From: Aquanectria penicillioides
Lineage: Eukaryota; Ascomycota; Sordariomycetes; Hypocreales; Nectriaceae
Direction of reading: 5' to 3'
DNA length: 64,000 bases
NCBI GenBank assembly: GCA_003415625.1
Contig: PYIU01000006.1
Span: 3,286,001-3,350,000 of the forward strand
In this document: one piece after another, positions 1-64,000 of the stretch
Numbering within the stretch: the first letter of the stretch is position 1
Layout: every line of letters starts with the position of its first letter
Notes under the pieces: model-generated
Database searches by the model: none
The model's input: only the letters and a program-made list of their open reading frames with translations
Told to the model about the DNA's origin: nothing
Program-made: the position numbers and the translations under genes

Positions 1-59
1 CAAATCTACAAGGTATTGGGTTTTGGGGCAGGTATCAATGACATGGGCTCCGGTCGACA

Positions 60-620
60 TCATCTGCATCCCAGGCTCGGACGAGTGGACGAGCTGGTGG
101 AGGCAAGCCTCGAGTAATAAGTGTCTCTGCAGTTCTGATCACTCGCGCTCAGAAAGGCCCCGTGCTCATATTGAGTCCCCTCCGCCGGGATCTCGGCCCC
201 GCACCTGCGCATCACCACGGCTACGGCCTCAAACGTCGCTGCCACTCGCTTGGCTTCGGGCACGATGAGGCCCGCTCCGAGATTGGACAGCGGAAACATG
301 TTGTCTGGATGCGGCAGCTGCTGGAAAGTGTAGTCAATGTAGCCTTGTTTCCACAGGCCAAGGCTCTCGTAGCCCATGCAGGCGTTCCAGAGCGCCTTCG
401 CCTGGGCCGAGCCCGGATCGCTCAGCTCGGGAGGGCCACCACGCCATGCTGGCCAACGCTGAGGAGGACTACCAACTGGACTTGAGTCTTGAGTACGTGG
501 GTGCTCGAAGCCGGCATGGTGGTCGAATCCGAAATGGGGAAGATCTGTCTGGAACATGGCAGCCTGTCTGCCCTGGAGGAGAAGCCTGGGAGGCGCGCAC
601 CCGCTGGGCAGCTACCCACC
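60..620 (-). pseudogene. Unrecognised protein-coding relic
   Basis: An open minus-strand stretch of about 165 codons has protein-like composition around 'ALWNACMGYESLGLWKQGY' and 'PDNMFPLSNLGAGL'. No start, splice pattern or catalytic motif could be assigned. A second minus-strand patch ('AILVSFDSW') lies upstream near 840-870 in a different frame, with no clean intron between them. A poly-A tract sits at about 875-888. I do not recognise the family. It may be a decayed gene or the 3' part of one whose exons I failed to join. Confidence 0.25.
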
Positions 621-1237
621 TGACAATCTTCCGTCGGGGCGTTGCCGCTGATTTCGTTGAGGTACCACTCCTTCAGGGGACGGAACCTAGGGTAGCGGGC
701 CAGGGGCTGCTGGACCTCCTCGTGCTAGCTTCCTAGCGACATAGTGATGAACTGAATCGCGGATCCGGGTCAGCCAGCCACTTTCGATGCCCAGTGGACA
801 GCAGCGACGACGGCATGGACGCAGTCGGCCGGCATCCACGAGTCGAAGGAGACGAGGATGGCGGGCACTCAGCAAAAAAAAAAAAAAATAACATAAAGCC
901 AGGACCCTATTTCAACGGAAGATTGTAAGGATGCAGCTCTCGAAAGTATGGCGCAGTTCCAGTCCAGTTCACTAGAACTGCTATCTTTAGTCAAATAATC
1001 AATCGGTTATAGTAGGTTTATTAGTACTACATGCACTTTATCTCTAGCTGTGCCAACCTTACATCTTCCTACTAATACGCTATGCATTTAAGAATATCCT
1101 AAGTCTTAACTACTCAACTTTGCGATAATCACATCAATTCTCAACAAACATTCAGACAGCAACTTATATTCTCTACATGACTACCTACCCCCAACTGCTA
1201 GACTTTGACCTCCAGCATAAAGACCTAGCAAGCTGAT

Positions 1238-1602
1238 CTACTCCTGACTCTCCTCAGCGAGCTTGTACTGGCAATGGTCACTCCTGCCAGATCCTTCATC
1301 AACGCAGGTGGCACACTTCCCGGCAAAAGCGATATCGCCATTGCTACCGCCCTTGCAGTAAAACAGAGAGTTGTTGATATAATCACTGCTTTGAGATTGG
1401 CCAGCACTGGCCAAGGCCTCAGAAATTTGGTTGTAGTAGTTGCCTATATAAGTCAGAAAGAATGATAGCGCTCGTTAATGCTCATACCTTTGATAAGGAG
1501 CCCATAGCCGCAGTAGTACAGTCCCTGATTGCAGTTGGCTGCCATGACAAGAGGGGCAGTGAGAGCCATGGCGGCAACGGAGATGGTAGTGAATGAAACC
1601 AT
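1238..1602 (-). CDS. Small secreted cysteine-rich protein (effector-like)
   Basis: Two exons (1602-1488 and 1443-1238) joined across a 44-nt GT-AG intron (1444-1487) encode 106 residues. The first about 21 residues form a typical signal peptide (hydrophobic core, ending 'APLVMAA'). The mature part has six cysteines: one just after the cleavage site, one in 'LYYCGYGLL', one in 'LFYCKGG', two in 'KCATC' and one in 'DHCQY'. The spacing resembles a common ascomycete family of small secreted proteins with a 'GLYYCG' start, a 'SLFYC' middle and a 'GxSDxC' end. Members are secreted, and function is mostly unknown (effector or antagonism roles are suggested). Spliced length and frame close exactly at a TAG stop. 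It stands alone, about 1.2 kb from the next gene. The family call is from memory of the pattern, not a search. Confidence 0.72.
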
Positions 1603-2764
1603 TTTGAATGAGACGATTGAGTTGGTAATCGATTGTGTATTGTGTGAATTGAGTGTTGGAGATGAAGTGCCTAGGTAGGCGATATTTATACTAAATCAAT
1701 TGCTCATTACTGACAGCAATTATCAATTGTCGCGTAGGAATACGAGAATAAGTTATTGACTGGGCCGATTGGATAGGTCATAGTACCCATGTCATCACCT
1801 GCATGGGTCAACATCGCTTATTGGTCAACCAACCACAAGGAACCATTGTTCCGAGATCTTTGCGGGATGAGAACTTTAGTTGCACCAGACGTGACCAGAG
1901 AGGCGATATCTGGCGCTTGAATGTTTGTATGGGGCGCAGCGTAATATGGTTATGCTGGTTGACGGCCGAATACTACCTTGTCAGCTCGTATAGACTGAAT
2001 TGATGCCAAAATAGTCTCATTCCTATAGGACGCTCTGAAATCGCAAGTCATATAAACAATCCGTGGCCTTAACCGTCGATGTGAGTGGGGCTTGATCTGA
2101 GACAAGCTGCAGAGGCATGTGGCGAGGTGCTTGTAAATGAGCTGTTGGTCTAGTTTGGGCTTCATGAGCCGCTCGAAGCCGAGGCTGTTGAGTTAGGGTT
2201 GTTGCATCAAATGGCAGCGGTGGACTCTTGACGGTGTTGTAGGCCCCAACATTTGGATGTCGCCTATAGTGGTGAGCGCGTTAAGTGTCAGACAACTGTG
2301 CAAGTGTTGCCAAGGGACAAAACCGGCAGGTCGAATGTCTCCGATGCTGTAGGCCCCAACATTTGGATCATCGCCTCGTAGTGAGAATGTTAAGTGTCAG
2401 ACAGCTTGCAAGTGCTGGCATGGTTCCAGCCACGGGCGAATGTCTCCCTGCCATCGGTGCAGCGCTGTAATTCACCAAGTTGAGGTAGTGGCTGATTAAT
2501 CCTGCATGTAGTCCTTAGCTCCTCTTTTGTCTTGAAGGAGGGTGCAGCAGATAATCGCTCCGATTATGACGATGGTAGAAGGTTCTCGATTATTGATTTC
2601 AACCTACAAGCGGTCAACGAATCCAGTCAATCTCATAAGTATCTTAGTGTCGTCTACACCCGGAGCCTCCTGAAGGCAGTGTGTTTGAAGTCGGGCTAGA
2701 CTACAACCCAAGGTACTATAGAAGTTAAAAAGTGTTATAAAGAGGTATTTAAACTATGATAGGT
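1603..2764. other. Intergenic region, no gene seen
   Basis: AT-rich spacer between the small secreted protein gene and the aldehyde dehydrogenase 3' end. Apart from the 110-bp tandem duplication listed separately, only short chance reading frames are visible on both strands. Confidence 0.6.
2234..2455. repeat. Diverged tandem duplication, about 110-bp unit, two copies
   Basis: The string AGGCCCCAACATTTGGAT occurs at 2241 and again at 2351. Further matched blocks follow in the same order: TTAAGTGTCAGACA, then GCAAGTG, then GAATGTCTCC. The copies differ by substitutions and small indels, so the duplication is not recent. There is no coding potential. Confidence 0.85.
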
Positions 2765-4281
2765 CTACATCCCGTACCTCATTCCTGGCTGTGCCAAGCT
2801 TACAATCTTCCTCTCGGTAAACTCCTCCACCCCGGCTACCCCACCGAAGCGGCCGTACCCACTGCTCCCGCCGGTCCCACCATTCGGGAGGGGCGCTTCA
2901 ATGTACACGGTTGGCCCGTTGATGTGGCAGCTCCCCGCGCGGATCCGCTTGGCGACCCGGAGTGCGCGCATCACGTCCTGGGAGAAGACGCTCGCGCAGA
3001 GGGAAAACTCGCTGTTGTTGGCGAGGTCCACGGCCTCGTCGTCGGAGCGGGCCTCGGTGATGCAGATAATCGGGCCAAACGTCTCCCGCTGGAAAATGGC
3101 CATCTCGGGCGTGACGTTGGCGAGGACGTGAGGTGCCACAATCGTCTTGTTCGGGCCTGACGGGACGCCGTCGCCGGTCAGCAACTCGGCCCCCTCGGAG
3201 ACGGCCTGGCGGACGAGGTCGGTGATGCGGTTGCACGACGTCGCGGAGTAGAGGCCAGACATGGACACGGAGTCGTCCTGCTCGTGGTTTCCATACTTGA
3301 CTGCGCGCGCGCGCTCGACCAGGGCCGTCTTAAACTGCTCGGCAATGGACGAGTGGACAATGACACGCTCGGTGGACATGCAAATCTGGCCGCTGTTGGA
3401 GAGGGCGCCAAACACGACGGCCTCGACGGCGTCGGGCACGTTGGCGTCCTCCAGCACCAGCACCGGGGCCTTGCCGCCGAGCTCGAGGACGCACTGCTTG
3501 AGGCACGTCGCGGCCCAGCCTGCAATGACCCGGCCTACGCGGTCGCTGCCGGTAAAGTTGACGCGGAGGACCCTAGGATGCTTCACGGTGAACTCTGTGA
3601 CGGCGGGCGCGTCGGCGGCGCTGCTAGGCAAAAAGTTGAGGCACCCGGGAGGCAGCCCAGCCTGAGTAAGAGCCCTCACGACGAGGTGTTGCGACTTGGG
3701 GCTATACTCGGACGGTTTCAGCACCACGGTGTTGCCGCAGATGAGCGGACAGGCGATGGCGCGGGCCGTTAGGTTGACCTAATCTGTTAGCCCCATCGAT
3801 ACGCAGGACAGAGACTTACAGGAGCGTTCCACGGGCTGATTGCAAAGACGACGCCGACAGGACATCTCTCGACGAGAATCATTGTGCCTGGGCGGTCAGC
3901 TGGGATTATTTCGCCTTTAATCTGCGTGGCCAGGCCGGCCGTGTCTCTGAGGATGTTGGCCGATGCTTTAATGTTTAGCTGCACCCAGCTCTTGACGGCG
4001 GACACCTCTGCGGAGAGAATCTCAGGGGCGTCGGTATCAAGATATGTGTCTAGAATGTCTGCAGCCTTGAGCAGGATGAGCCTGCGAGCAGACGGTGGCA
4101 TTTCCGACCATGACTTGAATGCCTTGTGAGCATACTTGATGGCTTCGGAGTAGTCGTCGACGGTGGCGGCGGCACATGAATAAATGGACTGGCCGGTCAT
4201 GGGGTTGACCACAGGGAATGTGGCCCCGGTGGACGCCGGGCGGTATTGTCCATTGATGAAGAGGAGTTGATTTGATTCCAT
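2765..4281 (-). CDS. Aldehyde dehydrogenase (benzaldehyde/salicylaldehyde dehydrogenase-like)
   Basis: NAD(P)-dependent oxidation of an aldehyde to an acid. Two exons (4281-3820, 3778-2765) with a 41-nt intron (3779-3819) give 491 residues, normal for the family. ALDH hallmarks are present: 'ISPWNAPV', the cofactor lysine in 'VVLKPSE' (about K175), the general-base glutamate in 'LELGGKAP' (about E253) and the nucleophile in 'GQICMSTER' (about C287). The frame stays open upstream to 4401, but the ATG at 4281 ('MESNQLLFINGQ') fits the family start and leaves a 137-bp divergent promoter shared with the ThDP enzyme gene at 4419. The sequence resembles the salicylaldehyde/vanillin/benzaldehyde dehydrogenase branch. 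Next to a 2-oxoacid decarboxylase it would oxidise the released aromatic aldehyde. Substrate is inferred from context. Confidence 0.9.
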
Positions 4282-4352
4282 TGTGATTGAGTTGTGGTTC
4301 ATGAGATCCGGGAGCCTCTTGTAGGAGTGCATCGGAGCGATCGGGAAGCTGT

Positions 4353-4368
4353 CGGAAGCATGCATCCG
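4353..4368. promoter_or_regulatory. Palindromic CGG-N10-CCG element, divergent promoter 1
   Basis: CGG-AAGCATGCAT-CCG, an inverted CGG pair with 10-nt spacing as used by dimeric Zn2Cys6 factors. It sits 71 bp upstream of the aldehyde dehydrogenase ATG and 50 bp upstream of the decarboxylase ATG. Related elements occur in the other three cluster promoters. Confidence 0.7.
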
Positions 4369-4418
4369 AGACGGCGCATAAAACCGGGTATTCAGCATCA
4401 TAACTCGGCATCGTCAAC

Positions 4419-6199
4419 ATGGCTCAACGCATCAGCGGCGCAGCCGCCATCTTGTCTGCCCTGGAGGCAGCTGGAGTCTCCCATTTGTTTGTGAACCTGG
4501 GGTCTGATCACCCGGCGTTCCTGGCTGCGTTTGCCAGCAAGGCCCACAACATTCAGGTCTTCACCTCGCCCAATGAGATGAATGCGCTCTCTGCGGCCTC
4601 GGGGTTCGCGCAAATCACTGGCAAGCCGGCCGGAGTGCTCGTCCATGTTGAATGCGGGACCCAAGGCCTCGCGGGCGCCGTGCACAACGTGAGCAAGGGC
4701 CGGATCCCGGTGGTGATCCTTGCGGGGACGGTGCCAGTGACCATGGAGGGGGAGATGCGAGGGAGCAGAAACGAGTAAGTCCCAGTCAAGTATAACTGTT
4801 AGCTGTTGACTAACTGTTTAGATATATCCACTGGATTCAGGATGTGCCAGATCAAAGAGCGATTGTGCGGCAGTACATGAAGTACGAGCACGAGATTCGG
4901 TCTCCGCACAATGCGATCCAGATTGTGCTCCGCGCGGTGCAGTTTGCGACAACTGAGCCCAAGGGGCCTACGTATCTGATTGCCAGCCGCGAGACTCTGG
5001 AATCGGATACGACACCCGCGGATAAGGCGTCCCAGGTGGCGGCGCACAACTCGGTCGTCGAGTCGATTGGGCTGTCGCAGGCTGGCCTGGAGCATCTTGC
5101 AGCGGCGCTCCTCGAGGCGGAGAGGCCTCTCATCGTAACCAGCTACTGTGGCCGCTCCGCAGCTGGCTTCGACGCTCTCAAGGCCCTGGCCGAGCTGTTG
5201 GCGATTCCAGTCCACGAAAACGCTCCAATATACAACAATTTCCCCACCACGTCCTTTTTGCACCAGGGCCACCAGTGGAACGGCGGCGGCCAGCTTCCTG
5301 CGTTGGCAGAGGCCGACCTGGTGCTGGTTGTCGACTCGGACGTGCCGTGGATCGGCGCGCAGTCGCGGCCAAGCGAAACTGCGCGAATCTTCCATCTTGA
5401 CAGCGATCCGCTCAAGGACAATACGACGCTGTGGTCGCTGCCGTGCGAGAGGCGCTGGCGGGTTGATTCGAGCCTCGCGCTGGAGCAGCTGCGCTCGTTC
5501 GTTTCCAACGCAGTGGACGCGGCCAAGGTCGAGGCTAGGACTATCCGCCTCAAGGAGCGCTTTGCCCAGAGATTAGCAAGGCTCGACGCCGCAGAGGTTC
5601 CTACCGACGGGGTCACGGTTCCGTTTGTCATGGCAAGGCTCCGCGAGGCGTGCGCTGGGCTATCCGTCGTCGGGCTGAACGAGTCTACAACCAACCTGGG
5701 TAACGTTGCAGACCATCTTCGGCACGACGTGCCTCTGTCGCTCATCGGTAGCGGCGGCGGGTCGCTTGGGTGGTACTCTGGAGCCGCAATAGGGGCACAC
5801 ATGGCGCTCCAGTCGCAAGGACGCGACGACATGCTCATCGCCTTTACGGGGGACGGCACATGGCTGTTTGGCGTGCCGTCGTGCGCCTACTGGATGGCCA
5901 AGCGGTATGAGACGCCGTTCCTGACCATTATCTGGAACAATGGGGGGTGGGCGTCACCCAAGAATGCGTGTCTGCGGATCCACGGGGAGCTGGCTGCGCA
6001 GAGCAACCTGAGCGAGGACCTGCGCGTGGCTCTCACGCCGTCGCCTTCGTTTGGAAAGATTGCCGAGGGAGCAGGCGATGCGTGGTGGGGTGTAATCAGC
6101 CAGGTTGATCAGGTGGACAGGCTGCTCAAGGAGGCTGTCAGGGTGGTGCGGGAGGAGAAGCGATGCGGCCTGATAGAGGTCAAGATTCCGACCATTTAG
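4419..6199 (+). CDS. ThDP-dependent 2-oxoacid decarboxylase (benzoylformate decarboxylase-like)
   Basis: Two exons (4419-4774, 4822-6199) around a 47-nt intron (branch site GACTAAC) encode 577 residues. The fold order of the acetolactate synthase/benzoylformate decarboxylase superfamily is visible. The N-terminal PYR domain carries the cofactor-activating glutamate in 'SPNEMNA' (E53). A central domain follows, then a C-terminal PP domain with the ThDP/Mg motif 'GDGTWLFGVP' to 'WNNGG' (about 461-490). 'NLGSDHPAFL' (S29) and 'VHVECGT' (H76) align by eye with Ser26 and His70 of Pseudomonas benzoylformate decarboxylase; this is my alignment and needs testing. It is divergent from the aldehyde dehydrogenase and directly upstream of an FMN 2-hydroxyacid dehydrogenase, which supports a 2-oxoacid to aldehyde step. 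A generic acetolactate-synthase-like enzyme is the alternative. Confidence 0.85.
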
Positions 6200-6213
6200 G
6201 AAGCATGCATCCG
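6198..6213. promoter_or_regulatory. NGG-N10-CCG element, promoter 2
   Basis: AGG-AAGCATGCAT-CCG overlaps the stop codon of the decarboxylase and lies 49 bp before the ATG of the FMN dehydrogenase. Its N10 core is identical to that of the element at 4353. Confidence 0.65.
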
Positions 6214-6262
6214 TCAGGTATATCTAGAATCAGACAGCACCGTAAAATGCAGCACACCATCA

Positions 6263-7543
6263 ATGAATTCTAAACCTGCAGTTCACTCCATCGACGAGCT
6301 CGAAGAGTTCGCCACAAACCATCTCCCCCCGATGGTTCGTGACTACTTCAACGGGGGGCCCAGGACGGCGTGACGCTGAGGGCCAACAGGCAGGAATACC
6401 AGAGATGGTACATCCGGCCCCGGGTGCTCCGCAACGTCGCCGCCGTGGACACAAAGACCAGGGTGTTTCCGGGAGGAAATGAGCTTCCGTTCCCGTGCTG
6501 CGTAGCCCCGGCCGCGATGCAGCGGATGGCTCATCCCGACGGCGAGGTGGCGACGGCGCGAGGGTGCGGGGCGTTTGGCGCCGTCATGGGGTTGAGCACG
6601 TTTGCGACGACGTCGATGGAGGACGTCAAGCGGGCGTGTGACGAGGCGCGGGCTGAATCGGGGTTGTCTGGAGAGAGCGAGTGCGTGTTGCAAATGTACC
6701 TGTTCAGCAACAGAGAGACCAGCAGAGGTCTAGTCCGCAGGGCAGAAGGTATGTCGCCATGGCAAACTCCATGGTCAAACGCACGCTGACGGATGAAGCC
6801 GCCGGATACAAGGCGATTGTGCTTACAGTCGACACGCCGTTTTTCGGGCGACGACTGACGGAAATTCGAAACGGATTCAAGCTGCCGCCGCATCTGAAGC
6901 TGGCCAACTTTGATGCGTCGCTGGGCGTCAAGACGGGGTCAGAGCATCGAACCGACCAGATACAGGGAAAGACGGACACGGACGTGAACAAGCTAGGTAA
7001 GTCTCGACCTATGCAGCTAGAAAATGCTAATTTTCAGACCCTTCATTAACCTGGGAGGCCGTGTCATATCTCAAGAGCATCACGAAGCTACCCATCTGGG
7101 TCAAGGGCATCATGACGCCTGAAGACGCAGCCCTGGCGGTTGAAAACGGCGCCGACGCAATCTTCGTGTCCAACCACGGCGGCCGCCAGCTCGACGGATC
7201 GCCGCCGACCCTGCGAGTCCTGGAGAGCATCTGCCAGGTGGTTCAGGGGAGGGTTCCAGTGGTGAGTGAGCCCCATAACAGCCAGGCCCAGCTAACCGTG
7301 TAGCACTTTGACGGGGGGATCCGCCGCGGGTCGGACATTTTCAAGGCCTTGTGCCTGGGGGCGGACATGGTTTGGGTTGGACGGCCGGCGCTGTGGGCGA
7401 TTTCGTACGACGGAGAACGGGGGCTCGTGAATGCGCTCAAGGTGTTGGAGGAGGAGTTTCGGTCGTGCATGGCGCTGGCTGGATGTGTGCGCCTAGAGGA
7501 CTTGGGGGGAGACGTGTTGATGAGGAGCGATGCTCGATTGTGA
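6263..7543 (+). CDS. FMN-dependent 2-hydroxyacid dehydrogenase (mandelate/lactate dehydrogenase-like), one-base frame break
   Basis: Oxidises a 2-hydroxy acid to a 2-oxoacid with FMN. Four exons (6263-6748, 6799-6996, 7038-7261, 7304-7543; introns of 50, 41 and 42 nt) give about 382 residues once a single missing base is allowed at the G6 run 6353-6358. Upstream the frame reads 'MVRDYFNGG'; downstream it continues one frame over as '[11 protein letters not shown]'. Family motifs are 'RPRVLRNV', 'DTPFFGRR', the substrate loop '[10 protein letters not shown]' (catalytic His and Arg) and the phosphate loop 'DGGIRRGSD' to '[10 protein letters not shown]'. There is no N-terminal cytochrome b5 domain, so it is not a flavocytochrome b2. 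It would supply the 2-oxoacid for the upstream decarboxylase. The break may be an assembly undercall, because everything downstream is intact and spliced cleanly. Confidence 0.82.
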
Positions 7544-7711
7544 GAGATTTGAATATTTGTGTAGCCGTCTTTCAGTACCATTTCAGCTGCTATGCGTAAG
7601 GGAAATTCAATCAGGTATGGTCGTTCATGCCAACTCATGAAGTCTTATAGTCATACACCAAGTCACACTTGCCACTCTAAGTCATTCCAAGTCATACTAT
7701 TCATTACTAAT

Positions 7712-9032
7712 TCAATGCGCCCTAACATTGGATTGCTTGTTCCACCAGTTTGCACCTTCCTTGTCCAGCACCTCTGCATCATGACTAAACAGCCACTGTC
7801 GCCGGTCGTCATGGCCCCAAAAGACCGGGTTCTCCTCGGCGTTTAGACGCATCTGCTCGTCCCGCGCAACTTGCTCCTCGCCGTCGTCAATGTGCAGAAT
7901 GTACTGGTGCTCGCGGGTCTTCTCCTGCACCAGGCTGGCGCGAGGCATGCGGATGCTCTCGTATTTGAGCAGGGCCGACTCCAGGTCTAGGTCGAGGGCA
8001 AGACACTGGCGCAGCGTGGCGGCGTCCTCAAAGGCCTGGGCGGCTCCTTGCGCCAGGTACGGGAGCATGGGGTGGCAAGAGTCTCCCAGGAGAGCGACCT
8101 TGCCTGAGGAATGCACCCAGCGAGACAGTACGGGAAGGTCGCAGAGTCGCCACTTCATAAAGTCGCCGGTCAGGGCGCACAGCTTCTGAACGCGGCTCTC
8201 CCACTTGCCAAAGCGCTCGCAGAGCTCCCGGTTATCGCCCCGGATGACCCAGACCTCGTCCGTCGTCTCGTTGTGCGACGTGGCGCAGACGACAATATTG
8301 TACAGCTCGCCGTTGCGGATGGGATAGCCGACGAGATGGGCCTCCGGGCCGCACCACGAAGTCGTACAGGGATCAGTGATGAGCGAGGCCAGCTCGGAAT
8401 CGGCCAGCAGCTTCTCCCCGGGAATCAGGATGCGGTAGGCCACATCGCCGGTGTCACGGGGGATATCGGGCTGGCCGGTCAGGAGGGGACGGGCAATGGA
8501 CTTGATGCCGTCGGCACCAAGGACCAGATCAGCCTTGAAGACCTCTCCGTCCTGAGTGGTCACGCTAGGCGCGTCAAAGTCGTACTCGACCACTCGCTTC
8601 TTCTTCAAGACCTTGACCTTGGCCTCGTGAGCGGCGTCCAGCAGACCGGCGTGCAAATCGGCACGGTGGACCAGGTAGTAAGGGGCGCCATGAGTCTCAA
8701 CGATATTATCAAAGGGAACCTTGACGATGGTGTCGCCGTCCTTCCAGCGGATGAAGTGGTACTTGTTGGAGGTTGATTTCTTCATCTTGTCCATGTCGAC
8801 GCCCCAGCGAATGAGGAGACGGCTGGAGTTGGGAGGCACACGAATGCCAGCGCCAGCCTGAATGCGTTAGAAATGCAGGGATAAGATGCATTCAACCTAC
8901 CTCGGCGAATTCAGGGGCGGAGTCGATGATAGTCACGTTGTGGCCGTCAGTCTGGAGAGCCAGTCCGGCAGCGAGTCCACCCAGGCCGGCTCCGACAATG
9001 AGGACGTTGAGAGATCGAGTAGCAGTAGGCAT
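7712..9032 (-). CDS. FAD-dependent aromatic monooxygenase, salicylate hydroxylase type
   Basis: Two exons (9032-8901, 8857-7712) and a 43-nt intron encode 425 residues, a normal length. The N-terminal FAD-binding motif is 'IVGAGLGGLAAGLAL', the middle 'DG' motif is 'VLGADGIKS', and the C-terminal FAD motif is 'ALLGDSCHPMLPY', followed by 'GAAQAFEDA'. This is the group A flavoprotein pattern of salicylate 1-hydroxylase and 3-/4-hydroxybenzoate hydroxylases, which hydroxylate (often with decarboxylation) using NAD(P)H and O2. The gene is convergent with the FMN dehydrogenase and divergent from the MFS transporter. In the cluster it would act on the aromatic acid made by the aldehyde dehydrogenase. 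Benzoate itself is not a known substrate of this family, so a hydroxylated acid (salicylate or 4-hydroxybenzoate) is more likely. Confidence 0.88.
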
Positions 9033-9127
9033 GATGATGATTGAACTTGGTGATTAAACTTGGTGATCGATGATTGACTTGATGATCATCGAGGTTTTAT
9101 GATATTCAACTTCACATATCATCACTT

Positions 9128-9143
9128 TGGGTGCATGCACCCG
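9128..9143. promoter_or_regulatory. NGG-N10-CCG element, divergent promoter 3 (site a)
   Basis: TGG-GTGCATGCAC-CCG, a perfect 14-bp palindrome (GGGTGCATGCACCC) with the same 10-nt spacing and GCATGC core as the other cluster elements. It is 95 bp upstream of the monooxygenase ATG. The promoter also has short repeats of GAACTTGGTGAT near 9045-9070. Confidence 0.65.
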
Positions 9144-9167
9144 TCGGATCGCCGCCCCCGCTAGCCC

Positions 9168-9183
9168 CGGATGCATGACTCCT
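9168..9183. promoter_or_regulatory. CGG-N10-CCT element, divergent promoter 3 (site b)
   Basis: CGG-ATGCATGACT-CCT, 133 bp upstream of the transporter ATG. It is less symmetrical than the others: it keeps an ATGCATG core and one perfect CGG half-site. Confidence 0.5.
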
Positions 9184-9316
9184 AGCTTTCCCCAGACCCC
9201 AGCTACCCCAGATTCCCCTCCCCAGTCTTGGCGGAGCGCAACTACAAAATGCTGTGCATCGACGGATCAGCAGTGATTGAGCAATAGATCAATCAGCTTC
9301 TCGGACAGTTGATAGC

Positions 9317-10924
9317 ATGGCCGACACTACAATGCGCGTCTCTCAGGAGAAACAGGGCTTCGATCACCTTGAAAAAACAGAGCAGGCGTCTGTCCGCGAC
9401 GAGACAGATCCTGTAGAGGCAGCGAGAATCATCCGCAAGGTCGACCTTCGCATCCTGCCTTTGCTCATCCTGCTGTACACGTTGACGTTCTTGGACCGCG
9501 TCAACATTGGCAATGCGCGGCTGTGGAACCTGGAGAAGGATTTGAAAATGTCGGGATACCAGTACAACCTGGTGGTCATGAGTACGTGCCTTGCCCATCG
9601 CCAGACGATGCTAATTGTCAGTCTTTTACGTGCCTTACATCATCCTGGAGATTCCGTCCAACATGCTCTTCAGCCGGGTGCAGCCTCGGTACTACATTTC
9701 GTTTCTCGTCCTCGGATGGGGCCGTAAGTCAATTATCCCCGTTGATGGCCATTAGTAACCCGGGAATCCCAGTGTCGGTCACGTTTGCCGGCTTCTGCAC
9801 GTCGTTTGGCGGCCTCATGACGTCGCGAGTCTTTGTGGGTATCTTCGAAGCCGGCATGTTCCCCGGCTGCCTGTTCCTCATCGGCTCCTGGTACCGCCGC
9901 CACCAGCTGCTGACGCGAATGGCCTGGTTCATGGTGTCCAACGACATTGCGGGCACCATTTCCGGCCTGCTGGGCGCGGGCCTAGGCTCGCTCAACGGCG
10001 TCAGGGGCTACTCTGGCTGGTCCTGGATCTTCTTCATCGAGGGCGCCATGACGTGCGCGGCTGGTGCCCTGGCCTTTTTCTTCATCCCTCCGTTCCCTCA
10101 CGATTCCACGTTTCTGGAGCCCGAGGAGAAGGCGTGGCTGTTGCGGGCGCTCGAGGTCGACTCGCGGCAGAACAACAGCAAGCACGAGAAGGTGACGGCC
10201 AAGGGCGCGCTGCAGTCGCTCAAGGACTGGAAGGTTCTGACCGGCGGCGTGCTGTACCTAGCCGTTTGCGTCACGGCCTACTCCATCTCCGTCTTCACCC
10301 CGACCATTCTGCAGACGTTTGGGTGGAGCAGCCTAAAGTCGAACCTCTTGTCGGCGCCGATTCGAATCGTCTCGGGTATTGTGTCGGTCATTATCGGAAT
10401 TGCGTCTGACAAGACCAAGCGCCGCGGGCCGTTTTGCATCGGTGGCTACGCCTTCAGCATCGTGGGCCTGTTCCTGGTGATGCTCATCCACAACGGGAAC
10501 ATTCGGTACATGGGGCTGTACTTTTCGGCCATTGGCATCTACATCTGCCAGCCTCTAGTGGTTGCGTGGTGGTAAGTGGCTTGATCATGGGCAATTCAGC
10601 GCTAACGTATACAGTGTGAACCAGGTCGTGGGCAACGTCAAGCGGGGGACGGTGACGGCGTTTTCGGTCAGCTGCGGACAGGTCGGCGGCATCATCTCTG
10701 CGCTGGTGTTTCCCAACAGCGACGGGCCGTACTATGTGCCGGGCGTATCTGTGTGCATCGGGTTCCAGGTGGTGGGCATCATTGCGGCGGCGAACCTGTG
10801 GGCGTGCTGCGCGTGGGAGAACAAGCAGCGGGACCTAGGCAAGCGCGATCACCTGCGGGAGTTGCCCTCGGACGAGATGGAAAAGTTGGGCGAGAGGCAC
10901 CCAGACTTCCGATACACAACCTAG
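9317..10924 (+). CDS. MFS transporter, anion:cation symporter (Dal5/Tna1-like)
   Basis: Plasma-membrane uptake of a small organic anion, probably the aromatic or 2-hydroxy acid used by the cluster. Four exons (9317-9581, 9622-9723, 9773-10571, 10615-10924) with introns of 40, 49 and 43 nt give a protein of about 490 residues with roughly 12 hydrophobic segments. A charged N-tail leads into 'RKVDLRILPLLILLYTLTF'. The family loop 'LDRVNIGNAR', the motif-A-like stretch 'SDKTKRRGP' and the C-terminal 'PDFRYTT' are typical of the allantoate/nicotinate permease (ACS) family. It is divergent from the monooxygenase gene, with two candidate operators between them, and convergent with the regulator. 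Substrate is inferred only from neighbours. Confidence 0.88.
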
Positions 10925-11031
10925 AATCCATAGTCAAGATGTTAGGTCAATCGAGACGCAGACGAGGAGGGCCCGCGTCAGCGCCCCCGGAGGCGCTGTG
11001 GCGATGACTTAATAAATTATATTACTATCAC

Positions 11032-13379
11032 TCAAATTGGCTCGCTGTAACCTGCCAGCAACAACTCCATGTCTGACCACTCCGGCATCGGTAGGTCCTG
11101 TTCTCCTACGAGGGGCATGGCGTCAAAGTTGAGGGGTAGAAAGTCGAGAAGTCCCTCCATAGACTCGGCGAAGGGCATGGACGAGGTCATGTCGGCCTGG
11201 AGGTGGTCAAAGGCGCCCAGGCCGCTCATGAGGGTGCCGCTCTGGAAGCCTTGGGCGGGGGGGTTGGCGTTGGGCAACGGCTCGTTGGGGTTGTTGATGC
11301 ACTCTGAGAAGGTGTCGACGACTCTAGCGAAGCGCTTCATAGACCCAGCCTTTTCAGTGTGGTTGATGACGTCGCGGATGCTAGTAACGAGGGTGCGGAG
11401 GCAGGTTTGTAGGGGTTGGCTTGCACCTTCGAGTCGGAGGAGCCTGAGGATGAGGATCATGGCGGCGCAGTAGGCGTAGAAGATGTCAAGCCCGGACAGG
11501 CCGTTAATGACGTCAAAGTAGTCGAGCAGTAAGACGATATCGCCCAGTTGGATCGCGTGCTTGACGCAGACGGTGGCCAGGGGAGACACGGAACCGGTGG
11601 TTGTTTTGCGCAGCATGGCAATGTCGCGGAGGAGGACGGGTCTGGATGCGACAATGGCAATGTAGTGGAACTGGATGTGCAGGAGCAACACGGCGCGGAG
11701 CTGGGCGCGGGTCTTCCAGGCGAGGGACACCTTGAGCTCGTCCATGTCCATGGCAGCGGGGCCGGTCAGGGGGCTGTTGATCCACGGCACGTCGAAGCCG
11801 GGCGACTGGGAGATTTCGCGCTTCCACGAGTCCAGCGAGGAGAGGATCTCGTGGATGGTCGGGGGATTTTGGACGTTTCGGCCGATGTGCACCAGGCGCG
11901 TCTTGCCCAAGATGGCCTGGAGCTTGAGCGACCACGAGACGAGCTTGGCGTCGGCGCTGCCGCCGTCGACGAAGCCTTCCCGAGGGGCTACTATTTCGAC
12001 GTCTGCTTCGTGCAGGCCGCTGGGCCGGCCCAGGCTGGAGGAGAGGAACTGCTCAAAGGAGTAGAGGGTGCAGAAGACCCACTTGCGGACCTCGCGCTCC
12101 AGGGGGCGGAACGTCGAGGCCATGTCGGAGCGGTGCAGGCCGAGGGCGAAGGAGATGCGGGTTGCGGTGCCGACGAGGTTCCAGGCGGCGTTGCGCTCGT
12201 TGTTGTTGTGCAGGAACAGGGCCAGCAGCATGAGGACGCGCACGTTGGTGAGGGAGCACTTTGAGATGAACTGCGGGAGCAGGGCCCGAGCGGCGGCGAC
12301 GGAGCGGCGGCGGAGGCCGGCATGGTCGACGTTGGGGATGGTGCGGCCGGCGATGGACCCGAAGACGATCATCATGTGGAGGCATCCGATCCAGCCCCAG
12401 TCGGGCAGCGGGCGCCGTCGCGAGCGGGCGAGCTGGGGACGGCGGCGGGCCTGGACAACGTACAGCTCGTACTCGTCCTCAAAGGTGGCGCGGTGGAAGA
12501 GGGGGAAGTCATCGTGGACGTGCTTGAAGTAGGAGTGGATGAGCAGCTCGAGTGTCTCGTCGGGGGGGAACTGGCGGAGGACCTCGTCCATGTCGGCGAC
12601 GGGGAGGCGGGTAAAGTCCCGGGCGATGGTGGAGGTGATGGACCCGGGGGACGGGCCGTCCTGCGGCGTGGGGTCCTCGGGCTCGGCGCCGTCGGCATTG
12701 GCCTCCAGGGCCTGGGCGGTGTCGTCGCTGGCGAACTTGCTGGGGCCGCGGCCATCGGCGGGGTTGGAATCGACGAGCTTGCGCAGTTGGTTGAGGAAGT
12801 TAAGGGTGCCGGACGGGCCGATGTAGTGCTCGTGGCCGGAGGTGTCTCGGACGAGCGATACCTGAGGCTCCTCGTTTTGAGGCTTTGCACTGCCCTCCGG
12901 CTGGCCGTGAACCAAGTCTTCGATCTTGGGCGGGGATCGATTTGGGTCAGACAGGTTTGGCATCTTGTAGCCCATGCGCTGGCCCAGCTGCGACAGGTCT
13001 GCGACGGAGTCGAGGGGGTCGTCGGGGAACGCGGCCCTGACGATGGCCTCGAGGCATCGATACCTGGGAGGTTAGCAAAGCAAGCGAGGTGATGAATTGA
13101 GGCTCACCTGTCGCTCAGGTCGTCCAGGCTGCCGTAGAATCGCGTTTTGCGCGGCGCCGTGTAGGAGCAGGGCACATTGTGATCCAGGCAGGTAACGCAG
13201 CCAGTACCAGACGCAGACGGGACGCACTTGCATCGGCGCTGTGTTGTTTAGCTAATGTAGACCTAGGATACCGTCAGGCTCACCTTCCTGCAGCGGTCGC
13301 AGCTCTGCGCGTTTCGCTTACGGGACTCTTCAGGGATCCGCCTCAATCGGCGTTTCGTTGCAGCTGGAGATTCTGACAT
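11032..13379 (-). CDS. Zn2Cys6 transcription factor, candidate cluster regulator
   Basis: Three exons (13379-13284, 13238-13108, 13063-11032) with introns of 45 and 44 nt give 752 residues. The zinc cluster is C27-x2-C30-x6-C37 then C46-x2-C49-x6-C56, and the first intron splits it. A basic 'RKTRF' linker follows. The middle carries a fungal_trans-type domain ('LLIHSYFKHVHDDFPLFHR', 'GWIGCLHMMIVFGS'). An acidic, proline-containing C-terminus could activate transcription. It is divergent from the lactonase gene. A CGG-N10-CCG-like palindrome lies between them and similar ones in all other cluster promoters, which suggests autoregulation and control of the whole cluster; this link is inference. 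Confidence 0.88.
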
Positions 13380-13456
13380 GATTGCATGTTGATCGTACGG
13401 TGTCATCGATTCGGTGACTCCAGATCTTTAAGATCTGGGGGTCGAGATGGCGGGGT

Positions 13457-13472
13457 AGGAAGCATGCATCCG
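13457..13472. promoter_or_regulatory. NGG-N10-CCG element, divergent promoter 4
   Basis: AGG-AAGCATGCAT-CCG, with an N10 core identical to those at 4353 and 6198. It lies 77 bp upstream of the regulator ATG and 34 bp upstream of the lactonase ATG. Confidence 0.65.
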
Positions 13473-13506
13473 ACAAAGCCGCAAATGCGGGGGACCGACA
13501 CTTAAC

Positions 13507-14406
13507 ATGATGTTTCGCCGCGTCATTCCAAAGCTTAGCAGACCTCTATTCAGAATGACCAGCACACTTGCTCTCCCAGACTCGAGGATCCTGTCCTACT
13601 CGCTGGATGCAGCCGACGGCCCGGTGGTGCTGCTGTCCAACTCGCTGTGCGCGCCGCTGGGCGTGTGGGACCGGGTCGTCAAGGTCCTCAACGACAACGG
13701 CTACCGGACGCTTCGCTACGACCAGCCCGGCCACGGCCGCTCGTCGGCGCCGGCAAGCCTCGATACCACGTTCGACTCCATCTCGGACGACGTGCACGCG
13801 CTGCTCAAGTCGCTGGGCATCGCCAAGGTGCACTCGTGGATCGGCGTGTCGATGGGCGCGGCCACGGGGGTCTGGTTCGCCACCAAGTTCCCTGGGGTGG
13901 TGGCCAAGCTCGCCATCTGCGACACAATCTCGTCGTCGCCTGCAAACGCCGGGGTCGACGACGCCTTCGGCCCCAGGGTAGCGGCGGCGCGCGAGGCGGG
14001 CAGCATGGAGGCCACGGTCCAGGGCACGCTGGAGCGGTGGTTCGGGCAGGCCTGGCTGGACAGCAACCCGGGCGAGGCCGGGAGGATGCGCGCGCTCATG
14101 TCGGGGACGTCGATTGACGGGTTCGAGACGTGCTGCCACGCGCTGCGGAGCCCATCGTTCGATCTGCGCCCACTTTTCAGCAAGGTTGGGGCGTCGGTCG
14201 ACGATGCGGTCTGCGTGGTAGGCGAGAAGGACGCCAACCTTCCTCAGACCATGGAGGAGATGAGAGGCGAGGTGGAGCAGGGTTTCAAGGCTGCAGGAAA
14301 GAATAAAAAGGTTGAGCTCGTATTGATCAAAAACGCAGGCCACGTATGCTTCGTCGACGGGTTCCCGCAATTTGCAGACTTTATCGTCGGATGGCTACGC
14401 GCATAG
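13507..14406 (+). CDS. Alpha/beta hydrolase, 3-oxoadipate enol-lactonase-like
   Basis: Single exon, 299 residues. The alpha/beta-hydrolase triad is visible: nucleophile S115 in 'IGVSMGAATG', acid in 'VVGEKDANLP' and histidine in 'NAGHVCFVDG'. The string 'LRYDQPGHGRSSAP' is typical of the PcaD/CatD group, which opens 3-oxoadipate enol-lactone in the catechol and protocatechuate branches. The basic, hydroxylated first 16 residues could be an organelle-targeting leader, or the real start could be M17. It is divergent from the regulator gene across a shared candidate operator, so it is probably the last cluster member. No ring-cleavage dioxygenase or cycloisomerase is present in the window; those steps would be encoded elsewhere. 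Another alpha/beta hydrolase activity is possible. Confidence 0.82.
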   Translation: MMFRRVIPKLSRPLFRMTSTLALPDSRILSYSLDAADGPVVLLSNSLCAPLGVWDRVVKVLNDNGYRTLRYDQPGHGRSSAPASLDTTFDSISDDVHALLKSLGIAKVHSWIGVSMGAATGVWFATKFPGVVAKLAICDTISSSPANAGVDDAFGPRVAAAREAGSMEATVQGTLERWFGQAWLDSNPGEAGRMRALMSGTSIDGFETCCHALRSPSFDLRPLFSKVGASVDDAVCVVGEKDANLPQTMEEMRGEVEQGFKAAGKNKKVELVLIKNAGHVCFVDGFPQFADFIVGWLRA

Positions 14407-14697
14407 TCGTATCTGAATACGGTTTCGTAGCTCCAACCTTCTCGCCGCTTAGTTAGCACAGGGTTTCGCTCGGATCACTCTAGGATTGGACAATCTGACA
14501 TAATTTCAAAACATTTAATTAAAACACCGACTCCTATCTAGATGAATTGCCCAAATTGGAAGTCCCAGTCAGGCGGGCCCAATCGGCGCTGGGACCGCTA
14601 AGTGGCCTAATGCCAAAAAAAAATTACGGTCAATAATACGGTCAATCTATGTGACCTCTATACGCGCAAAAAGAAATCGTATTCGTCGTAAGCTCTA

Positions 14698-16519
14698 TCA
14701 ATGCAATCCGCTCTCTCCGGTTTTGGCCATGTGGTCCTGGCAATCGAGTAGTATTCTCAGCTGGTCGCTGACGTCCTGGAGGCGGCTGAGCACCTTTTGG
14801 TTGCCGTCGACGAATCCGAGGATCGAGTAGGGCACGCCGGTGTCGCGGCAAAACTCCTTGGTCAGCGTCTGGACCTTGCGGAGGTTGTGTCGGGGCACGC
14901 GGGGAAACAGGTGGTGCACGGCCTGGAACTGGAGACCGCCGTGGATAAAGTCGAGCCAGGCGGGGCAGTCGACGTCCATGGTGGTGCGCAGCTGGCGCTG
15001 GGGGAACGACTCGGACTCGCCCAGGTTGACGGTAGACATGCCCCAGTGGGACAGGGTGATCTGCACGTGCAGCGGCATGGTGACGATGTGGGAGACGAGG
15101 ACGAAGATTACGCGGGTGGTCCAGTCGGGGAGGCTGCGCCAGAGCAGGCAGTAGCCGAAGATGAACCAGTAGCAGGCCATGAAGGAGATCTCGGCGGGGC
15201 GAATCCACCAGGCCTTGCTGCCGCCGAGGCTGGTGGACTTGTCGGAGAGGACGTGGATCCAGGAGAGGAGGTACAGATTGAAGCGGGCGATGCCCATGAC
15301 GGGGTAGTAGGTGTACTTTTGGAAGGGACGAGGAAGTCGGCGGCGGCGTCCCAGACGAAGGTGAAGTTGTAGTAGGTGGAGTGCAGAGACTTGAAAAAGG
15401 TGGTGCAGGTAGCGAACAGGGGGACGTTTTGGATATCAGGGTCGTGTTCCTAGACAGTCAGCGACGGAGGCATAGGCAGAGGGTGGCAGGCTTACCGGCT
15501 GGTTGGTCACCAGGTGGTGGACGTTGTGGCTGCTCTTCCACCATCCGATGGACAGGCCGCAGCAAAAGTCGGCGACAAACATGCCGATGAGCGTGTCGAC
15601 GACAAAGTTGGACGTGATTGCCAAATGACCGGCGTCATGCGCCGTAAACATGATTTGGTGCTACAGGCGTCAGCAGGATTCAATGCGCGCGAAAGGGGGA
15701 GGCGGCTTACCCAAAACAGGCCCAGAAACACGGCAGAGGTGATGTACCAGTGGTGGTAGAAGAAGAAGGCAAACAGGGCAAACAGGATGGTGTAGCGCGT
15801 CATCTCTTTGCCGTACTCAATGTAGGGGCAGTCGTACAGGCCGCTGTCAGCGATGCGCTTGTGCAGCTCCTGGTACTTGCGGGCAATGTCCTGCTGGACG
15901 ATGGGGTCCAGCGAGGGGTAGACGTTAAGCTCGTGCTCGATCTCGCGCTCGACGGCGGCGTTGACGACTCTGGTGACGGCGGATCGCTGGCAGGGGACGG
16001 TGGGCAGAGGGCCGCGGTGCCGCAGCTCGCTGTTCTGCTTGGGGTTGCAGCAGCTGCAGACAGAGGTCATCTGGCTGGTGGCGTCGGTGTTGTCGGCATC
16101 CGTGTCCGAGCTGTCCGCTTCTGGCACTTCGATTGCCTCCTTCGCGAAGACTCCTCCTCGAATCGGGGGTGTGCGGTTGGTCCAGGTTCCCTCCTTGCGG
16201 CCGATGCGATAGGCCTTCATGGTGCGCAGGGTTGCGACGGAGTGGTAGCTGTTCACATGTCAGCCGTCAGCGGAAGCGAATGCGGAAGCGGCGCGCGAGC
16301 GTGTGCGAGCGCCAGCTGCATCGCCACGATGCGTACGTACGCTTTGATTTCGTCAGTAGAGTCGCGACCGACCATGTGCAGGATGGCCAGCCGGCCGCCG
16401 GGGTGCTTGTTCATCCAGCCATCGAGCTTCAGGACGTGGTCTTCGTAAATGACAATGGTTTGGCCGTCGGCGATCAGCTTGTCCACCATGCACGGTGTGT
16501 AGAGCTGGTCCCGATCCAT
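14698..16519 (-). CDS. Cytochrome b5-fused fatty acid desaturase, delta-8 sphingolipid desaturase-like; one-base frame break
   Basis: Front-end desaturase of the ER membrane, acting probably on the sphingoid base. Four exons (16519-16341, 16248-15711, 15660-15496, 15449-14698; introns of 92, 50 and 46 nt) give about 544 residues if one missing base at 15325-15327 is allowed. There the frame changes between 'AAADFLV' and 'FQKYTYYPV'. The N-terminal cytochrome b5 domain has its haem histidines in 'NKHPGGR' and 'KAYHS'. Three histidine boxes follow: 'HDAGH', 'HNVHH' and 'QAVHH' (Gln in the third box, as in cytochrome b5-fused front-end desaturases). A longer N-terminus from 16597 is open, but the ATG at 16519 fits the family better. 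The break lies in a short C run and may be a sequencing undercall. Confidence 0.87.
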
Positions 16520-16599
16520 GGCGTCGGTCGGTGGATAGAGAGAAGTTGTCGTGTCGAAATTCCAGGCAAAAAAAAATAATAGGCAGCGATTGATCAAGC

Positions 16600-18589
16600 G
16601 ATAATCAATTGGCAGTCACGGTGAACGTTTGTGATTGAAGAGGCAGGAACGGAACAGAACAGCAAACTAAACAGCGACCACGTCCCCTCTTGAGCTATAT
16701 TCACTCAGGGGAGCCAAGCTTCGTCCCCCAGCAAGCCCCGTCGAAGCCAAGACATAGCCTAGCCTAAAGTACACGGCCCATTTTGTGTTACGTTGACAGA
16801 CAATCATAGAACTTGGAAGCGTCGTGTTGGCGTCCACACGAAATCTCTTCAAAGGGATGAGCGTCGCAACAATTTCCACTTGCCCAATGGAGCAGGAGGT
16901 CGGGGTGTCTCCCTAGCAGTAGCAGTGGCGGAGCCAAACCCCAGTACAGGACGCCAGGGCAAGGGCACGCACCCCCAGAGGGCGAGCCAGATGCTTGGAT
17001 CATCGTCAATTGGGCGGCATCGTCTTGGCCCGGATTAAAGTGTTGAGGGGCTCGGTGACAGGACCCTGAAACTGGACACCTGCGTCGACGTGCGAGTTCT
17101 AGACCGCGCTCCCCCCCCAGCACCAGCTGACTCGAGATGTGGAGGGTGAGTTAGTCGGGGAACTGCCCCAAATTAGCGTCGTACTGATGCGGGCTGAGCT
17201 TATTTGTGCGAGATTAGGAGATTGGATGCGAAAATTTATCGCTTTTTCCGCATTCGGACTCGCATTTGCTCTGGCCACCTGCCTATCACTGCGCATCCTT
17301 TGCAGAACACCAGGCCATAATCGAACCATTGGGATCTGCGCGAGCCGTAAACTTCCATCCCAGAGAAATCGACGGACGAATCTGAAGGCAAGGGAAAATC
17401 TTAGCGGTGAGCTGCGCCCCTTTTGTCGCAATGCTGGGGCCCCTGATGCACAGAGGCTCGAGCCAGTGGCTTCGGCTGCCCTGGTGTGGGGCCGCGGTGA
17501 AGTTTGGGGGACGGCGCACAAGCCATCATCTCTCGCGCTGCTAGCTCGTTGTCCTCCTCCACTGTGCGTGTCAGTTTAACCACAAACTGCAGCGTGCCGT
17601 CCAACGAGCGGCGGTTGGCTACTGCTGTAGAATGGCGAGGACGTTAGTTCGGAGGTTATAATTGAGGATTGACTTGACTGGTGCACAACCGGCAGCGCTG
17701 CCAATGCGATTGCCGCAACATGTCGCGAATCTCGCCTCAATGTCCATGCGTGGAGGATCTGACTAGGATGCCAAGCTCGCAGCCTACCTACGGTAGATGT
17801 GCCTACGGCAAGATGCATTTCTGAGCCCACGTGCAATTCTGTCTCGTACCGAGGGGCAACCTTCTACGCCCACGCCCTGTCGCCTCCCACAGATCTCTTC
17901 TCGAATCGTTCTGTCGCACTGGACCTAGTGTGGGTGGCGCCGACGACCGCCGTTTGGCAATAAATACGTAGATCCCAGGAGTGACGCGTCGAGCACCCAC
18001 AATGGCCTCAGGGGGATTGAGGCTGTGGGTGGCCATCGTATTCTGTACGGCGGTTGAGAACTCTCTTTACGCTGTACGCACGTAGTCTGACATTTGCTGC
18101 ACTGCTGTCTGTCCTGACCTGGCGCGATGTCGGCATTCTCCGTGCGGGTCTATTTGTACGGAGGTCGAATTGGCCCAGAGTGTCCAAGAGGTCCCGAGAT
18201 GCCTCAAGATGCTCAGAGATGCCTTTAACCGCCCAGATGCATCTCTGAATGACTTCACAATGGATATATACTTTAGATTGCCTAAATTGGCCGTTTGGCG
18301 GGCTTAGGGCCAATCGGCGCCTCGCCGGTCGGGGTGGTCGTCTTCCATGATGGGGTTCCGAAGCATCCGGCGTCTAGACGAGAGTCGGCGTCAGGTCGGG
18401 GCGGGGGCTGGCGGCGTTGATTGAGAACTGAGAATAATTGGGAATAGTTGGGAACAATTGAGAATTGACAAAGGTTCAATCGTGGCATTGAACAGTCAAT
18501 TGACGGAAGACGCTGGCAATTGGCTTGTCCACCACTCCATGCAGCCAGCATAACGGCCATGGCAGTGCGGCTTTTACTTCTGCATCGCA
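16600..18589. other. Long intergenic region, no gene seen
   Basis: About 2 kb between the desaturase 5' end and a decayed oxygenase gene. Reading frames here are short, overlap on both strands and show no recognisable motif, signal peptide or splice structure. Confidence 0.5.
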
Positions 18590-19552
18590 ATGACATCCTT
18601 TACGGATATGTACACAGATTCCAATCATTGACTTGGCGCTGGCCAATGACCCAGAAACCTTCCCCCGCCTACTCAGCAGCCTCAGGACCGCCCTCACAGA
18701 AGGCTTCCTGCACGTGTCCATCCACGCGGTCGCTCAGCGCGCGATTGACGACCCGGTCGGGATGCTCCCTGCCCTGTGCTCTTCGCGCTCGAAGACTCCC
18801 CACACTTTCTGGGCTACATCCTACAGCGCCGCGGGCACAGAGACTACGGCCGGGCGGGCTGATCAAAGGGAGCAGGTGGAGTTTGCGACGGAGCTGGAGG
18901 CGTGCGAGGGCCCTCTGTACGAGGGTTGCGAGGGTCCAATCAAGTACGAGGCAATACGGAGATTTCAGAAACCTGCTAAGCAGCGAAATAGTGCCGGGCG
19001 ATATCCAAGAGTTGGCCAGACTGGGTGAGCGGTTTCTGCAAGTCGCGGCTGCGGCACTGGGGCTCCCTGGCGACTCGTTCTTCTCGTACCTGTCGGATCA
19101 GCACCAGCTCAAACTAGTGCGCTATCCTGCAGCGGACGAAAATGGACGGCGTGGGGCCCCACAAGGATTCGTCCGAATGGTGGGCCTTTTTCTCCAAGCA
19201 TCGTCCGAGGCGGAGGGCTGCAGGTGCTCAACAAGAATGCAGAATGGGTCAACGTGCCAGCTGTGTGCGGGAAGTTTGTAGTCAACATCGGCCAAGCCTT
19301 TGAGGTGGTGACGCACGGCGCCTGCAAGGCTACGACGCCCGCGTGGTGTCGAGCTCGCGAGGGCGATTCAGCGCTCCATTCTTCCAGGGAGTCCGCAGAG
19401 CTTGACGAGGCGCGAGGCTGTAACCGCTGGCTGGGCACTTTGGATGGTTTGGCTCTGGAATTGAGTCTGGCGAGGGCGTCGCCGTTGACTCACCGTTTCT
19501 GGCGGAAATTTCATCCCCAGGTGTATGATAGATACGTGGATGAGTCTTCATG
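18590..19552 (+). pseudogene. 2OG-Fe(II) oxygenase (isopenicillin N synthase-like) relic
   Basis: Homology-like blocks appear in family order but jump between all three forward frames. They are 'IIDLALANDPETFPRLLSS', 'FALEDSPHFLGY', 'TETTAGRADQREQVEFATEL', 'FLSDQH'-like 'FSYLSDQHQLKLVRYP', an iron-site-like 'GPHKDSSEWW', then 'VNIGQAFEVVTHGACKATT', an 'RVVSS'-like stretch, and the tail 'THRFWRKFHPQVYDRYVDE'. At least four frame changes are needed (near 18770, 18820, 19190 and 19340), and no set of GT-AG introns explains them. The original enzyme would be a non-haem iron dioxygenase of secondary or specialised metabolism. The density of breaks makes real decay more likely than sequencing error. 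Confidence 0.75.
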
Positions 19553-19763
19553 AGGATCGGCATCTGGTTCATCGCTCTCGGACCGGGATGAGTCCTGGAT
19601 CACATTCCCAGATCGACCGAGTATCTATTGAATGTTTTTACTTGATTATCTGTGGAATCTAGGGCGGTGTCATCAGCTGGCGCTGTAGTCGTCGATCTTG
19701 AATGTGTCCGAAAAGTGTCCGCCATATTACAACGCCGCGCAGCCAAAGTGATGAACCGTAAAC

Positions 19764-20768
19764 ATGGCGCTCGATAATCCTACACAATTCGCAGCCCGCA
19801 GTGGCAATAATTACTCCTACATTCACATCTCGGCGAGGTCGCAGCAGACGTTGCTTTTCCTCCATGGCTTCCCCTCTACTCGTCATGATTGGGTCCACCA
19901 AGTTAATCACTTCTCAGGTACAGGGTATGGTGTCGTCGCTTTGGACCTGCTGGGCTATGGCGACAGCAGCAAGCCCACCGACGTCGACCAGTACCGCCTC
20001 AGGCCGATGGGCGATGAGGTAATTGAGCTGCTGGACCACCTGGGCCTCTCGCAGGTCGTCGGGGTCGGCCACGACTTTGGTGCGACGCTGCTGTCGCGGC
20101 TGGCGGCTTATCACCCGCAGCGGCTCACGGCGCTGGTGTTTCTGGCCGTGGGTCCGCCAAAGATGGGCTCGCCGTTCAACGTCGACGCCATCAACGAGAT
20201 GACCAAGAAGATGCTTGGATACGAGCTGCTCGGGTACATCCCCTGGCTCGGCGGCGGCTCGGCGCAGGAGCCGTTGGAGCAGCACGCCGAAGCCGCCATG
20301 AGCCTCATGTTTTGCCGCGAGCGCAGTGTCTGGGAGGAGTGGTTTCACCCGTTGGGTATGATGGAGCAGTTTGTGACCGAGAACCGGAGGGTCCCGATTG
20401 GCCTGTGGTACGCGGAAGACCTGCAAGAGAAACACATGGCGGCCTTTGGCGCACGGGACGGATACAAAGGCGCGACGAGGTGGTATCGCATGTGGTTGGG
20501 CAATCTGTTTGCGCAGGACGAGGTCGGTTTCGAAGAGACTCAGCTGTCGCAGCCGACGCTCCTGGTGGTACCTGAGGGATCGCAGCAGCAGCAGATGCTC
20601 GCCGCCTGGGCCCCTAACCTACACACGGCAACTATAAACTCCGGTCACTGGGTGCACCTCGAGCAGTCAGCCGAAACAAACACGGCCATGCACGACTTTC
20701 TGACCAGCTATGCTGATCCAGCTACTCCGGGTGCATCCAGTCAAAGGTGTCGAGCAAATCAAAGTTGA
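19764..20768 (+). CDS. Alpha/beta hydrolase, soluble epoxide hydrolase-like
   Basis: Single exon, 334 residues. Features of the epoxide hydrolase/haloalkane dehalogenase class are the oxyanion motif 'LHGFPSTRHDW', aspartate nucleophile D104 in 'GVGHDFGATLL', 'DLLGYGDSSKP', and the C-terminal histidine in 'SGHWVHLEQ'. An aspartate at the nucleophile elbow rather than serine favours ring-opening of epoxides by water. No signal peptide, so likely cytosolic or peroxisomal. Its 3' end overlaps the 3' end of the convergent Zn2Cys6 gene by about 47 bp (20722-20768). Confidence 0.85.
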   Translation: MALDNPTQFAARSGNNYSYIHISARSQQTLLFLHGFPSTRHDWVHQVNHFSGTGYGVVALDLLGYGDSSKPTDVDQYRLRPMGDEVIELLDHLGLSQVVGVGHDFGATLLSRLAAYHPQRLTALVFLAVGPPKMGSPFNVDAINEMTKKMLGYELLGYIPWLGGGSAQEPLEQHAEAAMSLMFCRERSVWEEWFHPLGMMEQFVTENRRVPIGLWYAEDLQEKHMAAFGARDGYKGATRWYRMWLGNLFAQDEVGFEETQLSQPTLLVVPEGSQQQQMLAAWAPNLHTATINSGHWVHLEQSAETNTAMHDFLTSYADPATPGASSQRCRANQS

Positions 20769-22728
20769 AATCCAGCTGCAGACGCTCCCAGTCCATCGCC
20801 CCCAAGGCTTGGTCGCCCACGTTGTTGAGGCTGTGGTCCAGCACGCCCTGGATCACCGCCTTGCAGTCGCCACAGAGGTCAGCGTTGGGCGCTGATGGTT
20901 TCACCCATCCGAGGAAGCCGGCCAGGAGGCTCAGCTGCTGGATGATGCTGGACCGGCTCAGCCGGGGACACTGCGGATGGGCGCCGTGAAACGTGGGTCG
21001 GAGCAGCTCCAGGCACAGGATGCCGCCACCGGGCGCGGCGTACGCCATGAGCTGCGAGGTATGTCAGCGAGTACGGACTACATCTAGCGCAATACAGGTA
21101 ATGCTTGCCAACCACTCAAAGTCGCGACGTATCTGTGAGAAGCGGTCCTGATGGGTCCAAATCTCCAGCGTAGCACTCACCATCTCGAAGCTGGTGATGA
21201 GCAGGTCCCCCTTGTCCAGGCCCCCAAACCGCTGCATCAGCCTCTCGACGAAGAAGAGGTTCTGTAGGTGCTCCAGCCGGAGCAGGCGGGGCCTGTAGAG
21301 CTGGTCCTGGTCGGCGTTGGGGTCGTCCATGTCGTCCGCCCGGTACTGCAGCGTGGGGGGAAGCCCGCCATGGTGCTGAGCTCACGTTCTTTAATGTCCC
21401 TGGAACGGTCAGCTTATCCTCGCATCAGCGCGCCGGTCGTACTGTAGCTGGTCGTACTGTAGCTGGTCTACGGTTTTAAATCTGGTGCCGAGCGAGATTT
21501 CCACCAGCTCCTCGCGGATAAAGGCGAGCATGGCGCGTGCCCGGAGCAGCTTCACGCCGTGCGGCCCGCCCTGCATGTCCCAGCCGGCCTCGTCCAGAGC
21601 CGCGACGGCGCGCTCCAGCGTTTCCCCGCCGGCGAGCAGGACCTCGTCCGGGAGGTCCAGCGGGAGCGGCGTCGATGAGTAGCGGCTGTGGATAAGAGGG
21701 GGCCGCCCGGTAAACGAGACGATGACCTTATCGATGGTGAAGACGCGCGCAAACAGCCGCCGCTTATTCTCCGAGACCAACGTCGGGCGGTAGTTGGGGG
21801 CGGCTCTCAGGGCGTGCAGGCCCAGGAACGTCATCATGGATGTGCTCTGCGCGTGGCTTCTCCAGCTCGCATGACCTACGCCGTTAGCTTACTAGCCGTA
21901 ATCAGGGGGGTCGTTCTTACTTGCGTCCCCGGAAATTATAGACTCCATGGTGGTGTTTTGGTAGCATAGGTAGAGGATGACTTCGTTGCCCGTCCCTAAG
22001 TGCAGGGCCATGTCGATGCACAGTTTGAGGCACGTCGCAACAATGTCAAAGTTTGCCTCCGCCCAGACGGTCCACACCAGCCCGATGGACTCCCATCTCA
22101 GAGAATCCCCGGCAAACTGGTCCATCCACTCCTGGGGCTCGAGGTCGTCGTCGTCGCAAAACGGACGAGCAGTGTTGGCGCAGATGGCATGCACCACCGT
22201 CTCGAGCGCCTCGTCGTCTTTGAGATAGGACCCGTACGTCTCCCGAAAGGTCTTGATGACGCGTCTGACACACAGCGGCACCCACGACGGCAGAAAGCAT
22301 AGCTTCTTCTCGGCGGCCATGAACGCATCTGTCGAGGGGAGGTTCCTCAGGACGAACAAGCCCATGGCTAGGAGAGGCGGCGGCAGCTTGGCGACGGGCC
22401 GCGTGCGCCGCCGCTTGGGGCTCGCGACGTCGACGGATCCATGGACCAGCGACAAGCTGTTGCGTGTTTCTTCAAATACCGCGCTATGGCTGGTGAAGCC
22501 CAGATACCCAGAGCACGGCGGCGTGGGCGTCGATGTCGAGCTCCGTGACAAGGTGGGCAGAGGCCGAGCACGCTTCGGCTTCGGAGCGGAAGCGATGGTA
22601 TACACGCAAGCCTGGCGACGCTTGCGACATCGGTCGCAGGCAGGCTGACCATGATCACAGGCCACTTTTCGCGCTCGACATTGGTCGCATGCTTGCGGAC
22701 GGCCGTTTGAGCGACGCAGCAGGGGCAT
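20722..22728 (-). CDS. Zn2Cys6 transcription factor with a frame break and an in-frame TGA
   Basis: Exons 22728-21921, 21875-21443 and 21399-20722 (introns of 45 and 43 nt; the second has a weak GTACGA donor). The N-terminus has the zinc cluster 'ACDQCRARKVACDHGQPAC' followed by 'DRCRKRRQAC'. The remainder resembles fungal regulators with 'DLPDEVLLAGGETLERAVA' and 'YAAPGGGILCLELLRPTF'. Two defects lie in exon 3. A one-base shortfall sits at the G6 run 21355-21360, where 'RELSTMAGF' and 'LQYRADDMDD' are out of phase. A TGA at 21064-21066 falls in the frame that continues to the C-terminus. A 30-nt GT-AG intron (GTAGTC to CGCAG) would remove the TGA but is shorter than any other intron here. 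Adding one base gives a whole number of codons (640). Status is uncertain: functional with an assembly error and tiny intron, or recently damaged. Confidence 0.72.
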
Positions 22729-22842
22729 CTCGGTGTCTATGCTTGGTTGTGAAGCTGTCGACTGTTCTGAGCTGACAAATTGAAGCCAAAAGGAGCAAGC
22801 CGAGCGCAGGTAAGAGCAAGCCGAGTTGGGGTTTCTTAGTGG

Positions 22843-22922
22843 GGAGCTCGGCTTCGGCTCGAAAGTCGGCTCGAAAATCGACCTCGCCAATCTGAGCGTG
22901 TGGAGCTCGGCTTCGGTTCGAG
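22843..22922. repeat. 20-bp direct repeats rich in CGG in regulator promoter
   Basis: GGAGCTCGGCTTCGG plus YTCGA occurs at 22843 and again at 22902 with one mismatch. Shorter copies of CGGCTCGAAA lie between them. The block is about 115-195 bp upstream of the Zn2Cys6 ATG (22728), so it could hold CGG half-sites for autoregulation. Confidence 0.5.
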
Positions 22923-23074
22923 CTTCACACCACCAAACTTCAGCCTCTCCGCAATGGGAATGCGTCATACCGAGCCGGGGGAGCGGCATGCAGGGCTGAC
23001 CCATATGAAGTCGATGAAAGGGCGTAGTGAGTCAATCAGGGTTGAAGAGATTATCGCAGTAGGTTCGCGCAGAG

Positions 23075-23082
23075 TATAAAAG
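23075..23082 (+). promoter_or_regulatory. TATA box of the 72-aa gene
   Basis: TATAAAAG, 101 bp before the ATG at 23184, followed by a C/A/T-rich leader with repeated CATCCATC. This pattern is typical of well-expressed fungal genes. Confidence 0.6.
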
Positions 23083-23183
23083 CGATGGCGTGGGCCTGAA
23101 CCAGAACCAAATCCATCCATTTCCATCAGTCTGTATATTAACATCCATCCATCATCCAATATATCCAATCTACATACCACACC

Positions 23184-23446
23184 ATGTCGCAGCAACTCAA
23201 CTCGGACGCCTACGTGGCGGCAAACGCCTCCGACCTGACCCTGGTCAACACTGTGAATTCTGGCACGGCAAAGCCTGGTACGTTTGTCATCTCCTGTCCC
23301 GACAACGCTAACATAAGTCAGACGCAAACTCCCCCAAGTTGAGCCTCAAGACCAAGCTCATGAGGAAGCTTCAGGGGTCGCAGGACCCCGCTACCATGCA
23401 CAAAAGGGAACCCACAAAGTCTTGGGAAGCTCGAGCCTGTGGGTAA
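23184..23446 (+). CDS. Small orphan protein, 72 aa, two exons
   Basis: Exon 23184-23277 and exon 23322-23446 are joined over a 44-nt intron with a GTACGT donor, GCTAAC branch site and CAG acceptor. The result starts 'MSQQLNSDAYVAANASDLTL' and has a lysine/serine-rich second half ('PKLSLKTKLMRKLQGSQDP'). It has no signal peptide, no membrane segment and a single cysteine near the end. A good TATA box and pyrimidine-rich leader sit upstream. I do not recognise a family. The clean intron, good ATG context and promoter argue that it is a real, perhaps stress- or conidiation-expressed gene. Function unknown. Confidence 0.6.
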
Positions 23447-23626
23447 ACTACCTCCAGTGCATGCAATGTACGCTGACCAAACTAGTGGCTCTGATGTGAG
23501 CGTTGACCAACAGACATTTCATTAGCGTTATGGTTAAAGGATGCCAGGAACTGTCAAAGGTTGCATGCAGGGCATGCAGGGTTAGATTAATTCCGGTGTG
23601 ATGACTTCACCGATAATACAGATTGT

Positions 23627-24400
23627 TCAAATTCCCCACACATCTCCTATAGTGAGCACAACCTTGCCTCGACGATCCATTCTCCCGCTGGCCTTGACGT
23701 AGCGAGGGGAAAAGTGTAAGCCAGAAAGGTAGCACCGAGCCCAGCTCCTGGGCCCGCGACAATTGGCCCAGCTGGCGCCCGGACGGCTCCACGATGAAGA
23801 AGAGGGCCTTGACGCGCTCCTTTCCCGGCGGAGGGCTCTGCGCAAAGCCAAAGCTGCTCGAATCCACCGAGATGAGAGTTCCGTCGTCGGCCACGGCGCT
23901 CCAAGCCTTGGCCAGGGCGTCGCCGCCGACCGTGTCGATGATGAGGCCAAAAGTGCGCGACGCCACATCAGCGTACTCGATCGTCTCCGCCGCGCCGAGG
24001 GACCGAAGAAAGTCGCCGTTCCGGGCGTTGGAGCGGGACGCTACGACCACCCGGAGGCCCGCCGCGGCTGCACCACGCAGGAACCTACAGCGCCCGAAGC
24101 GACGGTAACTAATAGAGACGCCCCGGGCTCGCTGGGCGTCTTGCTGGCAAAATCTGGCTCTCGAATCCCAGCCTTGACAAATAATGCCTGCTACGCCGTG
24201 AGACCGCTCAGCGGCACAGTAACCGTCTCCGACAACGTCTTGGGTTTGAGAGCTGGCTCGTTGACATCTGCCAAGGCGGCGCCGGGTTACTGGGGGAGAA
24301 TTTGGTCCTGTCTGGGCCGCTGGGGTTTATCCGAAATGCTTGCCTGGTCGGCGTTGAGGTTGGATCAAAGAAACCGAGGCTCAGCTGAGCGATTTACACT
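23627..24400 (-). pseudogene. MDR (zinc-type alcohol dehydrogenase/quinone oxidoreductase) relic
   Basis: Blocks of an NADP-dependent medium-chain reductase are readable on the minus strand. They are 'KPKTLSETVTVPLSGLTA' followed by TAG where the family has Trp, 'QALFVKAGIREPDFASK', the nucleotide-binding region 'VASGAVG' (frame lost after it), 'GLRVVVASRSNA', 'NGDFLRSLGAAETIEY', 'FGLIIDTVGGDALAKAWSA', 'ALFFIVEPSGRQLGQL' and, in yet another frame, the C-terminal 'GKVVLTIGDVWGI'. The stop and at least two or three frame changes show decay. TGG to TAG is a CpA to TpA change on the other strand, as in RIP. Confidence 0.75.
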
Positions 24401-24685
24401 ACAACATGACGGATCATCGTGCTGACAAACGCAGCCAGCTCGCTACAACAGCATCGCGGCATCACAGACACGGCATTGCATTGTTCGCTGCTTGTAACAT
24501 ACGGTGAATCTGTGAAACCCGAGCTTAGGGCTAGTTCCGGAGCTGAGACACGACGGAAGCGTTCGTCCCCGCATGCCTCTAGCTGCCAATAGTGTGTTAT
24601 AGGGCACGTGAATATCCTCGTCCCCGCTTGTTATCGGCATGCAGCTGTACTGCAGCAACCCCGGACCCGGAGCCGGAACTTATCA

Positions 24686-24694
24686 CATATAAAA
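24686..24694 (+). promoter_or_regulatory. TATA box of the amidohydrolase gene
   Basis: ATATAAAAG-type element (CACATATAAAAGC) about 57 bp upstream of the ATG at 24751. Confidence 0.5.
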
Positions 24695-24750
24695 GCTGGG
24701 AACTGCTTTGTGAAAGCCGTCACCTGCATATACTTTTCGAAACCGACACA

Positions 24751-26379
24751 ATGGCTTCGACTTCTACAGTTCTCTTCAATAATGGGCGAATCCTGACCAG
24801 GTCCGATGTCGGCCGGATCGGCCTCGAGGGCCAGCCCACGTTTGCGGAGAGCATGTTCGTCAAGGACGGCGTGATCCAGGCTGTCGGATCGCCCAGCGAG
24901 CTGGCCAAGTTCCAGACGGACGGCGTCACCGTCCAAGACCTGGGTGGAAAGACGGTGCTGCCGGGCTTCGTCGACGGCCACATGCATCTGCTGCTGCTGG
25001 GCCAGTCGCTGCGCAAGATCAGCCTCGACCACTGCAAGACGCTCGACGACATCCTGGCCAAGCTGCGCGCCTTTGCAAAGGCGAACCCGGATGCGCCGCG
25101 CATCATGGCCAAGGGGTGGATGCACTCCATGACCCCGGACGGCGTGACAGCCGCCATGCTGGACGAGATCGACTCGCGGCCTATCTACGTCGACACCAAG
25201 GACATGCACTCGACGTGGTGCAACTCGGCGGGGCTGCTCGAGATGAAGGTGGAAGACATGCCGGACCCCGCGGGCGGAAAGATTCACAGGTACGAGAACG
25301 GCAAGGCCTCGGGCGTGCTGAGCGAGGGCGCCATCCTGAGCATCGTGTGGCCGACGCTGGCGCAGGCCGCGTCCCGGCAGGAGCGCATCGACTGCATGCT
25401 GGCGGCCTTTGAGGCGTACAGCGCCTCTGGGTACACAGGCATCGTCGAGATGGCCATGGACGAGGAGGCCTGGGAGGCGCTCGTCGAGCTCAAGAGGCAG
25501 AAGCCCGACGTGGCCATGCGCATCGTGGCCTACTGGATCGTCAAGCCGGCGGGCACCCAGGCCGAGCGCGCGCGCCAAGTCGACCGGTGCATCGAGCTGC
25601 GCAACCAGTTCAACAAGGAGACATCGCCGGACCTGCGCATCGCGGGCATCAAGATTATCTGCGACGGCATCATCGACGCCTGCACCTCGTTCCTCTCGCA
25701 GCCGTACTCTGAAGCAGCGTCGCCGCCTCCGTTCTGGACGCCCGAGGACCTCGACCCGATTGTCAAGAAGGCGGCCGAGGCCGGACTGCAGATTGCGCTG
25801 CACGCCATCGGCGACGCGGCCATCCGCATGGCGGTCGACATGCTCGAGAAGCACACCAAGCCCGGCGGCCGCCACCGTATCGAGCATCTGGAGCTGGCGT
25901 CGCCCGAGGACGCCAAGCGGCTGGGCGAGCTGGGCCTCACGGCGTCGATCCAGCCGGTGCATGCCGACCCGGCCATCCTGCGCGCCTGGCCGCGGCTGAT
26001 TGGCGACCGGTGCAGCCGCGCCTTTGCATATCGCGAGTTTGCCGACTCTGGCGCGCTCATGGCCCTGGGCAGCGACAGCCCTACGGCGCCGTGGAACCCG
26101 CTGCACAACATCTACGTGGCCACGACGCGCCGCTCGGCCCGCGAGCCCGAGTGCGAGGAGGTGGTCAACGAGCACTTCCGCCTGGGCGTGTGCGAGTCCG
26201 TGGTTGCTGGATCTGCGGGCGCCGCAACCAGCGTCTTTGCCGATGATCGCGTGGGAAGCCTCGAGGTTGGCAAGCGGGGAGACTTTGTCGTTGTCGACAT
26301 GGAATGGGAGGCCACGAGCCTGCTCAAGGCGGACATGAAGGAGACGTGGTTTGACGGGCGAAGAGTATGGAGTTCATAG
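24751..26379 (+). CDS. YtcJ-type metal-dependent amidohydrolase
   Basis: Single exon of 542 residues, normal for the amidohydrolase-3/YtcJ group. Metal ligands are visible: H77 and H79 in 'GFVDGHMHLL', a histidine in 'IALHAIGDAA', another in 'RHRIEHLEL', and the aspartate in 'LGSDSPTAPW'. The C-terminus has the usual 'GSLEVGKRGDFVVVDME'. The frame stays open upstream to 24592, but the ATG at 24751 starts the family's 'TVLFNNGRILT' strand and lies just after a TATA box. These enzymes hydrolyse amides or imines of small molecules; the substrate is not predictable. An ACS-type transporter gene follows in the same direction about 540 bp downstream and could import the substrate. Confidence 0.9.
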   Translation: MASTSTVLFNNGRILTRSDVGRIGLEGQPTFAESMFVKDGVIQAVGSPSELAKFQTDGVTVQDLGGKTVLPGFVDGHMHLLLLGQSLRKISLDHCKTLDDILAKLRAFAKANPDAPRIMAKGWMHSMTPDGVTAAMLDEIDSRPIYVDTKDMHSTWCNSAGLLEMKVEDMPDPAGGKIHRYENGKASGVLSEGAILSIVWPTLAQAASRQERIDCMLAAFEAYSASGYTGIVEMAMDEEAWEALVELKRQKPDVAMRIVAYWIVKPAGTQAERARQVDRCIELRNQFNKETSPDLRIAGIKIICDGIIDACTSFLSQPYSEAASPPPFWTPEDLDPIVKKAAEAGLQIALHAIGDAAIRMAVDMLEKHTKPGGRHRIEHLELASPEDAKRLGELGLTASIQPVHADPAILRAWPRLIGDRCSRAFAYREFADSGALMALGSDSPTAPWNPLHNIYVATTRRSAREPECEEVVNEHFRLGVCESVVAGSAGAATSVFADDRVGSLEVGKRGDFVVVDMEWEATSLLKADMKETWFDGRRVWSS

Positions 26380-26916
26380 ATGCTAGAGCACGGTTGAATA
26401 ATGAGTTCTAGACCACGGTGAGTGAGCATGGGTTCGAATAGGAGTCTGGCGGTAGAATGGTAGACGGGCGAATGAGTGCCCGGCAGTTGATAGAAACGAA
26501 TGATGAGTCGTTTAATTGTGGAACCAACGCCTACGAGTTGCCAAGAGACAATCGACTGATATACTCGGCCCCAGACTTGTCTCCTATCTGGCTTATCCTG
26601 GCCAGATCCTTGATCGGAGTCCAGATGGCGCCGAAAACGGTCGCTTTCCCGCGGGAAACTCGCGGCTAACAGTAGGCGTCGAGATAGAGAGATACCAAAC
26701 CAGGCTATCTCGCTTTATCCGAGCTAACGGCGTCGATATCAGCCATCGGGGTCTAAACTCCACCAGTGCTATCAGGGCTCCACCTGTATCGTAGCGTTAC
26801 CCCAGATCATCCTCTTTCTGGGGATGCCACGAGTCGGGTCACACGATGGACACAAAAGGCGCTCGTCGCCGTCGAGATGGCGTTCTGATCGACACCACAC
26901 TCATCAATTATCAACA
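26380..26916. other. Intergenic region, no gene seen
   Basis: Spacer between the amidohydrolase and the MFS transporter. It contains CCGCGGGAAACT near 26650, also found near 33390 upstream of the carboxylesterase, as a possible shared short motif. No coding signal. Confidence 0.5.
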
Positions 26917-28500
26917 ATGGCCGAAGTTAGACCACAAGAGATTGAGAAGAAGCCCGTGGCTGTCGACGATGTCGATGCCGAGGCGGACCTCAAGCACGGC
27001 AGCGTTACCAACCTGGACGAGGCCGAGCTGTTTCTCCACCAGCACAACATTCCTCACTCGCGGCTGGACGAACTCATGGCCGATGAAAACGCCTTGAAAA
27101 AGCTGCGCCGCAAGGTCGATTGGTCGCTGATGCCGCTGCTGTGCGGCACGTACCTCCTCCAGTATGTCGACAAGCAGGCCCTCGGATACTCTGCCGTCTT
27201 CGATCTCTTCACCTCGACCGGCATGACCAGCGAGCAATATAGCTGGATGGCAAGCATCTTCTACCTGGCCTACCTGGCGGCGGAGTGGCCTGCTTCGTAT
27301 CTTGCTCAGCGTCTCCCGACCGGCACCGTCATCAGTTGCTTCGTTCTCAGCTGGGGCACCATTCTGGTGTGCACCGCCGCCGCCAAGGATTTCGCCGGTC
27401 TCGCCGTTTGCCGTTTCCTCCTGGGAGTCTTCGAGGCAGTCATTACGCCTGCGTTCATGCTTATTGTCTCTCAATGGTTCGCCCGGGACACGCAGCCGGC
27501 CCGCGCCGGTCTCTTCTACTGCTTCAACGGCTTCGGCAGCATGTTTGGCGGCATCCTGTTCTACGCCGTTGGCCAGGCCAAGGGTTGGGACATTTGGCGC
27601 ATCATCTATGTGCTCTGCGGTGGCCTCACTATCTGCTGGGGCGTTTTGCTGTTCTTCTTCCTCCCCAACAACATCCTCGAGGCCAAGCGCTTCACCATTG
27701 AGGAGCGTGCCATGCTCATTGCCCAGAGCGCCCGCAACCGCACTGGCGTGCTCAACCGCAAGATCAAGATGAACCAAGTCAAGGAGGTCTTCTGCGACGG
27801 CCAGATCTGGCTGCTCTTCTTCTTCACCCTGCTGAACGAGTGTGTCAACGGCGGCATTGCCAACTTTTCCAAGCTGATTGTCAAGGGCTTCACCAAGGAC
27901 GCTCTTCTGACCACCGCCTATGGCATTCCCTATGGCGCCTGCACTGCCTTTTTCATGTTCACCGGTCCCTATGTGGCCAGTAAATTCAAGAACATGCGCA
28001 CCATTGTCATGATTGTCTGGCTGATGCCCACTCTGGTCGCCGTCTGCCTGTTCTGGAAGCTCCCCCGAACCAACAAGGGTGGTCTCCTCGCCGGATACTA
28101 CATTGTAAGTAAAGCACCGGATATTTCCGAGCACCACTAACAGCTGCAGTGCGCCTCGTTTGTCGGCTCCCTCATCGTCGCCCTCCAGATGCCCGCTTCC
28201 AACGTTGGTGGCTACACCAAGCGAACGACTGCAACTGCACTGGTATTTCTAGCCTACTGTATCGGTAATATCATCGGCCCCCAGGCATTTCTTGGCTCTG
28301 AAGCCCCTATTTATCAGACTGGTTGCAAGCTCATCATCGGATGCACTGCCGGTCAAGCCGTTATCGCCGTTGCGCTGCGGTTGCTGCTCATCCGCCGTAA
28401 CAAGATCCGGGATGCCATGGGACCAGCGAACCCTGATGCGGACGATGTGCTGCAGGATCTCACTGACTTTGAGAACCCCAACTTCCGATATTCGTACTAG
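26917..28500 (+). CDS. MFS transporter, allantoate permease (ACS) family
   Basis: Two exons (26917-28104, 28150-28500) with a 45-nt intron encode about 512 residues with around 12 membrane segments. A long acidic N-tail precedes 'LRRKVDWSLMPLLCGTYLLQ' and the family loop 'YVDKQALGYSAV'. 'QWFARDTQPARAGLFYCFNG' and the C-terminal 'DLTDFENPNFRYSY' are characteristic of Dal5-like permeases. The ATG at 26917 is chosen because it begins the usual hydrophilic tail; an in-frame ATG at 26824 would add a basic, poorly conserved stretch. Likely a plasma-membrane importer of an organic anion. Its position downstream of the amidohydrolase suggests a shared substrate. Confidence 0.9.
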
Positions 28501-29139
28501 ATATTGTTGGTTAGATAGTAATTGAGTCATGATTATTGATGGAACGTAATTCCATTATTCACTACTGCATGTAAGCGAGCATGAACGGTCCACTTAGTTA
28601 GAGCGTGACGTCAAGGGTCGCGTGAGCAATGAGCAAGTGCGGAGAACAGCAGGAACACACCAGCAGGTTGGGTTATGGGATCAATTGGCATCGGATTAAC
28701 TCGGCGCAATTGAATTGGCTTCGAGGTTGAACTCGGCCTTGCGTGGCATGACGGATAGTTAGGCTAGCGGAGCGGCGATAGCTACAAACAGCTGTGAGAC
28801 GGGACCTGCTGTTGATTTTTGATTTTGTCAGCCTGGACACAAGTTCCCTGCATTCGGCACGGTTGAGATCACAGGGCATGCAGTACTGAGAGTTGGCAAG
28901 GAATAATAGAAGAAATAAATAAGTATGACTAAATTATGATTATTATTATGATTATTATTATGAATTTAGGTATTTGTTTTGAGAATCCTCAAATTTCTGT
29001 TCTGAGCATAGACAGGGACAGGGCCACTGGCAGCACTATCGATTTGCAATTAGCGACTAGCAATCCAATGGTCAAGTATTTCTCACAGGGGACTTGTGGC
29101 TGTGAGGTATTGAGGGAACTCAAGTGGACAACGAATAAA

Positions 29140-29400
29140 ATAAGATGAAATAAATAAATAAGATAATCAGAGTCTTTATTTATTTATATTATCTTGTTTC
29201 TCCAGTCTGGATCATACCAGACAAGATGCTTTGTTACTTGCGACTATTCATACGATCAAACAATACAATAAAATCAGAGACCCGGTTAGTAGGGTTAAAC
29301 TTGTAAAGATTGATTACATGAAACCACATTTATTAGTTGCTACTACCGCCTGCACTACTATAGTTACAGTCGAGCCGAAAACGGTAATGATTTTGGCTGC
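29140..29400. repeat. Diverged direct duplication, copy 1 (copy 2 at about 30760-31020)
   Basis: Several blocks recur in the same order and orientation in the two copies: AAATAAATAAATA, then TTATCTT, TTGTTTCT, CAAGATGCT, GCGACTATT, GGTTAG, and CAGTCGAGCCGAA. The right ends include the 3' end of the small minus-strand frame at 29333. Confidence 0.55.
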
Positions 29401-29596
29401 AAGTTTGCATGGCCTGGCTCAAACTCTGAGGGCAGTCATTAGCATCTGGACTAATGTAGACAACGCTTCCCCTGCTTCCTTCTTGCTGATCTTGCCCCAT
29501 CCGAACTAAATTTTCAAAGTTCTGGATGAAATCAATTCCTCGGCACTCAAAGCACAATAAATCATCGGTAGTTAGGTATAATGCAGCTGACTCCAT
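29333..29596 (-). CDS. Candidate small cysteine-containing protein, partial or doubtful
   Basis: An 87-codon frame reads 'CFECRGIDFIQNFENL', 'NDCPQSLSQAMQTCSQNHY' and ends 'RLDCNYSSAGGSSN', with five cysteines. No signal peptide is present at this ATG and no upstream exon was found. A diverged second copy of its 3' end (ending 'RLDCDYASADGNLCY') lies on the same strand near 30990 but has no upstream coding sequence. The duplicated ending hints at a real gene family of small proteins, here possibly truncated. Confidence 0.3.
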   Translation of the reverse strand: MESAALYLTTDDLLCFECRGIDFIQNFENLVRMGQDQQEGSRGSVVYISPDANDCPQSLSQAMQTCSQNHYRFRLDCNYSSAGGSSN

Positions 29597-30759
29597 AGCC
29601 GATACGTAGAGTGCAGTAGAAAGTCAATTTCAAAATCGGCCTCTAGCGTCGAGGATACTCAGATGCCTTATGAACAAGATCGCTAAGTTGGTTCTGTGTT
29701 CTTTCAAGCTGCGCACAAGGCAGTAATGTTAGATTTCCACCGATTGCGCCGGACATCAGCCTGCTGGCTGGTTCAAATCGGTCAAATTAACCTATTCATC
29801 GAGCTCGTAATACGATGAGCAACTTGATTTGCACTGGGACGAGCAATATGGTAGAGGCCATTCCATAGGATATAGAGATTGGATCGGTTCCCTTCTACCT
29901 TGCTTGCTTTCGAATGCGAATCACCAACCGTTTCTTTTTGCCTGTGCGGCCTGTCTTATAGGCCATGAGTGATCTGTCGAAGGCGACGCGAGGCTTGGTT
30001 CGCTCATCGTCGATGATCCACGCAGGTCGCTGGAAGCATCACAAGAGCTTGTAAAGAACCAATGTCAACGGGGGGACCCGCTTGTAGAATTTAACGTCAG
30101 GACTCAGCTTTCAGCTTTGGCGCAGAGCGCTGGTTTCGTCAAACACTCGTTGGCAATGAGAAGGGTCCGCGCAGTTGTCCGGTCTCGAAGTTGACAGACA
30201 ATCCTGAAAGCGTAGGAGAATTGATTCTCAAACTCAGGTGGCGATGCGAGTTGATGAGGTCTGTGAAATTCGCTGAAGTGAAGAAGATCATGGGGAGTTT
30301 TCCCGTCGAGGGCGCGTGCACCTATTATCTTGGGGCCGCACTTGCTCAATGCGCCATAAATATCCTCTATTTTCAGTGTAATGACCTGGCTGACTCTGCA
30401 CAAAGATAAGGCAACTAACTAGTGCCACGTGATCCCATTTGAGATGGTTGCCAGGATCGTTCAAGGGGCTCATTCATCCTGAACTATTGTTTATACGAAG
30501 AGACAACAATAAATCAACATGGCTCCTCATGTAGAACCCATGCAAGTGAGACTTTCGCAAATCTCCTTCAGCATTTCACGCGGTATCGCTTTTTTCGCAC
30601 CAAGCTTGATTGATCCCAGAGCTCGTCAAGAGCGTGAGATCCCTTACTCGCTCACTGTAGCAATGAGGTCTTGAACGATTTTGTGGCTTTCATTGTTTTC
30701 GCTAGTTTAGCCTTTGCCATATTCGATGCCTCACCGACAATAAGGAACCCTAAAGTTAA

Positions 30760-31020
30760 TGAATAAAAAGATAGGAAATAAATAAATATTAGGATTATCT
30801 TATTTATAACACGCTTGATTGTTTCTGCTCTAGTGTGGATTGTTAGGAGAGAGTCAAGATGCTCTGCGACTCAAGCGACTATTTATCGAAAATAACAAAG
30901 TAAATGATGCATGAGAATCAGGGTTAGTCTTGAAAAAAATCTGGTTAGTGGCAGCATTGGGATTTAATAACAGAGGTTACCGTCTGCACTGGCATAGTCG
31001 CAGTCGAGCCGAAGGCGAGG
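30760..31020. repeat. Diverged direct duplication, copy 2
   Basis: Second copy of the 29140-29400 segment, with the same block order. It shows more substitutions and a GC-rich end (GAGGACCG repeats at 31040-31065). No functional reading frame remains. Confidence 0.5.
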
Positions 31021-31219
31021 AGGGCTCGCGGCAACGCTGTCGGAGGACCGTCGGAGGACCGCCGGAGGCAACTGGGGTAGGGGGAGCAGTAAGTCGGGTA
31101 GATCAGGGTTTGCACTGGTGATCGGCTGTGTAATTTATTTATCTATACCCAAAACATCAACCTTTTGATGCATTCTAGTTGACCGGAGATGTAGTGATGT
31201 TGTGTAATTCATATCTAGT

Positions 31220-33060
31220 CTAGTCCTCCCATTTGGACGACACGCGCCACCAAAACTCGCACTGCTCGTCTCCCCATTTGTAGTCAACCAGCTGTGCTGC
31301 CACGCCTACGCCTGTTCCGCTGGCTCGTTCGTCGTTGCCCTCGCCGAGGACCATGGTCAGACCCTTGCCGCCCTTCCACGGCGTCCACTCGGGTCGGAAG
31401 GCAAACTTGCCCTTGTGCACGGCGTTGGGGTCGCCTTTGAGGACGAAGCTGGTGCAGTAGGCGTGGAACTTGCCCGTGACCTCGTCCTGGGCGGGGGAAA
31501 TCTCGCGCACCTCCTTGTTGTAGGTCTGGTAGCGCATCTGGTCGCCGTGGTTGGCGCCGAACAGGGCGGTTTTGTTGAGTGCCCAGTGATACAAGAATAC
31601 GGGCTTGTCCTCGTCGGAATGGGACGTGGCCCAGATGGCCGTCTGTCGGACGGGGCACGTGTAGGCGTAGTGGCCGTAGGCGGCTTCGAGGCGGCGGTAC
31701 TGCGAGCCCACGCCTTTGATTCCTCTGGTCTCGATGTACGGCGAGTTGGGGTCGGTTGCAGGATCGGGATAGAGGGCTTCTAGTTGCTTAACCTCGTCTT
31801 TGGTGAGATGCGGCAGGAGAGTTTTGAAAAAAGCGGCAAAGTCCTCAGACTTGTCGGCGGCCTTGGGCACGTAAAAGGCGCCCTCGTTGTGGGCGGAGCC
31901 GGTGAGGATGGGCACGCGGTTGAATTTGCCCGACTTCCAGGCGTCCAGGGGTCGGCGAGAAATGACGGTGCCGTCGATGACGGGCTGCCAGGCCCAGCGG
32001 ATGGAGGCGTCGGAGCGCGCAAACACCTCCTTTCCGGCATTGTCGACCGTTTCGGAGGGGAGCGCGCGCAGGCAGTCGAGGATTTTGGGGTCGAGCAGGT
32101 TCTTGAAGGAGGCGCAGGGGGTGAGGTCGAGGAGCTCGCGGAAGTGCTGGCTGTTGAGGTCGGCATCGGGCGGGTGCAAGGCGCGGGCAGTGTGAGCTCC
32201 AGAGTCCATGATGGCCTTGTGGTAGAGCTTCTTGGGTTGGTTGATGTTCATGATGAGATGGCCAATCTGTCGGTCAGCATGGTCTTGGAATTAGGAGGAC
32301 GCACTTACACCATGGGCAGCGGCGCTGAGCCCCATGATTGTCACATCATCAGGGTTGCCGCCGAAAGCTGCAATGTTCTCCTGCACCCACTCCAGCGCAA
32401 CGTACATGTCCTTGAGGCCGAGGTTGAGGACGCCCTCCTTGGCGGTCAGCTCGGTGTTGAGGCCGCCAAACACGCCAATGCGGTACTGCATGCTGACGGC
32501 GATGAAGGGTTCTTCGGAAAATGCCAGCATCGAGTGGGTGTTGTGCATTCGCGCAGCGCCGCGGTTGAAGGCGCCGCCGGGGATCAGGACGGCGACGGGG
32601 AGCTTGGCGTTGGCTGGGGTGCCCTGGCGGCGCCAGATGTTGATAGTGAGGCAGTCTTCAGACTCGTAGTCGGGGCCGAGGATGGGGTCTTCGAGGAACG
32701 GGACGAGCTGCTTGCCGGGGCATCTTACTTGTTAGCTTCGCCTTGAGCTCGGTCGCCTTGAGCTTACCTTGGTCCTAGGTAGAATGCCCGTACTGTGCCA
32801 TTGCTGGGAGGGACCGGCTCGGCAGGGCGGAAGCGACGCTCGCCAACGGGAGGAACGGCGTATGGGATTCCCATGAAGCCCTCGAGAGGCTCTGGAAAGT
32901 CATCGTCGACCATGCGACCGATGATGGTGCCTTGGGGAATGGTGACGCTTGGCACATGGCTCTGGGGCTTGGTTTGCCACAAGCGAGGGTATGCAAGGAA
33001 GGCGGCGACGAGGATGGGCAGCAGCCAAGCCAACGACGCCTTAGAACGGGCTTCAGCCAT
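31220..33060 (-). CDS. Type-B carboxylesterase/lipase, membrane-anchored or secreted
   Basis: Three exons (33060-32768, 32723-32309, 32266-31220; introns of 44 and 42 nt) encode about 584 residues. An N-terminal hydrophobic segment ('SLAWLLPILVAAFLAYP') acts as signal anchor or uncleaved signal. The esterase core has 'GFMGIPYAVPPVGERRFRP', 'SEDCLTINIW', oxyanion hole 'PGGAFNRGAA', nucleophile serine in 'MGLSAAAHG' (GxSxA rather than the usual GESAG), acid in 'SAHNEGAFY' and histidine in 'GANHGDQM'. The first intron uses a late acceptor (AAGTAAG) next to a closer AAG. It could act on exogenous esters; the substrate is unknown. A tandem repeat lies upstream. Confidence 0.88.
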
Positions 33061-33683
33061 GACAGTATGATCAGCTGGATTGTCAAATTGGATATCAGCT
33101 TGGAATTGATCAGCTTGGCCTCCTAGATAAGGCTGCCACACACCGTCGTTGTTTCCCGCGGATAGCTGGTGGGGGCTGCAAGGATCCCGCCGCCATGATG
33201 CCGAGTAGCTCCTATCAGCCCCGCGTAGATCCTGACGTTCGTATGATCCCGTCGAGGGGAAGTGGGCCTGATCTGTTGGCTGATCTTGACGGCAGAAGGT
33301 TTGGGCTACGGGAGTTGATTTGAAGCCGGGGAGGGGTGCGATAAAGGTCGGGGGAAGATCAAGGGCCGAAGTATTCCCCTATCGTGTTTTCCGCGGGAAA
33401 CTGAGTCAGTCTATCTGAGATGTTCCGGCCATCGGACTATTCTAGGTGCGACAATCTATACAGTTGATGAATACTCCTGAGATGTGTTCGCGACTCGGAC
33501 TATATTCTGGGTGCGACAATCTAACAGTTGATAACATACTCCTTTGCGCCGTGCTTGTCAATGCTCGCCATAACCTAGAAACCGCCTGATACAGTAGGTC
33601 TGATGCAGTAGGACTGATACAGCACGGAACTGGTAACACTCAAAGTGCTCCTGACAGTCGACGTACTGCCGATTGATCTTCAT
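33061..33683. other. Intergenic region between carboxylesterase and MCH1-type gene
   Basis: Promoter side of the carboxylesterase and 3' side of the transporter. It holds a tandem duplication (separate entry) and a CCGCGGGAAACTGAGTCAG stretch near 33391. No gene seen. Confidence 0.5.
33432..33545. repeat. Tandem duplication, about 63-bp unit
   Basis: TCGGACTATTCTAGGTGCGA (33432) recurs as TCGGACTATATTCTGGGTGC (33495). In both copies this is followed by GACAATCTA, ACAGTTGAT and ATACTCCT. Copies differ by a few substitutions and short indels. Confidence 0.8.
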
Positions 33684-35366
33684 TCAAATGACAATTCCTC
33701 GTTGCTTCCATCCTCCGGCCCCCTTCCATGCCCAGAGCAGCAACCCGCACCCGATCCACACAGTCACGCCCTCGGCCCAAAACGTAGACGAATAGCACTT
33801 TTGCCCGTAGCAAAACAGCTCTCCCCGACCTAGAGTGCCAGATCGAGCCCCGGCTTGGTACACGGCCGAATAGATGAGCCCCCAAAACGTCGACCCCACG
33901 GCAGGCAGCATGGCAACGATGCCAAAGTTTGTAGAAAAGTTTTCCACGCCCCAGATGATTGTAACAATCAAAGGCGTGAGACTGAAGATGGCCCCGTAGC
34001 CGGCTCCTACCAGCCCAGACACCATCCAGAAGCGCTCGGCGTGGTCCTGCACAACCCCAGACGCCAAAATAATCAATCCGAGAGACAGAGTCATGGCAAA
34101 GAAGAGAAGGAATGCAACGCGGGAAATGGTGAAGCGGCTGGACGTGGACCGGTGAGGGGTGACCTGGATGTGCTGTGTCTGAGGCGACGGGGCCAGCAGG
34201 TCGGTCAAAGTCCCGATAAGAATCCGAGACATTGTGCTCGTGACGCCAAAGATGGAGACGTGGGTTGCGGCGGACGTGTGGTTGCCAAAAGCCTCCAGGG
34301 TCGGCGGGGTGAGGGTGCCGATTACGGTGCCGAGATTGTTGATAAAGGCCTCGCCCGGACCAACCATGCAAAGGAAAGCCAGCGCAAACGGCCACATGGT
34401 GCGGTCCGTGAGGAACTGGCGCGTCTCGGCGTTGAGGACCCAATTCTTCTTCCAGCGCGCATCGTCATCCTTGGAGGGGTCCTCGGCTTCGTGGACCGAC
34501 TCAACGGCGCCGTAGCTGACGGACCGGCCGAGGAGGGAGCTGCCGTCTAGTAGTCCACTGTGCTCAAGCTCCTCGATGGCCTCGTCGATGAGATCCTGCT
34601 CATCAACGATCCTCAAAGTTAACACGCCTAGGAAACCGGTGGACACGGTCAAGATGCCGAGAAATACAAAGAACCGAAAGACGTCAAGGTCACCTGGCGT
34701 GCCGTCCGGCCGCGTCTCGGTAAACAGGCTGCTGCCGCCGACCTGGCTCAGCCACATGGGGCTCAGGCCGAAGCAAGTGATGGGCGCCGCCAGCGCGAGG
34801 CCTCTGTACTTGCCCTTGCCAAAGTTCTTTGCGCACGACGACACCGAGGCCATGTACACGGCGCAGGTGGCGATGCCGATGCAGACAAAGGCCAGCATCA
34901 TCAGCGGCAGCGACCAGTCGCCGTTGCCGTCGAGCCCGCCGATGGTCTGGTACTGCGAGTCCAGCTTCCGGTAGACCCCCGCGGCGAGGCCGTAGCCGGC
35001 GGCGAAGAAGACCGTGGCCAGCAGGGCCAGCGGGCGTATTCCGACTCGGTCACAGACGTAGCCGAGGATTGAGATTGGGATGTAGAGCGAGATGGAGCCG
35101 GCAATTGCCACGGCGTTGACCTGGAACTGGGTGTAGCGCAGGCGCGACTGGAAAAGCGGCGCCCAGAGCGAGAAGACGACGATTGAGCCGCCGCTCAGGG
35201 CGCACAGGTTGGCCGTGATAAACGACATGAACCGGACGGCCCGCTTCGTCTGCCGCCATCGCCGGCCGCCGTCCTCAGAGTCGGACGACGCATAGCTGGA
35301 GGTGCTGAAGATCGACGCCCGGTCGGCGTCGGGGCGTGCAAGCAGAGGCTGCTCGTCGGCGGGCAT
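33684..35366 (-). CDS. MFS transporter, MCH1-type (monocarboxylate-transporter homologue)
   Basis: Single exon, 560 residues, about 12 hydrophobic segments split by a long acidic central loop ('LIDEAIEELEHSGLL' to 'SKDDDARWKKNW'). The N-terminal tail is polar and begins 'MPADEQPLLARPD', a dileucine-like vacuolar sorting pattern. 'SFITANLCALSGGSIVVFS', 'FGLSPMWLSQVG' and 'MVGPGEAFINNLGTVIGTL' match what I recall of fungal MCH1 and nodulin-like MFS proteins. In yeast MCH1 lies in the vacuole membrane and its substrate is unsettled. It starts 107 bp downstream of the F-box gene on the same strand. Confidence 0.88.
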   Translation of the reverse strand: MPADEQPLLARPDADRASIFSTSSYASSDSEDGGRRWRQTKRAVRFMSFITANLCALSGGSIVVFSLWAPLFQSRLRYTQFQVNAVAIAGSISLYIPISILGYVCDRVGIRPLALLATVFFAAGYGLAAGVYRKLDSQYQTIGGLDGNGDWSLPLMMLAFVCIGIATCAVYMASVSSCAKNFGKGKYRGLALAAPITCFGLSPMWLSQVGGSSLFTETRPDGTPGDLDVFRFFVFLGILTVSTGFLGVLTLRIVDEQDLIDEAIEELEHSGLLDGSSLLGRSVSYGAVESVHEAEDPSKDDDARWKKNWVLNAETRQFLTDRTMWPFALAFLCMVGPGEAFINNLGTVIGTLTPPTLEAFGNHTSAATHVSIFGVTSTMSRILIGTLTDLLAPSPQTQHIQVTPHRSTSSRFTISRVAFLLFFAMTLSLGLIILASGVVQDHAERFWMVSGLVGAGYGAIFSLTPLIVTIIWGVENFSTNFGIVAMLPAVGSTFWGLIYSAVYQAGARSGTLGRGELFCYGQKCYSSTFWAEGVTVWIGCGLLLWAWKGAGGWKQRGIVI

Positions 35367-35472
35367 ATTGTCGCGCAGATTCAGTGCCAGCCCCAGGCGT
35401 GGTTTGAAGGAGCAGCGTCGTGGTCATCTGCGATCACGTCAACGAGGTCACTTGAGTCGATCCTGGTCCACG

Positions 35473-37362
35473 TCATAGGTACGTACTGTCTGAGTCACGT
35501 GAGGAACGGCTCCGCCGATCGGAGTCGTCTGGGAGGAAGTGCTTCAGCTTGATGAGGGCGAGCGTTTTGGACTGCACGTACTCGGGCAGCGATTCGCTCG
35601 TGGCGTTGAGCGGCGGAGGCTCGTTGGACACGGCGGCCGGAGGCGCTGCCGTGGGCTCGCAAAGCCACAAGCCCGTCGTTGTAGCTACCACCACACGCGT
35701 ATCATCCTGGAACAGCGGGCCTGTAAACTCGCCGTTGTATGTGAGTATCATGGCGTGTGACCCTATGATATGGCGATGCATGCGTTCCTTGTGTGTCAGC
35801 AGCTCGCTCCCTACGGGCCGTTTCTTGTCGATGACGAGCCGGAGCATGTCGGTCCGGGAGACTCGCGTGCTCCAGGTCAGCACCAGGCACGTGTCCCAGA
35901 GGTGCACGCCCTCGAGAAAGTCGTACGGCTTGAGCATGTCCCGCGGGTGGTATTCATCGTCGGGGTCCCATATCAGATCTCGCCCGGGATCGGCGTAGTA
36001 GTGGCGAGAAAAGGTCTGAGTCAAAACGTTGAATGTAATGGCGCCCCAGTCCCCGGCCTTCCACGAGCCGTGGCAGCTGCAGAGCTCCGTGTTGGCGTGG
36101 TGTTTGCCTTGGAGGCGATATATGGCCAGAGTGTAGGATCCGTGGCTGTCTGCCTTTTGGGGGTCAAACACGACCCTGGTCCAGCTGTTGTTCTCCTTGC
36201 AGGTGTAGTTGTGATCCTGCAGGGGGCTCGCAATCGACTGGGCGGACTGCCACACGGCGCGATCGCCTTTAAACTTGACCACCGCGAGGCTGAATAGTTG
36301 ACGGTCTACCTTGTTAGTCGTTGTCGGGTGCTTGCTCGGTGAGGACTCACCAGGTTGCGGGTGCCAGTAGTCCCAGACGGCATATACCGAATCGGGCTCG
36401 TTTGGGTGGAAGAGCAGGCCCGGGACGTTGCAGTCGCGCAAGGTGTTTGGCAGCTTCCTGATCTTGTCGAGCGACAGCTGGATCGATTTGGCGCTCCAAC
36501 TCCAGAGGATAATCTGCCCTAGGCCCGTCACAGCGCCTATGCGCTCGCCTTCGACGTAACACTGGCCCACTGCGTTGGGCAGGTGAATTCTCTTGAATCG
36601 CTTTTCCTGCAGGTGGTAGACGGATCTAAAAGGAAGGTTAGCCAGGTTCAACGGGAATGCCTTGCGCACTTACACTACTTTGGAGGGCCGCCCGTGGTGG
36701 ATGGAAAATATCACGACGAGATGGCTGCTCAGGCCGGCCAATTGATAGGGCGAGCGCGCTTCGAGCCCGGTCAGGGCAATTCTCTGGCGAGTTTTTGTAT
36801 CAATGTCATCAACAATGACCAGATCCCGGCTCGGTTGCCATGCTACCTTGTCGCTGGCGTAGCGGATGGGGTAGTTGACAGCTGCATATTGTGGGCCCGA
36901 TTGTATCGACTGGGGCCGCTGCGATATGTTTGCAAACGTTGGCGTGTCCCAGCTAGTGTCCCACGATATACACCGAGTTTTGAACGAGCGATGGTAGCAC
37001 TGGCACCTCTGTTTCCCGATGGCCTCAAACAGCAGCTTGCCCGGGGCCTCTGCCGGATACGTCTCCATGAGGCCCGGGAAGAACCTGCGGCAGAGGTGCA
37101 TCAAAACACCATTTTGTGACCAAGCCGTGGCCCATCCTCTGCAAACGAGCCTGCATGCGAGGAAATCCCGCAGCTCCAGGCCGGGCATCACATTGCAGAC
37201 GAGCTCTGGTGGCAAGTCGCCCAGGCCGGCGAGGGTAATCTTGGTGTTTTGCAGCTGGGTCCGCAGGTAGAACAGCTCCCACGAGGAAAGGCTCGCAACG
37301 AATGCATCGATGCCTTCTTTTTTCCCTCGGGAAACGCCCCAAGATACGATTTCGTCCGCCAT
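35473..37362 (-). CDS. F-box domain protein
   Basis: Exons 37362-36674 and 36625-35473 are separated by a 48-nt intron, giving 613 residues. The F-box lies at about residues 45-90 ('LGDLPPELVCNVMPGLELRD' then 'FLACRLVCRGWATAW'). The rest is WD/beta-propeller-like in texture but shows no motif I can name. A further 45-nt GT-AG segment (36306-36350, GTGAGT donor, CGACTAAC branch, TAG acceptor) is a multiple of three and could be a second intron; without it the protein is 598 residues. F-box proteins recruit substrates to SCF ubiquitin ligases. The target is unknown. Confidence 0.8.
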
Positions 37363-37451
37363 GACGAGGAGGTGAAGAGTCGAAGTGGTCTAGGTAAGAA
37401 AAAAGAAATCATGTGACCATGCACCACAGCATTTCGAGCCTCAATTTCAAT

Positions 37452-38387
37452 TCAGCGCACTTTCATTTCCGTCCACCAGGCTGCGATGCCGGCCACGTCA
37501 CACCAGGTCAGGTCGGATGGGTTCTCAAACCACCAGCGGCCGTGCTTGGCATCGCTTGCGTACTTTTTGAGGCTGCCCCCGTCGAACCGGTGATTCTTGA
37601 CGCCGACGAGCAGGACCGCGCTTCCGATTTGAGGCGTGAACTCGTCGGGATCCAGAAATACCGTCAGATGGACATGCTTGCCGGTGGAGGGGTCGGCGAG
37701 CCGGGCTGTTCGCTGCTTGTGTGGGGCAAGGTTGGACGGCTCCACTGGTGACAGGGACGTGACGATGGCGAGCACGTTGCAGGACCAATTTTGGGCGTAT
37801 GGCAGATGGGGAATTGATCGTAGAGTCGTAAGTTTGAGCGGGACCTGGGGGTCATGCCAGTCACGAGGGAGGGCGACCTCCCGGGGCTCTGTCTTGAGGT
37901 CTGGTTTTGAGGGAGGCTCCGGTTGTGGCTCTTGCTTTTCAGGATACACCAGCGTCTCGAAAGCTTCAAATTCGTCTTCGTCCTCTTGAGATTGATGCGT
38001 GATTGATGCGACCGCCCGGTACGAATCGTTGCGCCCAACCGTGACGAGGTCCTCAACCACCAGATACACCATGGGGCCACTCTCCGTGTCCTGCCACCTG
38101 GCCTCCAGGCTCTCGCACCTGATGTAAGACCCCACCGAGACCTCCTCTGTCTGCACGAAGCGATGCATGCTCCCGGATAAAAGCGCCTGGATGCACAGCA
38201 CACCGTCGCCCAGGAGCAGCCGCACGGCCTGCCATCGTCCTGAGCGCGACACCGAGACTTGGTCGAGGCCCTCGACGAGAAAGACGGAGCCAGGCACGCA
38301 GTAGCGGGTCCTGAGGATATCCCGAATCACGGGGACAAGCTCAAACGGCTCGCCGAGAAAGGTGACGGCGCGAGGGTCGATGGCCAT
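37452..38387 (-). CDS. Conserved-looking protein with probable OB-fold region
   Basis: Single exon, 311 residues. An N-terminal domain of alternating hydrophobic residues ('GSVFLVEGLDQVSVSRSG', 'AVRLLLGDGVLCIQALL') and a C-terminal domain ('VHLTVFLDPDEFTPQIGSAV', then 'LLVGVKNHRFDGGSLKKYAS') have the strand pattern of OB folds, as in RPA or POT1-like single-strand DNA binders. They are joined by an acidic, proline-rich linker. It ends 'CDVAGIAAWWTEMKVR'. No catalytic residues are seen. It is divergent from the bisphosphate nucleotidase gene across 171 bp. The OB-fold call is from pattern only. Confidence 0.65.
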   Translation of the reverse strand: MAIDPRAVTFLGEPFELVPVIRDILRTRYCVPGSVFLVEGLDQVSVSRSGRWQAVRLLLGDGVLCIQALLSGSMHRFVQTEEVSVGSYIRCESLEARWQDTESGPMVYLVVEDLVTVGRNDSYRAVASITHQSQEDEDEFEAFETLVYPEKQEPQPEPPSKPDLKTEPREVALPRDWHDPQVPLKLTTLRSIPHLPYAQNWSCNVLAIVTSLSPVEPSNLAPHKQRTARLADPSTGKHVHLTVFLDPDEFTPQIGSAVLLVGVKNHRFDGGSLKKYASDAKHGRWWFENPSDLTWCDVAGIAAWWTEMKVR

Positions 38388-38558
38388 GAGTGTAGACGTT
38401 GAGTTGTGATCAAGTGGCGCAGCAACTATCCAAGCATCTCAATGAATAGACGCAGGTTAATCAACGAATCAGGTGTTTGGCCTTGCCGGCAACTAGTATT
38501 GGAAGGTACAAATACTCAACAATTCTGACAAAGCGGGTCTCGCTCATCTACCCTAAAC

Positions 38559-39620
38559 ATGGACAGCAAGTACTCGCGAGAATTGACAGTGGCTGTGGGA
38601 GCCCTACGAAAGGCGGCCCAGGTGAGCCAGTCGATCGTCTCCTCCAAAGACAAGGGCGTCATCGAAAAAGAGGACCTGAGCCCCGTCACGGTGGCCGACT
38701 TTGCCGTGCAAGCGCTGTTGACGGCGACTATAAAAGACGCTTTCCCCGGCGACCGCGTTGTGGGCGAGGAGGACGCCGCCGACCTGAGGAAGAGCGCAAC
38801 CTTGCTCGAGCGAGTATGGGAGCTTCTGAACCGAGTGGGCGGCGACGGCTGCAAGCTGCCCGCGAGCCGTGAGCAAATGTGCGACCTCATTGACGAGTGC
38901 GGCTCCAGTAGCCCCGGGGGCAAAGGGTCGGGCCGGACCTGGGTGTTTGATCCTATTGACGGCACCAAGACGTACGTCCGGGGAGAGCTGTACGCCATCA
39001 ACATGGGGCTGCTGCTGGACGGAGAGCAGGTCGCCGGAATCGTGGCCGCTCCCAACCTGCCTCTCGATGCTGCTGCACCGCTGCGCAACGAAGACTTTGG
39101 TCCCGCCGGCCAGGGCTGCGTCTTCTTCGCCGCCAAGGACCACGGCGCTTACATCCAGCCTCTGGACGGGTCGCAGGAGCCAAGGAAGCTCGCCGTCCAC
39201 GCCGCCGGCCAGCCCGTCCGCTTCGTGACCTGCGCCAACATTGTCGACTCGGCCTTGGACGGCGTCCACGAAATCGTCGCGGACCGGCTCGGCGCCACGT
39301 TTCCTGGCTGCGACCTCGTGCCGTGGGTTCTCCGGTGGGCGGTGCTGGCAATGGGCCTGGGCAACACGACCGTCTGGGTGTACAAGCGCAAGGACCGCTA
39401 CGCAAAGGCCTGGGACCATGCGGGAGCCATGCTGCTGTTTGAGGAGGCCGGCGGCCGCATCACCGACGTCTGGGGGAAGCCTATCGACTTGACGGCGGGG
39501 AGGAAGATGAGTGCCAACTTTGGCTTCGTGGCATCGCCGCCGGACCTTCACGGACGGGTTCTGCAGACGGTGCACGAGGTGCTACGAGAGCAGGGAAAAG
39601 AGGAATTCCTGGAGATGTAG
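38559..39620 (+). CDS. 3'(2'),5'-bisphosphate nucleotidase, HAL2/MET22-type
   Basis: Single exon, 353 residues, the usual length. It removes the 3'-phosphate from PAP made in sulfate assimilation and is the lithium/sodium-sensitive target in yeast. Inositol-monophosphatase-superfamily metal motifs are present: 'GEEDAADL' (metal-binding EE), 'WVFDPIDGTKTYVRGE' (DxxDGT) and the C-terminal 'AWDHAGAMLLFEEAGG'. 'DLSPVTVADFAVQALL' is typical of HAL2. Cytosolic, no leader. Its 3' flank has a short repeated motif. Confidence 0.92.
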   Translation: MDSKYSRELTVAVGALRKAAQVSQSIVSSKDKGVIEKEDLSPVTVADFAVQALLTATIKDAFPGDRVVGEEDAADLRKSATLLERVWELLNRVGGDGCKLPASREQMCDLIDECGSSSPGGKGSGRTWVFDPIDGTKTYVRGELYAINMGLLLDGEQVAGIVAAPNLPLDAAAPLRNEDFGPAGQGCVFFAAKDHGAYIQPLDGSQEPRKLAVHAAGQPVRFVTCANIVDSALDGVHEIVADRLGATFPGCDLVPWVLRWAVLAMGLGNTTVWVYKRKDRYAKAWDHAGAMLLFEEAGGRITDVWGKPIDLTAGRKMSANFGFVASPPDLHGRVLQTVHEVLREQGKEEFLEM

Positions 39621-39639
39621 GATGAATTTGAGCGAAATG

Positions 39640-39765
39640 GATCTAGTTCATCAATAATGAATCTCGAGGCTCGTATGATCTAGATCTAGTTCAAGCAATG
39701 AATCTCGAGCGGCTGGATCTGTCCAATCTAGTACATCGAGGTAATGAATCTCGAGCGAGCTGCAT
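39640..39765. repeat. Degenerate short repeat, three copies, 3' of the HAL2-type gene
   Basis: The block TCTAGTTCA...AATGAATCTCGAG occurs at about 39643, 39685 and 39731, with AATGAATCTCGAG nearly exact in all three. Spacing is about 40-50 bp. No coding potential. Confidence 0.7.
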
Positions 39766-39815
39766 CTATGATCTAGACATCACTTGGATGCATCGAGTAC
39801 ATAATCTAGCTCTGA

Positions 39816-40817
39816 TCATCGCACCGTATACACCCCTGTGCTGACAGCGTGGTATCCCCTCTTTCCAACCTTGCCCGTCAGGCCGCTCTTCCACGGCTTG
39901 CGCTCCCTGAGAAACCCAACAACCTTGTCAAAGGTGTAGACCGGCTCCCAGCCGAGCTCCCGGACCGCCTTGCTGGAGTCGTAGACGCGGTCGATCCTCG
40001 CCAGGAACCCCCAGTCCATGGCCGCAAACACCTCCTCGCACCCGGGCGCAACCGCCTCGAAGGCCTCCTTGGGGCTGCCGTCCAGCAGCCGCAGGGTCTC
40101 GGCGTCGTTTGCAAAGGGCGGCGGCGCACTGATAATGTACTTGCCCCACCCAATCTCCTTGGCCCGGCCCATGGCGCAGACGGCGGCGCGGACAATATCC
40201 TCAATGTCGCATCTGCGGTAGGCGAGCTCCAGGACCTTGAGGTTGTCGTCTGCGAGGGCGGCGCGGCGCTCCTCGTCGTCGTCCTGCTCGGGGAAGAAGC
40301 GGCTGGTCCGCAGCACCAGCACGGGCAGCTTGGTCTGCTTGTGGACCAGGAAGCACATGTCCTCGGCGGCGACCTTTGTGGCGCCGTAGATGTTTTTCGG
40401 GATGGGCACCACGGATTCGGTGATCCAGGCGGCGGGCGAGCCGGGCTCGGGGCTCAGGGCGGCCCCGAAGGTGCTGGTGGTGCTGAAGAAGACGAAGCTC
40501 TGGATGGCCTCGAGCTTGGCCGCCTCCTCCAGCAGGACCAGGGTGCCGGTGATGTTGGTTTCGATAAAGTCCTGCTTGGAGTGGCTGTCGACGTGCGGCT
40601 TGTGCAGGGTGGCGGCGTGAACCACGTGGCGGATGGGGTTATCGCTGAGGATCGAAGCCACGAGCTGGCGATCCGCAATCGACCCGACGTGGTGGGTGTT
40701 TTCCGAGGGCAGGATGTCGACGCCGAGAGGAGAAAAGCCCAGCGCCGGCAGCGAGAGCATGAGGGCGGTGCCCAAATGGCCGGACGAGCCGGTAACGAGG
40801 ACGTCGTAGGAAGCCAT
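39816..40817 (-). CDS. NAD-dependent epimerase/dehydratase (extended SDR)
   Basis: Single exon, 333 residues from the ATG at 40817 ('MASYDVLVTGSSGHLGTAL'). Upstream in-frame codons to 40904 lack conservation. The N-terminal Rossmann motif is GSSGHLG, 'HAATLHKPHVDSHSK' follows, and the active site is 'NIYGATKVAAEDM' (Tyr-x3-Lys). The C-terminal half ('YRRCDIEDIVRAAVCAMGRA') fits UDP-sugar epimerase-like enzymes. Substrate unknown; a nucleotide-sugar or small-molecule reductase role is possible. Confidence 0.87.
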   Translation of the reverse strand: MASYDVLVTGSSGHLGTALMLSLPALGFSPLGVDILPSENTHHVGSIADRQLVASILSDNPIRHVVHAATLHKPHVDSHSKQDFIETNITGTLVLLEEAAKLEAIQSFVFFSTTSTFGAALSPEPGSPAAWITESVVPIPKNIYGATKVAAEDMCFLVHKQTKLPVLVLRTSRFFPEQDDDEERRAALADDNLKVLELAYRRCDIEDIVRAAVCAMGRAKEIGWGKYIISAPPPFANDAETLRLLDGSPKEAFEAVAPGCEEVFAAMDWGFLARIDRVYDSSKAVRELGWEPVYTFDKVVGFLRERKPWKSGLTGKVGKRGYHAVSTGVYTVR

Positions 40818-41193
40818 GGCGACTTGAACCGTCGATGAGTGCAGCGTTTTATGAATCAAGGAGGTGGGGGGTGGGTGAGGGGATTCGGACGGCGAATGAC
40901 TCAACCTGCGAATGCGCGCGGGTGAGGTCGACGAAAGCGAGAGACAGAACGACAGCAGGCGGGAGAAGGCGACAGGATTGTACGCAACGTTGCATGTCGC
41001 ACAATGCTATGATTCACTGCGTGGTGATTCAGCAACGGTAATTGTTCGTTATTATTCATGATGGAGTGAATCCTCCTAAACACATTCAGCTCTAAATAGG
41101 AATGGACCACTGACAAACAGCAAACGCATCCAGCACAATGAGAACAAGTCAAACAGAACACATTCAGAGTCGACCATGGATTAGTGATCGTAA
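40818..41193. other. Intergenic region, no gene seen
   Basis: Short spacer holding the promoter of the epimerase gene and the 3' flank of the PPPY-protein gene. Confidence 0.5.
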
Positions 41194-41946
41194 TCACTGT
41201 CTGATCCTTACTCGCACCACCAACCCCCATCCCGTCTTGCCCTCCCAGATGCCCAATTCATTCTCTCTTCGAAACGTCACCTCCTCCGCCTTGACCGTCA
41301 TGGAAATCGCATCTTCTTCCACTTCCACTGGAGGAGGAGCGGGCGGCGGTGGAGCCGGCTCCGACTTTTTGAACAGGCTCCACCCCGACTTTTTCGTCTC
41401 CTTGGGCGCCGGGGCAGGCTTCGGCTTCGGCCTTGGTGCCTCCGGCTGTAGATACTTGGCCAGGCGGGAAGCCATGTCCACGTCGGACCACCAAAGGGCT
41501 TCCGTGGGGGTGCTCGGAGCGTCGTCCTCCCACCGGCCCCATTCGTCAAAGGACCTCCTCTCCTTGGGCGACTCGGGTCTGCTCTCCTTGACGTCGCCCT
41601 TTGTCTTGGGCTCGTGCACCTTGATGAGCCGGCGCATTTTGCCCTCGTCGCTAAACTCCCAGTCGTCCCCCACTGCGTCGCCCGGGACCATGGTCATCTC
41701 GACCAAGCTGGGAAGCCGGTCCATGTTTTCGATGGTCTGCATCAGGGCTTCGATCTGCGGCACCAGGAGGGCCAGGATCTGGCTGTCTCGTTCATCGCGC
41801 TCCGATGTCCGCGCTGCTCGAGCCGAGAGGATGCGGAGCGGGAGGTCCCTTAGATGAGCAGCAAACAGAGACGGGTCGGGCAGCGGTGCGGGGTTTGTTG
41901 TTGAATACGGAGGCGGCAAGTCCTCGTCGAAGTCGACCTTGGACAT
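41194..41946 (-). CDS. Uncharacterised protein with N-terminal PPPY motif
   Basis: Single exon, 250 residues, largely polar and probably partly disordered. It begins 'MSKVDFDEDLPPPYSTTN': the PPPY is a WW-domain (Nedd4/Rsp5-type ligase) docking motif. A helical segment ('RDERDSQILALLVPQIEALM') follows. Near residue 210 is a proline run ('SEPAPPPPAPPPVEVEE'), then a strand-rich C-terminus with 'MTVKAEEVTFRRENELG'. I do not recognise the family. Its features suggest an adaptor or trafficking protein. Confidence 0.72.
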   Translation of the reverse strand: MSKVDFDEDLPPPYSTTNPAPLPDPSLFAAHLRDLPLRILSARAARTSERDERDSQILALLVPQIEALMQTIENMDRLPSLVEMTMVPGDAVGDDWEFSDEGKMRRLIKVHEPKTKGDVKESRPESPKERRSFDEWGRWEDDAPSTPTEALWWSDVDMASRLAKYLQPEAPRPKPKPAPAPKETKKSGWSLFKKSEPAPPPPAPPPVEVEEDAISMTVKAEEVTFRRENELGIWEGKTGWGLVVRVRIRQ

Positions 41947-43266
41947 GGTGCTTTAGGTCGGATGTGTCAGAGACGGATGCTGTTTTTTTTGCGATGCGAA
42001 TGCCTTTGAGGCACTGTGTATTCTTGATTGATGCCAAGTCCTGGGATCAGCCTCGTGATCCTAATACAACCCCATGAGCGATATCCTTTGCTGATCAGCC
42101 AAGGCGCAACCGCAACCCAATTGATGGCTTTCAAACGGCGGCCTTGGCTTAGAGCCTTCGAGTGTGGCGTGAGTGGCCAGGCCTACTAACGCGAGGCGCA
42201 GCCCGTAGGACTCTGTCATGCAATTTCCGCAAAACACAGCTCGCGCGAGGCTTTCCAAGAGGCCAACTGGAAAAAGGTGCAGGGCCGGAAATGGGAGCCA
42301 CACCGCACGTGTTGGCCAGTGATTGCTATTCGGTCGACGAGAACGTGCGTGATAGCTCGGGCTGCCTGCATCAGCGCAACCCATCAAGGATCCATTCCCA
42401 CCGCAGCAGGGCGATGGTATCCCTGCAGTGCACTAGACTACCGGTAGCAGTTAGCAGACCTCCACACTCTTGACGATTGACGTAGAGTCGACTTGACTTC
42501 ACCACTGTACTGTGCATGTCAAACCACTGGCATCGGATCACGGCATGCAAGCCCTCCCAGGATGGCTCCCTGTGCGACCTCCTGGGCGCCATCATTGGCC
42601 GCAGCAGCGTTGCAACCAAGTCTGGGCGTTACAGGCTGTGTCGCCAGCAACCGCTGCAGTTGTTTCGCGACTCTGCAGTTCCGCAGCGCTAATAAACGCA
42701 GTACCGTAACCTCCGACCAGGTCGGAGCTTCAGCTTCAGCTGCAGCGCCTAATCGTGGCCGCCCGGGTTTGCTGTCTACCCAATGTCCCAATGCGCGTTC
42801 GCCGTTGTATGCTGAGCACATTCTCCAAAGTGCCGACGCCGTGGCAAATAGACTCATCTTTTTTGCTTTACTCTGCCTCGATGTAATCACGAGCTGCCAG
42901 AGCTTGCTGCGTTGCCTAGTTGGGAACCGTTCTAGAAGAAACTCAGCCGCTCCTCCCCCGCTGCTAACCCTGCGACACTGACACTGCCACCGCCCCCGTG
43001 CCAAGTCGCAAGGCACAACAGAGTGGTGGTTCCATTTCGAAGTGCAATGCCCGCCGCGAGGCACCAGATTCCGACCTGAAAACATAAAGAGGAGCTCCCT
43101 CGCCTTGGATTATCTTGCATTTTAGTTGTCACCTGCGCTGTTAGCTATCAGCTTGGACTTGACATTGCGTCTTAGTCGCTTCGACTACCTCCAACAACCA
43201 CATCACCAACCACAACTACATCACAACCACAACCACATCACCACATCACCACATCATCACATCACC
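41947..43266. other. Intergenic region upstream of flotillin
   Basis: About 1.3 kb with no convincing gene. The last 90 bp before the flotillin ATG are an unusual C/A-rich leader made of repeated CACATCACCA/ACAACCAC units, probably 5' UTR. Confidence 0.55.
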
Positions 43267-44872
43267 ATGTCCTACAGAATCTCCGCCCCCGATGAGTACC
43301 TCGCCGTCACTGGCATGGGTGTTAGCACCCTCAAAATCACAAAGGCTGCTTGGGTTTGGCCATTTCAGAGATGCACCCGTTTCAGGCAAGTCCCACTTTT
43401 CCACAGCCACTTGTGCCGTGCTAACCCTACGTAGTGTGCAGCCTCACGACTATGCCATGGATCTGCAGGCCATGACAAAGGAGAAGCTTCAGTTTAGCCT
43501 GCCCGTAGTATTCACCGTTGGTCCCGATGTCAATGCCCGCGGCGCCAACACTCCAGATGCTCAAGTCCCCGTCGACGATGAGGAGCCTCTCCACCGCACC
43601 GATCGCGGGGACGCCCTGATGAAGTATGCCATGCTTTTGGCTGACTCGGAGGGCACCAAGCGCACGGAGCAGCGCCTGCACGTTGAGAACATCGTCAAGG
43701 GCATCATCGAGGGTGAGACCCGTGTGCTGGTCTCCAGCATGACCATGGAGGAGATCTTTACCGAGCGAGAGGTCTTCAAGAAGCGCATCTTCCGCAACAT
43801 CCAGAGCGAGCTCGACCAGTTTGGCCTCAAGATTTACAACGCCAACGTCAAGGAGCTCAAGGATGCCCCCAACTCCGTCTACTTTGCGTCTCTGTCGCGA
43901 AAGGCTCATGAGGGCGCCACCAACCAGGCCCGTATCGACGTGGCTGAGGCCCAGCTGCGCGGTAACGTCGGAGAGGCCAAGCGCAAGGGTGAGCAGGAGC
44001 GAGAGATTGCCAAGATCAACGCCGAGACCGCCGTGCAGAAGACAGAGCGAGACATTGAGCGTGCCCAGGCCGAGGCCCAGCTCGACACCAGGCGAACTGC
44101 CCTGACCCGGGATGTCGACATTGCTCGGGTGACTGCCAAGCGCACCCTGGAGTCCAAGGACGAGGATCTCAAGAAGGAGGTCGAAGTCAAGCGTGCTGCC
44201 GCTGAGATCGAGCGTCTGCGTGCCACTGATGTCGTCAAGGCCACCATTGCCCGTGAGAGCAAGCAGCAGGCCGCCGACGCCGTGGCTTACGAGATCGAGG
44301 CCGAGGCGCGCGCCAACCAGGAGGCCAGCCAGCGCAAGGCTGATGCCGCTGCCTACCAGACCAAGGTCGACGCCGATGCCAAGGCCGAGGCCAACTTTAC
44401 CCAGACTACCAAGAATACCGATGCCGCCGCTTACAAGACCCGCACCGACGCCGAGGCTTGGAACTTCGCCGCCACGCAGCGCGCCGAGGCTGAGCTGACC
44501 CAGAAGCTCAAGGAGGCCGAAGGTATCGAGGCCATGGCCCAAGCCTACGGCAAGCTGTCGCAGGCCTTTGGCGGCCCCGCTGGTCTGCTGCAGTACATGA
44601 TGATCGAGAAGGGCACCTACGTGGACCTGGCCAAGGCCAACGCCTCGGCCGTCAAGGGCATGGAGCCCAAGATCAGCGTCTGGAACACTGGCGCTCAGGG
44701 CTCGGGCAGCGAGGCCACCGACACCATGCGCAACGTCTACCAGATGCTGCCTCCTCTGATGACTACCATCAACGAGCAGACCGGCATCACCCTGCCCGAG
44801 TGGCAGTTTGGCCGCCTCAACGCAGGAGTCGAGGCGGTTGGCCAGGAGGGCAAGGTGAACGGAAAGAAGTGA
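43267..44872 (+). CDS. Flotillin-like SPFH/Band 7 membrane scaffold protein
   Basis: Exon 1 (43267-43385) and exon 2 (43435-44872) encode 518 residues. The 49-nt intron has a GC donor (GCAAGT), a GCTAAC branch site and a TAG acceptor. No GT donor restores the frame, so this is a probable GC-AG intron. The N-terminal SPFH domain reads 'YRISAPDEYLAVTGMGVSTL' and 'QPHDYAMDLQAMTKEKLQFS'. A long heptad-like coiled coil of Ala/Glu/Lys repeats follows (about residues 210-410, 'AEAQLRGNVGEAKRKGEQE'), then a conserved tail with 'EAMAQAYGKLSQAFGGPAGL'. Flotillins organise sterol-rich plasma-membrane domains. There is no transmembrane helix; membrane contact is by hairpin or acylation. Confidence 0.92.
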
Positions 44873-45150
44873 GCTCCCTAAGTGATTGAAGTAACGATCT
44901 TTGAGATATCCCGATTTTCTTTGTCTGTGTTAATAATGCGCGAGATACCACATGCTTTGATTGCTGTATCACATATTTAGCTGGTTTTCTTTGTCTTACA
45001 ATATTAGAATGAACATTATATGAATGACTTGATTTCTGAATTCAAAAGGCGAAAGTGAATAAAGCACTGCTTGAATGAGTGAATTCAGACTACAGATCCG
45101 TTGGAAACTGCGATTCCGACTTGTGACCATGCTCAGATGTCTCCCGCACG

Positions 45151-46834
45151 TCAAAAGATCGTCTTCGCTAGGTCTGTCCCGAAAGAGCAGGAATATATGA
45201 TATTTTGCTCATCATCACCGGGTTTCCATTCACTATTGAGCGTGGTGAAGACGTTGGATATCTTCTCGCCGCCCGTTGCCGGTGGCCAGATGGGTACTTG
45301 TCCACATAAATTGCCATTTGGAGTACCCAGTATTCCAAAGCTGGCGAAGTTCCATTGGAAGCGCCGCTGGCCCCGTTCAATCCCGCTGGTCATGTATTTA
45401 GCACCTAATGTGCTATTAAAGAGCTTAGTCGCCAGAACCTCAGATTCGTGCTCGCTATTTGCGAATAGTGGCATCAGATCTAATCCATGCATTGCCGCCA
45501 TCTCATCTGTGAAGTTGAAGTTCATCATGTAAGGGTTTTCTGGATATGCCTCAAATACCGTATTCTCTCGACAAATTGGACCACCTTAGCGTCGGCGGGA
45601 TCTCCGCGTTTTACAAGAAAAAGAAAGTTCCAAGCCACATAATTGGCCGTGTGCACGCTTTGTGCACTTTCTTGAAGAAACTAAGGTGGTCCAATTTGTT
45701 GAGAGAATATGGTAGATCTCTCGTGTTGCATAACGTGGCATAGTCGGGGCGACTCTCCAATCGAGTCTGACCCTTACCTTCGGAGAATGCTACCTTGGCT
45801 GATGTCTTTATCTATTTCCCATCCACCGCTGGACCGAGCGGGAAAAGCCCCGAATCTCTCGAATACGTGTACAAATCTTGGTTTGATTTAATCAGATTCT
45901 TGACATCGGCGGCTCTGAGGCAGTTAATGTCGTATTTGACGGCGTAGCCCGCCCAAGCTGCAAAAGCAAGAAACACATTGTCAAACCTGCCACCTTTGGA
46001 ATTGTCCCAAGCCCACACAAATGCAGGACTCATTACCACCAAGCTGTTGAACTTGGGGTCGCGTGTTCCATCCTCTCGGATCAGATGGTACATGATTGAA
46101 CTAGCGCCGGCCGACTCACCCCAGACGCTAACGGAACTACTATTGCCTCTGAATTGCCCAGCATACTGTTGTACCTAGTCCAATAGCAGAGCCTGGTCAT
46201 ACAGCCCGGCGTTTGGCTGGCCGACTTTTTGCATATAGTCGCCTGCTAGCCAAGGGCGCCGACTCGGTAGTTGCCTGTGTTAAATATGACTTCTCCAAAA
46301 GTTCTTCGGATGATTGGCTCGCTGGTGTACAGTGGCCCACCCTGGTTCTTGCTACCGAAGGCATACGCTCTCCCGTGAAACCAGACAACGATAGGTAGCG
46401 CGTTTTCGGTTTCGGTTTCGAATACACACGCGGGAACATAGATGTCGAGGAAGAGGCAATCTTCAGTTTGCACAATGCTGGGGTCATCTGGCCACTCAAG
46501 CTGACTATCGCTTCCGGGACGACGTTTCAAGTTGGATGCATCAAGCTGGATACAGCTGATCCCGCCTGTAACGTTTTGTAGTGAGCCGTTCAAGCTTTTC
46601 GGGAAAGACGGTGCTCTGAATCGCTCGGGGTTGGCACCAAAACGAATATTCTTGAAGACATAGATCCAGAAGCTGTTAGGCTGAGCTCTCGAGCACTCAG
46701 TATTGGCTGTGTACACCGGGATCATCTTGAAATGGAGCAGCCTCCCATGTGCCCCATGGCAGCCTCAACTTCGGCGTCTCTTCTGCTAGGATTACAGGTA
46801 GAAGGGCCAACAAGCCTAAGGAAAATAATTCCAT
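45151..46834 (-). pseudogene. Secreted type-B carboxylesterase relic carrying a MITE
   Basis: A signal peptide ('MELFSLGLLALLPVILAEET') and 'LPWGTWEAAPFQDDPG' start the gene at 46834. Recognisable carboxylesterase blocks follow: 'KNIRFGANPERFRAPSFP', 'QTEDCLFLDIYVPACVF', 'LPIVVWFHGRAYAFGS', 'SVWGESAGASSIMYHLI' (nucleophile elbow) and 'FEAYPENPYMMNFNFTDEMA', to the end 'YSCSFGTDLAKTIF'. Frame breaks occur near 46250 and near the N-terminus. TAG stops replace Trp codons in 'LLLD*VQQYAG' (about 46172) and 'AVDGK*IKT' (about 45806). A 155-bp MITE interrupts the C-terminal part. TGG to TAG is a CpA to TpA change on the opposite strand, consistent with RIP. Confidence 0.8.
45556..45714. mobile_element. 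MITE with 32-bp terminal inverted repeats and TA target duplication
   Basis: The left end (45558-45589) begins CCGTATTCTCTC. The right end (45681-45712), read inverted, begins CCATATTCTCTC. The 32-bp ends match except for two transitions. The element is flanked by TA on both sides (45556-57 and 45713-14), the target duplication of Tc1/mariner-pogo elements. The 155-bp body has no coding capacity and contains a short palindrome around GTGCAC. It lies inside the decayed carboxylesterase. Confidence 0.88.
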
Positions 46835-48753
46835 GATAGACTAGGCAACACTTGATGCTGCAAGGCCTTCTCAGGTTGACTTGAGGTTGAGAATCCGAAA
46901 TGTCCGATCGACAGCCTTTTATAACCAAGATCCTAGACAACCCACTTGAAACTGCCAAGCGTGATGGAGAGCTGAAAGTAAGACATGCTTTGTGGTGGCT
47001 GCGAGATGCTGAGAGCATTTATGAACATGCAAGTTGGGCTGCGGTGTTTTCTTGTTTCTTTTAACAGGCTAGGTATCGCGGCGAAGACCAATAAAGGTTC
47101 TAGATGAAAGGTAGGAGTGAATCAGAATGCTGATACACCTCAATGCGTATACCCATCCGAATCATGCGAAGGGCAGTAATAAATGTTTCCGTAGGCTGCA
47201 ACCCGACTCGCACACCTCCTTGACAGTCACCGCATCGTGGCTTGTCAATACGACCAGAGCGATTGGCGTGCAGCTTGCATTGATCGGCTCACGATGTTGG
47301 GGTGTAAGATCAAGCTGACTGACGAGATTGAACCTCTTTGGGGATTCTTGGCGGATCTAGATCGTTGGTTCCGATCCCAACCTAAGAGCAATGTGCCATG
47401 GTTGCTAGATGAAGGACTTCTCAATAGCATCCTCCTCATCGTGACTTCATGATGAAAGGTAATTGAATAGATCAGACTAGGTCATGTATGGCGCCGGCAA
47501 CTCTGGGCCTCTGTCGCTTGACTCGGACTTATTCAAGGCATCGTGAAACTGACCAGCTGGCGAGTCGCGGATCGCTGTGTCAGTTGATCGAGCGACGTAC
47601 AGATGCAGGCATTTAGAATCCCAACCATAGGAATGGCGTCCCTAGCCGCCTAGCGGCTGATCAGATCAGTAATCTGACGTCCCGTCCCGTGTAGGACAGC
47701 CTGTCAGCTCGTTAGAGCCACTTACACTCGCGATGGCCGATATATCGGGCTGTGCCGTATCCACCGCATGCATGTTCCCCGGCTTGGGTCTAGACAACCT
47801 GCAAGCCGGCAATCTTTGTCCCTTCACTAGATCTGTAGTGTGATCCTATTCGATCCAAGCGCTCATCATACATGAAAGTGATCTCACTCAAGCTTGGAGA
47901 TCTAGGCGGTTCCAATACAGTTATGTCAGCCCCATGGCGTTCGTAGGATGGCGTAGTTCTCGCACTGTGACAATAAATAGTATTCAAGAACTGATAGCAT
48001 TTCAAAATGGCTGACCCGTTAAAAGAGAGATTGGAATCTCACCTGCGAGCTATTCGGACCGGGCCATGTGTCTCGGAAGGGGCGTCAATGAGTAGGGCGG
48101 CACGTTAGAATGGTTCAATGCTCTTTGATTCTTCGCCAACTAGATGCTCATTTAGTTTTGGTCTGGTATTACAGCACCTGGATCAATCCATACGCGAACT
48201 AAACTATTCAAGTTTCCATAGACATGACCTCATCATGGTTCGAGAGTAGATCGACCTGCAATGCCTGGAGGTTTTGGTGAGGGCGTCAAGGGTTGCATGA
48301 TCACAGGCGCCTGCAATCCGGTCGTGCAGCTCCGGCGGCATCCGAAAAAGACAGGAGAGTCAACGTTGTCAGGTTGGCTTTCTGTATTATGTTAGAACAC
48401 TGAGTCTGGGCGAGTTGCTGCTGATAGCAGTGGCGAGCTACCAGTCGAGGTCGAGTAGATGTGGAGAGAAGAAAAGGGAAGTGGAGAAGAGGTGAGGGAA
48501 GCGGAAGAAGGCAACAGTGTATGAAAGCGTGGAATGGAAAGAGCATGCGTGATTCACTGTGGCAGGTGACGCGAACTAAGCGCACTCTGCTTGTTACTTA
48601 GTAAGGCATAGTGTTGACAGCTGCCATAATGCCACCAACCAGCTAAGAGTCGCCATAATCAATTAACCCATTAACGTGTAATTCTACCTTATGCAGGCCT
48701 AATGAGTAGCCTCCAACATCTAATCCGTCTGCAACTTCAGTATTCAAAGACCT
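46835..48753. other. Intergenic region, no gene seen
   Basis: About 1.9 kb with only short chance frames on both strands. No splice structure or protein motif could be supported. Confidence 0.5.
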
Positions 48754-50011
48754 CTACCGGGAAACTCCCTCTATCGCTGTCCGGGCATTGCAGCTGAAAA
48801 CGTCACAGCCTCTATTCTGCCTAATCCCCTTGTAGAACACAGGGTACTTGAGTATGACGCAGAGCTCTTCTAGATTCGGCACCGCGGCCAAAATGCGATG
48901 GAGGAGAGTCTCGTAAAACTGGTGCATCTCCTCTCGCAAGACAATAGACCTAGTCTCCCTCCCCTTTAATGTAAACGCAAAATGCGTGAGGTGACGAAAC
49001 CGCCCAAGGCAAGTCCGTAGCCTACGAACAATCGTTTCCTACATGGTCAGCTCGTGCCGTGAATGGAATGGTTGGCTTACAATCCCGTCGTCCGAGGTAA
49101 AGTCTCGGTGATAGTAGAGGCTTTGCCGCTCGCAGATGACGAGCCGCTCCAGGTGCGGAAAGTCAAACGCAATGTCGTACAAGATTGGCAAGCTGAGTGA
49201 CGGGCCGTAGCCATCCACGGCCTTTTTGTCCATGGTGAGGTGAAGCCTCTTGAGCTGATGGAGGCACGCCGAGACATACGGACTACTCTCGATGCCGCCA
49301 ACGAAATGCAGACTTTCAAGCGCATCCGTGTTGCAGACGACAATGAAGCTTGACACAAACCGGGAGTCGCCATATATTTCTACATGAGCGAGGCGGTTTG
49401 AAAGATCCTGAAGAGAGAAATATGCGTGTTGGCTGCCGCTGAGGCCTTGCATGTCGAGTTGGAGAGCCCGCAGATTGGCCACCCGCTTGAGCCAGAGGGC
49501 CAGATTGCTAGCGAGAGTTCCGCGGGCAATGAGCTTGTCGCGCTGGTAGATTGCAGTCTTTTCCCAGCCGCTGGAGTTTGTCGGGTGTGACACTTTTAGC
49601 AAAGAAAGACTGGCGCGCCTTGGATGTTAGCAGCATTTATAAGCTGTCGTCAACTTACTTGATGTATTGGCACACGTCGACCAGCTGGAGAGACTCGGGC
49701 CGCTTTAGAAAGACGTCCAACTGGCGGATGAACTCGCCTTCTGCTGCGCTGACCCGAACATTCTCGAACAGGTTCCGCGAGTAAACTGTGCGGCACAACT
49801 TCGAGGTTTTCGTGAGCGCATCCAAGCTGGAGTGGTCGCAAAAGGGCCCGATGATGGAGTGAACCTCTGGAGGAAGAGCCAAGAATGGAGGAGTCCAATT
49901 TGACCAGAATAGAGGCTGGACCTGCCACGAGATGTTCAACATTTCGTACATTTGGCAGTGACCCTGCTCGTGTAGGGTCGAAGTGAGTTGCATGAAATAA
50001 GAACATGTCAA
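48754..50011 (-). CDS. F-box-like protein with LRR-type repeats
   Basis: Three exons (50011-49659, 49618-49081, 49038-48754; introns of 40 and 42 nt) give 391 residues with frame and stop intact. 'FLALPPEVHSIIGPFCDHS' and 'LTKTSKLCRTVYSRNLFENV' form the degenerate F-box-like N-terminus of many ascomycete proteins. Downstream are leucine-rich stretches ('VANLRALQLDMQGL', 'LHQLKRLHLTMDKK', 'FPHLERLVICERQSL', 'VPNLEELCVILK') in the LRR pattern. It may be an SCF substrate adaptor. Such genes are numerous and variable in fungi. The N-terminal start is uncertain; later ATGs are possible. Confidence 0.72.
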
Positions 50012-52477
50012 TTAGGACTTCAAGTGAAGAAAGCGCATGAAGTAGGCAGCGTTTGAATCGCTAGCAAGCGCAAACAATACTGTATTTCAGCTGTTTCGTT
50101 GGTCTCCAACCATGATTTGTTTGGCGCCTGTGGCCAGCTGTTTGCTCAACCCTTGTTGTGCCCGTTTGTTGTGCGCACTCCTTCACTCAGTCATCAAGTG
50201 AACAAAGGTCAATCTGTTTAGGACTTTTCTTCAAACCCCCTGGGTCCTGTTTGAAGAATGAGTCTCACTTTTGACCCAAGCTGAGTCGCTTCGCATGCAG
50301 CCACCTACAGCCTCCAGCTCTAACAATCATCACACCAAGCGACCCTTTCCACACGACGCCCCAAAGCCATCAAACAAAGCGACTATAAGTCGATAGTGAA
50401 GCCTCTTATGTAGATTCTAACATTCTCTCCTAGGTCCATGGCCTCGCGGCCCCGCATCCGAATCGGCGGGCGGCCGCTCGGGTTTCTGGACCTCCTTCTG
50501 GAAACACAGAACAAGATTATTCATGACACCGCCCCGCTACAAGTTTTACAACGGCTCATATGGAAGTGACATTAGAAGCTAAAAATATATACAACCTGAC
50601 AAGGGTAAACCGGGTATGAAATCTACTCTTGTCGGATAAAGGAAGCGGGCTATTGGGTGCCAATGGCTCCTCTCCGTGACGTCTTGAGAGCGGAAAACAT
50701 GGGTATCGCCCACGTACATCTCACACCCGATGCGTTAGGACCCATGTCAATTAAAACTCATCAGATTGGCACATTGAAGGCTATCCAATGTATGGACCAG
50801 AGGTCATCAACGATCCCATTCTAGACTGTTTATAGCCCCCGCAGCGGCACCACTGACAGGCTGATAAACAGGCTGCGAAATAGTTTGAATCCAAAAGAAT
50901 TTGGGGAGACACTGGGGCTCGATGGGAATGCGGATCTTTTCATGGTCATGATCATTATCTGGATAAACCCGACGCCAATTGCAAATCCTTAAAGCTAGCC
51001 ATACAAGCTGTCCATTAACTTGGGAGACCCATCATCCGCGATAACAGCATTTGGAGACTTGTCGAAGATGTATCTCCCGCCATCGGGTTTTACGGCATCA
51101 GCAGAGGTCATGGCTCTTGCGGTGGCTATTGGGCTGGGTTCCGCTACTTTCCCGTTACAGGACGGGTCGACTTCAGCCCCTTGGCCTGGCACGAGGTCTG
51201 GACAGCTCTGGAAACCGAAACAGGCGACTCTTTAACAGCCGACATATCTGGCTACCAGCATTACAAACAGCTTATTGTCAGGGTGTGGATAGTTGGTCTG
51301 GCCAAACAATGCCAGAGGAGCCCCACCACGCCTGGACTGAAGTGAGGGCTTGGAAAGAAGGCGACCCAGACAGTATTTGGCAGATTGCTAACATGTGGAA
51401 GCTGGTTCTAGAAAGCTTCCCCCAAGTGACGCACGATTATGAGCATGAAAATGGGGGGTATGAGATGAATGAATTGCTTGGGGTAACACGAGGTTGGGGC
51501 AGAATCGAAGTCATAGGCAATTGAGACATGCGCTGCGTCTTGCTTCCAGTCGGTAGGCAGCCCGGAATTTATTGGGCTGTATTAAAAATGTTCACGACGG
51601 TACGCGGGTCTGATTTTGCATACGGAGCACAAGGTCAACACCGGCTGTTTGAACCGAGCCATTCCATAACAATACATATCACATCTGACCGAATTCAAAC
51701 CGCACTTGTTTTATCTCAGGAAGTGATCCTCATCCACGATGTACACCAAGGTGAGAACAGTTGACACTCGGTTCGAAACTCATGAACCTCAATGACAGGC
51801 CTAAATAAAACCTTTATGCGTTATTAATCATTTAATTATTATTCTTTAGTTTATGACTTATTGTCATTTGTCTCTATATATGGACATTGAGAATACGCTC
51901 CAAAGGATGTAGACACCAAGTGAAGCTCAGAGGAACCGTGCCAGAACCTCTAAAGATCCGCGGAATCCGCGTCGCAGGTAAGTTAGTTGGGATTGCTGAC
52001 GCCTATACTTGCAATTCATGCGCTTTGGACTTTGTGCACCTTCATTGTGGAGAGATGAATTTCGTTTGGCTTGCACTTTGACTGGTTGCATGCGCCTCGG
52101 ATCCCATTTTGTCTTCTCTTGGCTGGGATACCCCCCATGTTTAGGAGCTGGCCTGTCAATCAGAATACTGGCTCAATAGCTCTTGGTGTGCTTCTTTGCT
52201 CTCTGTTTGGCTATCCTGGCTAATTATCTGGAATTCAGCAGCAGGCGCTGTACGACCAAATTGTACAAATATGTTGCCAACAGCTTATTTAAAGCAGCCT
52301 TGCAAACTCCAACCATCCTGGGCCTGTTGGCTGCATTTTGCCTTGACTAATTGTGGTTCAGCCGCCGCACGCAGCCCAACGCTTTGAAAACTCCAGCTCT
52401 CCGCCTGATCAGACATTTTACCAAACCACTGCATCTATCTGGCCTGTTGATCTGTTTGACCACTCCATCGCGCCACC
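50012..52477. other. Long intergenic region, possible undefined relic
   Basis: About 2.5 kb. A protein-like patch around 51115-51295 (+) reads 'RYFPVTGRVDFSPLAWHEVW' and then 'LTADISGYQHYKQLIVRVW', but stops and frame changes surround it. I cannot name a family. A GC-rich blip lies near 50440-50485. Nothing else supported. Confidence 0.4.
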
Positions 52478-55400
52478 ATGTCCCGACTCCTGTGCTGTGG
52501 CATCTTCAGTCCAAACCGCACTGCAGATGCTCCACGATCTGAGGTTGAATTAGCACTTGGGCGTGAGCCAGTGCTTCCAGGTATGAACGCACCAGCACCA
52601 AGCCTCACTGCCATTTGCTAACGTTGCGACAGCGAAAATCCCGCCGAAACCTGCGTCAACCTTGACTCCTGGATCAGCACCCCCGAAAGACCAACTGGCA
52701 CTGGAGCAGAGAGGCAATCAGCGTGTCAGCGATTCGGGGCCCCGCGCCAGCATCCCGACTGATCCCCAGCAACCAGCCACACCGAAGGCCACAACAGAGA
52801 CAGCCAAATCCAACCTGTGGGACGTCGCCTTGGCAAATCTTATGGAATCGGAACGGAAATGGGTTGATCAGGCCAGGAATCCCACTAAGACGCCCGACTC
52901 TCAGCTCGTGGACGAAGTGATACAACTAGTCGCCAACAAACAACAACAACAGTGCGAGGGCAGGGCATGGAAGACGGTTAAAATTGGAAAACACCATGTC
53001 CCCATTCGGGATTTGGCAAGAAAATCCATCATCTGGCTCAACAAGTTCAAGGAGATTGGTGACGTCATCGTTCAATATGATCCCGGTCACGCAGTTCTTC
53101 CGTGGGCAGCAGCGAGAGTAATCCTCCAGTGCACCGTCTCATACAGCGAGCAAATGGCATCTTGTCTGGTTATTATCGAGAAGACAACGCGGATAGTCCA
53201 CCGTTGCGAGGTCTGGGAGCAGTTATACGTGGATACATTACCTTTGAAGTCACCCAAGCTGGCCGGTCCTCTCTAGTCGAGCTCTACACGCGACTCCTCC
53301 AAGGACTCGTGCGAGTCGGGGGTTTCTCTCCAAAAACACTCCAAGTCGCTCCAATTCACGCCATCTTCAATCCAACTGAAACCTCTGATTCGCTCGCAGA
53401 CCTCAAAGCCTACGAAGAAGAAGTTGAAAGGGAAGCCTCGGTCTACCAGGCGCAACGTCACTTCATGGCAGACAAGAACACACTGCAGAAGCTTGATGGC
53501 CTATTGGACCTCGAGAAGCCTCTGCTCCTCGTTGACGCAAACGTCACCAAAGTCCTCGCACACACCACCACACAAAATTCGATCAAAGTCTTGAAATGGA
53601 TTTCCAGTATCGAGTATAATATGCATCACCAAAGAGTCAGTGAATCTAGAACGAGAAACACCTGTGCCTGGATTCTTCACCGGGTCGAATTTTGCGAATG
53701 GCAGAGCACGGCCTCATCAACAATGCTATGACTGCAAAGTTTCCGTAAGTATTCCGCTTGGTGTTGCTTAAAATTCTAACGTTTGGTCAGCTGGCAAGGG
53801 AAAGACGTATCTCACCTCGAGAGTTATTGATCAAATCACGGCCAGCCTGAGCAGCGAAGCGCACCATGAAGGGTTCGCGTACTTTTATTGCAACGGGACA
53901 GAACCAAAACGACAGGAAGCAATTTCAATTCTTCGAAGTTACATGAGACAATTGGCTGCGCCTTTTGGCGTATCTGATCACATTTTCCCGCAATTAAATC
54001 AGCTCTATACTGATGCAAGGATCAATGGGTCAGGGTCAACTCTTGCTCGATGCGAGGAGTACCTCGTCAAGCTATTCAATTTCTACCCTCGCACCACGCT
54101 TGTTCTGGATGCTTTGGATGAATGCCATGTCCAAGACCGGGAAATAATTATGGACTTTTTCAACTCTCTTACAAAGACATCGTCGAAGCCCGTGAGAATC
54201 TTCGTCTCGAGCCGACCAGAAGGCGATATTCGTCAGGGTCTCACCCATGCACCAAAAATCGAAATCCTTGCCACAGACAATGAAAAAGACATTGAAAAAT
54301 TCATCACCTAAAGCATTGAAAGAAATGGTCGCTGGAGCAATGCTCTGGAAAGGAACCAGTCTCTCAAGGATGAGATTGTCACCACCTTACTGGACAAGAG
54401 TATGGGGATGTTCCGGTGGGCCGAGCTGCAGATTCATCAGCTCCTCGACCTCCGGCATGAAAAAGACCTCCGTGATCGCCTTGGGAAGTCGCCCAAAGAT
54501 CTCAAGTCTACGTATGATGAAATCTATGAGAGAATAGAATCACTCCCACACCATAGCAAGGATCAAGCTTTGCGCGCCCTCAAGTGGGTCATGTGCGCCT
54601 ATCAGCCACTGACACCGAGGAACTTCTTGCAGCTATCCGCGTAGATCCAGAGAGCGAATCTATCGATGAGTCCGGTACCACTGAAGAAGATGTTCTCGAC
54701 TGGTGTGCAAACTTGCTGGGCACAGACTCTCAACATGACCCCCCCGTGTGGCGGGTATCTCACTTGTCTGTGGTTGAATACCTTGAGGGCCACTGCGCAG
54801 TGCTGAGGGCCCATTGCTTTGTCACATCTGCGAGTTTGGTTCTTCTTCTCGAAACATATGACCCCACTCAAGACGAGCAGGGAATGCGAAATTGCATATA
54901 CAATGAAGATCATCGACTTCAAAAGTACGTTCGATATCACTGGATCCGCCACTTCCAAGCCCAAGAACGTTCAGGTCCCGATATACAGCTTGTGCGTCTT
55001 CTCAAAACGTTTCTTGGGTCTCTAAATGAGAGCAGTCCACAATACCAAAGCTGGTATCGTCAGGTCATAGATGATGGATATAGCCGTCCAAGCTCCTCTA
55101 TATTTAGTCATATTCCCATATCGACAGCTTCCTCTAAAGACGCCACTCTATTCGCATTGAGTCCTCTTACAATCTACTACCCGACAGAGAAGTGGTGGCA
55201 GAATGGATCACTCGATATCTTACAGACGAATGCATATTATACTGGTCCCTTATCTCTTGCTGCTGTTTCAAGGCGCCAACCAATCTGCGAGATGTTGATA
55301 TCTTCAAGAATGTATATGTTTATACTATCTCAAGCTAGGGATTGCGAACGTGCTCTAGCAGTAGCAGCAGTATGTAGGTTAGATATAGAGATTGTGCGTC

Positions 55401-55696
55401 TGCTTGTTGAGAGCGGCGCCAATATCAATCCAGTGCTTCAGCCTGGAGACTGTGGAAGTGTCTTGGCTGCTGCCGCTTATTATGGGAGTTTAGGGGTTGC
55501 GCAAACGCTTGCACAGGCCAAGGCAGATGTGAATCAACGGCTTTATACTGGGAAATTCAGCAGCGCTCTTGTAGCTGCACAGGAGAAATTCGACGTGAAG
55601 GATCAGCACTGGTGGGATGAGAGGCATGAGACCACTATAAACGAGGACAAAGAAGAGGTCGTGGGATTCCTCCTGCAACATGGCGCAAGAGAATAA
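52478..55696 (+). pseudogene. NACHT-ankyrin NLR-like gene, decayed
   Basis: The start (52478, good Kozak context, 'MSRLLCCGIFSPNR') is joined over a 52-nt intron (52581-52632) to an NWD/NACHT N-terminal-type domain ('NLWDVALANLMESERKWVD', 'VLPWAAARVILQCTVSYSEQ'). A NACHT P-loop 'FPGKGKTYLTSRVID' follows after a 46-nt intron (53745-53790). Then come a Walker B-like 'TTLVLDALDECH', 'VRIFVSSRPEGDI', 'MFRWAELQIHQLLDLR' and C-terminal ankyrin-like repeats ('AVCRLDIEIVRLLVESGANI', 'GFLLQHGARE'). Defects are a frame change near 53235-53265, TGA for Trp at 53729-53731 just before the P-loop, TAA at 54309-54311 and a frame change near 54618. Fungal NLRs act in non-self recognition and incompatibility. 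This copy is probably inactive. Confidence 0.82.
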
Positions 55697-56044
55697 TGGC
55701 TTGCGTACGAAACTTGGTTATAAACGTGTCAGATTGTCCAACGAGTGCTGTTTCAATTCTACATTGAATATTCTAGGCAGGATACATTTGGTTATAAACG
55801 GAAGCACCCATGCTCATTCATTCACTCATCTCACGAGATTATGTAAGTTCGGAATCAGACGTTTTGAATTTCATAGGATTCCATTGAGCGCACTCGCAAC
55901 AGACGATGCTCACCAGTCCGTCTTAGTCTGCGACGCAAGCGCTTGGAACATTCTCGGGACTCATCGAACAATGGCTCGGAGCCTCATCTCGTTACAACAA
56001 GTCTGCAACGAGTTCTTCATCGTATTCATGTCTATCTACAATGC
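55697..56044. other. Short intergenic region, no gene seen
   Basis: Between the 3' end of the NLR relic and the 3' end of the convergent palA/RIM20 gene. The last part has copies of sequence similar to the palA C-terminal repeat region. No separate gene. Confidence 0.5.
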
Positions 56045-58682
56045 TCATCCAAACTTGATGCCCGAGTTGGGATTCCACGTCCCTGGCGAAGGCGCTTGTC
56101 CCGACCCAAACTTGATACCCATGTTGGGATTCCACGCGCCTACGGGGTTCTGCGGCTGCACCGGCCGGGGCTGCTGGACGTTTTCGCCGGCCCAGGACTG
56201 GATGCTGGCCTCTGCGGGAGTCTGGACGGGCGGCTGCGGGGGAGCGTACGTCTCCACGGGTTGAGAGATGCTGAGGTTCGAAAGCGTCGGCATGTTGATT
56301 TCCCTGGTATGTTAGCTTGGTTCGTCTAGGGGGAGGTGGACTTACTCTTCGAGAGACCTCGCCTCCATCCGGCGCTGCGCAACCCAGCCGCGCACCACGT
56401 CGCGGAAGCCGGGCCCGACAATCTTGTTGAGGTCGTTGTAAAACTTGCGGCCGACCTCGAGGTTGTTGACAATCTCCTTGTACTTGAAAAAGGCATTGTC
56501 CAACCGCTGGAGGGCCTGCTCGCGCTCTCGGTTGCCCCGGTCGCCCATCTGGCGCTTCTGCGACTCGAACTCCCGGTTGATGCGCTGGACGTCCTGGAGG
56601 ATCCGGTCTTGCTCCAGGGCCTCCTTGTCAATGGCGTCCAGTTCAGGCTCGTACAGCTGGTCGAGACGCTTATCGAAAAAGTCTTCAAAGTGAGCCGGCA
56701 CCAGAGTGGTGGTGGGAAAGGTTCGCTCGAGCCGGGCCGCCTCCTTGAGAATGTCGGGTTTAATGTCGTCGCGACGGGTGTTTTCGCGGAGATTCTCCAC
56801 CTTCTTCCGTCGTCTACTTTCCAGCCGCAGCACGTCATTGTAGGCGCCCCGCAGCCGGCCGATGACGGGCTTGAGGGTTTCGGGAATGTCGACTCGGCGG
56901 CTGGACGGCACGTAATCCATCAGGGTGCGGTCGGTGTCGGAGAGGACGTTCAAGAGGTCTTGGATGCCGCCAAACTTTTCTCTAACGACCGAGTCGCTGC
57001 TGATGCTGCTGTCAAAGTAGCCTTCGATTTCGCCGGCGTGCTCCCACAGCTTCGAGCCCTGGGGTTCCTGTCGGCTCTCTGGTCGAGCCCATCGCTCCGT
57101 GCCAAATCTCATCCTTAACAGCTGGTCCTCCTCCTCCTCTGAAGCCAGGGCAGCCTTGCCTTCTTCAAAAATGGCCAGGTCAGCGGAGCGCAGTTTATCA
57201 ATGTCTGCAAAGCTCTTTTGCACCCGGCCGATGGCGTCCGCCTGGCGGATTTCTTCAGCGTGCTGCACCAAGCTGGGCGGTAAACCTAGGGGCTTTTCGA
57301 GAGCCTGCAGGGACCCGGGAAGACCAAGAGACGCCAGCAGCTCGTGAATCTTATCTGTAAGAGTCTCCAGTTCTTGGATAATGTTCTGATTGACCATGCG
57401 GTCTCTGCGTTCCTCGTAGATTGAAATGGCGACGTGGACGGAAAAGGGGACGAGTCGGGAGAAGAGGGCTTGGCCAAACTCGCCGCGCTCACCAAAGTAT
57501 TCATAAGGATTGGCGACCTGAGGGGGGATTCGGGGGACTGCCATGTTGGCTCGGTCGAGAAGCTTCAGCTCGGATTTTGGGGGACGGCATCTGACCTGTT
57601 AGCAGTGTTTGGTCTAGTAAAGGGTTACTTACGAAGATAGATAATGTCATTGTCCTTTTCGGCCCGCTTGAGGTCCTCTTCGACCTTGTGCTTTAGCCCG
57701 TTGAGGTCATCAGCCACTATTCTGCTCACGGAGCCGTTTTTTGCCTCTTTTATTCCCTCAGACACGCAGGCGACAGCGTCTTTTAGTCGGGCAACCTCTT
57801 CGCCGTACTTGCGCTTCTCCAGGCAGTCGCAGGCAGCGCGGTACTGAGCAGCGGCTGCAAAGTGGTGGTGCTTGGCGCTCATGTGGTGGATCCAAGCGCT
57901 GCTGATGGCCTCGCTCTTCATGGCAGACTCTCCGGCGAGGTTGTACAGGTCGGACACGCGGGCGGCCAGCTTGGCAATGGACGCATCCTTGTAGCCGTCC
58001 ATGACGGCCTTTTGCCAGAAGCACTCCTGGCTCTGGGCGAGCAGCAGCTGGATCAGGGCCTCGAGGGTATCGTTGTCCATGTCCTCTGGGGGTCGGACAT
58101 GCGCAGCTCGGGGAGGACGGCGTCCTTCATGTGCGTCAGGACGCCGGCGGCCATGGAAAAGTAGTTGGCGGCGCTCTTGAGGCCGTCGGTGTTCCCCCTC
58201 GGGGTGTTGAGGGCGAGCTGGGAGTAGAGGGCGGCGAGGTTATACAGGATATTCATGAGCTCGTACTTGAGATTATTCCGCACCATCGGCCGTTCGGTGT
58301 TGTATCCCAGGGCGGGATACCAGGAAAATTCGGCGCCAATCTGCTCGGTTAGGGACTGCTGGCTTTGGATAGGCTTGACTCACGTCGATGGGGAACTTGC
58401 CCCCGACCCAGACGAGCTGGCCGGCGTACGTCTGCAGCTTCTTGATGCCGCTGGCGTGCGGCTCCCTCACGTTGACGGCATCGCGGCGCAGGGCATCGAT
58501 GACCTCGAGGTCCTGCCTGAACATGTCCGGGTGCTGGTCATATTTGGTGTTGATGTACTGGCGGATGGTGGAGGCCAAGGAGAGCTGGGTGGACTTGCGA
58601 AACGGGAGCGCAAGGATGTTGCTGGAGCTGCTACGGTCAGCGAGGTCGAGGTGCATGCAGATCAGGGTGTTTACCTCGCCAT
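56045..58682 (-). CDS. palA: pH-response protein PalA/RIM20, BRO1 domain; two one-base frame breaks
   Basis: Scaffold of the Pal/Rim ambient-pH pathway that binds the PacC/Rim101 factor and ESCRT-III. Five exons: 58682-58675 (only 8 nt, ATGGCGAG), 58630-58384, 58340-57633, 57590-56346 and 56303-56045, with introns of 42-44 nt. Adding one base at each of two G5 runs (58088-58092 and 57579-57583) gives 822 residues. The BRO1 domain reads 'IRQYINTKYDQHPDMFRQD', 'LVWVGGKFPID', 'FSWYPALGY', 'LYNLAALYSQLA' and 'AQSQECFWQKAV'. A V-shaped coiled-coil domain follows ('PYEYFGERGEFGQALFSRL'). The proline-rich tail has the PalA repeats 'WNPNMGIKFG' and 'WNPNSGIKFG'. The breaks are probably assembly undercalls, because both sides are fully conserved. 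Confidence 0.9.
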
Positions 58683-58959
58683 GGTTGCGTTGGTGAAGAA
58701 GCTACGATGACTTCATCCGTGGGACATGTTTGGCGGGGCACGATGACTAAGCGAGATCACGGGTGGTGGAGGACTTGTTGAACTTCAATCATAGTGTGTG
58801 TATTTAATCCTGTCAACCCATTTTGACCGCTTTATTATTCTATAGCATCCTACAAGCGAACGTCGTCATGCGATTCCCGAGCGAATCTAGGTATCATTCA
58901 ACGCCAGATACCAGTGCCAAACGCCAAAAACACCAGCTTAATAAAATACATCGCCCTTT

Positions 58960-60614
58960 TTAATTAGGGACCCAGACCAGTTCAATAATGCCGTCAATCT
59001 TGCTCATGGGCTTTTCGTCCTTGCCGACCCAGCGCTCGTCGTGCTTCTTGCGGATGTACGTCTGGATGACGGAGCCGTCGGGGTTCACCTCGGACTCGTA
59101 CATCTCCCAGGCGATCTTGCGGCCGGTGCGGTGCAGCGACGGGCGCTGGGGACCAAACATGTAGTCCATGTTCCAGCCGCGGTTCGGGGCGGGCGCCCAC
59201 AGAGTGGCTTCGACCTGGCGGTGGTCAAAGTTGATGCCCTCGGGGTAGTGGGCGACGGAGTAGCCCGAGACGATGAAGTTGTCGTCGGTCTTGAAGCGCA
59301 TCATGGTGCAGTCCTCGCCGCAGGTGTGGGCAATCTTGGACATCTGCACGGGACGCGACAAGTGCCAGCCGCGGCCGCGGTAGTGGTGCAGCGACAGAGG
59401 CTTGATGCCCCACTCGTAGAAGCCGCTGGGGTCGCCGAGGAAGTCGAGCTGCCAGAGGTCCCAAAGATGGGTCAGGCGGGTGTCGGTGTGGGTGTAGATG
59501 CAGTTGCGCAGGAGGATGTCGCCCTGGGCGCCCCAGCCCGAGTTGGCCTTGTGGATGTTCTTCTCGTTTGTGCACTCCTCGTAGAACTCGGTGATCTTCT
59601 CGGCCATGGGCAGGGTCAAGAAGACGCCGGCGCCGCCAAAGGCCTGGGATCCGTGGCGCTCGACGGCTCCGGCGTCCTCGGAGAGGGTTCCGATGTACAT
59701 GGGGCGGTCGGTGTCGTAGGTGTTGAGCTTCTTGATCAGGCCGTGCATGCTGGGGAAGAAGGTGTCGTCGTCGACGGTGACGAGCCACTTCTTGCGGGCG
59801 GCCTCGCGGTGGCTGAAGAGCGTGGGGACGAGGGTGACGTAGCGGACGGCCATTTCCGTCTTGGAGTCGGAGTGGTAGACGTCGACGTTGATGCCGACGT
59901 CGCCGAGCAGGTTGGCGACCTCCTGGAGCTGGTGGTCGCTGGCGTCGAGCAGCATCAGCACCAGGTGAGCGCCGTTGGTGTGGCCGTGGCTGTCGGTCAG
60001 CCAGAAGATCCACTCGCCGATGGGGGTGGTGTCCGGGTTCATGAAGCGCTCGTAGGTGGTAGAGACGCCGAAGATGAAGTCGGAGGCGTTGACGGTGGCG
60101 GGAAGCCCGACTTGGGGACGGGGAGCTCCAGGGGCTCGGCGCACTGCTCCTTCTGGTACTTGCGGCCGATCTGGACGGTGCGGAACTTGCCCGGGATCAT
60201 GGAGCCGTTGAGCTTGGTGTATCGCGAGCGCTCGAGGCCGTCGGTGCGCTTGAAGCGGACGTAGCGCTTGAGGTACTGGACGGTGTAGGAGAGGTCGTGG
60301 CGCTTGCGGAGCTCAGACAGGTGGTTGGCGTCGATTGTGCAGTCCATCTCGTGGGTGCTGATGGGCTCGAGCTCGACGTCCATGAAGGGAGAGGGCGAGA
60401 GCGGGTCGTCGTCGACGGCGACGATTTCGTTGGGGTGCTTGATCTTATCCTTGACGGCGCCGAACAGGCGGTTCCGCAGGTCGGCGCTCACCTGTGCCGT
60501 CTCGGGACGGATCATGAGCGACAGGAAGAAGAGCAGGGCGACGGCGAAGACGACGGCCCGGTTGAGGGGATGCCTCATGTTGAGGCGGAGGGGGGATTTT
60601 AACCTGGCGCCCAT
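58960..60614 (-). CDS. Glycosyltransferase family 31-type (Fringe-like) type II membrane protein; one-base frame break
   Basis: Uninterrupted by introns; 551 residues if one base is added at 60106-60108, where 'LELPVPKSG' and 'LPATVNASDFIFGVSTTY' are out of phase in a short G run. The N-terminus has a cytosolic tail and a signal anchor ('AVVFAVALLFFLSLMI'). The catalytic region has 'DSKTEMAVRYVTLVPTLFSH', a DDD metal/sugar-nucleotide motif in 'KKWLVTVDDDTFFPS', 'GGAGVFLTLPMAEKITEFYE' and 'GWGAQGDILLRNCIY', as in Fringe-like GT31 and DUF604 proteins. It is likely a Golgi enzyme extending a glycan. The break is probably an assembly error. Confidence 0.87.
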
Positions 60615-62006
60615 GATTGCTGCTGCTGCTGACGCAGGACTGTAGCTGTTATCGAAGGAGGAGAACGGCCGTCGGCTCCTTGCGGACGCGGACGATGATG
60701 AATATAGGTTCGCCAGGGCGACGGATTTCGGGGGTCCCGGTTGGTCTGCCTGCAGACAGAGAGGACCGATATATAAAAGTCAAGAGGTTTGTCTCTGGGC
60801 TGCCAAGCTTCTGGGTTTCCGAGGGTGACTGATTGAAACACACACGAGGCAATGAATTGAAGACCGGCGGCCAGGCCGTGGTGGCAAGGGCTTTGAAACA
60901 ACAAAAGGAAACGGGACGATGGAGGGAGAGACAGCGAGAGGAGCTGGTGGTTTCCGAGCGTGGATATCGTCAAGGACGAACTGGACGAGGCAGAACAGAA
61001 TCAGAAGTGGGAGGGAGAGAGAGAGAGAGGAAGCGCCCAGAGGATATTCAAGTTTGCTACAGCCCCTGGAGACGCTTGGCATGGGGAGGGCCAGACTTTT
61101 ACGAGTCCCTTTTTTTTTTCTCTCCCCTCTACAATTTCAACACCTGGGTATGCATAGCATACGTGCTCGTGTCAGTCAATGTGGGCCGCATGGCATGCCA
61201 GACGGCATGCCTCGATAAGTGAGACTCATGCCAAATCGCATTCCGTCGACGGGCACCCTTGGCAGGGCAGGTTTCTGGAGCGGAAGGGAGCCTCGATAGA
61301 TTCAAAGAATTCGTAATTGCACGCGGGGGTGACGACAGCCCAAGGCAGACAGACTGACAAGAAAAGCCACGGGCAAGCAAGGGAAGGAGTCGAAGGACTC
61401 TTGAAAATGCAGGGGTGAAGCCCTTCTGGCTTGGGGCTAAATCGGGAGGGCTGTGAGACTACCGACAGGCTGAGAGCCGGGCCTCGATAGTGCGTGGAGC
61501 CAGGGTTTTGCTGCGGACGCGCGCAGAGCGAGACGGGCGACCCCTGGAACCGTGCAGATGCTGACAGGGGGGCGGGTTGTCCAATTGAGGCAGCCAGCTG
61601 GTGCCGGACGGGCACTACGGACAGATGGTGCCACAGCTATCACAGCGACGGCCACATTTTGTTCTGCGAGCCTGATTACGGAGATAGGGACTTTAGTCCC
61701 TAGGCTAATTTACCATGGACCGCGGATAGAGGCATATGGATATGGATATTGATGCCATGGCTCGTTGCAGGCAAGCTTCGACGCCGTTGCAGCGCCTCCG
61801 CTGGGCAAACCCTACGAGTTCGGCAAGGTCTTCCACAAGAGGCAGGGGACGTCGGGAGCTGAAACGAGGCCGTCGCAGAGATCGGAACAGCAATCAGGAA
61901 ACGGGCAGCACTGCAGCACTGCAGCAGGGCGACCGACGGTGACAGCGACAGCAGCGGACAGACCGCTGTGCTTCCAGAAGAAGCCCCCGCCAACCAAACG
62001 CGCAAG

Positions 62007-62041
62007 CACCAGCGCAAGCACCAGCGCAAGCACCAGCGCAA
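62007..62041. repeat. 12-bp tandem repeat, about three copies
   Basis: AGCACCAGCGCA is repeated head to tail about three times within 62007-62041 in non-coding DNA. Confidence 0.7.
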
Positions 62042-62695
62042 GGGATGCCGTGTTGTTGCCCCAGAAATAACCCGATTGGAGGCCTTTCTCTCTCGACCCG
62101 GCAACTTGATTGACAGGTTCGTGTTTCGTCCAAATTTATCATGAGACGGGGGTTTTATTTGCACTCGACCGCCGACCGTGCAGGCCAGGGCAATCTATCT
62201 ATCTGTGGGAAGAGTAAGCAACCTGTCGGAAACCGTTGCATCGTTTGTTTCTGGTTTGACAGGGCCGGGCTCCGGGCCATAGGGTTTAGGACGAGGCGTT
62301 CCGGGTCTAGCACCAGGGGGCAAAAAGCCAAGGCTGCGAGCTGGACGCTATCAAATCGTCACTGTCCCGAAGGCAGAGGCCAAGCAGGCCCGGCAGAGAG
62401 GCCACGCTTGCGTGATTGTCCCGTGTGGTTCGTGCTCGAGGATGAACCCTGGCTCGCGACCTGCGACCAAGAGGGCTCATCATCATCACCTCCAGGAATC
62501 CCAGGCTGGAACCGCGCGTCTATCCCTTTTGTGACATTACCCCTGGCGCCTCCTTCATCAGGGTGGCCGGGATGTGGAGGCAAGGAGCACCATACCGGTG
62601 CATGAGAAGGGCTGAAGGGCCAAGGCGTAGAAGGGAAAAAAAATAATAGTATGTACTTAACAACCAAGCTAAAGAATCGGCAGAATAGACCGAAG

Positions 62696-62729
<34 letters not shown>

Positions 62730-63145
62730 ATTGGCCCGGCTACATAGCCCACCAGAAGCGGCTGCAAGGGACGAAGCGCGGAAAGCAAGATGTTCGTTTT
62801 TCGTTCCCCCCTGAACTGGTCTCTGAGGCTGACGTTAGCTCCAGGCTCACAGCGCGCCTCATTGGCAGCCGGCAGGCCGTACGTCATAAAAGCAACTATT
62901 GTCAATAGCCTACCCTTCTTATCAGACGCCAGCGGAAGGGCCTGGACGCCCAGCGTGGGCCGACGGCTTTTTAGTATGGGAGCAATCGACGCGCCATCTG
63001 CAGAACCCACACACACTTTGCCAGAGGGAGTAGACGCCGATTATGTTGAGAAGATTGGCGGTGGAGCGACAGGGGAGAAGTGTTGGTTTGAGTGCAAGCC
63101 CAGAGTAGACTGTTTAGTTGCAAGTCAGGCACAATCATGAGTTGA

Positions 63146-63198
63146 TCCGAATTAATCTGAATTAATCTGAATTAATCTGAATTAATCTGAATTAATCT
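63146..63198. repeat. 10-bp tandem repeat followed by poly-T
   Basis: GAATTAATCT is repeated five times in a row. A run of about 24 T follows at 63208-63231. Together with the A run at 62701 these look like simple-sequence expansions. Confidence 0.85.
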
Positions 63199-63496
63199 TT
63201 GGGGTCTTTTTTTTTTTTTTTTTTTTTTTTTTAGTACGCGTTGAGTCGGCCCATTTCAACGTGATGGGCACGATCGCGTCTTCATCGACAATCTCAATGT
63301 CTTTTTATCGACATATTGCTGTCTCGAATCAAGCCCTGAATGAAGGACGCAATACCCGCACCCGGGGTCCGTCCTGCCCTGGAAATGTGACTGCTGCAAC
63401 GCTCGCTGCAAACTGTCCAGTCCACGTCAGCTACGGGGTTCTCCAGAATCGCATGTTGCGGTTGACCAGGCTCTGAAACCGTTTAGGTTTGATTGT

Positions 63497-64000
63497 TCAA
63501 TTTGGTGGTATCTCTCGTTCGTCCCCAGTCTTTCTTTCATAAAGCCCAGTCACGTCGCCCTCGTCATCTGCTGCTGCTCTGAGGTCTACCGATACTTGTG
63601 ATCCCCGGGTCGCTCGACTCCATCGTCCACATATGCGGGAAGATGATCGGCGCCGCCCCCGGTGCTCGGTCCAGCTGCGTGCTCCTTCGAATCCTTCTTT
63701 TCCTTCCCTCACCATCCCAGCCTCGGCTCCCTTGAGAGCCTCCAGGAGCTCGCGCGCCCCAGCCGGCCACATACCGGAGGGGCCCTGCGGTGGGACCTCC
63801 CCCTTGAGGATCCTGTCGACGGGGACGCGCTCACCGTAAAAGGCTGCGTTGGCATCCTTGCGCTCGACCACCACGGTGCCATCCACCTGGATGCCCGCGT
63901 AGAAGCCTCGTGACTTGACGTATGAGAAGACGGGCTTGAAGGCGCTGGCGCTGAGGCTGCGCCGCTTGCTCTTGTCAGCCTCGGGCTTGAGCGTCTGCTG
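63497..64000 (-). CDS. Ysc84/SYLF-domain actin-binding protein, 3' part only
   Basis: The frame runs open to the window edge, so the start lies outside. The readable 167 codons include 'FSYVKSRGFYAGIQVDG' and 'VVVERKDANAAFYGERVP', the signature of the Ysc84 (SYLF) lipid- and actin-binding domain found in fungal endocytic patch proteins, often with an SH3 domain. The C-terminal about 80 residues are low-complexity, and an intron there cannot be excluded. The gene ends at a stop at 63497. Confidence 0.82.
   Translation of the reverse strand, partial: QQTLKPEADKSKRRSLSASAFKPVFSYVKSRGFYAGIQVDGTVVVERKDANAAFYGERVPVDRILKGEVPPQGPSGMWPAGARELLEALKGAEAGMVREGKEGFEGARSWTEHRGRRRSSSRICGRWSRATRGSQVSVDLRAAADDEGDVTGLYERKTGDEREIPPN

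What the first reader, a model, noticed from the sequence alone, without database searches (positions are those of the whole stretch)
4353..13472. A shared NGG-N10-CCG palindrome with GCATGC core in every promoter of the cluster
Seen: CGG-AAGCATGCAT-CCG (4353), AGG-AAGCATGCAT-CCG (6198), TGG-GTGCATGCAC-CCG (9128), CGG-ATGCATGACT-CCT (9168) and AGG-AAGCATGCAT-CCG (13457). These cover all four cluster promoter regions. The three AAGCATGCAT copies are identical although their surroundings are not. Established: dimeric Zn2Cys6 factors bind inverted CGG pairs with fixed spacing. Inference: this is the operator of the factor encoded at 11032-13379, including autoregulation.
Basis: partly seen in the sequence, partly recalled or inferred. 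Interest (0 to 1): 0.9.

Follow-up and report, generated by a model that had tools for sequence, protein, structure and literature searches.

The report
Shared operator of an aromatic-acid gene cluster
Five copies of one 16-letter near-palindrome sit in front of all seven genes of a fungal gene cluster that probably breaks down aromatic acids, and almost nowhere else in the genome, so they are very likely the docking sites of the zinc-cluster regulator encoded in the cluster.

Summary
All five sites are present as written. In the 53.76-Mb genome CGGATGCATGNNTCC occurs 4 times, all in this cluster; GGNNGCATGCNNCC occurs at 50 places, 4 of them here, and a random-placement bound for such a clump anywhere is 4.5e-6. 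All four intergenic regions that hold gene starts carry a site; both convergent regions carry none. With one mismatch allowed, rows outside the cluster are at control level (64 against 71), so no wider regulon is visible.
The seven genes encode an aldehyde dehydrogenase, a benzoylformate-decarboxylase-like enzyme, an FMN 2-hydroxyacid dehydrogenase (frame broken in this assembly), a hydroxybenzoate-hydroxylase-like monooxygenase, an MFS transporter, a Zn2Cys6 regulator and a PcaD-like hydrolase. Regulator and hydrolase are neighbours in many other fungi; the decarboxylase is patchier.
Best reading: the regulator at 11032-13379 binds these sites as a dimer and switches the cluster, itself included. 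Binding and regulation are inferred, not shown. Conservation of the sites in other fungi was not tested; I had no fungal DNA beyond this genome.

The parts
4353..4368 (.). Site 1, CGGAAGCATGCATCCG, between divergent ALDH and decarboxylase genes (72 bp and 51 bp from their ATGs)
6198..6213 (.). Site 2, AGGAAGCATGCATCCG, overlapping the decarboxylase stop codon, 50 bp before the FMN dehydrogenase ATG (6263)
9128..9143 (.). Site 3, TGGGTGCATGCACCCG, divergent monooxygenase/MFS region, 96 bp from the monooxygenase ATG
9168..9183 (.). Site 4, CGGATGCATGACTCCT, the most degenerate copy, starting 40 bp after site 3, 134 bp from the MFS ATG
13457..13472 (.). Site 5, AGGAAGCATGCATCCG, between the divergent regulator (78 bp) and hydrolase (35 or 83 bp) genes
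2765..4281 (-). Aldehyde dehydrogenase gene (491 aa, intron 3779-3819)
   Evidence: PF00171 E 2.7e-133
4419..6199 (+). ThDP-dependent, benzoylformate-decarboxylase-like gene (577 aa, intron 4775-4821)
   Evidence: PF02776, PF00205, PF02775; best solved relatives are named benzoylformate decarboxylase, 4q9d E 4.1e-23; best NCBIfam model for the second exon is a generic ThDP protein, NF006203, 360.8 bits, under its cut-off of 456
6263..7543 (+). FMN-dependent 2-hydroxyacid dehydrogenase gene; reading frame changes near 6346-6358 in a run of six G in this assembly
   Evidence: PF01070 in three separate pieces; frame change seen by tblastn
7712..9032 (-). FAD monooxygenase gene (425 aa, intron 8858-8900), nearest in sequence to solved decarboxylative vanillate / 4-hydroxybenzoate enzymes
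   Evidence: PF01494; 8x38 'Decarboxylative Vanillate 1-Hydroxylase' E 2.7e-88, 8gsm '4-hydroxybenzoate decarboxylase' E 3.2e-87; best NCBIfam model 3-hydroxybenzoate 6-monooxygenase, 220.3 bits, under its cut-off of 459
9317..10924 (+). MFS transporter gene (491 aa, three introns)
   Evidence: PF07690 E 5.9e-42
11032..13379 (-). Zn2Cys6 regulator gene (752 aa, introns 13239-13283 and 13064-13107); proposed reader of the five sites
   Evidence: Zn cluster residues 25-64 (Pfam 20.0 bits, just under the cut-off of 21), Fungal_trans E 3.6e-20; Gal4, Lac9, Put3 and Leu3 DNA-binding domains found by sequence; aligned with 22 homologs
13507..14406 (+). Alpha/beta hydrolase gene, 3-oxoadipate enol-lactonase (PcaD)-like; start at 13507 or, from homolog lengths, 13555
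   Evidence: PF00561 E 7.6e-21; TIGR02427 130.7 bits, below its cut-off of 255.85; many homologs are 285-286 aa

Best explanation
The five sites are the cluster-specific operator (upstream activating sequence) of the Zn2Cys6 protein encoded at 11032-13379. A homodimer reads the two inverted GG(A/G) ends, which have 10 bp between them, plus the GCATGC-type centre. It activates seven genes from four 5' regions, its own gene included. The cluster takes up an aromatic or related acid (MFS), oxidises a 2-hydroxyacid (FMN enzyme), decarboxylates the 2-oxoacid (ThDP enzyme), oxidises the aldehyde (ALDH) and hydroxylates the resulting hydroxybenzoate with loss of its carboxyl group (monooxygenase), i.e. 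a mandelate-type route. Shown: the sites, their near-exclusivity in the genome, their confinement to 5' regions, the gene families. Inferred: that this protein binds them, the sign of regulation, autoregulation, and the substrate.
For: Genome-wide near-exclusivity and control-level one-mismatch rows elsewhere. 4 of 4 start-bearing intergenic regions against 0 of 2 convergent ones. Flanks of the near-identical copies look unrelated by eye, as for a binding site and not a duplicated segment. The regulator has the full six-cysteine cluster, with two arginines where Gal4 has two lysines; Gal4 Lys18 contacts the CGG bases (PMC5559640 passage). Regulator and hydrolase homologs have consecutive locus tags in 10 of the 11 genomes whose tags could be compared and share 37 contig lengths; regulator, hydrolase and decarboxylase share 12, so the regulator belongs to this cluster. 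Precedent: Otf1p binds GGRN10WCC in front of 3-oxoadipate genes, among them the 4-hydroxybenzoate 1-hydroxylase gene, by EMSA (PMC8929692 passages). The 4-fold induction of tanR when tanX is deleted is read by its authors as self-induction (PMC10512348 passages).
Against: No binding or expression data. The sites were not checked in any other fungus. Sites lie 35-134 bp from start codons, which would suit a repressor as well as an activator. Many fusaria in the listed hits have the regulator-hydrolase pair but no listed decarboxylase homolog, so the regulator is not dedicated to the decarboxylase module. In Sarocladium strictum regulator and hydrolase tags are far apart, and in two Sporothrix species regulator and decarboxylase tags are far apart. 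Autoregulation is no rule: the GTF1 gene lacks the site that Gtf1p uses before the other genes of its cluster (PMC8929692 passage). The solved-structure match of the regulator covers only its N-terminal part, and the Pfam zinc-cluster score is 1 bit under its cut-off.
Confidence: 0.77

Rival explanations
1. The sites are bound by another zinc-cluster or other factor encoded elsewhere, and the resident regulator uses a different element or acts indirectly.
For: Inverted GG...CC ends are generic for the family; this genome has other Zn2Cys6 genes, e.g. at 21892-23031 and in locus L038.
Against: A factor with other targets should leave sites elsewhere; the exact CGGATGCATGNNTCC sites are confined to this cluster and one-mismatch rows outside it are at control level. 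No other word of 9 or 10 bases recurs three times in the cluster's intergenic sequence, apart from sub-words of the motif.
Confidence: 0.12
2. The same protein binds the sites but as a repressor whose sites overlap the core promoters, released by an aromatic ligand.
For: Short distances to start codons (35-134 bp).
Against: By recall, most pathway-specific Zn2Cys6 proteins are activators, and Otf1p, Gtf1p, QA-1F and TanR are called activators in the passages or abstracts seen.
Confidence: 0.09
3. Two factors share the element: the zinc-cluster dimer takes the GG/CC ends and a second protein takes the palindromic GCATGC centre.
For: The centre is as conserved as the ends in four of five sites, which is unusual for a mere spacer.
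Against: GCATGC alone is common (29 in the window) and not confined to the cluster; centre and ends occur together at fixed spacing.
Confidence: 0.08
4. The repeats are a chance clump, a duplicated segment, a mobile-element footprint or an RNA hairpin.
For: Three copies share 15 bases. In the whole region with its coding sequence some other words of 9-10 bases recur four or five times.
Against: Random-placement bounds of 4.5e-6 to 2e-11 (the tighter ones use patterns fitted to the sites); flanks unrelated by eye; 0 of 3000 random draws reach the shared word length; of words of 12 or 13 bases only sub-words of the motif recur three times in 2701-14500; RNA folding of four site segments is no better than shuffles, z -0.72 to +0.31.
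Confidence: 0.02

Closest known systems
Candida parapsilosis Otf1p and its site GGRN10WCC (PMC8929692, passages read)
   Same: A Zn2Cys6 activator whose inverted GG...CC sites stand before 3-oxoadipate-pathway genes, among them the 4-hydroxybenzoate 1-hydroxylase gene MNX1 and a transporter gene.
   Different: Otf1p sites have 12 bp between GG and CC, here 10; the Otf1p motif is written with a free N10 spacer, here the centre is fixed in four of five sites. Homology of the two proteins was not tested.
Neurospora QA-1F and its 16-mer GGATAATCGATTATCC (as quoted in PMC8929692; site variants in PMC3114802, passages read)
   Same: A 16-bp palindromic GG...CC element used in a catabolic gene cluster for a plant acid.
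   Different: 12 bp between GG and CC, a different centre, and no QA-1S-type repressor gene among the seven genes annotated here.
Yeast Put3 and CGG-N10-CCG (spacing recalled, not read in a paper here)
   Same: Same triplet spacing; Put3's zinc cluster is among the solved domains found by sequence (1ajy, E 0.0079).
   Different: Put3 regulates proline genes (recalled); similarity covers only the zinc-cluster stretch, and the best solved match is Gal4 (3coq, E 6.7e-6), whose spacing is 11 (recalled).
Mandelate catabolism of Aspergillus niger (biochemistry of 1970 as cited in PMC12388069, passage read)
   Same: Order of chemistry: hydroxyacid, oxoacid, aldehyde, acid, hydroxybenzoate.
   Different: A. 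niger continues to protocatechuate; the monooxygenase here resembles decarboxylating hydroxylases. The substrate here is inferred only.

Membership tests
Inverted-repeat CGG operator of a dimeric Zn2Cys6 factor | Two inverted CGG-like triplets at fixed spacing, repeated in target promoters | tested here: met
   GG and CC with 10 bp between them in 5 of 5 sites; the triplet is a full CGG on at least one strand in all five, on both in one
Inverted-repeat CGG operator of a dimeric Zn2Cys6 factor | Enrichment in target 5' regions over the rest of the genome | tested here: met
Inverted-repeat CGG operator of a dimeric Zn2Cys6 factor | Cognate protein with six-cysteine cluster, linker and coiled coil | tested here: inconclusive
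   Six cysteines in canonical spacing; linker conserved among homologs; Pfam Zn_clus 20.0 bits, 1 bit under its cut-off; coiled coil not computed
Inverted-repeat CGG operator of a dimeric Zn2Cys6 factor | Demonstrated binding | not testable with these tools
   needs EMSA or DAP-seq
Inverted-repeat CGG operator of a dimeric Zn2Cys6 factor | Conservation of sites in orthologous clusters | not testable with these tools
QA-1F / Otf1p site type | GG and CC separated by 12 bp | tested here: not met
   separation is 10 bp in 5 of 5 sites
Mandelate-type catabolic cluster | 2-hydroxyacid dehydrogenase, 2-oxoacid decarboxylase-like enzyme and aldehyde dehydrogenase together | tested here: met
   the FMN gene is frame-broken in this assembly
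Mandelate-type catabolic cluster | Decarboxylase is a true benzoylformate decarboxylase | tested here: inconclusive
   best solved relatives are benzoylformate decarboxylases, but NCBIfam gives a generic ThDP model first and the benzoylformate model is far under its cut-off, 77.7 of 493 bits, on the second exon

The most novel reading that the evidence does not exclude
A zinc-cluster dimer that reads its spacer as well as its triplets: the strongly conserved arginine/lysine arm in front of the cysteine cluster (R10, R13, R14, R20, K21, R22 invariant in the 23 aligned sequences) reaches over the palindromic GCATGC centre. This makes a recognition sequence of about 13 specified bases, long enough that a 54-Mb genome holds its exact form at a single locus, and gives a pathway switch with no exact off-target site.
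Probability: 0.3. Interest if true: 0.6.

Novelty: new member of a known kind. Interest (0 to 1): 0.45.

Why it matters
Only a few regulators of aromatic metabolism in fungi have been identified, a gap stated in PMC12388069 (passage). This pairs a regulator family found in many ascomycete genomes with a concrete, testable operator. The motif also marks the likely limits of the cluster and predicts that its seven genes are co-induced. In the ten paper searches made here (open-licence papers only) no listed title or abstract beginning describes this motif or a regulator of a fungal mandelate-type cluster; most of the papers matched were not listed or read. If the spacer is really read, it would be a useful case of how zinc-cluster factors gain specificity.

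Tried and rejected
RNA hairpin: rejected, folding energies of four site segments are like shuffles. Duplicated segment: rejected, flanks unrelated by eye. Regulon beyond the cluster: of 69 rows with up to one mismatch 5 are in the cluster and 64 elsewhere, against 71 rows for the reversed control. I fetched ten regions, nine around off-cluster near-matches and one around a monooxygenase paralog that I did not go on to examine. The C1:2344310 copy lies in an open frame just after a Zn2Cys6 gene, the C12:3168350 copy in an MFS coding frame, and one of the pair in C1:3624000-3630500 in a short-chain dehydrogenase frame; among the ten ORFs of those regions that I scanned none was clearly of this pathway. 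The ORF calls there rest on a crude codon score and stop-to-stop frames, and most ORFs there were not scanned. No hydroxyquinol-dioxygenase hit (PF04444: five matches at four loci) lies within 100 kb of a motif site listed. One near-match (C12:852450) is 2.3 kb from a monooxygenase paralog; I judged it chance. Seven of the ten flanking ORFs scanned (all at 42-736 and 14642-19281) gave no Pfam hit.

Bacterial relatives of the decarboxylase (the best 80 of 170 loci were kept) were used to test the pathway idea: an ALDH relative lies in 38 of 80 loci, an FMN dehydrogenase relative in 6 of 80, a mandelate-racemase-family gene in 1 of 80 (several loci are cut short by contig ends). This supports decarboxylase plus ALDH, and only weakly the full mandelate route.
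Full report
The window lies in a fungal genome of 53,758,348 bases in 13 contigs (C10:3286001-3350000). The regulator's nearest homolog is from Thelonectria olida (79% identity), followed by many fusaria at roughly 57-69%, so the organism is probably a nectriaceous fungus (inference).

Observation. The description needs small corrections. The most constant element is the half-site CGGATGCATG, exact in four of the five sites; 9128 has CGGGTGCATG. The opposite half is weaker (AGGAAGC or CGGAAGC in three sites). The 9168 copy lacks the GCATGC core. GG and CC with 10 bp between them are present in 5 of 5.

Chance. In the window, GGNNGCATGCNNCCG with up to one mismatch gives 12 rows against 2.54 expected, with 0 of 100 shuffles as high; 9 rows are the five sites (most read on both strands) and 3 lie elsewhere. 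Genome-wide, CGGATGCATGNNTCC has 4 sites and all 4 are in this 9.1-kb stretch; GGANGCATGCNTCC has 4 places, 3 here; AAGCATGCATCCG has 5, 3 here; GGNNGCATGCNNCC has 50 places, 4 here. The reversed-pattern controls gave 1, 1, 2 and 12. The patterns were fitted after seeing the sites, so the fairest figure is the loosest one: 4 of 50 places in 0.017% of the genome, with a bound of 4.5e-6 for such a clump anywhere. With one mismatch allowed CGGATGCATGNNTCC gives 69 rows, 5 of them in the cluster and 64 elsewhere, against 71 rows for its control. A test without a chosen pattern agrees: the longest word shared by three of the four 5' regions is 15 bases, against at most 11 in 3000 random draws; by all four, 10 against at most 7. 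In the intergenic sequence no other word of 9 or 10 bases recurs three times; in the whole region with coding sequence some 9- and 10-mers do recur as often, but at 12 and 13 bases only the motif does.

Position. Gene models give four intergenic regions holding gene starts (ALDH/decarboxylase, decarboxylase/FMN gene, monooxygenase/MFS, regulator/hydrolase) and two convergent ones (FMN gene/monooxygenase, MFS/regulator). Sites are in 4 of 4 of the first and 0 of 2 of the second. Sites 3 and 4 start 40 bp apart. The three longest-matching copies have flanks that look unrelated, which fits a binding site.

Genes. ALDH (PF00171), ThDP enzyme (closest solved proteins are benzoylformate decarboxylases), FMN 2-hydroxyacid dehydrogenase (PF01070 in pieces), FAD monooxygenase (closest solved: a decarboxylative vanillate 1-hydroxylase and a protein deposited as 4-hydroxybenzoate decarboxylase, E about 1e-87), MFS transporter, Zn2Cys6 regulator and a PcaD-like hydrolase. 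None of the NCBIfam models for the decarboxylase exon, the monooxygenase exon or the hydrolase reaches its cut-off. The order of chemistry is mandelate-like; the exact substrate is inferred. Bacterial relatives of the ThDP enzyme stand with an ALDH relative in 38 of 80 fetched loci; one locus (L062) also has a mandelate-racemase-family gene and an FMN dehydrogenase.

Conservation of the neighbourhood. The collections open to me held no other fungal genomes, so I used the names and contig lengths in the protein lists. Regulator and hydrolase homologs have consecutive locus tags in 10 genomes (FDECE, FZEAL, NW762, N0V84, NW752, ACJ41O, ACHAPT, F66182, F53441, Hte) and far-apart tags in one (Sarocladium strictum NLU13); Sodiomyces alcalophilus, whose model numbers do not look positional, was left out. 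Regulator and decarboxylase tags lie within 3-13 numbers in four genomes (FDECE, FZEAL, ACJ41O, Hte) and far apart in two Sporothrix species. Equal contig lengths: 37 for regulator and hydrolase, 15 for regulator and decarboxylase, 12 for all three. Equal length is taken as the same contig, an inference; counts are lower bounds, since only the best 120 hits of each search were listed and 70 of the 120 decarboxylase rows were compared. Many fusaria with the regulator-hydrolase pair have no listed decarboxylase homolog; the list (120 of 3393 hits) reaches down to 45% identity. So the regulator-hydrolase pair looks older and wider than the decarboxylase module, whose genes here carry the same operator as the regulator itself.

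Regulator. Its cluster is C-X2-C-X6-C-X8-C-X2-C-X6-C. Where Gal4 has Lys17/Lys18 (numbers recalled), of which Lys18 contacts the CGG bases (PMC5559640 passage), this protein has two arginines, R33 and R34 (alignment). In 23 aligned sequences (the query and 22 of the 120 listed homologs) the basic stretch before the cysteines is strongly conserved (R10, R13, R14, R20, K21, R22 invariant), as is the linker YTxPRKTRFYGSxDDLSDRY; three of the sequences (P0013, P0017, P0089) have gaps in the zinc cluster itself, perhaps from gene prediction. The linker is what generally sets half-site spacing (PMC6080790 passage).

Mechanism. I think most likely that a dimer of this protein sits on the five sites and activates the cluster, itself included, when an aromatic-acid intermediate is present. 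Closest parallels are Otf1p on GGRN10WCC before the 3-oxoadipate genes of Candida parapsilosis (EMSA) and QA-1F on its 16-mer. The spacing differs: 10 bp between GG and CC here, 12 there. Put3's CGG-N10-CCG has the same spacing (recalled). Self-regulation has a precedent in TanR and a counter-example in Gtf1p, whose own gene lacks the site. The fixed GCATGC centre is the unusual part and may be read directly by the basic arm; this is speculation that a gel shift can settle.

Limits. Nothing here shows binding or expression. The motif's rarity elsewhere depends on pattern searches over one assembly whose search tool warns that very common words and simple repeats may be skipped. Gene models are hand-made from splice signals.

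Noticed in passing
window 6346-6358: The FMN dehydrogenase reading frame changes inside a run of six G: homology continues in a different frame without room for an intron. It may be an assembly error or a real loss of the gene; left as it is.
   Followed up: partly
regulator, decarboxylase and hydrolase homologs: Regulator and PcaD-like hydrolase are neighbours in many fungi, while the decarboxylase is patchy; the decarboxylase module may have joined an older regulator-hydrolase unit.
   Followed up: partly
L062 7001-14916: In Verticiella sediminum a relative of the decarboxylase is followed by ALDH, a LysR regulator, a mandelate-racemase-family gene, a TctC binding protein and an FMN dehydrogenase; this looks like a bacterial mandelate-type operon.
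   Followed up: partly
L038 570-3381 (C1:2341500-2347500): The only off-cluster GGANGCATGCNTCC copy lies in an open frame directly behind another Zn2Cys6 regulator gene; probably coding and chance, not examined further.
   Followed up: partly
window 19755-24326: A second alpha/beta hydrolase (19755-20768), a second Zn2Cys6 gene (21892-23031) and a zinc alcohol dehydrogenase-like frame (23607-24326) lie 5-10 kb beyond the cluster; no exact motif there, one one-mismatch match at 22683.
   Followed up: no
P0333, P0334, P0337, P0342: Hydrolase homologs in Hypoxylon and relatives are named 'zearalenone lactonase' by their source, presumably automatic naming; the gene neighbourhood suggests an aromatic-acid role.
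   Followed up: no
window 63149-63187 and 62000-62030: Short tandem repeats with 10-bp and 12-bp periods.
   Followed up: no
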